Virus record (IMG/VR): IMGVR_UViG_3300037805_000216
Location: 1-26,572 of that record
From: a virus
Reading direction: 5' to 3' (one strand)
Length of the DNA: 26,572 bases
In this document: piece by piece, positions 1 to 26,572 of the stretch
How the letters are laid out: each line of letters starts with the position of its first letter
Numbering within the stretch: the first letter of the stretch is position 1
Notes under the pieces: generated by a model
Told to the model about the DNA's origin: nothing
Database searches by the model: none
The model's input: the letters and a program-made list of their open reading frames with translations, nothing else
Translations under genes and position numbers: made by a program

Positions 1-2
1 CA

Positions 3-125
3 AGTGACTGTGAGTGTGGTGAGAACGACTGGAAACGTATCATCAGTGTGTCCCGTTCAAAGGGACGTGATATTGATGGTGAAACAAGACAAACGGAAGA
101 TATGTGTGATGCGAGGTGGACATAA
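3..125 (+). CDS. 3' end of an upstream gene (partial)
   Basis: An open frame enters from the left edge, encodes about 40 residues and stops at 123-125. Its TAA overlaps the ATG of nrdJ (TAATG), a coupling common in this genome. The visible tail has a Cys-x-Cys-Gly cluster near the edge and a charged C-terminus, so a metal site is possible. Too little remains to name a family. Confidence 0.6.
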   Translation, partial: SDCECGENDWKRIISVSRSKGRDIDGETRQTEDMCDARWT

Positions 126-1414
126 TGAAACGAGTTAATTTGAGAACGATGATGGCGGATGCTAAGTTCATGGAATCTTACAGTCGCTTTGATGAGGACA
201 AAGGGCGATATGAAACATGGGAAGAAGCAGTGGATCGCGTCATGAAAATGCACCATGAGTTTTATGCTGATGTGATTACGACTGAACTTGAGGTAGAGCT
301 TGAAAAGGTTAGTTCTCTATATAAAGATAAGCGTGTAGTTGGTGCACAAAGAGCGTTACAGTTTGGTGGAAGTCAACTTCTCAATAAACATATGAGAATG
401 TATAATTGTTCAGCTACTTATATCGATAGACCGGCAGCATTCAGTGAAGTTTTCTGGTCAGGTTTATGTGGAGCTGGTGTTGGTATATCAGTACAGAAGC
501 ACCACATTTCTAACTTGCCTAAGATTAAGAAGCGGACCAAACACGCCAAGATATATTTAGTGCCTGATAGTGTTGAGGGCTGGGCAGACGCACTAGCAGT
601 GTTGATGAGTTCATTTTTCGATGGTGGAGGAACTCATCCAGAATTTGAAGGGCGAAGAGTGTTTTTCGATACCAGTGATATTAGGCCGAAGGGTGCTATG
701 ATTTCAGGTGGATTTAAGGCTCCCGGCCCAGGACCGCTAGATCGAGCATTGAGAAAGATTGAGCATTTATTGACCAATATAACAAAGGAACACGATGCTG
801 TTCAATTAGAGCCTATTCAAGCGTTTGATGCTATTATGCATGCCGCTGATGCTGTTATTGCTGGTGGTGTTAGACGCGCGGCCATCATTACATTATTCTC
901 CCCTGATGATGATGAAATGGCTAAGTCTAAGACTGGTAATTGGGTGGTTGACAATAAACAACGAGGCCGCTCAAATAATTCTGCTTTGTTGGTGAGAGAT
1001 GATGTCACTAAAGAGGAGTTCGATGGATTATTTGAAAGTTTGAAGCAGTTCGGTGAGCCAGGATTTATTTTCGGAAATGATGTGGATTACCATTTTAATC
1101 CGTGTTTAACGGGAGATAGTGTTGTAAATGTTAAACGAAATTGTGATGATGAGATGATGGAAATTAGATTGGATGAATTATGTGATGTGTATTCTGAATA
1201 TCAAGCATTGTCATATAACATAGACAATGGTGTCTATGAATATAAGGATATCACTAACGGAGCAAGAACTAGATCCAATGCTGTTGTGATGGAATTAGAA
1301 ATGGAAAATGGATCCAAATTAAAACTGACGCCTGATCATTTAGTTCTCACTAAAAATAGAGGTTATGTAGAAGCTGGTGAATTAATTATGAGTGATGATA
1401 TTGTTACCATGTAG
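125..1414 (+). CDS. nrdJ: Class II ribonucleotide reductase, N-terminal part fused to split-intein N half
   Basis: First piece of an adenosylcobalamin-dependent ribonucleoside-triphosphate reductase, which makes deoxynucleotides without oxygen or a small subunit. ATG 125 is chosen because GAGG lies 8 nt upstream and the previous stop overlaps it; a GTG at 116 is in frame but has no ribosome site. Residues 1-326 are reductase. Cys95 (in MYNCS) fits the first redox-active active-site cysteine, and a DSVEGWADAL stretch is typical of NrdJ. The reductase part stops at FNP, just before the radical cysteine, and runs into about 103 residues of intein (CLTGDS at the start, TPDH block B near the end), then TAG. 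The remainder of the enzyme is encoded at 2197. Joined exteins total about 734 residues, close to the roughly 740 of known monomeric class II enzymes. Class II over class I rests on motif style and the C-terminal cysteine pair. Confidence 0.92.
   Translation: MKRVNLRTMMADAKFMESYSRFDEDKGRYETWEEAVDRVMKMHHEFYADVITTELEVELEKVSSLYKDKRVVGAQRALQFGGSQLLNKHMRMYNCSATYIDRPAAFSEVFWSGLCGAGVGISVQKHHISNLPKIKKRTKHAKIYLVPDSVEGWADALAVLMSSFFDGGGTHPEFEGRRVFFDTSDIRPKGAMISGGFKAPGPGPLDRALRKIEHLLTNITKEHDAVQLEPIQAFDAIMHAADAVIAGGVRRAAIITLFSPDDDEMAKSKTGNWVVDNKQRGRSNNSALLVRDDVTKEEFDGLFESLKQFGEPGFIFGNDVDYHFNPCLTGDSVVNVKRNCDDEMMEIRLDELCDVYSEYQALSYNIDNGVYEYKDITNGARTRSNAVVMELEMENGSKLKLTPDHLVLTKNRGYVEAGELIMSDDIVTM
1103..1411 (+). 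other. Split intein, N-terminal half (IntN, about 103 aa)
   Basis: The intein starts with Cys1 at 1103-1105 in the context FNP|CLTGDS. Block A (CLTGDSVV) and block B (LTPDHLVLTKNRGYV, with the TxxH splicing histidine) are both present. The frame then ends in TAG with no endonuclease domain and no C-terminal splicing motif. This is the size and layout of known split-intein N halves. The matching C half is at 2197-2298. Confidence 0.93.
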
Positions 1415-1465
1415 AGAGATTCTTTTGTGATAAATAACAGTAGAGAATACTAAAGGACTATTGTT

Positions 1466-2200
1466 ATGAAGAAATTCCATTATACATATCTTATAACTGA
1501 TTTAAACCCAACAGGAACTGAGAAGTATTATATAGGTGTTAGATCATGTAACTGTCCACCATCCGAGGACAGTTACATGGGGACACCAACATCAAGAAGA
1601 TCGTTAGAATTTCAGGATCGATTGAAAGAGTGTCCGGGTGAATTTGATAAGATTGTTATAGGTATATACACAACAAGAAATGATGCTGAGTCTGCTGAAT
1701 GTGATATGTTACAATCATATCATGTCACAGATAATAATTTATTTTATAATGTATTTAGTGGAAATATAACATCAAATGTTAATTTATGGGAAAACAAGGA
1801 CTGGAGAGATTTCCATTCTAAAGCAACATCCGATGGAACTAAAAAGGGCATCGCAGAAAATGATACTGTGAAGAAAAGATCTAAAAGAGCTAAAGTAGTT
1901 TGGGACGCACCAGGATATAGTGAGAAACGGGACATGTTGGGGTGTGGGAAAGGTGAGAAGAACGGAAGATCTATTTTAACAGAGGATGATGTTTATTTCA
2001 TTAGATATACAGTATATCCTATACTGAAAGAGTTGCTGGGTGCCTCGATAGTTAGAAAGGTGAATAGAAACGGTAAAATGTATTATAAGAACGATATGAT
2101 AAAAATGGAGACGGTGTGTCGTATAATAGCGGATGAGTATGATATGACAATTACCCCAATAAGAAGAGTTATAGAACGAAAATCATGGAGACATATATGA
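1466..2200 (+). CDS. GIY-YIG homing endonuclease lying between the intein halves
   Basis: A 244-residue free-standing gene. Residues 6-110 form a GIY-YIG nuclease: YTYLITD is the GIY-like strand, KYYIGVRS the YIG strand with its arginine, and AESAECDML supplies the helix glutamate, followed by an FYNVFSG ending. The C-terminal part (LTEDDVYFIR ... IRRVIERKSWRHI) resembles the helix-turn-helix DNA-binding repeat that often ends phage homing enzymes. AAGGA about 8 nt upstream gives a good ribosome site. Its stop overlaps the next start (ATGA), so the intein C half may be translationally coupled to it. By position it probably cuts intein-less nrdJ alleles and spreads the whole fractured locus; this role is inferred. 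Confidence 0.9.
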   Translation: MKKFHYTYLITDLNPTGTEKYYIGVRSCNCPPSEDSYMGTPTSRRSLEFQDRLKECPGEFDKIVIGIYTTRNDAESAECDMLQSYHVTDNNLFYNVFSGNITSNVNLWENKDWRDFHSKATSDGTKKGIAENDTVKKRSKRAKVVWDAPGYSEKRDMLGCGKGEKNGRSILTEDDVYFIRYTVYPILKELLGASIVRKVNRNGKMYYKNDMIKMETVCRIIADEYDMTITPIRRVIERKSWRHI

Positions 2201-2298
2201 GAATGAATAGTATTAAGAGGGTTGATAATGAAGATGTTTACGATATAACCGTAGATGATAATCACAATTTTGTGGCAAATAATATAGTAGTTCATAAT
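2197..2298 (+). other. Split intein, C-terminal half (IntC, about 34 aa)
   Basis: Short intein tail with block F (VYDITVDDNHNFVANN) and block G (VVHN|C), including the penultimate His and the terminal Asn needed for succinimide formation. The +1 residue is Cys at 2299-2301. At 34 residues it matches the size of natural IntC pieces. Confidence 0.93.
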
Positions 2299-3525
2299 TG
2301 CGCGGAAATTGGATTATACCCTAAATCTAGTAAAGGAGTTTCAGGTTTTCAGGTGTGTAATCTGTCAGAGATTAATGGCTCTAAGTGTACTACGGCTGAA
2401 TTGTTCTTTGAGGCATGTGAGGCCGCCGCCATTATAGGAACAATTCAAGCAGGATACACAGATCTCGATTATTTAGGCACTGCCACTAAGGAAATTGTTG
2501 AGAGGGAGGCACTTATTGGTGTATCCATCACGGGATGGATGAATAATCCTGATGTGTTGTTTGATTCAGCGACTCTCAAGAAAGGTGCTAAGATTGTTAA
2601 AGATACAAATAAACGGATTGCTAGTATGATAGGAATCAATCAAGCTGCTAGATGCACTACCACAAAACCTGCCGGTAATGTTAGTGTGTTGCTTGAGACT
2701 GCTTCGGGGATTCATCCTGAACACTCTAAACGATATCTGAGAAATGTCCAGATCAATAAAGAACTTGAAGTTGGACAACTCATTAAAGATACAAATCCTT
2801 ACATGGTAGAAGAGTCCGTGTGGTCAGAGAACAAAACTGATTATGTCATTAGTTTTCCTGTTATTGCTCCAGGTACATCAATTTTTAAGAGCGATATGAT
2901 GGGTGTTGACTTACTAGAAAAGGTTAAATTGGCTCAAAAATATTGGATTGCTGCCGGCACTAATGAAGATTTGTGTGTGAAGAAGGGTATGACACATAAC
3001 ATTTCTAATACCATCACTGTTGGAGAAAACTGGGATGAAGTGAGAGATTATGTGTTTAATAACCGATATAATTTTGCTGCTGTTTCATTTTTATCCGCAA
3101 CTGGTGATAAAGATTATAATCAGGCACCATTCACTGAAGTTCATACATCAGCAGAGCTAGTTCGTATATATGGTGATGGCGCACTTTTAGCAAGTGGTCT
3201 TATTGTGGATGCTCATGACGGATTCGATAATCTTTGGGAGGCGTGTGACTCTGCTGTTGATGGCATAGTGTCTGATAGTCAGGAGGTTAATGATCTTAGA
3301 GCTAATTGGATCAGACGATTTAAGAAGTTCTCAGAGAATCATTTCAATAGCGATGAAAAGAGAACCTCTTACTGTTTAAAGGATGTGTACTTGCTCTATA
3401 AATGGACCAAAATCCAGTCGGAATATGTGAAGGTTAATTTTGTAGAAGATCTTAAAGAGAAGGTGTATACCGAGATCAACACAATGGCGGCAGCAGCATG
3501 TCATGGTGGAACATGTGATCTGTGA
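2197..3525 (+). CDS. nrdJ: Split-intein C half fused to class II ribonucleotide reductase C-terminal part
   Basis: Second piece of the reductase. ATG 2197 is preferred: GGAG lies 6 nt upstream and ATGA overlaps the endonuclease stop; an in-frame ATG at 2185 lacks this. Residues 1-34 are IntC, ending VVHN; the next residue, Cys, is both the +1 splicing nucleophile and the reductase radical cysteine (CAEIGLYP). Joined to the first part it rebuilds NPC-x-E, where Asn, Cys and Glu are catalytic. A cysteine 19 residues further on fits the second redox cysteine. TTTKPAGN and SGIHPEHSKRYLR are class II landmarks. The tail CHGGTCDL gives a C-x4-C pair like the shuttle cysteines of Lactobacillus-type enzyme. 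The downstream gene starts in a GTGA overlap. Confidence 0.92.
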   Translation: MRMNSIKRVDNEDVYDITVDDNHNFVANNIVVHNCAEIGLYPKSSKGVSGFQVCNLSEINGSKCTTAELFFEACEAAAIIGTIQAGYTDLDYLGTATKEIVEREALIGVSITGWMNNPDVLFDSATLKKGAKIVKDTNKRIASMIGINQAARCTTTKPAGNVSVLLETASGIHPEHSKRYLRNVQINKELEVGQLIKDTNPYMVEESVWSENKTDYVISFPVIAPGTSIFKSDMMGVDLLEKVKLAQKYWIAAGTNEDLCVKKGMTHNISNTITVGENWDEVRDYVFNNRYNFAAVSFLSATGDKDYNQAPFTEVHTSAELVRIYGDGALLASGLIVDAHDGFDNLWEACDSAVDGIVSDSQEVNDLRANWIRRFKKFSENHFNSDEKRTSYCLKDVYLLYKWTKIQSEYVKVNFVEDLKEKVYTEINTMAAAACHGGTCDL

Positions 3526-4001
3526 GTGCTTGGACATATCAAGGCGTTCTGTTTGAGTCTGAAGACATTGGCGCGCATAACGCCTTTGTCTACCGCATAA
3601 CTAACAAGACAGACAACCGCTTCTATATCGGCAAAAAGCTCTTCTGGAGCACGACCACTCGTCCACCATTGAAGGGTAAGAAGAGGAAGCGTAAAGTGAC
3701 TAAAGAGAGCGACTGGAAAGACTATTTCGGGTCCTCAAAGTCACTCCAAGCAGATGTTGAAGAGTTCGGTCGCGATAATTTCACTAGGGAGATCATATAC
3801 TTAGCCGTGAGTAAAGCGGAATCCTCGTATATGGAGCTGTGGCACCAGATCAATGAGGATGTGCTGTTTCGTGACGATAGCTACAACGGAATTGTTTCTG
3901 TTAGGATAGGATCTAATGCCACCAAGAAGGTAAGATCGAAGATTTTATGTGAAACCAACAAAATAATCGAGAAATGTGTTGACAACACCCCTCCACTTTG
4001 A
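3522..4001 (+). CDS. GIY-YIG family nuclease, probably a second homing endonuclease
   Basis: A 159-residue protein starting at GTG 3522, overlapping the nrdJ stop (GTGA). AFVYRITN is the GIY-like strand and FYIGKKLFW the YIG strand. DWKDYFGSSKSL and FGRDNFTREII follow, and ESSYMELWHQ carries the expected catalytic glutamate. This arrangement is typical of small phage GIY-YIG enzymes and differs from the one at 1466, so it is not a recent copy. A very basic stretch (KGKKRKRKVTK) may bind DNA. It could be homing or repair related; homing is favoured by its position behind a conserved gene. Confidence 0.78.
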   Translation: MSAWTYQGVLFESEDIGAHNAFVYRITNKTDNRFYIGKKLFWSTTTRPPLKGKKRKRKVTKESDWKDYFGSSKSLQADVEEFGRDNFTREIIYLAVSKAESSYMELWHQINEDVLFRDDSYNGIVSVRIGSNATKKVRSKILCETNKIIEKCVDNTPPL

Positions 4002-4007
4002 TACTAT
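3979..4007 (+). promoter_or_regulatory. Sigma70-like promoter for the 4037 gene cluster
   Basis: TTGACA (3979-3984), 17-nt spacer, TACTAT (4002-4007). The -35 is consensus and lies in the end of the GIY-YIG gene. Transcription would start near 4014, ahead of ATG 4037. Confidence 0.65.
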
Positions 4008-4036
4008 AGTCACATCTTAAACAAAAGGAACTAGCA

Positions 4037-4216
4037 ATGGCTGAAGAATATAGAGTGAGTGATGATAGTGGACTAGGGGGAGCTGATACAGGTTCAAGCA
4101 GCACCTATGAGCGCCCTGACGATGGTAAAGACTGGTCAGGTAAATATGATGCGTATATTCGCACCGCCCGTTACCAACATTATCTTGATAAGCGAGCAAC
4201 AGAGGACGAGAAATGA
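4037..4216 (+). CDS. Small hypothetical protein (59 aa)
   Basis: ATG 4037 follows AAAGGA at a 6-8 nt distance. The protein is polar, with a Gly/Ser/Asp-rich first half and a Tyr/Arg-rich tail (YIRTARYQHYLDK). It has no membrane segment and no family that I recognise. Its stop overlaps the next gene, so the two are probably co-translated from the promoter at 3979. Confidence 0.7.
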   Translation: MAEEYRVSDDSGLGGADTGSSSTYERPDDGKDWSGKYDAYIRTARYQHYLDKRATEDEK

Positions 4217-4473
4217 TGAATCGTGATGAACTGAGAAGTGCCCTTCGAGAGGGTGTTGTGAGTGTGACCTTCACCAAGAAAAACGGCGAGTCTCGTGTGA
4301 TGAAGTGTACCACCAAAGAGGATATGCTGGCTTCATACAATAAGAAGTCTGCCGATAAAACAGAAGCGCCTAAAGAGATTGATCCTGACCTATTCAAGGT
4401 CACCGAGATCACTGACAACGGAAGTCAGTGGCGCTCGTTCAATTTCACCCAAGTAACTAACACAGAGGTATAA
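4213..4473 (+). CDS. WYL_2 / Sm-like SH3-barrel phage protein (DUF2693 type)
   Basis: An 86-residue protein. The pattern ELRSALREGVVSVTFTKKNG, followed by a strand with MKCT and a closing WRSFNF strand, matches the small phage family once called DUF2693 and now grouped as a WYL_2, Sm-like SH3 beta-barrel. These are thought to bind nucleic acid or ligands, but no function is established. ATG 4213 is chosen over 4216 because AGAGG ends 7 nt upstream. Confidence 0.7.
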   Translation: MMNRDELRSALREGVVSVTFTKKNGESRVMKCTTKEDMLASYNKKSADKTEAPKEIDPDLFKVTEITDNGSQWRSFNFTQVTNTEV

Positions 4474-4477
4474 CATT

Positions 4478-4675
4478 ATGAAACCCAATATGAATCAAGA
4501 TCACTTCACCAGCCGCGTACAGTTCGGTAATTTTCACTCAGTCACTGATCCATTTGCTTCAGATGCTGATAAAGCGGCAGGTCGTGTGTGGACACTGCCA
4601 GGAACTAAGACGCGCTTCACCCAAGCTCAGATTGAGGACATCGCAGATCGCAACGGGTATAAAGACATCTTTTGA
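4478..4675 (+). CDS. Small hypothetical protein (65 aa)
   Basis: Soluble and polar, with a C-terminal helical stretch (TRFTQAQIEDIADRNGYKDIF) and no Cys or membrane segment. It starts 4 nt after the WYL_2-like gene, and its TGA overlaps the next ATG (TGATG). Family not recognised. Confidence 0.65.
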   Translation: MKPNMNQDHFTSRVQFGNFHSVTDPFASDADKAAGRVWTLPGTKTRFTQAQIEDIADRNGYKDIF

Positions 4676-5010
4676 TGGACACGTTTAAAGAGTTCTTGGC
4701 AGAGATAGAGAAGATCGCTCTTTCAATTAACTGGAACAAGAGCGGCCTCAGAGGAACATTTGACAATCATGGTGTGACCTATCGCATAGAGTTCACGTCC
4801 CATCTCAAGAAGAAACGAGTGTGGAGCGTGAAGTTTTTCAGATTGGACGGTGATGTGTGGAGTGTTGATCTATTCGGAGACCAACATTATGTTGGTAATG
4901 TTGTCACAACAATTAGACGAGCCGTGACGACATTTATGCTTGAGAATTATGTGAACGTGATTTTGTGTTACAATGTTTTAATTATAATTGAGGATAATAT
5001 AAGTGATTGA
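4675..5010 (+). CDS. Hypothetical protein with a capsid-targeting-like N-terminus (111 aa)
   Basis: ATG 4675 overlaps the previous stop; a TTG one codon upstream is less likely. The N-terminus MDTFKEFLAEIEK resembles the T4 head-targeting peptide (MKTYQEF-type, with an L/I-x-E site cut by the gp21 protease). The rest alternates Trp/Phe-rich strands (RVWSVKFFRLDGDVWSVDLFG), suggesting a small beta domain, and ends in a hydrophobic helix. If the comparison is right, it could be an internal head protein. Confidence 0.6.
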   Translation: MDTFKEFLAEIEKIALSINWNKSGLRGTFDNHGVTYRIEFTSHLKKKRVWSVKFFRLDGDVWSVDLFGDQHYVGNVVTTIRRAVTTFMLENYVNVILCYNVLIIIEDNISD

Positions 5011-6844
5011 TAACAAAATTAAGATACTTTCAGATATAGAACATTGTTTGTTGCGTCCGGCGATGTATCTTGGGAGTGTGGCGTATAAGGAGCGCTCTGA
5101 CTATTTTCTTGAGGATGACAAGATTGTGTATGGGACTCGCTCCTATGTGCCTGCCCTCGTGAAGATGATTGATGAGATTCTGGATAATGCGGTCGATGAA
5201 TTCATCCGCACTGACGGTGAACACGCAGATCAGATCAAGATCAAGGTAACACCCGACACTATCACCATCCGTGACAATGGCCGTGGTATCCCTGTTGTGG
5301 AGGAAGAGAGTACTGGTGAGTATGGTCCTGTCTTAGCATGGGGACGTATGAAGGCGGGCTCCAACTTCGAAGACGATGATGGGCGAATGACGGCTGGCAT
5401 GAATGGTGTAGGTGCTGCTCTGTGTAACATCTTCTCCACTGAGTTTAGAGGAGAGACAAGTGACGGCGCTAAGAAACTGGTGTACACCACCAAGAACAAC
5501 ATGGACACTAATGATGTGAAGGTGAGCAATTCGCCTATGAGATATACACAGGTATCATTCTCACCAGACTTCTCCCGTCTTGAGTGTGATGGTATTGATG
5601 ATGTTGTTCAAGATGTCATCAAACAGCGTGTGTTGATCACATCAATGATTTATCCGGGCATCAAGTTCACTCTGAATGGTAAGGCGGTGAAGCCCCTAAC
5701 TCCTAAGAAGTTCATTTCACTGTTCGGTGAAGGGGGCGACATTATATCAGGACCAGACGATAAGTGGTTCGTTGGTGTTGCGCCCAACTCAAATGATGAC
5801 TTCCGCTTCTTCTCATATGTCAACGCTCTTCATATGAAGGAGGGTGGCAATCACATTGACAACATCTCATACAACATCGTCAATAGGATGAGAGATAAGT
5901 TGATCCGTAAGCATAAGGGCATCAAGCCAGGAGACATCAAGAACAAGCTCCAGCTTGTGGTGTTCTTCAGAGACTTCCCGAAGTTTGAGACCAACTCCCA
6001 GACAAAGGAGAGCCTGAGCAACAGTGTATCGTTCATTCGTGACTATATGGGTGATGTTGACTGGGACAAATTCACGGCTCGATTGACACGCAACAAGGCA
6101 ATCACCGATCCTATCACTGAGGTCTTCAAGATCAAGGAAGAGTTTAAGAAGCGCCAAGAGCTGAAGTCACTAGGAAAGAGTACCAAGAAGATTAAGTCGG
6201 AGAAGTACTTTCCCGCGATTGGCACACCTGAGAGATTGTTCCTATGTGAGGGTACCAGTGCTAGGGTGGGTTTGATGAAGATCCTCGGACGGAAGGGTAA
6301 CAGCTACTATGAGTTGAAGGGTGTGCCGTTGAATGCCTTTAGTGCTACTCAACAAAAGTTCACTGCCAACAAAGAGCTGAGTGAGTTGTTCAAGATCATC
6401 AACAACACAGACCATGAGCAGATCGTGATAAGCACGGATGCTGACCTCGATGGTATCCATATACGAGGCCTGTTACTAGGATTCTTCAATCGATATATGC
6501 CTGAGTACCTCGATGGCGGAAAGATCGGTGTGTTGGATACTCCTGTGATGATCTTGAAGAAGGGTAGCAAGGTCCATAAGTGGGCATACACCATTGATGA
6601 GGCGAACAGTTGGACCGCTGCTGATCTAAGGGGTAGAGAAAGTTTTTATGTTAAAGGATTAGGATCTTGGTCTGCTGATCAATTGAAACAGGTCATTAAG
6701 AGTGATGGTCTTAATGAGATGATCAAAATCATTGATCATGATAATGATGGTGATGAGGTCATGGATGATTGGCTATCAGATGATAAGTGCGATAAACGCA
6801 AGGAGTATGTTTTAGCCAATGAGTTCTCTATTGCGAAGGTATAA
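5003..6844 (+). CDS. 39: DNA topoisomerase II large subunit (T4 gp39-like, unsplit)
   Basis: ATPase/TOPRIM subunit of a phage type II topoisomerase, pairing with the subunit at 6848 to pass duplexes during replication. GTG 5003 is the start, with GAGG 9 nt upstream, overlapping the previous gene by 8 nt. The GHKL ATPase domain shows Glu58 and Asn62 in DEILDNAVDE, DNGRG at 91-95 and GMNGVGAAL at 132-140. TOPRIM motifs are EGTS at Glu416 and DADLDG at Asp479, 481 and 483. The 613-residue chain joins parts that are separate genes (39 and 60) in T4 itself. Confidence 0.93.
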   Translation: MIDNKIKILSDIEHCLLRPAMYLGSVAYKERSDYFLEDDKIVYGTRSYVPALVKMIDEILDNAVDEFIRTDGEHADQIKIKVTPDTITIRDNGRGIPVVEEESTGEYGPVLAWGRMKAGSNFEDDDGRMTAGMNGVGAALCNIFSTEFRGETSDGAKKLVYTTKNNMDTNDVKVSNSPMRYTQVSFSPDFSRLECDGIDDVVQDVIKQRVLITSMIYPGIKFTLNGKAVKPLTPKKFISLFGEGGDIISGPDDKWFVGVAPNSNDDFRFFSYVNALHMKEGGNHIDNISYNIVNRMRDKLIRKHKGIKPGDIKNKLQLVVFFRDFPKFETNSQTKESLSNSVSFIRDYMGDVDWDKFTARLTRNKAITDPITEVFKIKEEFKKRQELKSLGKSTKKIKSEKYFPAIGTPERLFLCEGTSARVGLMKILGRKGNSYYELKGVPLNAFSATQQKFTANKELSELFKIINNTDHEQIVISTDADLDGIHIRGLLLGFFNRYMPEYLDGGKIGVLDTPVMILKKGSKVHKWAYTIDEANSWTAADLRGRESFYVKGLGSWSADQLKQVIKSDGLNEMIKIIDHDNDGDEVMDDWLSDDKCDKRKEYVLANEFSIAKV

Positions 6845-6847
6845 GAT

Positions 6848-8170
6848 ATGAAGACGACCACATCAGAATTTTTCACCAATGATTATGTAGATTATGCGAG
6901 TTATGACTGTTTGAGGAAGATCGCCTCAATGGTCGATGGCCTCAAGAATAGTGGCCGTAAGGTTATCCATACAGTATACACCGACAACATCACCAAGGAC
7001 TTAAAGGTGCTCCAGTTAGCATCTAAGGCCGCTGAGAGGACACAGTACCTGCACGGTGATCTATCTGGATCAATTGTCAATCTGGCACAGCATCACATAG
7101 GCTCTAACAATATGCCTCTGTTGAAGGACTCCGGAGAATTCGGCGGTCGTTTTGAACCAGTAGCAGCAGCGCCTAGATACATCTTCACACACAAGGAGAC
7201 GGTGTTTGACACTATCTTCATCAAAGATGACTATCCAGTGTTGAAGCACCAGACGTTTGAGGGTGATTCCATTGAGCCCATGTTCTATATGCCGACGTTG
7301 CCTATGTTGCTGGTGAATGGCTCAGAGGGCATCGCTTCTGGATATGCCCAGAAGATCTTGCCTCGCAAGATCTCAGACATCAAGAGAAATATCAAGCGAG
7401 TCCTTGATGGGTCAAATCCACACAAGATGAAGCCTCATTATGAGGGATTCAAGGGTACTATTAGAAGCGGAGATGGTAAGGGTAAGTGGGAGATTGTTGG
7501 CGCCATTAAAGATCCTGTCCGCAACACTGTAGAGATCACTGAGATCCCCATTGGCTACACCCTCAACTCATACTTGAAAGTGCTTGACACACTTGAAGAG
7601 AAGAAGGTGCTCCGGTCATATGTGGACATGTCTGACGATGATAAATTCTCATTCAAGGTGACTTTCGGCACTGGTGTACTGAAGGACATGGATCAAGAGG
7701 CTATCCTTGAGAAGCTGAAGTTGATCAAGAAGGTATCCGAGAACTACACCGTTATTGATGAGAGCAACATGATCAAGGTGTTTGACGCGCCCGAAGATAT
7801 CCTGAAGGAGTGGGTGGAGATCAAGCTCTATTACACCACACTACGTAAAGAGCATATGATGAAGGAGATGGCACAGGCAGGCGCTCTTATGACATCTAAG
7901 TTCATCTTCATCAAGGGTGTAGTTGATGGGAAGATTGTGGTGACAAACACCAAAAAAGATGATATAATCAAACAGATAGATGGTGTAAAGGGTATTATTG
8001 AGCGTGATGGCTCATATGACTACCTATTGAACATGCCCATTCACTCACTATCAAAAGAGAAGGTGACCGCCTTGAAGCAGCAGATCAGTACATTGATGGG
8101 TGAGATGGAAGCATTGAAAGATACAGAGGTGAACGATATATTTATGGGTGACTTGGAGAAAGTGAAATGA
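6848..8170 (+). CDS. 52: DNA topoisomerase II medium subunit (T4 gp52-like)
   Basis: DNA cleavage/rejoining subunit, 440 residues, almost the same length as T4 gp52. The active-site tyrosine is Tyr111 in AAAPRYIF, preceded by the arginine conserved in GyrA/ParC. DYASYDCLRKIASMVDGLK is the typical start of the winged-helix cleavage core. The gene begins 3 nt after the large subunit and its stop overlaps RNase H (ATGA), giving a compact topoisomerase-RNase H operon. Confidence 0.93.
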   Translation: MKTTTSEFFTNDYVDYASYDCLRKIASMVDGLKNSGRKVIHTVYTDNITKDLKVLQLASKAAERTQYLHGDLSGSIVNLAQHHIGSNNMPLLKDSGEFGGRFEPVAAAPRYIFTHKETVFDTIFIKDDYPVLKHQTFEGDSIEPMFYMPTLPMLLVNGSEGIASGYAQKILPRKISDIKRNIKRVLDGSNPHKMKPHYEGFKGTIRSGDGKGKWEIVGAIKDPVRNTVEITEIPIGYTLNSYLKVLDTLEEKKVLRSYVDMSDDDKFSFKVTFGTGVLKDMDQEAILEKLKLIKKVSENYTVIDESNMIKVFDAPEDILKEWVEIKLYYTTLRKEHMMKEMAQAGALMTSKFIFIKGVVDGKIVVTNTKKDDIIKQIDGVKGIIERDGSYDYLLNMPIHSLSKEKVTALKQQISTLMGEMEALKDTEVNDIFMGDLEKVK

Positions 8171-9015
8171 AGATGATGTTGGTGGACTCAAATCAGATCT
8201 TTTTGGGCAACATATTTGCTCTCACAAAGAAACAGAGTGATGTGGATCTGCCTCTGCTGCGCCATACGTTTCTCAAGAGTGTAATCACCCTGAATCGTAA
8301 GTTCAAGGCCGATGAGGTTGTTATATGTCTTGAGGGCACATCTTGGAGAAAAGAGGTAGCTCCTCATTATAAGAGTCATAGAGCTAAGGGGCGAGAGCAG
8401 TCACCATACGACTTCGACATCCTCTTCAAGTTGATAAATGAACTCACAGATGAGATTGATGAGTACCTGCCGTGGAAGGTTATTAGACATCCAAGAGCAG
8501 AAGCTGATGATGTGATTGGACAGCTTACTAGGAGACATGTAGCAGGCGGCGGTGATGTTGTCATCATCAGTAGTGATAAAGACTTCAAACAGCTCCACGG
8601 CTCTAATGTGGTTCAATGGAATCCGACCATGAAGAAGCATGTTCGAGTGAATCCTAAGGAGAACTATCTCCAAGAGCATATCATACGTGGCGACCAAGGA
8701 GATTTTGTCCCGAACATTTTGTCTGAATATGAGCATATGATCACAGAGGGCACACGGCAGAAGTCGATCACCAAGAAGTTTTTTGAGCAAGTGATGAATA
8801 TGTCGGAAGATGATATTCTGGCTCATCCTGATCTGTCAAAGAACTACAAACGCAACAGAGAGTTGGTTGACTTATCATACACTCCAACGGACATTAAGAT
8901 GGAGATCAATGACATGTATGATAACTATGAAGGCACAACTGATAAAAAGAAGGTCTTCAATTATTTTGCTAAAAAGCGGCTAAAATTACTGATGGGAGAT
9001 ATTAAAGATGTATAG
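8167..9015 (+). CDS. rnh: Phage RNase H / FEN-family 5'-3' nuclease (T4 Rnh-like)
   Basis: A 282-residue FEN-1-superfamily nuclease that would remove RNA primers from lagging-strand fragments. Metal-binding acids are visible: Asp7 (MLVDSNQ), Glu112 with Asp114 and Asp115 (EADDV), and Asp137 and Asp139 (SSDKDFKQL). RGDQGDFVPN fits the H3TH region. T4 Rnh is about 305 residues, so this is slightly short. It overlaps gp52 by 4 nt and the next gene by 8 nt. Confidence 0.88.
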   Translation: MKMMLVDSNQIFLGNIFALTKKQSDVDLPLLRHTFLKSVITLNRKFKADEVVICLEGTSWRKEVAPHYKSHRAKGREQSPYDFDILFKLINELTDEIDEYLPWKVIRHPRAEADDVIGQLTRRHVAGGGDVVIISSDKDFKQLHGSNVVQWNPTMKKHVRVNPKENYLQEHIIRGDQGDFVPNILSEYEHMITEGTRQKSITKKFFEQVMNMSEDDILAHPDLSKNYKRNRELVDLSYTPTDIKMEINDMYDNYEGTTDKKKVFNYFAKKRLKLLMGDIKDV

Positions 9016-9334
9016 AGTATTCGTATATGGCACACTGAAGAAAGGTGAGGGGAATCATCACCTGTTGGAGAACTCTGAATGTTTAGGTGAAGGTTATGTA
9101 AAGGGTATGTTGTGTAATATTCATGGCCTACCAGCTCTAGTTGAGGGGAACAATGATGTTCCTGGTGAACTATACAGTGTTGATGGTGATACTCTAGAGC
9201 GGTTAGATAGGCTGGAGGGATACTCTACGGCGGTGCCTCTAGATGATTGTCTTTATGATCGCCGTGAAGTTCATACATATGGTCACTTTACTCGTGATGT
9301 AAAGAGTGCGTTTGTGTACTTTTGGAATGATTAA
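9008..9334 (+). CDS. Gamma-glutamylcyclotransferase-like (AIG2/YtfP fold) protein
   Basis: A 108-residue protein with the family signature VFVYGTLKKGEGNHHLL at 4-20 and the catalytic-type glutamate Glu70 in LDRLEGY. GGCT-fold enzymes cleave gamma-glutamyl amides by forming 5-oxoproline. Its start lies inside the end of rnh. Directly downstream is a glutamine-synthetase-like amidoligase; published comparative work links GGCT and amidoligase genes in phage neighbourhoods. It may therefore trim or reverse the amide products of its neighbour. Substrate unknown. Confidence 0.83.
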   Translation: MYRVFVYGTLKKGEGNHHLLENSECLGEGYVKGMLCNIHGLPALVEGNNDVPGELYSVDGDTLERLDRLEGYSTAVPLDDCLYDRREVHTYGHFTRDVKSAFVYFWND

Positions 9335-9378
9335 TAGATGCTAAATATACACATCTAACACTTAATTATATCGAGACT

Positions 9379-11118
9379 ATGAAAACATTCAACCAACACA
9401 CCAACGTAGGCACACTTTTAGAGAAAGTGACATCCAAAGACTTTAAAGAGGCAGAGGGAGATACTCGTATCCAGATCGGCATTGAGTATGAGGTCGCAGC
9501 CTGTCAGATGCGAAATGGCGGCGGTATAAACGCTGGTTATGACACTGATCAGATGGAACAGGATGTAGATAGATGGATTCAACAGGTTGTTGACTTCTCC
9601 GTTGGGTATGTTGATGCTAAGACAAAGTGGCGCGAAGAGATTGAATCTGCGGTTGAGACAGAGATTGAATCACTTGAGGATCAAGTTGAAGTCATTCAAG
9701 GCAATATTGATGATGCTGATGAGGAAGAGGACGCCGATGAGATCAGTGCTTGGAAGGATGATGTATCTGGGTTAGAGGATAAAATTGAGACGCTTCGGAA
9801 CAATTTTATTAATGATAATGCTTCGGAGCTGGGTCTTCAAGAGAACTGGGAGGAGAATGTTGATTATCCTTATATGGACGGCGGCTCTTGGGAAGAGTGG
9901 TTAGATGGAATCGGATACGGTTCGTTGCCGAGTAATAGAGATGTGTATGATTGGGTAGCAGAGGCGACTGACTATGGCGAGACATATGTGGATAGAGATG
10001 ATGTATACGATCTCATTCAAGATATGCCTCACTATTTTGATGATTATGACGAGGATGACTTTGTGGAGAGCATAGATCAAGACTCCAGCGCATGGGATGA
10101 TCTAGTCAATATCATTGATGAAGAGCCTGAAGTTGAAGAAGACGCTGAGAGTGATGGCCGCCAATGGTTTGTTACAAATGATGGTTCCCTCGGCTCAGAT
10201 GGCGTGGAGATCATCTCTCCTATCCTAAAGTTGAAGGATGGTCTTGAGAACATTGAGGATATGTTCAAGTGGATTGAGGAGTATGGTAAGACTGATGGTT
10301 CCACTGGCATACATATCAATATGTCATTTGATGGCTATGATATGTCCAAATTTGACTGGCTGAAGCTGCTAATGTTTGTGGAAGAGGGTGCTATCTACAA
10401 AGACTTTGCCGACCGTAAAAATGAGACCTATGCTGCCTCTATGATGAAGTATTTCCAGCAGTTGGATGGTAAGTGGGATCGTCTATCAACGCCTGAATAC
10501 TTCAATCAGATTCGATCTGGTGATATGGAAGGGATGCAAAGAGTTCGTGACTTGATCAGTGGTGGTAAGTACTTTGGCATCAACTTCACAAAGAGCAACC
10601 GCATTGAGTTCCGTTATGGTGGCGGCCCTTACTCTAAGAAGCCTAAGGAGACTAGAGAGCTTATCTTGAGATATGCTGCTTGGATGCGAATCGCTCTTGA
10701 TCCGACTTTCAAGAAAAAGGAGTACATCAAGAAGGTTATCAAGCTTGTGAAGGGGGTTGGTGATAAAGTGGCAACATCGGACATATATAAGCAGGGCACC
10801 TTATTAATGTACTCAGAAGGGTTCTCTGGCGATCAGCAAATACAATACATTACTGACAAAGATAAGAAGATTATATATGTGTTCAACGGTGGTGGAACGA
10901 AGATACTTCGTCAAATGAAGCCTCGCGAGGCAATCAGCGACTTCCGTTTCAAGTATGCGGCACTGCTCCAAGGTTATAGTCTGAAGAGCTTGATTAGGGG
11001 TAAACTCACTAGAGAGCAGTCGGCTGCCAATAAGTTCGTCGCTGATCGGAATGACTTTAAAAAGAAAGACAACTCAATGAAGGGCCTCAAGAAATTCGTG
11101 ATGTCTTATAAGCAGTAA
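9379..11118 (+). CDS. Glutamine-synthetase-like amidoligase (Amidoligase_2 type)
   Basis: A 579-residue protein with COOH-NH2 ligase motifs in the expected order: IGIEYE (33-38), DGSL (268-271) with GVEIISP (275-281), TGIHINMS (309-316) and RIEFR (408-412). Such enzymes use ATP to join a carboxylate to an amine. A strongly acidic insert, about 55-260, separates the first and second motifs and is unlike the compact family core. The N-terminus MKTFN...LLE resembles T4 capsid-targeting peptides, so packaging in the head is possible. It starts 44 nt after the GGCT-like gene with only a weak ribosome site. Confidence 0.78.
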   Translation: MKTFNQHTNVGTLLEKVTSKDFKEAEGDTRIQIGIEYEVAACQMRNGGGINAGYDTDQMEQDVDRWIQQVVDFSVGYVDAKTKWREEIESAVETEIESLEDQVEVIQGNIDDADEEEDADEISAWKDDVSGLEDKIETLRNNFINDNASELGLQENWEENVDYPYMDGGSWEEWLDGIGYGSLPSNRDVYDWVAEATDYGETYVDRDDVYDLIQDMPHYFDDYDEDDFVESIDQDSSAWDDLVNIIDEEPEVEEDAESDGRQWFVTNDGSLGSDGVEIISPILKLKDGLENIEDMFKWIEEYGKTDGSTGIHINMSFDGYDMSKFDWLKLLMFVEEGAIYKDFADRKNETYAASMMKYFQQLDGKWDRLSTPEYFNQIRSGDMEGMQRVRDLISGGKYFGINFTKSNRIEFRYGGGPYSKKPKETRELILRYAAWMRIALDPTFKKKEYIKKVIKLVKGVGDKVATSDIYKQGTLLMYSEGFSGDQQIQYITDKDKKIIYVFNGGGTKILRQMKPREAISDFRFKYAALLQGYSLKSLIRGKLTREQSAANKFVADRNDFKKKDNSMKGLKKFVMSYKQ

Positions 11119-11312
11119 TGGACAAGCCTCCCTCACCATGTTCTGGGTGTAAGTTCGCCCAGATCAATATGTTCAACACTTGCCACTGTTGTGAGAAGAC
11201 TCACAAGCGGGAGCGAGTTAAGTTGAAGCCTGATGGTGAGAGGAGGTGGCCCATGTACTTTGATGTGGGCGAGGTGATAGAGTGTGGTCTGGCTATTAAC
11301 AAGACGGCCTAA
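11118..11312 (+). CDS. Small cysteine-cluster protein (64 aa)
   Basis: ATG 11118 overlaps the amidoligase stop (TAATG). The first half holds five cysteines (CSGCKFAQINMFNTCHCC), suggesting a small zinc-binding knuckle, and a sixth lies near the C-terminus. The rest is polar. Overlap places it in the amidoligase transcription unit. Family not recognised. Confidence 0.7.
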   Translation: MDKPPSPCSGCKFAQINMFNTCHCCEKTHKRERVKLKPDGERRWPMYFDVGEVIECGLAINKTA

Positions 11313-11324
11313 AAATGATATAAT
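11296..11324 (+). promoter_or_regulatory. Sigma70-like promoter for the dexA-glycosyltransferase operon
   Basis: TTAACA (11296-11301), 17-nt spacer, TATAAT (11319-11324). Transcription would start near 11331, ahead of a GAGGT ribosome site and ATG 11352. Confidence 0.7.
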
Positions 11325-11351
11325 TAAGTGAACAATACATAATGAGGTAAT

Positions 11352-11948
11352 ATGAGCAACAATATACTATTAATCGACTATGAGACACTTGGGCAGAGTC
11401 CAGATACTGTCATCCTTAGCCTTGGCGCTATCGTCTTTGACATGGATGATCCACCGTCATATCAAGAGGTACTTGATCAAGGATTCTATGAAACTTTCAG
11501 TGTGGACGAACAAGTTAAAGATGGACGTGTTATTGATAAGTCCACCGTTGACTGGTGGGGTCAACAAGGTAAAGAGGCGGCCCATGTTCTGAAGCCGTCA
11601 GATGATGACATCTCATACAAAGAGATGATTCCCCGCCTGAAGGAATACATTGGTGATGTCAGAGGGGTTAAAACATTTGCCCGTTCAGCATCATTCGACT
11701 TCTCCATCACCAACGACATCGTTCGCCGACTAGGACAACAATTGCCTTGGCAGTGGTGGAATGAGCGAGACACTCGTACATTGATTGAGTGTTATCTAGA
11801 GTTGTTGGAGATCAATAAGAAGAACAATTTTGACGTGCCAGATCAAGGTGTTGAGGTGGTAGCACACCACGCTCTACATGATGTTGCTATGGATGTTATT
11901 CGGATTTCTATGTTACGTGAGGCTATATATGGAGAAGATGATGAGTGA
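11352..11948 (+). CDS. dexA: DexA-like 3'-5' exonuclease
   Basis: A 198-residue DEDDh exonuclease. Metal-binding residues are Asp9 and Glu11 (LIDYETLG), Asp116 (SFDFSI), and His172 with Asp177 (HHALHD). The stretches KSTVDWWGQQGKEA, LKPSDDD and WWNERDTRT correspond closely to T4 exonuclease A. T4 DexA degrades single-stranded DNA from the 3' end and is thought to help break down host DNA. It opens a three-gene operon with the genes at 11941 and 12294. Confidence 0.9.
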   Translation: MSNNILLIDYETLGQSPDTVILSLGAIVFDMDDPPSYQEVLDQGFYETFSVDEQVKDGRVIDKSTVDWWGQQGKEAAHVLKPSDDDISYKEMIPRLKEYIGDVRGVKTFARSASFDFSITNDIVRRLGQQLPWQWWNERDTRTLIECYLELLEINKKNNFDVPDQGVEVVAHHALHDVAMDVIRISMLREAIYGEDDE

Positions 11949-12294
11949 TGTGAAGGAAAGCACTGAATACGAGAGTTTAATTGGCGTGAAAGAGGCGCCA
12001 TCCCTGTTCCCTACACTGGGTGAGTTCATTGGTGAAGAAGACACTACTGGACAAGACATTGACACAAAGGAGTGGATGTCTCATTGGAAGAGGGCGCCTG
12101 AGTATGAGGCAGAGAAGTGTGACGACTTCAAAGCAATCATCATGCACTTCAACACAGAAGAGGACTATGATCTGTTCAAGGAGAAGTTGGATATGCTTCA
12201 CTTGACACCTAAGACGAAGTCCGCATATTTTCCATCGCGTTTCCCCCGTGATCTTACTGTACTGCGTTGGATGGATCCAGAGGAGGTCGAGTAA
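11941..12294 (+). CDS. Small phage protein with a DF/HF-KTKS-type domain (117 aa)
   Basis: ATG 11941 has GGAG 6 nt upstream inside dexA. The core (EWMSHWKRAPEY..., KAIIMHFNTEEDYDLF, LTPKTKSAYFP) resembles a small domain seen alone, or attached to ParB-like and methylase-like proteins, in many phages, often beside DNA-modification genes. I know no proven function. Its TAA overlaps the glycosyltransferase ATG, arguing that the two act together. Confidence 0.72.
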   Translation: MSDVKESTEYESLIGVKEAPSLFPTLGEFIGEEDTTGQDIDTKEWMSHWKRAPEYEAEKCDDFKAIIMHFNTEEDYDLFKEKLDMLHLTPKTKSAYFPSRFPRDLTVLRWMDPEEVE

Positions 12295-13244
12295 TGAATC
12301 CTAAGCATCCAATGTATATTGTCTCAAAGGGCAGAGCTGTTGAGGGTGTGACAACAAAATACTTCAACAAGATGAGGATCCCTCATTATATCGCTGTTGA
12401 GCCTCAAGACATGGAGGACTATGAGAAGACAAAGGGTCCATACACGACACTGTTAGAGCTACCCTTCTCTAATCACGGTGACGGTCCTGGAAGAGCGCGG
12501 AACTGGGTGTGGGATCATAGTAAAGAGGAGCTTGGTGCTGAATCACATTGGGTGTTTGATGATAATATCGCGGGCTTTCTTCGACTTCATAAGAACGTGC
12601 GCCTGAGGATTTCTGATGGCAGCCTCTTTCGCTTCTGTGAAGAGTTCATTGATCGATATGAGAATGTTCCCGTGTCAGGTCTTCAATACAGAGCGTTCAT
12701 TGCTCCAACATCCTTCTATCCACCATATGTGAAGAATACACGCATCTACTCGGCTCTATTGATTCGCAATGACTGTGAGTTCCGTTGGAGAGGGCGATAC
12801 AATGAGGACACAGATCTATCTCTTCGTGTGTTAAAGGCAGGACAGTGTACCATCCAGTTCAACATTCTACTCCAAGAGAAGATGGTAACCCAAGCACTCA
12901 AGGGCGGCAATACTGCTGAGTTCTATCATGCTGAGGGTGATGATTCACACAACATCGTTGACGACAAGAGATACACTGGCACCATCAAAAAAAGCCAGAT
13001 GTTGGTTGATCTTCATCCTGATGTTTGCCGCATTGAAGAGAAATGGGGACGTATCCATCATTATTGTGATTATGGACCATTTAAGGCTAACAAGTTGATC
13101 CTAAAGCCCGAATTTGAGGGTATTCTGGATGAGCCGTATACACCCAATGAGTACGGTATGAAGTTGTGTAAGACGACCAAAGACGGCGACTATGTGCAAG
13201 CATATGATTCTATTGAGGATGGATTCAACACACTCGACTGGTAA
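12294..13244 (+). CDS. TET-associated-type glycosyltransferase
   Basis: A 316-residue protein; ATG 12294 has AGGAGG 7 nt upstream. HPMYIVSKGRA at the start, LPFSNHGDGPGRARNWVW, HWVFDDNIAGF (a DxD-like metal site), NTRIYSALLIRND and FRWRGRYNEDTDLSLRVLK match the phage family named TET-associated glycosyltransferase. Members are proposed to add sugars to modified pyrimidines in phage DNA and evade restriction. No TET/JBP oxygenase is visible here, so the acceptor base is unknown; another acceptor is possible. It is last in the dexA operon, before a terminator. Confidence 0.87.
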   Translation: MNPKHPMYIVSKGRAVEGVTTKYFNKMRIPHYIAVEPQDMEDYEKTKGPYTTLLELPFSNHGDGPGRARNWVWDHSKEELGAESHWVFDDNIAGFLRLHKNVRLRISDGSLFRFCEEFIDRYENVPVSGLQYRAFIAPTSFYPPYVKNTRIYSALLIRNDCEFRWRGRYNEDTDLSLRVLKAGQCTIQFNILLQEKMVTQALKGGNTAEFYHAEGDDSHNIVDDKRYTGTIKKSQMLVDLHPDVCRIEEKWGRIHHYCDYGPFKANKLILKPEFEGILDEPYTPNEYGMKLCKTTKDGDYVQAYDSIEDGFNTLDW

Positions 13245-13269
13245 CCGCTCACCATCGTTCTCTCTAACA

Positions 13270-13297
13270 CCCCTTGGCATCGGAGTCAGGGGGTTTT
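13270..13297 (+). terminator. Probable rho-independent terminator
   Basis: CCCCT (13270-13274) pairs with AGGGG (13288-13292) around a 13-nt loop, followed by G and TTTT. The stem is short, but it sits 25 nt after the glycosyltransferase stop and before a new promoter. Confidence 0.55.
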
Positions 13298-13376
13298 GCT
13301 CTGGTGGGGCGATACCAGCGTTCTACTCTATAAACTGTACTTATACCGTCATAAGAATGTTTAGTGCATAAAGTTC

Positions 13377-13404
13377 TTGTGTTTTCTGGTGGATTTGCTG
13401 TAAT
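13377..13404 (+). promoter_or_regulatory. Early promoter cassette, copy 1 (divergent)
   Basis: TTGTGT, 16-nt spacer ending GGTGGATTTGC, TGTAAT. The upstream element (TTATACCGTCATAAGAATGTTTA, 13341-13363) and downstream AGCACCATAAA match the cassette repeated below. Confidence 0.55.
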
Positions 13405-13435
13405 AGCACCATAAAGACAAACAAGGAGAGATGAG

Positions 13436-13591
13436 ATGATGAAAGGTTTGAAAGGGGTTTACAAACGCCGAGGGATTTTAGGCACAGTAGCAGTTATTTT
13501 ATTAGGACCGCCACTTGCGATATTCTACTACACAGGTAAAGTGTTAGTCTATGTCGGTGATTCGATGATTGATGGTGTGGAGTCTTTATGA
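13436..13591 (+). CDS. Small membrane protein (51 aa)
   Basis: GGAG lies 7 nt before ATG 13436. After a basic N-terminus (KGLKGVYKRRG) comes one hydrophobic span, about residues 14-31, then a short acidic tail. This is a single-pass topology with the N-terminus probably inside. Its own promoter drives it and the next cassette begins at its stop codon. No family recognised. Confidence 0.6.
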   Translation: MMKGLKGVYKRRGILGTVAVILLGPPLAIFYYTGKVLVYVGDSMIDGVESL

Positions 13592-13609
13592 CCCTATAAA
13601 AATGTTTAA

Positions 13610-13638
13610 TTGTACATTTTCACCGGATTTGATATAAT
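13610..13638 (+). promoter_or_regulatory. Early promoter cassette, copy 2
   Basis: TTGTAC (13610-13615), 17-nt spacer, TATAAT (13633-13638). Upstream is CCCTATAAAAATGTTTAA; downstream GGCACACATAAA matches the cassette. Confidence 0.75.
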
Positions 13639-13649
13639 GGCACACATAA

Positions 13650-13670
13650 AGAGAATGAAAAGCATCCTCT
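13650..13670 (+). promoter_or_regulatory. Conserved 5'-leader hairpin
   Basis: AGAGAATG pairs with CATCCTCT (one mismatch) around AAAAG, just after the predicted start of transcription. A sister hairpin occurs at 14398. Confidence 0.5.
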
Positions 13671-13700
13671 ATCACAAGCAAGCAAAAGAGAGAAAATATT

Positions 13701-13877
13701 ATGAGTAATTCAGCAGTAGAGACCTTCCTTCGTAACGGCGGTAAAATTGAAGTCGTTCCAACCAAATCAACCCGGCAGCATAAGAAAGCGTTCAAGACCT
13801 CTGACTATTCAAAGAGTTATGACCGTCAGGTGACTTCCTCTTATGCTTATTCCGATCACATGGACAACCGAGTATAA
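13701..13877 (+). CDS. Small basic hypothetical protein (58 aa)
   Basis: AGAGAG about 9 nt upstream serves ATG 13701. Soluble, with a Lys/Arg-rich middle (STRQHKKAFKTSDYSKSYDR) and a Tyr/Ser-rich tail; no Cys and no membrane span. First gene behind promoter copy 2. Family not recognised. Confidence 0.62.
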   Translation: MSNSAVETFLRNGGKIEVVPTKSTRQHKKAFKTSDYSKSYDRQVTSSYAYSDHMDNRV

Positions 13878-13881
13878 GACT

Positions 13882-13956
13882 ATGATTGAATTGATGTTTT
13901 TCGCTGTATTAGCTGGTTTGGCAATAGCACATAAAATGGAGAAGTACCATGTTTGA
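13882..13956 (+). CDS. Possible membrane micropeptide (24 aa)
   Basis: ATG 13882 opens 24 codons that are almost entirely hydrophobic (MIELMFFAVLAGLAIAH) before a short charged end. The stop overlaps the next start region. No clear ribosome site exists, so the case rests on tight packing and membrane-like composition. It could be fortuitous. Confidence 0.3.
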   Translation: MIELMFFAVLAGLAIAHKMEKYHV

Positions 13957-14101
13957 GTTAATGAGATGTGACAGTTATGGGTGTGATGTTCTATACTCTT
14001 CGACTTCATTTGAGGACGTGTCTGAAGTATCCGATGAGTATGAGGATGAAGCTGCGGAGTTCGTTGTTGTAGCCACTGATGAGGAGGGCGTGTATGCCTA
14101 A
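13949..14101 (+). CDS. Small acidic protein (50 aa)
   Basis: GGAG 7 nt upstream supports ATG 13949. Very acidic (EDVSEVSDEYEDEAAEF), with two cysteines in CDSYGC. A small acidic early protein could be a protein inhibitor or DNA mimic, but nothing proves it. It overlaps the next gene. Confidence 0.6.
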   Translation: MFELMRCDSYGCDVLYSSTSFEDVSEVSDEYEDEAAEFVVVATDEEGVYA

Positions 14102-14315
14102 GCAAGACTATTATGCTAAAATGGGGATTGAGCCTGCTATGACACTGGAAGAGGTTGCTGTCGCCCTAGCAGAGGAAGAGGGTTCGGATAAGCCGTTGAC
14201 ACGCCAAGGCATCCGTCGAATTGAGCAGTCGGCGCTGAACAAGATCCGAAACGATCCTAAGGCCCGCGCTGTGTTTGAGTTGTATTTCAAGGACACACTG
14301 ACAGAGGTCTATTGA
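14094..14315 (+). CDS. Sigma-70 region-4-like helix-turn-helix protein (73 aa)
   Basis: GAGGAGG 6 nt upstream fixes ATG 14094, inside the preceding gene. TLEEVAVALAEEEG, then TRQGIRRIEQSALNKIR, closely follow the helix-turn-helix of sigma factor region 4 (compare TRERIRQIE-KALRKLR), which contacts -35 DNA and the RNA polymerase beta flap. No regions 1-3 are present. It may bind DNA or polymerase to redirect transcription, or may be only a small HTH regulator. Confidence 0.7.
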   Translation: MPKQDYYAKMGIEPAMTLEEVAVALAEEEGSDKPLTRQGIRRIEQSALNKIRNDPKARAVFELYFKDTLTEVY

Positions 14316-14357
14316 TATGAACATTTGTAGGACTTATACCCTCATAAAAATGTTTCA

Positions 14358-14386
14358 TTAGACATTTTTGGTAGATATTGTATAAT
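14358..14386 (+). promoter_or_regulatory. Early promoter cassette, copy 3
   Basis: TTAGAC (14358-14363), 17-nt spacer, TATAAT (14381-14386). Upstream CTTATACCCTCATAAAAATG and downstream ACACCCATAAA match other copies. Confidence 0.75.
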
Positions 14387-14397
14387 TACACCCATAA

Positions 14398-14417
14398 AGA
14401 GGATAAAAGCATCCTCT
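14398..14417 (+). promoter_or_regulatory. Conserved 5'-leader hairpin, second copy
   Basis: AGAGGAT pairs perfectly with ATCCTCT around AAAAGC at the start of the predicted transcript. The strand AGCATCCTCTATCA is shared with 13661-13674. Confidence 0.55.
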
Positions 14418-14438
14418 ATCAATGAAAGGAGATATACC

Positions 14439-14585
14439 ATGAAATTTTTGATCGGACTGTTTACATCCTTCGCTGGTGTTGCTACAATGGAGACTGATTT
14501 TTTGCTGGGTGCTGCCATTTCGGTGGTAGCCTTATTGTTAATGTTCGGTGGCATTAAGGCCATCAATGAAATGGAGTATGTGTAA
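14439..14585 (+). CDS. Small membrane protein (48 aa)
   Basis: AAAGGAG lies about 8 nt upstream of ATG 14439. Hydrophobic residues 1-15 and 21-37 could form two spans or one span plus an amphipathic segment, followed by KAINEMEYV. It overlaps the next gene by one base (TAATG). No family recognised. Confidence 0.62.
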   Translation: MKFLIGLFTSFAGVATMETDFLLGAAISVVALLLMFGGIKAINEMEYV

Positions 14586-14794
14586 TGAGTGTATATAATA
14601 GTGTTGTGAAGACTTTGAAGAATCGTAAGACCTCTATGACCGCACGGCAACTGGCAGATAAGCATGGTTTTGTACTGAAAACAGTCCAGAACGCTCTAGG
14701 CGTCGGTCTAAGCAACGGCGATGTGACTGTTGACACCGCATGGGAACGTCTTGATGAAGTGAGTGGCCGCTTTAATACAGCATATACGGCATAA
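14585..14794 (+). CDS. Small winged-helix-like DNA-binding protein (69 aa)
   Basis: MTARQLADKHGFVLKTVQNALG is a good helix-turn-helix, and the following NGDVTVDTAWERL could be a wing. The size fits a small regulator. ATG 14585 overlaps the previous stop, so it is co-transcribed with the membrane protein from promoter copy 3. Family not recognised. Confidence 0.65.
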   Translation: MSVYNSVVKTLKNRKTSMTARQLADKHGFVLKTVQNALGVGLSNGDVTVDTAWERLDEVSGRFNTAYTA

Positions 14795-14825
14795 GTGGAA
14801 TTTATGGTGCTATTAAATCTTTTCA

Positions 14826-14854
14826 TTAGACATTTTTCGTGGATTTGATATAAT
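14826..14854 (+). promoter_or_regulatory. Early promoter cassette, copy 4
   Basis: TTAGAC (14826-14831), 17-nt spacer ending CGTGGATTTGA, TATAAT (14849-14854), then AGCACCATGATAAA. Transcription would start at about 14861. Confidence 0.7.
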
Positions 14855-14875
14855 AGCACCATGATAAATAAACAG

Positions 14876-15361
14876 ATGAAAACATTTAACGAGTTCATCA
14901 ATGAGGAGAAGAACACTATATATCTTGATGGTGTACCTCTCATTTGGAACACAAACAAATCAGATGATGAGTGGTTAGAACGTATCCATAAGCGTACTAG
15001 AATGAATGAGGTTCAATTCTGTGAGGTCGTTCAACAAGGGATTGATGCCGCAAGTGACATATGCTCCACAGGTGATACTTGTATATCATTTATCAAGAGT
15101 CAATTTGTGTTGGTTGTTAATAAACGTGATAGTCGAATTATAACAGTTCGAGATGGTAAGTGGGATAAACCGACAAATGGTAAGTGTAATAGAACATTTG
15201 TGGCTGAACTCGAATTCGACAACGATGAGCAACAAAGGGATTTCGTGACAATATACGAAGGTAAATCCGAACAAGAATGGGGATATATTGGTATAGGGGA
15301 GAGTTCCATGGGCGCACGAGTTACTTACAACTGTAAGTGTTGTAACAATGTGGATTATTGA
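14876..15361 (+). CDS. Hypothetical protein with capsid-targeting-like N-terminus (161 aa)
   Basis: Starting at ATG 14876 gives MKTFNEFINEEKN, very like the T4 head-targeting peptide, with an I-x-E site for a gp21-type protease. An in-frame ATG at 14861 would sit at the predicted transcript start. The body is mixed alpha/beta with six cysteines, including a C-terminal cluster (CKCCNN). No clear ribosome site is visible. If packaged, it could be an injected internal protein. Function unknown. Confidence 0.6.
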   Translation: MKTFNEFINEEKNTIYLDGVPLIWNTNKSDDEWLERIHKRTRMNEVQFCEVVQQGIDAASDICSTGDTCISFIKSQFVLVVNKRDSRIITVRDGKWDKPTNGKCNRTFVAELEFDNDEQQRDFVTIYEGKSEQEWGYIGIGESSMGARVTYNCKCCNNVDY

Positions 15362-15444
15362 TGCTTTGTGTTCACAAGCAAGGAAATTGAGATATGGACA
15401 CAGTAGAACCTAGGATTAATTTAACGATAAAGTTGATTAACTTG

Positions 15445-15452
15445 TATAAATA
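15445..15452 (+). promoter_or_regulatory. T4-late-promoter-like TATAAATA box
   Basis: TATAAATA within TGTATAAATAGAAGTA, a 16-nt sequence repeated exactly at 26517-26532. T4 late promoters consist of this octamer. The next ATG is only 6 nt on, so any message from here would be nearly leaderless. Confidence 0.35.
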
Positions 15453-15457
15453 GAAGT

Positions 15458-15589
15458 ATGGAACAGTTTACATTAAAGTCTGCCGATGTTACAATTGACA
15501 GTATGAGAAAACAACACATTGAAGCGCCTCGTGCGTTCATTAATGGCCGTCCGTCAAATTATGATGGATGGAGGAATATTAGTAGATAA
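15458..15589 (+). CDS. Small hypothetical protein (43 aa)
   Basis: ATG 15458 directly follows the TATAAATA box; no ribosome site is visible. The peptide is polar (MEQFTLKSADVTIDSM, ending FINGRPSNYDGWRNISR). A strong terminator follows 20 nt after the stop, which supports a real transcription unit end. Family unknown. Confidence 0.42.
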   Translation: MEQFTLKSADVTIDSMRKQHIEAPRAFINGRPSNYDGWRNISR

Positions 15590-15609
15590 GTTATTGATCT
15601 AACTCTAAT

Positions 15610-15645
15610 ATCCCTCTCAAGGCCAACACTTTGAGAGGGATTTTT
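15610..15645 (+). terminator. Strong rho-independent terminator overlapping a ribosome site
   Basis: ATCCCTCTCAA (15610-15620) pairs perfectly with TTGAGAGGGAT (15631-15641), an 11-bp stem with a 10-nt loop, then a T run to 15645. The 3' arm AGAGGGA is also the only ribosome site for ATG 15647. Confidence 0.85.
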
Positions 15646-15646
15646 A

Positions 15647-15781
15647 ATGGGTATGAAAGATAAGAGGGTGACCCGCAACAAAGTTGCCAAGCACGCTTAC
15701 AAGACGAATAAAGCAGTTGTGTTTCAGGACAGAACCAAGTACACTAGAAAGAGTAAACACAAGACGCAGGAGTACACATAA
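15647..15781 (+). CDS. Small very basic protein (44 aa)
   Basis: Lys/Arg-rich throughout (KDKRVTRNKVAKHAYKTNK, ending TKYTRKSKHKTQEYT), resembling small basic proteins common in T4-like phages, probably nucleic-acid binding. The ribosome site is inside the 3' arm of the terminator above, so read-through message would fold it shut. An alternative start is ATG 15653. Confidence 0.6.
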   Translation: MGMKDKRVTRNKVAKHAYKTNKAVVFQDRTKYTRKSKHKTQEYT

Positions 15782-15823
15782 GTAAAACTTATACGGTTAT
15801 AGAAAATTTAGTGAAAATAATTG

Positions 15824-15851
15824 TTGACCTTTTCTCCAGATGTGGTATAAT
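15824..15851 (+). promoter_or_regulatory. Early promoter cassette, copy 5 (divergent)
   Basis: TTGACC (15824-15829), 16-nt spacer, TATAAT (15846-15851), then AGGACCATAAA. Upstream CTTATACGGTTATAGAAAATTT is a degenerate form of the shared element. Confidence 0.7.
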
Positions 15852-15876
15852 AGGACCATAAACAAACAGAAGAACA

Positions 15877-16092
15877 ATGACTACAGTAACACAAGAAAAT
15901 GATGGATGGTACAACTTCAGCAATCGTAACATTGATTACTCAATGAAGATAGAAGAAGATGGTGCTATCTCAGTTTGGAAGAATAGCTGTAGAGGAATGA
16001 ACTTGTCGGTCTATGTGAATGGCCTTGATAACATGACAAGAAAGCCAATGGCTAAATTTCTCAAAGATATAGTTGAATTTATTTCAATTTAA
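15877..16092 (+). CDS. Small hypothetical protein (71 aa)
   Basis: Behind promoter copy 5. Alternating strands (GWYNFSNRNIDYSMKIEEDG, AISVWKNS) then a helix (RKPMAKFLKDIVEFISI) suggest a small alpha/beta fold. One cysteine, no membrane segment, weak ribosome site. It is the last gene before the RNA-rich region. Family not recognised. Confidence 0.62.
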   Translation: MTTVTQENDGWYNFSNRNIDYSMKIEEDGAISVWKNSCRGMNLSVYVNGLDNMTRKPMAKFLKDIVEFISI

Positions 16093-16095
16093 CTG

Positions 16096-16124
16096 TTGAC
16101 AACACCAGAAGATGGTGTTATAAT
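16096..16124 (+). promoter_or_regulatory. Consensus sigma70 promoter for the tRNA region
   Basis: TTGACA (16096-16101), 17-nt spacer, TATAAT (16119-16124): a perfect consensus. It lies at the entrance to the ORF-poor RNA region, starting transcription near 16131. Confidence 0.85.
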
Positions 16125-16130
16125 GAACAT

Positions 16131-16315
16131 ATGAGGTACCTAGATCTCTAAGCTAGGGAAGTCCAGAGGGCAACAAGTCATAAGTGACGGTAACCAACGG
16201 ATTTATAACAAACACTCAACATAGTTGCGGGAGGGACTCCGTGATGATGTATGATTCTCGAAAAACCGCCCGGCTAGTTCACCGGGATAATGGAGTAGAG
16301 ATGAATCTGTTGGAT
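16131..16315 (+). ncRNA. Structured leader RNA of unknown type
   Basis: About 185 nt without an ORF, directly behind a consensus promoter. Visible hairpins: CCTAG/CTAGG (16140-16158), GTCA/TGAC around TAAG, and CCCGG/CCGGG (near 16269-16286). No tRNA fold fits. It may be a separate RNA or a processed leader of the tRNA transcript. Confidence 0.45.
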
Positions 16316-16364
16316 GTTTGTTATATTAAAGTATACTGTAATAGTGTGCTTTAATATAACAAAC
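16316..16364 (+). repeat. Perfect 16-bp AU-rich hairpin
   Basis: GTTTGTTATATTAAAG (16316-16331) pairs perfectly with CTTTAATATAACAAAC (16349-16364) around a 17-nt loop. No T run follows, so it is more likely an RNase III-type processing or stability element than a terminator. The ribosome site of the next gene begins one base later. Confidence 0.7.
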
Positions 16365-16376
16365 GAGAGGTGTGAT

Positions 16377-16469
16377 ATGAAGACAGATATATTAGTGGTT
16401 GTGATAACACTATGGGTTATATTTGAGGTAGACACTATCATGGGTTTTGTGGTGTATTTAATGAAGTGA
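16377..16469 (+). CDS. Membrane micropeptide (30 aa)
   Basis: GAGAGG lies 6 nt before ATG 16377. The peptide MKTDILVVVITLWVIFEVD... is one hydrophobic helix with a short C-terminal MK. It sits between the 16-bp hairpin and tRNA-Asn. Many phage micropeptides of this kind insert in the inner membrane; function unknown. Confidence 0.5.
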   Translation: MKTDILVVVITLWVIFEVDTIMGFVVYLMK

Positions 16470-16479
16470 AGAATTTTAT

Positions 16480-16554
16480 TCCTCGTGGGCCGCAAGGTGT
16501 GGCAGCAGACTGTTAATCTGTGTTAGCCTGATTCGATTTCAGGACGAGGAGCCA
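16480..16554 (+). tRNA. tRNA-Asn (GTT), CCA encoded
   Basis: Acceptor TCCTCGT/ACGAGGA, anticodon stem around CTGTTAA, T arm CCTGA-TTCGATT-TCAGG, discriminator G plus CCA. First clear tRNA of the array. Confidence 0.88.
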
Positions 16555-16653
16555 ATTTATGGATGTGAACAATGCTCACATCCTCCTATTCTCTCTAGTG
16601 ACGTTAAGTTGCTACCAGTTGCGATTCTGGAATATCAAAAATCGACTAGATTT
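16555..16653 (+). other. Structured spacer, possible RNA cassette remnant
   Basis: Contains a perfect 8-bp hairpin GGATGTGA/TCACATCC (16561-16583) and a TCTAGT...ACTAGA inverted pair enclosing about 50 nt with CCAG/CTGG. No acceptable T arm, so not called a tRNA. Confidence 0.35.
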
Positions 16654-16730
16654 AGCTCCTTAGTATACTGGTTGGATTACAGTCGCCTGATAAGCGACAG
16701 AGGCAAGTTCAATTCTTGCAGGAGCTACCA
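16654..16730 (+). tRNA. tRNA-Ile (GAT), CCA encoded
   Basis: Acceptor AGCTCCT/AGGAGCT, anticodon stem GTCGC/GCGAC around CTGATAA, T arm GCAAG-TTCAATT-CTTGC, then ACCA. Confidence 0.92.
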
Positions 16731-16736
16731 GATTAT

Positions 16737-16814
16737 GTCTTGATTGCTGAATCGCTTTCAGTAGGGAATATACGGAGTCATGACCGGAACGAGTTCAAAT
16801 CTTGTCTCAAGACA
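16737..16814 (+). tRNA. tRNA-like gene, anticodon CAT, abnormal anticodon arm
   Basis: Perfect 7-bp acceptor GTCTTGA/TCAAGAC, D-arm-like GCTG/CAGT, and a good T arm ACGAG-TTCAAAT-CTTGT. The anticodon stem is only CGG/CCG around an 8-nt loop containing CAT, and the D-to-anticodon linker is long. No CCA is encoded. Could be elongator Met, Ile2 or a decayed tRNA. Confidence 0.55.
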
Positions 16815-16833
16815 CTTATTGAGGAGATGTAAC

Positions 16834-17058
16834 ATGAGAGGATATGGTTTACCCAGACATAAAGACGTTGAATGCCCAGATTTAGTTGATATCAGAGTGT
16901 ATGGGTTAAAGACATCCACTGGACAGATCAAGTCTAAAGGTGGTGATTACAGAGGCTCTACTAAAACAAAGTTGCGTAATGAGAGCCGTCGCCGACTCAA
17001 AAAGAATGAAAGAAATGGTGCCAAGATGGGCATCAGAAAACAGATTATGGACTTGTAG
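16834..17058 (+). CDS. Small basic protein whose stop lies in a tRNA gene (74 aa)
   Basis: GAGGAG 7 nt upstream fixes ATG 16834, just after the CAT tRNA-like gene. Highly basic second half (TKTKLRNESRRRLKKNERNGAK) suggests nucleic-acid binding. Its TAG occupies tRNA-Asp positions 8-10, so gene and tRNA overlap by 10 nt and processing of the tRNA would remove the stop codon from that transcript. Family not recognised. Confidence 0.6.
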   Translation: MRGYGLPRHKDVECPDLVDIRVYGLKTSTGQIKSKGGDYRGSTKTKLRNESRRRLKKNERNGAKMGIRKQIMDL

Positions 17059-17124
17059 CTCAATCGGTAGAGCATCGGACTGTCACGTCGAAGGTAGCGG
17101 GATCGTAGCCCGTCAAGTCCGCCA
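17049..17124 (+). tRNA. tRNA-Asp (GTC), CCA encoded
   Basis: Acceptor GGACTTG/CAAGTCC, D arm GCTC/GAGC, loop CTGTCAC, GCCA end. Overlaps the stop of the preceding CDS. Confidence 0.92.
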
Positions 17125-17130
17125 AACAAT

Positions 17131-17213
17131 GGATCGGTCGGATAATGGTATTCCAGCGGATTGTAACTCCGTCGCCTCAGGCATTGGCTGTTCAAATCAG
17201 CCCTGATCCACCA
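17131..17213 (+). tRNA. tRNA-Tyr (GTA), CCA encoded
   Basis: Acceptor GGATCGG/CTGATCC, anticodon stem GCGGA/TCCGT around TTGTAAC, long class II variable arm, T arm GGCTG-TTCAAAT-CAGCC, ACCA. Confidence 0.92.
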
Positions 17214-17220
17214 AATTTAT

Positions 17221-17303
17221 TGCGGGGTATACAACAGGAAAGTAGCTGGGCTCATAACCCGGTGCCGAAAGGATTGTGGGTTCGAATCCCACCCCCGCTA
17301 CCA
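17221..17303 (+). tRNA. tRNA-Met (CAT), probable initiator
   Basis: Position 1:72 is an unpaired T-T and the anticodon stem ends in three G-C pairs (CTGGG-CTCATAA-CCCGG), both hallmarks of bacterial initiator tRNA. T arm GTGGG-TTCGAAT-CCCAC and ACCA follow. The variable region is unusually long (13 nt, CC-GAAA-GG). Confidence 0.82.
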
Positions 17304-17392
17304 ATTTTTCTCAGGAGACGGTTTTGCACGATCGTCGAATGAGTGAGAGAACCTTCTGATGGGCATGGGTGCGACCTTGTCATGATGAAGCC

Positions 17393-17463
17393 AACACAAT
17401 GGACAAACGGTTAAGTCGGTCACCTTAACGTGATAGGCGTAGGTTCGAATCCTGCTTGTGTAT
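17393..17463 (+). tRNA. tRNA-like gene with a 6-nt anticodon loop
   Basis: Acceptor ACACAA/TTGTGT, D stem GAC/GTC, anticodon stem GTCAC/GTGAT and T arm GTAGG-TTCGAAT-CCTGC all pair, but the loop is only CTTAAC. If read normally the anticodon would be TAA, yet there is no Leu-type long arm. No CCA. Possibly a one-base-deleted or specialised tRNA. Confidence 0.6.
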
Positions 17464-17485
17464 GTTCTCAATAATTTATGTAATA

Positions 17486-17559
17486 CGGGGTGTAGCTCAG
17501 TCTGGCAGAGTCCTGGTTTTGGATACCAGTTGTCGTAGGTTCGAATCCTACCATCCCGA
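17486..17559 (+). tRNA. tRNA-Pro (TGG)
   Basis: Acceptor CGGGGTG/CATCCCG, anticodon stem CTGGT/ACCAG around TTTGGAT, T arm GTAGG-TTCGAAT-CCTAC. CCA is not encoded. Confidence 0.92.
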
Positions 17560-17567
17560 AAAATTTT

Positions 17568-17640
17568 GCGGGTAAGCTCATGGAGAGTCGCCGGCCTTCC
17601 AAGCCGTGTAGAGGGATTTCGATCATCCCTATCCGCTCCA
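17568..17640 (+). tRNA. tRNA-Gly (TCC), CCA encoded
   Basis: Acceptor GCGGGTA/TATCCGC, loop CTTCCAA within CGGC/GCCG, T arm GAGGGATTTCGATCATCCCT-like, then TCCA. Confidence 0.87.
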
Positions 17641-17708
17641 ATATTTGACTAAACGGATGTTTTGATGTCCTAGTGAATTAGTCGTGATGTGTCACCTTAT
17701 GAATTTAT

Positions 17709-17782
17709 AGGTCGTTGGTGTAATGGCAACATAGGTGCCTCCAAAGTACTTGCTCGGCGTTCGAATCCCTGACGACCTGCCA
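17709..17782 (+). tRNA. tRNA-Trp (CCA), CCA tail encoded
   Basis: Acceptor AGGTCGT/ACGACCT with discriminator G as in E. coli tRNA-Trp, anticodon loop CTCCAAA, T loop TTCGAAT. Directly abuts tRNA-Lys. Confidence 0.9.
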
Positions 17783-17783
17783 C

Positions 17784-17857
17784 GGGAGTGTAATTCAATG
17801 GTAGAATAGGTGGCTTTTAACCACTCTATGAGAGTTCGATTCTCTCCACTCCCACCA
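17784..17857 (+). tRNA. tRNA-Lys (TTT), CCA encoded
   Basis: Acceptor GGGAGTG/CACTCCC, anticodon stem GGTGG/CCACT around CTTTTAA, T arm AGAG-TTCGATT-CTCT, ACCA. Confidence 0.93.
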
Positions 17858-17865
17858 AATTTAAT

Positions 17866-17940
17866 GGTGACCATAGCTCAGTTGGTTAGAGTCCTGGATT
17901 GTGATTCCAGATGTCGAGGGTTCAAATCCCTCTGGTCACC
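17866..17940 (+). tRNA. tRNA-His (GTG)
   Basis: Extra G-1 opposite C73, as in bacterial tRNA-His; anticodon stem CTGGA/TCCAG around TTGTGAT; T arm GAGGG-TTCAAAT-CCCTC. The tail reads CAA, so CCA is not fully encoded. Confidence 0.93.
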
Positions 17941-17949
17941 CAATTTTAT

Positions 17950-18025
17950 GCTCCTGTCGTCTAGTGGACTAGGACACTACCCTTTCACGGTAGTTACGGC
18001 GGTTCGAACCCGCTCAGGAGTACCA
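17950..18025 (+). tRNA. tRNA-Glu (TTC), CCA encoded
   Basis: Anticodon stem CTACC/GGTAG around CTTTCAC, T arm GCGG-TTCGAAC-CCGC, acceptor GCTCCTG/CAGGAGT, ACCA. Confidence 0.93.
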
Positions 18026-18030
18026 ATTTA

Positions 18031-18239
18031 TGCTGTACACCACTGGGGAGATCTCTCTGGTAAATGCTGGGTGATGTAGAAATGAGTGAAACAGAGAAGG
18101 GTGGTTCCTTCTAATGTCATGATTGAACACATCGTAACCTGTTGTCGTATTCCTAACCAGTTGATCGGCCGCGGAGACCAGTAAACCTGTCTTCCCTTAA
18201 TTGACTCAGATCGAGAATGGTGGAATCTGTACAGCACCA
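18031..18239 (+). ncRNA. Structured RNA of about 209 nt with tRNA-like ends, unknown family
   Basis: Ends TGCTGTACA and TGTACAGCA pair perfectly (9 bp) and are followed by CCA and the same AATTTATG linker used between tRNAs. Inside are CCAC/GTGG, GGGGAGA/TCTTCCC (7 bp with one G-U), TCTCTG/CAGAGA and a hairpin AGAAGG/CCTTCT. No T arm, anticodon arm or reading frame fits. It is therefore not a tRNA or tmRNA that I can recognise. It may be processed by the tRNA pathway, as its 3' end suggests. Confidence 0.6.
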
Positions 18240-18245
18240 ATTTAT

Positions 18246-18304
18246 GGAGGCAGCCGTGGGTAATGCGTACCTCGAGGGCTTACAGCGGAAGAATGTCTCC
18301 ACCA
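18246..18304 (+). ncRNA. Mini tRNA-like RNA (59 nt)
   Basis: Acceptor-like GGAGGCA/TGTCTCC and a 3' ACCA bound only about 41 internal bases, with a D-arm-like CGT/GCG and a CCTCGAGG palindrome. There is no T arm. Possibly a decayed tRNA or a small tRNA mimic. Confidence 0.4.
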
Positions 18305-18312
18305 ATTAAGCA

Positions 18313-18420
18313 GCGGTAGATGTGCCCTGCGTTACCAACAGAAGACATCAAACTGATAGATGTTGTGGCGGTAGGAGCACCCCACGTTAATAACTGAAGC
18401 ATCCAAACAGAAATAAAGCG
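18313..18420 (+). repeat. Imperfect tandem repeat, about 55 nt by two
   Basis: GCGGTAG at 18313 and at 18368 each open a similar unit: GCGGTAG, CCC, CGTTA, AAC-GAAG, ATC, AAAC. The units contain short hairpins (GTGG/CCAC; ACATC/GATGT). No ORF and no tRNA fold. Confidence 0.5.
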
Positions 18421-18485
18421 TCTCAGGCAGTTATGGTTAATGCGCTAGTCTGAAGAACGATGTTCGATTCCTCGGGGACGCACCA
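18418..18485 (+). tRNA. Short tRNA-like gene lacking a normal anticodon arm, CCA encoded
   Basis: Acceptor GCGTCTC/GGGACGC, D arm GCA/TGC and T arm CGATG-TTCGATT-CCTCG are good and ACCA follows. Only 14 nt lie between D and T arms, too few for an anticodon stem-loop. The bases CTGAAGA there resemble a Phe (GAA) loop. Probably a deleted tRNA or a mimic. Confidence 0.5.
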
Positions 18486-18494
18486 AATCATCTG

Positions 18495-18523
18495 TTTACA
18501 TGTAAGTGTGAATGATGTATAAT
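18495..18523 (+). promoter_or_regulatory. Consensus-like promoter for the giant RNA
   Basis: TTTACA (18495-18500), 17-nt spacer, TATAAT (18518-18523). No ORF follows for more than 1.2 kb, so it serves the RNA starting near 18530. Confidence 0.8.
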
Positions 18524-18529
18524 TCATTT

Positions 18530-19365
18530 ATGAATTCGGCAGTATGATGTCGTAGAGTAAGAGGGAGTAATCCTTCCCAAAGCAGGAAAGCCTACATACC
18601 TGCGCCGGAAACGGTTCATTCATACAAGCCCAAGTCACCCGAAAGGGTTGTCGGTAGGACGGCAATAGACAGAAAAGTGGGGATTAAGTCCGAAAGGATA
18701 TCACTCAGAGCCGATCGGTGAGAGTGTAAGGGCCGCAAGTCCACTGAATCACGCAAACTCACTCACTGTTGATGATTGATGGGTAGTGTAGGAGTCTGAT
18801 CGTTAGCGCGAAAAGGCGACTACACAGTACAATAGGGATTGGTCTTGAATGGGAACAATGTCTTGAAGTACAGTTGAGTATCCCGCAAGGAGAAAGACAG
18901 TTGGAGTGTTGTATTCTGTATCTAACAAGATATTGAGCAACTGCGGCAGCACTTCAAGTAGGTTGCATATAACTCAATGGGAGAGTAATCGACGTTTAAT
19001 CGATCTGTTGGAGGTTCAAGTCCTTCTATGATAAATGCAAAGACTGCCGCAGTGTTGTGTGAAAGGTGCTTAATTCCTGTGCCCTAGGGTAATCAGGATC
19101 AATGAAACTCGCAAGGTGGAGTTGTTTATTTGGATGATTGCGTTGAGGTTGATACCTCTTAGCTGCTCGCAAGGTAGACGTGTGATGAATGATGAGTAGC
19201 ACAACACGATAAGTGATAGGCGACACTTCAAAAAACGCAGCACTGGTTGTTACTAGGAGAGGGTTTGTCCCGCTTAGTGGATAACGGACTAACTGTCCTC
19301 GCAAGGGATTAGGTACGGTTCAAAGACAACTGTAAAACGGGTGTAATCTCAGCCCGATGATTTAA
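18530..19365 (+). ncRNA. Giant ornate structured RNA (GOLLD-like candidate) with an embedded tRNA domain
   Basis: About 830 nt with its own promoter, no plausible ORF, and many short stems capped by GNRA-type loops: ACCC-GAAA-GGGT, TCC-GAAA-GGA, GGGCCGCAAGTCC, TCCCGCAAGGA, CTCGCAAGG (three times). A perfect 9-bp helix CTGCGGCAG (18941-18949) / CTGCCGCAG (19044-19052) encloses a tRNA-shaped domain. Size, phage context, place within a tRNA array and an internal tRNA all match what is known of GOLLD RNAs, large phage-associated RNAs of unknown function; ROOL is a related alternative. The family call is inference from architecture, not sequence alignment. The 3' end is uncertain; tRNA-Ser begins at 19366. 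Confidence 0.72.
18963..19040 (+). other. tRNA-like domain locked inside the giant RNA
   Basis: D arm ACTC/GAGT, a perfect anticodon stem ATCGA/TCGAT around CGTTTAA and T arm GGAGG-TTCAAGT-CCTTC are present. The acceptor is abnormal: TTGCATA faces TATG-ATAAATG-CAA, with an insertion and no CCA. Position 33 is G rather than the near-universal T. It is unlikely to be released or decode normally. Confidence 0.65.
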
Positions 19366-19453
19366 GGAAGAGTGTATGAGCGGCCAAAATAGCCTTCTTG
19401 GAAAGGAGTGCGCTCGAAAGGGTACAAAGGTTCGAATCCTTTCTCTTCCGCCA
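19366..19453 (+). tRNA. tRNA-Ser (GGA), CCA encoded
   Basis: Acceptor GGAAGAG/CTCTTCC, anticodon loop TTGGAAA, class II variable arm with CTCGAAAGGG, T arm AAAGG-TTCGAAT-CCTTT, GCCA. Confidence 0.92.
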
Positions 19454-19461
19454 TATAAATA

Positions 19462-19632
19462 GTTTCAACAACAGGTGCCACGGCTATGTTTGACGATCCC
19501 TAGTCATTCATCCGCAACATGGCGAAAATAGATGGGTGATTCAGCACCTCTCATCTTCCTTACTGTCGGCTGATGGGATCGTCGTCCTATTAAAGACCAC
19601 CCATTATCACTTTAGGGAGTGGTGATGTTGTG
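19462..19632 (+). ncRNA. Structured RNA region of unknown type
   Basis: About 170 nt without an ORF. A perfect 9-bp helix GACGATCCC (19492-19500) / GGGATCGTC (19575-19583) closes a 74-nt domain. Next comes a hairpin CATTATCAC/GTGGTGATG (19602-19627, 9 bp with G-U pairs). A TATAAATA box (19454-19461) precedes it. It could be a separate RNA or a 3' extension of the giant RNA. Confidence 0.5.
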
Positions 19633-19636
19633 TTAA

Positions 19637-19713
19637 TGACCCTTAGACAAACTGGTAAAGTCACCTGACTTTGACTCAGGTATTTCCACGTTCGATTCGT
19701 GGAGGGTCAGCCA
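19637..19713 (+). tRNA. tRNA-Gln (TTG), CCA encoded
   Basis: Acceptor TGACCCT/AGGGTCA, anticodon stem CCTGA/TCAGG around CTTTGAC, T arm CCACG-TTCGATT-CGTGG, GCCA. Confidence 0.93.
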
Positions 19714-19718
19714 AATAT

Positions 19719-19796
19719 GGGGCTGTAGCTCAGTTGGGAGAGCGCCTGCCTTGCACGCAGGAGGTTTCGTCGGTTCGATCCCGTCCAGCTCCACCA
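19719..19796 (+). tRNA. tRNA-Ala (TGC), CCA encoded
   Basis: Acceptor GGGGCTG/CAGCTCC, anticodon stem CTGC/GCAG around CTTGCAC, D arm GCTC/GAGC, T loop TTCGATC, ACCA. Confidence 0.92.
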
Positions 19797-19819
19797 TATT
19801 ATATGAAAAGGAGATTGTT

Positions 19820-20053
19820 ATGAGAATGTATGACTTGATGTATATCATCTATACTAGCCTGAATGGAACAACCATTGATCTAGGTGAATATGAGATTCAG
19901 CACTGGGCCACTATTGAGGGTTTAACAGCTCATGAGTGTAAGGTTGAAGAGAGGGCAAGCAATCATAAAGATCACACATATATTGATGATGTTGATGGTA
20001 AACTGAAGATGGGGGTGTGGTTATGTCGTCCACAAGCAACAATAATCGATTGA
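19820..20053 (+). CDS. Small hypothetical protein inside the tRNA array (77 aa)
   Basis: AAAGGAG lies 6 nt before ATG 19820. Mixed alpha/beta, with two cysteines and a central acidic/His-rich stretch (HECKVEERASNHKDHTYIDD). No membrane span. It is flanked by RNA genes on both sides, so it probably rides on the tRNA transcript. Family not recognised. Confidence 0.62.
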   Translation: MRMYDLMYIIYTSLNGTTIDLGEYEIQHWATIEGLTAHECKVEERASNHKDHTYIDDVDGKLKMGVWLCRPQATIID

Positions 20054-20189
20054 AGTTGAAATGAACGCACTGTAAAAATTTATGCCAGATCCCGTCCAAC
20101 CCAAAAGCATCGCTGCGTACAGCAGAGGTTCAGAAAGTGGGGTCGTCTGAAGAGTTGGTGGAGGCTCTTAGTATAAATGGCGCCAATAT
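20054..20189 (+). ncRNA. Structured spacer before tRNA-Arg, possible RNA
   Basis: No ORF. GATCCC pairs with GGGGTC across about 40 nt, and AAGAG/CTCTT forms a hairpin near 20140-20160. A GCCA-like end (GGCGCCA, 20180-20186) precedes tRNA-Arg, echoing tRNA cassettes. No tRNA fold is convincing. Confidence 0.35.
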
Positions 20190-20261
20190 ACCCTGTCCGA
20201 GGGATTCGGCTAGACCGCTACGAACGGTTCATGATACGCTCAACTCGTATACAGGGTGCCA
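20190..20261 (+). tRNA. tRNA-Arg (ACG), CCA encoded
   Basis: Perfect acceptor ACCCTGT/ACAGGGT, anticodon stem GACCG/CGGTT around CTACGAA, T stem ATACG/CGTAT with an atypical loop CTCAACT, GCCA. Confidence 0.88.
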
Positions 20262-20282
20262 AATTATATTATGAAGGAGATT

Positions 20283-20708
20283 ATGATAGAGTTGTTTTTA
20301 GCAGACCTGAAAGGGTACACACAAGATGAGATCCGTGAGCCTGTTGCCAATGAATATGCTGGCGAGGGTAGTGGTTTCGACTATGGTTACCCATCCAATA
20401 AAGAACAGAGGACGCTCCTAGAAGAGTTGCGGCAGCACACGTTCATTTTAGTGTATGAGTCAGTAGGTGATTACGGGTGTGACTCATCCTCATACTTCTT
20501 AATGCTCAACCATAAAGATGGTAAATATTATGAGTTTTCAGGCAGTCACTGTTCTTGTTATGGCTTCGAAGGTCAGTATGATCCTGTTGAGGCGCCACTT
20601 GAGTATCTGCTATCCGATAGATTCTCTATTCCATGTGGTGGCTACGATGATGAGTGCTCAGAGAACCAGAATGTTGCCAAGACATTCATACACAAATACT
20701 TTAAATAA
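20283..20708 (+). CDS. Hypothetical protein (141 aa)
   Basis: Start is uncertain: ATG 20283 has AAGGAGA just upstream at short spacing; in-frame ATG 20271 adds four residues. The protein is acidic and Tyr/Gly-rich, with the stretch YYEFSGSHCSCYGFEGQYDP and four further cysteines, hinting at a metal or redox site. No membrane span. The pattern recurs in phage proteins of unknown role, as far as I can recall. It ends 7 nt before tRNA-Leu. Confidence 0.65.
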   Translation: MIELFLADLKGYTQDEIREPVANEYAGEGSGFDYGYPSNKEQRTLLEELRQHTFILVYESVGDYGCDSSSYFLMLNHKDGKYYEFSGSHCSCYGFEGQYDPVEAPLEYLLSDRFSIPCGGYDDECSENQNVAKTFIHKYFK

Positions 20709-20715
20709 GACAACG

Positions 20716-20800
20716 CTGGAGTGGTGGAATTGGAATACACAGGAGGTTTAAGTTCTCCCGCCGTTAAGGATTGAGGGTTCGAGTCCCTCCTCCAGTACCA
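20716..20800 (+). tRNA. tRNA-Leu (TAA), CCA encoded
   Basis: Acceptor GCTGGAG/CTCCAGT, anticodon stem GGAGG/TCTCC around TTTAAGT, class II variable arm, T arm GAGGG-TTCGAGT-CCCTC, ACCA. Confidence 0.92.
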
Positions 20801-20827
20801 AATTTAATACCCTATAAAAATCTTTTG

Positions 20828-20856
20828 CTGTACTTCTCGGACATTTATGCTATAAT
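20828..20856 (+). promoter_or_regulatory. Early promoter cassette, copy 6
   Basis: CTGTAC (20828-20833), 17-nt spacer, TATAAT (20851-20856). Upstream TACCCTATAAAAATCTTTTG matches the shared element. Confidence 0.72.
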
Positions 20857-20892
20857 GGTTACATTGAAATGATAAATGAAAGGAGAGTTATA

Positions 20893-21151
20893 ATGAATCG
20901 CTATTCAACAAAGGAGAGGAGTGATATGGCTTATGTGAAGCATAGAGTTGGCACCCATATACTCTACTTTGCGAATCAAGAGCTGATGAACACTGCTATT
21001 ACTAGAGCTTAACCAATACACAACATCGCCTGAATGTGATAACTTTGATCTCCGTCTTCATGCCAACTTTATTGTTGACACAAGGTTCAACAGTGTAGTG
21101 AAATGTCGATTTCCTATTGAGGACATGATCGACGATTATGTTGGAATATGA
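20893..21151 (+). pseudogene. Frameshifted small gene
   Basis: AAGGAGAG 5 nt upstream starts ATG 20893, which runs 39 codons (ending ELMNTAITRA) to TAA at 21010-21012. The next frame is open from 20990 to 21151 and encodes a protein-like stretch (LNQYTTSPECDNFDLRLHANFIVD...) with no start of its own. A +1 shift between 20990 and 21010 would give one protein of about 86 residues. It may be a decayed gene, a sequence error or a true frameshift. Strong promoter copy 6 still precedes it. Confidence 0.55.
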
Positions 21152-21162
21152 TATGATTCAAA

Positions 21163-21247
21163 GCCCTTTGTTCCCGGCATTGGTCTTCTAAACCAATCCT
21201 TAGAGTTGGGTGGACGGCATGAGGTTCGATTCCTCCAGAGGGTGCCA
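21163..21247 (+). tRNA. tRNA-Arg (TCT) with a shrunken D arm, CCA encoded
   Basis: Perfect anticodon stem TTGGT/ACCAA around CTTCTAA; acceptor GCCCTTT/AGAGGGT; T arm GAGG-TTCGATT-CCTC; GCCA. Only about 10 nt lie between acceptor and anticodon stem, so the D arm is lost or tiny, and the variable region is about 23 nt. Confidence 0.7.
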
Positions 21248-21263
21248 ATTTAATGTTGATGTG

Positions 21264-21294
21264 TTGATACATTCAACAGAAGCTGTGATATAAT
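21264..21294 (+). promoter_or_regulatory. Extended -10 promoter
   Basis: TATAAT (21289-21294) preceded by TGTGA, with TTGATA 19 nt upstream. The leader then forms a GTGGGTC/GACCAC hairpin before the gene at 21382. Confidence 0.55.
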
Positions 21295-21381
21295 GAAGAT
21301 GTGGGTCAACTTGACCACAAAAGAAATCGTGTTGGGACAGGTTATTCCCTTGGAAAATGACCATTAAGAGGAAGTGATATT

Positions 21382-21564
21382 ATGAGTTTTGATATTAAAG
21401 CAGTGCGTGAAAAGGCAGAGAAAGAGATTCAAGATGAGCGTATGGAGAAGGCTAAAAAGAAGCTGGTGACCAAGTTGCGAGAGTTAGATGCCGCTAAGAT
21501 GGTTGTTCGCAATATTAAGCATGAGCTTAAGGTACTGGAAGCTGACATCTCTGAGGAGTTCTAG
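21382..21564 (+). CDS. Small coiled-coil protein (60 aa)
   Basis: GAGGAAG upstream supports ATG 21382. Almost the whole chain is a charged amphipathic helix (REKAEKEIQDERMEKAKKKL, then LRELDAAKMVVRNIKHEL), so it probably forms a coiled-coil oligomer. The stop overlaps the next gene's GTG. Role unknown. Confidence 0.68.
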   Translation: MSFDIKAVREKAEKEIQDERMEKAKKKLVTKLRELDAAKMVVRNIKHELKVLEADISEEF

Positions 21565-22115
21565 TGGATGGTTATGGGCCGATTCACTCTAGCCCTCCTG
21601 TGACGTTAATGTGGAACGGATGGATCGCAGAGTCATATCATCTATCTAACTGTGGATGGGAGTTCAGTGTTGAGCATGTTCCGACAGGATTCGGCGCCAA
21701 GAGACTTGTGTTCCGTCATGCCGAGATGAGAGTCCGTGGTGTTAGTGAAACGATTGATGATCATGTTTTAATGGATGCCAAGTTCGATAAGATCCAGTTG
21801 CGGTGTAATGTTAAGATGGCTGATAATTTAATCGTTCAGTCAATGAATAGCGGTCCTGCTAGTTATACATCAGTGGATATGTCTCTTGAATACAACCATC
21901 CGAGTATGATGGACACGGTGACTACAGAGGTGGACAGTCTCTTCAGAACAAGAGAATCTGGTATATTGGTGCCTGAAGACACTGTGCCAGATCTCCTTGA
22001 TCGTCTACTGGAGCTCCAAGAGCCGTCAAGACAAGAACGGTTAAAGGCACAGGTGAGAGAGTCGAATAAAGAGGTGATGACAATACCCACCAAGATCTAT
22101 AGGATGGCGGCATAG
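21564..22115 (+). CDS. Hypothetical protein (183 aa)
   Basis: GTG 21564 overlaps the previous TAG, with GAGGAG about 5 nt upstream. The N-terminal two-thirds is beta-rich (LMWNGWIAESYHL, GWEFSVEHVPTGFGAKRLVF); the C-terminus is helical (VPDLLDRLLELQEPSRQERL). No catalytic motif or membrane span is recognised. Co-transcribed with the coiled-coil gene. Confidence 0.65.
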   Translation: MDGYGPIHSSPPVTLMWNGWIAESYHLSNCGWEFSVEHVPTGFGAKRLVFRHAEMRVRGVSETIDDHVLMDAKFDKIQLRCNVKMADNLIVQSMNSGPASYTSVDMSLEYNHPSMMDTVTTEVDSLFRTRESGILVPEDTVPDLLDRLLELQEPSRQERLKAQVRESNKEVMTIPTKIYRMAA

Positions 22116-22116
22116 C

Positions 22117-22365
22117 ATGATACGTTTATTTGGTTTAATTGGTTTAATTGGTGTGATTGTTGTGGTGATTGTTGTGTCTTTTCTGATAGGAGGTGACTTT
22201 GAAAGTTATGAGATCGGTGATACAGTAGAAGTCGCCAACAGCGGTGGTGTATGTGGTGAGTATATGGGGTGGAAAGGCGCTGTAATAGTAAGAGATGCGG
22301 AGAATGGCGAATTATACGCATTCAGCGCTGTTCAGCCTGCTATTCGTGTAGATGGGTGTAACTGA
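22117..22365 (+). CDS. Membrane-anchored small beta-barrel protein (82 aa)
   Basis: An N-terminal hydrophobic helix (LFGLIGLIGVIVVVIVVSFL) anchors it. The rest (YEIGDTVEVANSGGVCGEYM, then WKGAVIVRDAENGELYAFS) looks like a small SH3- or KOW-like barrel. It starts one base after the previous stop. A surface or envelope role is only a guess. Confidence 0.62.
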   Translation: MIRLFGLIGLIGVIVVVIVVSFLIGGDFESYEIGDTVEVANSGGVCGEYMGWKGAVIVRDAENGELYAFSAVQPAIRVDGCN

Positions 22366-22462
22366 TTTAAGTGATGCGGCGGGGAGCATCTATGGGATTT
22401 TGCTCAATCTCATTCGACCGTAGATGCTGCCTAGCAGGAGTAGCGACCTGCCAATCACAATA
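22366..22462 (+). ncRNA. Strong stem-loop element between genes
   Basis: AGCATCTATGG (22385-22395) pairs with CCGTAGATGCT (22418-22428), 11 bp with one G-T; GCAGG/CCTGC forms a second hairpin (22434-22451); GTGAT/ATCAC can close both. No T run follows. Could be a small RNA or a processing element before the gene at 22481. Confidence 0.45.
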
Positions 22463-22480
22463 ATATATTATGAGGTAATT

Positions 22481-22711
22481 ATGAAAGCGAAATATATATG
22501 GAGTTCTATGAATGGAACATATCGAGTGGATTGTGATATCATAGAGGAAACGGATGAAAAATATAAGATTCGGTTTTTCGATGATATAGTAGATGATTAT
22601 GATACACGATGGGTGTATAAAGATTGTGTTGATGTGGGTGAATTGAAGCTTTCATGTGAAGATATTAAACCCACCAGTTTCGTCTTCAAGACGGCTGGTG
22701 AAGCCAGGTGA
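22481..22711 (+). CDS. Small hypothetical protein (76 aa)
   Basis: GAGGT 6 nt upstream supports ATG 22481. Beta-rich and acidic (YRVDCDIIEETDEKYKIRFFD, DTRWVYKDCVDVG), possibly a small SH3-like barrel. Three cysteines, no membrane span. Family not recognised. Confidence 0.63.
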   Translation: MKAKYIWSSMNGTYRVDCDIIEETDEKYKIRFFDDIVDDYDTRWVYKDCVDVGELKLSCEDIKPTSFVFKTAGEAR

Positions 22712-22716
22712 CAGCA

Positions 22717-22836
22717 ATGACCATAGACGGTAGGGGTATTACCGTCAATCCAGCATTATCGGTTTCTGACACTGCTAGAGCTGTTCTACAGGCACTAGAG
22801 CCTATGTTGAGAGAATATTATAAAGGAATTAAATGA
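22717..22836 (+). CDS. Small hypothetical protein (39 aa)
   Basis: ATG 22717 starts 5 nt after the previous stop; AGG is a weak ribosome site. A helical C-terminal part (SDTARAVLQALEPMLREYY) is visible. Its TGA overlaps the YqeY-like start (ATGATG). Support is packing and frame only. Confidence 0.48.
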   Translation: MTIDGRGITVNPALSVSDTARAVLQALEPMLREYYKGIK

Positions 22837-23294
22837 TGAGTTTATTGAAGAAAATTAAGGCGGATCTATTGACAGCACGTAAGAATCGTGCTACATTCCA
22901 AGCAACAGCACTTACCACACTTGTAGGCGAAGCGGAGATGATTGGCAAGAACGATGGTAACCGTGAGACTACAGACGATGAGGTTCTCCGTGTCATTGAG
23001 AAGTTCACCAAGAACTTAGTTGCGTCAATGAAGCTGTATGAGAAGGGGTCTGCCGCATTTGATGCTGCTCTGAACGAGCACCGGCTTCTCTCCGCGTATC
23101 TCCCTGACCAGTTGACACATGCTGACTTGGTGAAACTCATCGACTCCTGCGTTGATCTCCTCGGGGTGATGAAAGAGGATAACCCTCAGAAACATATGGG
23201 TAAAGTGATGGCAGAGCTGAAGAAAGACTATCAAGGTCGATATGATGCTGGTGAAGCATCCAGACTCGTCAGGAACGCTCTCTCCACCGATTAA
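22833..23294 (+). CDS. GatB/YqeY-like protein
   Basis: A 153-residue protein (152 if ATG 22836 is used). LLKKIKADLLTARKNR, TALTTLVGEAEMIGK, DDEVLRVIEKFTKNL and the LSAYLPDQLTHADL motif follow the YqeY layout of helical domain plus GatB-tail-like domain. In GatB the tail domain contacts tRNA in the amidotransferase. Stand-alone YqeY function is not settled; a tRNA-linked role would suit this tRNA-rich phage but is inference. Confidence 0.75.
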   Translation: MMSLLKKIKADLLTARKNRATFQATALTTLVGEAEMIGKNDGNRETTDDEVLRVIEKFTKNLVASMKLYEKGSAAFDAALNEHRLLSAYLPDQLTHADLVKLIDSCVDLLGVMKEDNPQKHMGKVMAELKKDYQGRYDAGEASRLVRNALSTD

Positions 23295-23324
23295 TTCTAC
23301 TTATACCCTCATAAAAATGTTTCA

Positions 23325-23353
23325 TTGTACAATTTCTGTGGATATGGTATAAT
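23325..23353 (+). promoter_or_regulatory. Early promoter cassette, copy 7
   Basis: TTGTAC (23325-23330), 17-nt spacer ending GTGGATATGG, TATAAT (23348-23353), then ATAGCCATAAA. Upstream CTTATACCCTCATAAAAATG is identical to copy 3. Confidence 0.78.
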
Positions 23354-23386
23354 ATAGCCATAAACAAACAACAGAGAGAGAATATC

Positions 23387-23857
23387 ATGGCATATATCAC
23401 ACCAGAAGAAGTTAAGAGCATTCGTAAGGCACTCAAAGAAGAGTTTGGTAGTACCATCAAATTCTCGGTCACCACTGAAAATCTTAGTGCCGTGAACATC
23501 TCAATTATTGAGTCCTCAGAGATCGACTTCACCCGCAATCCAGAGTATGATTATCACACTAATAGCTATGAGTGCCCATACCTTGATAATCGTGCTGAGA
23601 AGGTTCTAGAGCGTATTGATGAGATCGCTAAGACGGCGCCTGATGGTGAGTGGTATGATAATTCTGATGTGATGACCGATTACTTTGATGTGGCATATTA
23701 CGTGTTCGTGAATGTCGGTAAATGGAACAAGCCGTACAACTACACCGGTGAATTTGCTGGTCAGAGCAAGGTGGTTCTGAATGACACTATGTTCGTGTTT
23801 GATGACCCTCTAGGCGCTCACCTTTTTGAGAGGAAGGCGAAGAGACTGGCAGCATAA
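23387..23857 (+). CDS. LPD29-like hypothetical protein (156 aa)
   Basis: Behind promoter copy 7. The N-terminal TPEEVKSIRKALKEEFGST followed by IKFSVTTENLSAVNISI resembles the polyvalent-protein-associated domain LPD29, found in plasmid and phage proteins of unknown activity. The C-terminal half (YYVFVNVGKWNKPYNYTG) is aromatic-rich. No catalytic motif. The family match is from memory of the pattern. Confidence 0.62.
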   Translation: MAYITPEEVKSIRKALKEEFGSTIKFSVTTENLSAVNISIIESSEIDFTRNPEYDYHTNSYECPYLDNRAEKVLERIDEIAKTAPDGEWYDNSDVMTDYFDVAYYVFVNVGKWNKPYNYTGEFAGQSKVVLNDTMFVFDDPLGAHLFERKAKRLAA

Positions 23858-23888
23858 GTTAAACTTATGCTCCTATAAAAATGTTTTG

Positions 23889-23917
23889 CTGTACATGATT
23901 GATGGATATGGTATAAT
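23889..23917 (+). promoter_or_regulatory. Early promoter cassette, copy 8
   Basis: CTGTAC (23889-23894), 17-nt spacer ending GATGGATATGG, TATAAT (23912-23917), then AGCACCATAC. Upstream TCCTATAAAAATGTTTTG is shared. Confidence 0.77.
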
Positions 23918-23948
23918 AGCACCATACAAATCAAAGAGAGAATATATT

Positions 23949-25316
23949 ATGATGAAGCGTTACACATACACAAATGTTGAGTATAATATCAGTAAGTTTC
24001 TGTTGAAGATCGCAGAAATCGATTGTAATCCAGTCGGCCAGCGTAACAATGTTGAAAGGGGATACGGTAAGAAGGCTGAGGCGATTATTCGTGGTTACTT
24101 AGAGGGTAAGTTTACAGGTGCTATTGTTATTCATGAGCGCCAAAGACAAGGAACTGAAGGTTTTAAGTACGAAAGCATTGATGGCGGTCACAGAAAGCGT
24201 TATATTAAGGCATTTCATGAAAATAAGTTTTCTGTGGATGGGTTATACTTCAAAGACTTGGAAGATGCGGATAAGGAGAACTTCCTTTCTATTCCATTAA
24301 TTTTCATTATATACAGCAATCTTGCTGCTTATGATATCGGTTATATCTTCAGGTCTTTGAATGAAACCACTGATGTCAATCATCAAGAGATGCTGAACTC
24401 GAACGGTGATATGCCGGTTGCTAATCATATCCGTGAAATGTCTCGTGAGGTCATGGGTGTGGGAAATCAGCCTCATCGGTTATTCACACATAAGGATAAT
24501 GATCCAACAGAGAAGTATAAGACATTCTATGGAGACAATATGCGTCTGGCTAATGATGAGCGAGTTGCTCGCATTTACTGTCGCTATATCAACGGTGGTG
24601 GTTTAGGTGTGGCTAATGATAAAGCACTCGATGAGATGTATAAGATGGTTGATTTATCTGACACGGATATGGATAAGTATTCTAAAATGGTGAATAATCA
24701 TCTAGACTTCATTCATCATATGACTAAAAGTTTCAACATGCGAAACGGTGGAAGTAATCCTATGCCTCTGCGTGAATATCAACTATTCACTCGTCTATTC
24801 TTTTACTTGGAAGAGACGTATAAATCGTTTAAGATCGATTACTACAACTTCTATGTTTACATTGTAGACAATGTGGCACCATTCTGGGTGAAAGATAAGG
24901 ATGCTGTGATTCCTGAGTTACAGGTTAAGTCTCGATTTGATACCTTGAAGTCCCGGGCACAGCAGTTTCGAGACACATTGAAAGAGTATAAGAATGAAGA
25001 GGCGATTCGAGAGACTTTGGGCTGGTTTATTGAGCGTATTGACATCACAACGCACATCACGGCACGCGATCCTAAACGCTTATTCACAAAGGATGAGAAG
25101 ATTGCCAAGTTGGTTGAGCAGGGCTACACTTGTCCGATAAGTGGAACGTCAATTGACCTCACAAATAGTGAGGGTGATCATATGATTCCTTGGTCCTTAG
25201 GCGGACCAACAAAGATGGATAACTTGGTGATGTTACATAAGGACATCCATAAGGAAAAGGGAACTATGACTTATGTGCAGTATGTTGAAGTTAAATCAAT
25301 GGCTAAGGCAGCATAA
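23949..25316 (+). CDS. DUF262-like (GmrSD-type) protein with C-terminal HNH nuclease
   Basis: A 455-residue protein starting at ATG 23949. The N-terminal domain carries ESIDGGHRKRYIKAF (about 75-89), the counterpart of the DGQQR motif of DUF262/GmrS-type ParB-like NTP-using domains. A long helical middle follows. The C-terminus is an HNH nuclease: CPISG, GDHMIPWSLGG (Asp410, His411), NLVMLH (Asn425) and HKEKG (His434). Related host proteins cut modified phage DNA; a phage copy could attack rival phages or the host genome, or be a homing relative. It has its own strong promoter. Confidence 0.78.
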   Translation: MMKRYTYTNVEYNISKFLLKIAEIDCNPVGQRNNVERGYGKKAEAIIRGYLEGKFTGAIVIHERQRQGTEGFKYESIDGGHRKRYIKAFHENKFSVDGLYFKDLEDADKENFLSIPLIFIIYSNLAAYDIGYIFRSLNETTDVNHQEMLNSNGDMPVANHIREMSREVMGVGNQPHRLFTHKDNDPTEKYKTFYGDNMRLANDERVARIYCRYINGGGLGVANDKALDEMYKMVDLSDTDMDKYSKMVNNHLDFIHHMTKSFNMRNGGSNPMPLREYQLFTRLFFYLEETYKSFKIDYYNFYVYIVDNVAPFWVKDKDAVIPELQVKSRFDTLKSRAQQFRDTLKEYKNEEAIRETLGWFIERIDITTHITARDPKRLFTKDEKIAKLVEQGYTCPISGTSIDLTNSEGDHMIPWSLGGPTKMDNLVMLHKDIHKEKGTMTYVQYVEVKSMAKAA

Positions 25317-25331
25317 GTAAAGAGATATAAT

Positions 25332-25422
25332 GGAAGACTCGCATAATCTGGTATTGCACCTGACTTGAAATCAGGCAAGTCGAGAAATCGGCCTCGGGGT
25401 TCAAATCCCTGGTCTTCCGCCA
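25332..25422 (+). tRNA. tRNA-Ser (TGA), CCA encoded
   Basis: Acceptor GGAAGAC/GTCTTCC, anticodon stem CCTGA/TCAGG around CTTGAAA, class II variable arm, T arm GGGG-TTCAAAT-CCCT, GCCA. Confidence 0.93.
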
Positions 25423-25500
25423 ATTTAAAGGAACATGATGGGCGAATCAAAAGAGGTCAGTGTGTAGATCGACACAAAGCAAAAAAGTTCTGGTGATGTG

Positions 25501-25529
25501 TTTACAATAATGCGTGAGGATGATATAAT
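25501..25529 (+). promoter_or_regulatory. Promoter-like pair overlapping a gene start
   Basis: TTTACA, 17-nt spacer, TATAAT, but the -10 contains ATG 25528, so transcripts would start at about 25536 next to ATG 25537 and be leaderless. Real promoter or chance. Confidence 0.4.
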
Positions 25530-25821
25530 GTGTGGTATGAAATATGAGTTGATTGAGCAATTTGATGTGTTATTGTTTGAGTATCCCTTAGAGGGTGGCC
25601 GCTTCGCTAGGTTGTTTGGCACCAAGCAAACAATTAAACAATATGTGTGTTTGGCCGTTGCCGACGATTTTCTAGTTCTCGCCGAGAAAGATAGTTTCTG
25701 GTACGCTAACAAAAGCAATTTTGACACGGAGGTATCTAATACGACCCGATTCACACACAAGAGGCTTAGAGGTAACGGCGTGAATCTGGAGGAGTATACA
25801 ATTCAGGAGAACGTGCGGTGA
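25528..25821 (+). CDS. Small hypothetical protein (97 aa)
   Basis: The start is unclear: ATG 25528 has GAGG 10 nt upstream; 25498, 25510 and 25537 are in frame. The chain is beta-rich (QYVCLAVADDFLVLAEKDSFWYANKSN) with a basic C-terminal third. No family recognised. The next gene begins in a GTGA overlap with its stop. Confidence 0.58.
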   Translation: MCGMKYELIEQFDVLLFEYPLEGGRFARLFGTKQTIKQYVCLAVADDFLVLAEKDSFWYANKSNFDTEVSNTTRFTHKRLRGNGVNLEEYTIQENVR

Positions 25822-26260
25822 ACAGTGATAAGCTAGTTGAGCTGAGTGAGGAATACATTGAGTGGTTCTATGACCATCCGCATGAGATGATGAATTGTAT
25901 AGGACCTGCTCATTATATGAGGAGTTCAGTCTTCATTTGAAGTACCCCCGTCAAACGGGACACACTACAGCGATGGTCGAATTGTTCAAAAAGTACAATG
26001 CTTGGTATATGTATGAAAGGCAGACAATGGGTGAATACTTCAGAGATGCCATTGGAGAACATAGATCAGATAGGATAATTCCCCTCAGCGTGGATAGGGG
26101 TTATAAGAAGGGTGGGACTTTAATCCGTCCTCATGTTATACTGATTGATAATTTCTCTTTTGTTGGCGCGGATAAAGTGATGAATGTGATCATGGACTAT
26201 ATACCTCAGTTTAAGCATGAAGGTGAATTTAAGCCAATCCCGTTAGTGTGTATGGGTTAA
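25818..26260 (+). pseudogene. Frameshifted P-loop-like gene
   Basis: GTG 25818 (GGAG 8 nt upstream) opens 40 codons ending HYMRSSVFI at TGA 25938-25940. A different frame is open from about 25895 to 26260 and contains LKYPRQTGHTT, a Walker-A-like loop with His where Lys is usual, then VILIDNFSFV as a Walker-B-like strand. The frames overlap around 25895-25940, so a -1 (or +2) shift would yield one ATP-binding-like protein of about 145 residues. The second frame might instead start at TTG 25895. Confidence 0.5.
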
Positions 26261-26275
26261 CAAAACAGTGTAAGA

Positions 26276-26281
26276 TATAAT
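26276..26281 (+). promoter_or_regulatory. Possible -10 element
   Basis: TATAAT preceded by TGTAAGA; no good -35 at the right distance. It lies 26 nt before ATG 26308. Confidence 0.35.
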
Positions 26282-26307
26282 GATAGTTCAACAACAGAGG
26301 ATATATT

Positions 26308-26523
26308 ATGAAGAAGTTAAGTGAAAAGAAGTTGACCAAGCGTGAGATGAAAGCAGCTCGTGGACCTAACATGGCAGTAAAGGTCAGTCTAAAGCAAAGT
26401 GAAGAGATCACTATTGGGAAGACTAATTACATGGGGCGTGACGCAGAGTATCGCCAAGTGCCAGACAGCATGCACTTAATGAAGGTACGTAAAGGTGTGC
26501 CATATGTTCGTGTTCATGTATAA
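26308..26523 (+). CDS. Small basic hypothetical protein (71 aa)
   Basis: AGAGGA about 9 nt upstream supports ATG 26308. Very Lys/Arg-rich N-terminus (KKLSEKKLTKREMKAARG), then beta strands (MAVKVSLKQSEEITIG, VPYVRVHV). Probably binds nucleic acid. It ends in the TATAAATA box that precedes tRNA-Leu. Family not recognised. Confidence 0.62.
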   Translation: MKKLSEKKLTKREMKAARGPNMAVKVSLKQSEEITIGKTNYMGRDAEYRQVPDSMHLMKVRKGVPYVRVHV

Positions 26524-26526
26524 ATA
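26519..26526 (+). promoter_or_regulatory. T4-late-promoter-like TATAAATA box, second copy
   Basis: Within TGTATAAATAGAAGTA, identical to 15443-15458. It lies 7 nt before the tRNA-Leu at 26534, a suitable distance for a tRNA transcript start. Confidence 0.35.
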
Positions 26527-26533
26527 GAAGTAC

Positions 26534-26572
26534 GGGGATGTGGTGGAATTGGTATACACGCGAATTTTAGGT
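26534..26572 (+). tRNA. tRNA-Leu (TAG), 5' part cut by the window edge
   Basis: GGGGATG acceptor strand, Leu-type D arm (TGGTGGAATTGGTATACACGC) and the start of an anticodon loop TTTAGGT. The window ends there. Confidence 0.7.

What the first reader, a model, noticed from the sequence alone, without database searches (positions are those of the whole stretch)
18495..19365. About 830-nt giant structured RNA with its own promoter and a tRNA domain clamped inside
There is no ORF, a TTTACA-17-TATAAT promoter, many GNRA-capped stems, and a perfect 9-bp helix enclosing a tRNA-like domain. Size, phage context, tRNA-array location and internal tRNA match GOLLD-type RNAs, whose function is unsolved. 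In a T4-like phage this would be an informative member.
Basis: partly seen in the sequence, partly recalled or inferred. Interest (0 to 1): 0.93.

Follow-up and report, generated by a model that had tools for sequence, protein, structure and literature searches.

The report
GOLLD RNA caging a tRNA mimic
This stretch of a T4-like phage genome encodes a complete GOLLD RNA, a giant RNA family whose best-studied member assembles into hollow RNA cages, and the tRNA-shaped part built into its cage-interior linker appears to be kept as a fold rather than cut out and used as a tRNA, which gives a testable handle on a function nobody knows.

Summary
Window 18531-19364 is a full-length GOLLD RNA. Rfam RF02032 is hit end to end (159.2 bits, gathering 150, E 3.9e-43) at 18899-19355. 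The 5' domain, which Rfam does not model, is conserved in 126 full-length phage relatives. Both domains covary strongly: 93% of cells pair, against 37-41% when partners are slid. It starts a few bases after an 11/12 sigma-70-type promoter and ends one base before tRNA-Ser. The 9-bp clamp is real and covaries. It forms a pseudoknot around the linker that is disordered inside the cage in the solved GOLLD structure.

In 69 lineages the tRNA body is invariant, but acceptor pairs 1:72 and 2:71 are at chance, CCA is encoded in 2 of 69 (free tRNAs in the same contigs: about 91%), and the anticodon changed at least 30 times. So it is most likely a tethered, non-excised tRNA mimic, not a decoding tRNA. 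What it binds is unknown; a decoy for tRNA-targeting factors is my leading guess. New member of a known kind.

The parts
18495..18523 (+). Promoter, -35 TTTACA 18495-18500 and -10 TATAAT 18518-18523
   Evidence: 11/12; one search shows similar sites upstream of 25/78 relatives against 2.6% at random
18531..19364 (+). GOLLD RNA, whole; start inferred from the promoter and start of homology, end from end of homology
18531..18898 (+). GOLLD 5' domain (cap domain in the cryo-EM structure), not covered by Rfam RF02032
   Evidence: homology in 126 full-length relatives; covarying helices
18542..18547 (+). Loop of the first hairpin, pairs with 18620-18625 (GTATGA/TCATAC pseudoknot)
   Evidence: helix 2: 94.1% paired, 4 of 6 pairs with changes on both sides
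18899..19355 (+). GOLLD 3' domain, Rfam RF02032 model 1-416
   Evidence: 159.2 bits, gathering 150, E 3.9e-43
18941..18949 (+). 5' strand of the clamp helix (CTGCGGCAG); 18901-18907 pairs with 18951-18957 around it, so the clamp is a pseudoknot
   Evidence: helix 21
19044..19052 (+). 3' strand of the clamp helix (CTGCCGCAG)
   Evidence: helix 21
18958..19041 (+). Linker (variable region; inside the cage and disordered in the solved env-38 GOLLD)
   Evidence: alignment; PMC12286853 for the position of the linker
18963..19034 (+). tRNA-like domain, called tRNA-Lys(TTT) by ARAGORN; G33, acceptor stub 18966-18969/19027-19030, no CCA; also flanked by TTGCAT 18963-18968 / ATGCAA 19035-19040
19066..19070 (+). 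Pseudoknot strand pairing with 19239-19243 (GTGCT/AGCAC)
   Evidence: helix 29: 100% paired, all 5 pairs with changes on both sides
19220..19222 (+). Hairpin-loop pseudoknot with 19236-19238; agrees with the L22 pseudoknot described in the cryo-EM paper
   Evidence: helix 37; PMC12286853
19339..19355 (+). Terminal hairpin with the conserved loop GUAAUCUCA (matches the role of L27 in the cryo-EM paper, inferred)
   Evidence: helix 43
19366..19453 (+). tRNA-Ser(GGA), starting right after the GOLLD homology ends; its 5' processing could make the GOLLD 3' end (inferred)
   Evidence: no terminator-like site between

Best explanation
This is a complete GOLLD RNA of a T4-like phage. Transcribed from its own promoter, it folds into a 5' cap domain and a 3' ring domain and, by family analogy, assembles with copies of itself into a hollow RNA cage (inferred, not shown here). 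Its linker carries a folded tRNA-shaped domain held by a covarying pseudoknotted helix. That domain is kept as a tRNA body (D arm, T arm and core) but cannot easily be excised or charged: its outer acceptor pairs are not maintained, CCA is absent, and its anticodon drifts. I therefore read it as a tethered tRNA mimic presented on the linker inside the cage. Most likely it engages a factor that recognises the tRNA elbow or anticodon loop, for example as a decoy for tRNA-targeting host defences (inferred, weakest step, about 0.2 on its own).
For: GOLLD identity: (full model, above gathering); 10 relatives above gathering and more. Full-length architecture. Structure: (93.2% of cells paired against 37-41% slid; 147 of 182 pairs with changes on both sides; 0/500 shuffles as high). 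Promoter. tRNA body invariant (U8, A14, G19, G53, U54, U55, C56, A58, C61 at 69 of 69; Levitt 15-48 covaries). Acceptor pairs 4:69 to 7:66 kept at 0.90-0.97 against 0.46-0.68 shuffled, while 1:72 and 2:71 are at chance (0.52 vs 0.48; 0.45 vs 0.40) and 3:70 is weak. CCA 2/95 against 1335/1468 free tRNAs. Anticodon changed at least 30 times on the tree. Leu- and Ser-anticodon versions have no long variable arm. The window has its own intact tRNA-Lys(TTT) at 17784.
Against: No transcript, assembly or binding data. 9 of 33 non-redundant subfamily members, and nearly all core GOLLDs, lack a detectable tRNA, so it is not needed for GOLLD function in general. Seven of 69 members keep a 7-bp acceptor and two keep CCA (L261 has both), so excision cannot be excluded in those. 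The anticodon-loop bias (Lys/Asn/Arg-AGA 51/69 against 152/1470) is not corrected for shared ancestry.
Confidence: 0.78

Rival explanations
1. The embedded tRNA is a working tRNA gene that is cut out of the GOLLD transcript; GOLLD acts as a precursor or carrier.
For: ARAGORN and Rfam both call a tRNA; U33 and a purine at 37 are usual in relatives; L261 and L125 encode CCA.
Against: Outer acceptor pairs at chance, CCA 2/69, G33 in the window, isotype drift at least 30 times, Leu/Ser versions without long variable arms; excision would split the conserved cap and ring domains.
Confidence: 0.07
2. The tRNA is a decaying relic: the linker is a tolerant site into which a phage tRNA once fell, and it has no function.
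For: Missing or reduced in several relatives (L003, L127, L089); absent from core GOLLDs; linker known to be variable.
Against: Core tRNA positions invariant in 69 lineages while helices keep covarying, including the tertiary 15-48 pair; a neutral relic would lose D, anticodon and T arms as fast as the outer acceptor pairs.
Confidence: 0.14
3. The stretch is not GOLLD but a chance-structured gap in a tRNA array full of decayed tRNAs.
For: The array has several unusual tRNA-like pieces; the GOLLD score is only 9 bits above gathering.
Against: Full-model hit with E 3.9e-43, 126 full-length homologues, covariation far above controls.
Confidence: 0.01

Closest known systems
GOLLD RNA, Rfam RF02032 (env-38 solved by cryo-EM as a 14-mer cage, PMC12286853)
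   Same: Whole 3' domain model matched; full length about 834 nt against 833; 5' plus 3' domain plan; L22-type pseudoknot; conserved terminal hairpin loop; phage tRNA-island location; linker at the same place.
   Different: Divergent subfamily (about 150-233 bits in members scanned, against about 210-330 for core members scanned); linker about 84 nt with a tRNA-like domain against a 42-nt disordered linker in env-38; cage formation not shown.
ROOL RNA (8-mer cage, PMC12286853)
   Same: Large phage ncRNA next to tRNA islands, cage-forming by analogy.
   Different: No ROOL covariance-model hit in the window; the paper describes its sequence and secondary structure as distinct from GOLLD.
Phage-encoded tRNAs and tRNA-like structures
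   Same: D arm, anticodon arm, T arm and tertiary core present.
   Different: Embedded in a larger RNA, outer acceptor pairs not maintained, no CCA, anticodon not conserved.

Membership tests
GOLLD RNA (RF02032) | Match to the family covariance model above the curated gathering score, over the whole model | tested here: met
   159.2 bits against 150, model positions 1-416
GOLLD RNA (RF02032) | Total size above about 800 nt with a conserved 3' and a less conserved 5' domain | tested here: met
   About 834 nt; full-length homologues share both domains
GOLLD RNA (RF02032) | Secondary structure supported by covariation in both domains, pseudoknots included | tested here: met
GOLLD RNA (RF02032) | Phage or prophage location, near tRNA genes | tested here: met
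GOLLD RNA (RF02032) | Expressed as one long RNA that rises during lysis | not testable with these tools
   only the promoter was tested
GOLLD RNA (RF02032) | Homo-oligomeric cage (14-mer for env-38) | not testable with these tools
   inferred from family only; env-38 sequence not at hand for residue-level comparison
Functional tRNA-Lys | 7-bp acceptor stem, CCA (encoded here in about 91% of free neighbours), U33 | tested here: not met
   acceptor TTGCATA/TATGATA, tail AATG, G33
ROOL RNA | Match to the ROOL covariance model | tested here: not met
   no ROOL hit at gathering or at E up to 1 in 15400-21400

The most novel reading that the evidence does not exclude
A subfamily of GOLLD cages displays many copies of a non-excised tRNA mimic with an anticodon loop biased to Lys/Asn/Arg-AGA type (U33-N-U/C-U36-A37-A38), acting as a caged decoy that soaks up tRNA-targeting host factors such as anticodon nucleases.
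Probability: 0.2. Interest if true: 0.88.

Novelty: new member of a known kind. Interest (0 to 1): 0.6.

Why it matters
The function of GOLLD is an open question even though its cage structure is solved. tRNAs in some GOLLD linkers were already noted in the cryo-EM paper. The comparison here separates 'cargo tRNA' from 'tRNA mimic' by sequence and points to a mimic. It also defines a tRNA-bearing subfamily, and shows that the clamp helix around the linker is under selection. That makes simple experiments decisive: delete only the tRNA-like domain, ask whether it is processed, and identify what it pulls down.

Tried and rejected
Direct DNA similarity of the GOLLD stretch against cultured phages gave short pieces: the Phaeobacter and Roseobacter/Ruegeria pieces lie in true GOLLDs, the Staphylococcus CF5 piece is a tRNA only, and the Klebsiella pieces cover the downstream tRNA-Ser. 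No cultured T4-like phage with a close GOLLD was found. The single-sequence fold of the tRNA-like domain alone is not better than shuffles, so the case rests on covariation. A genome-contig scan for the subfamily hairpin found nothing; a looser pattern found Streptococcus GOLLDs and two metagenome-assembled genomes. The CCA-ended elements around the GOLLD were folded and searched; none clearly beats shuffles, and the 18020-18500 stretch has no homologue in the phage collection. A flanking helix TTGCAT/ATGCAA next to the tRNA is weakly above shuffles in relatives (3.62 against 3.37 bp on average, 0/300 shuffles as high), so I do not build on it. A tie between GOLLD and phage tmRNA was seen in a few loci only and not pursued.

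Full report
What was checked. The stretch 18495-19365 holds a strong sigma-70-type promoter (TTTACA 18495-18500, 17 nt, TATAAT 18518-18523), no plus-strand ORF of 50 aa or more, GNRA-capped stems, a perfect 9-bp helix (18941-18949 with 19044-19052) and an internal tRNA prediction (18963-19034). The Rfam GOLLD model RF02032 matches from its first to its last position at 18899-19355 with 159.2 bits (gathering 150, E 3.9e-43).

Extent. Rfam models only the 3' domain. A single-sequence nhmmer search with 18530-19365 against fetched phage contigs aligned relatives over nearly the whole query. A profile then found 164 GOLLD loci, 126 full length, 80 non-redundant at 88% identity. The start of homology coincides with the expected transcription start, and the end lies about one base before tRNA-Ser (19366). 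Identity to the closest relative, L047, is only 65%, so this is a distant member.

Structure. On 80 non-redundant sequences the strongest covarying column pairs are almost all Watson-Crick helices of both domains. A structure of 182 pairs in 43 helices, pseudoknots included, was counted on 34 sequences. It gave 93.2% of cells paired against 37-41% when 3' partners are slid by 1-3 columns, 147 pairs with changes on both sides against 66-77, and no shuffle in 500 as high. I drew the helices from the same family, so the percentage paired is somewhat favoured; the two-sided changes are the stronger evidence. Four features stand out. The first-hairpin loop pairs with 18620-18625. The clamp helix forms a pseudoknot with the helix 18901-18907/18951-18957. 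Strand 19066-19070 pairs with 19239-19243. The hairpin loop 19220-19222 pairs with 19236-19238, which agrees with the L22 pseudoknot described in the cryo-EM paper (PMC12286853). Helix 4 of my list (18563-18566/18572-18575) and helix 42 pair poorly on this alignment (24% and 64%), through misalignment or real variation, and I do not rely on them.

The tRNA-like domain. Among loci found with patterns that do not involve the tRNA, 24 of 33 non-redundant members carry an ARAGORN tRNA in the linker. Core GOLLDs, which score higher with Rfam, do not: no tRNA was predicted inside any of the core phage or Streptococcus members tested, while two metagenome-assembled GOLLDs (L270, L271) do have one. 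So the window belongs to a tRNA-bearing subfamily. In 69 non-redundant members U8, A14, G19, G53, U54, U55, C56, A58 and C61 are invariant or nearly so, and the D, anticodon and T stems and the 15-48 tertiary pair covary. The acceptor differs: pairs 4:69 to 7:66 are kept (0.90-0.97) but 1:72 and 2:71 are at chance and 3:70 is weak. CCA is encoded in 2 of 95 distinct embedded domains against 1335 of 1468 free tRNAs in the same contigs. The anticodon changed at least 30 times on the GOLLD tree, most often at position 34, while U33, U36, A37 and A38 are mostly kept. Embedded domains with Leu or Ser anticodons lack the long variable arm. The window copy has G33, the pairing TTGCATA/TATGATA and the tail AATG, and the phage already encodes an intact tRNA-Lys(TTT) at 17784. 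I conclude that the domain is kept as a shape and not used as a tRNA.

Mechanism. Shown here: family membership, full architecture, covariation, promoter, and a degenerate but folded tRNA domain. Taken from the literature: GOLLD env-38 forms a closed 14-mer cage with the variable linker inside, GOLLD rises during lysis, tRNAs are sometimes present in the linker, and ribosomes bind GOLLD in pull-downs (PMC12286853); the Lactobacillus brevis prophage GOLLD accumulates in lytic infection but is dispensable (quoted in PMC7567579). Inferred: this RNA forms such a cage, its 3' end is made by processing at tRNA-Ser, and the tethered mimics engage a tRNA-recognising factor. The excess of Lys/Asn/Arg-AGA anticodons (51/69 against 152/1470) would fit a decoy for anticodon nucleases, but shared ancestry is not corrected for and no partner is known. 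I put that step at about 0.2.

Comparison and novelty. It is a GOLLD RNA by every feature that could be tested. It differs from the solved member by its tRNA-bearing, longer linker. The presence of tRNAs in GOLLD linkers was already noted; the evidence that they are non-excised mimics, and that they mark one subfamily, I did not find in the papers available here. Verdict: new member of a known kind, interesting because it makes the function of GOLLD testable.

Noticed in passing
window 116-3525: Class II (B12-dependent type) ribonucleotide reductase gene broken into two ORFs that end and begin with intein splicing domains, with a homing-endonuclease ORF (1466-2200) between: a fractured gene with a split intein.
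   Followed up: partly
window 18032-18241: About 205-nt element with a 7-bp tRNA-acceptor-like helix GCTGTAC/GTACAGC and an ACCA end; no homologue in the phage collection or fetched loci, fold not better than shuffles.
   Followed up: partly
window 18246-18308, 18417-18485, 20190-20261, 17568-17641: Four further CCA-ended or tRNA-like pieces missed by ARAGORN: a short one, a tRNA-Phe-like one, a tRNA-Arg(ACG)-like one with C54, and a tRNA-Gly(TCC) with relatives in other phages.
   Followed up: partly
window 17393-17463: tRNA prediction with a two-base anticodon (6-nt loop), possibly decayed.
   Followed up: no
L002, L003, L026, L066, L064, L135, L010, L020, L056: Phage contigs that carry a tmRNA gene near GOLLD, in L002 and L003 only about 150-230 nt downstream.
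   Followed up: partly
window 12267-13244: TET-associated glycosyltransferase, hinting at modified (hydroxymethylated and glucosylated) phage DNA.
   Followed up: no
window 22833-23294: Protein matching PHROG 1460, annotated tRNA amidotransferase, just downstream of the tRNA array.
   Followed up: no
window 16096-16124: Perfect TTGACA-17-TATAAT promoter at the head of the tRNA array.
   Followed up: no
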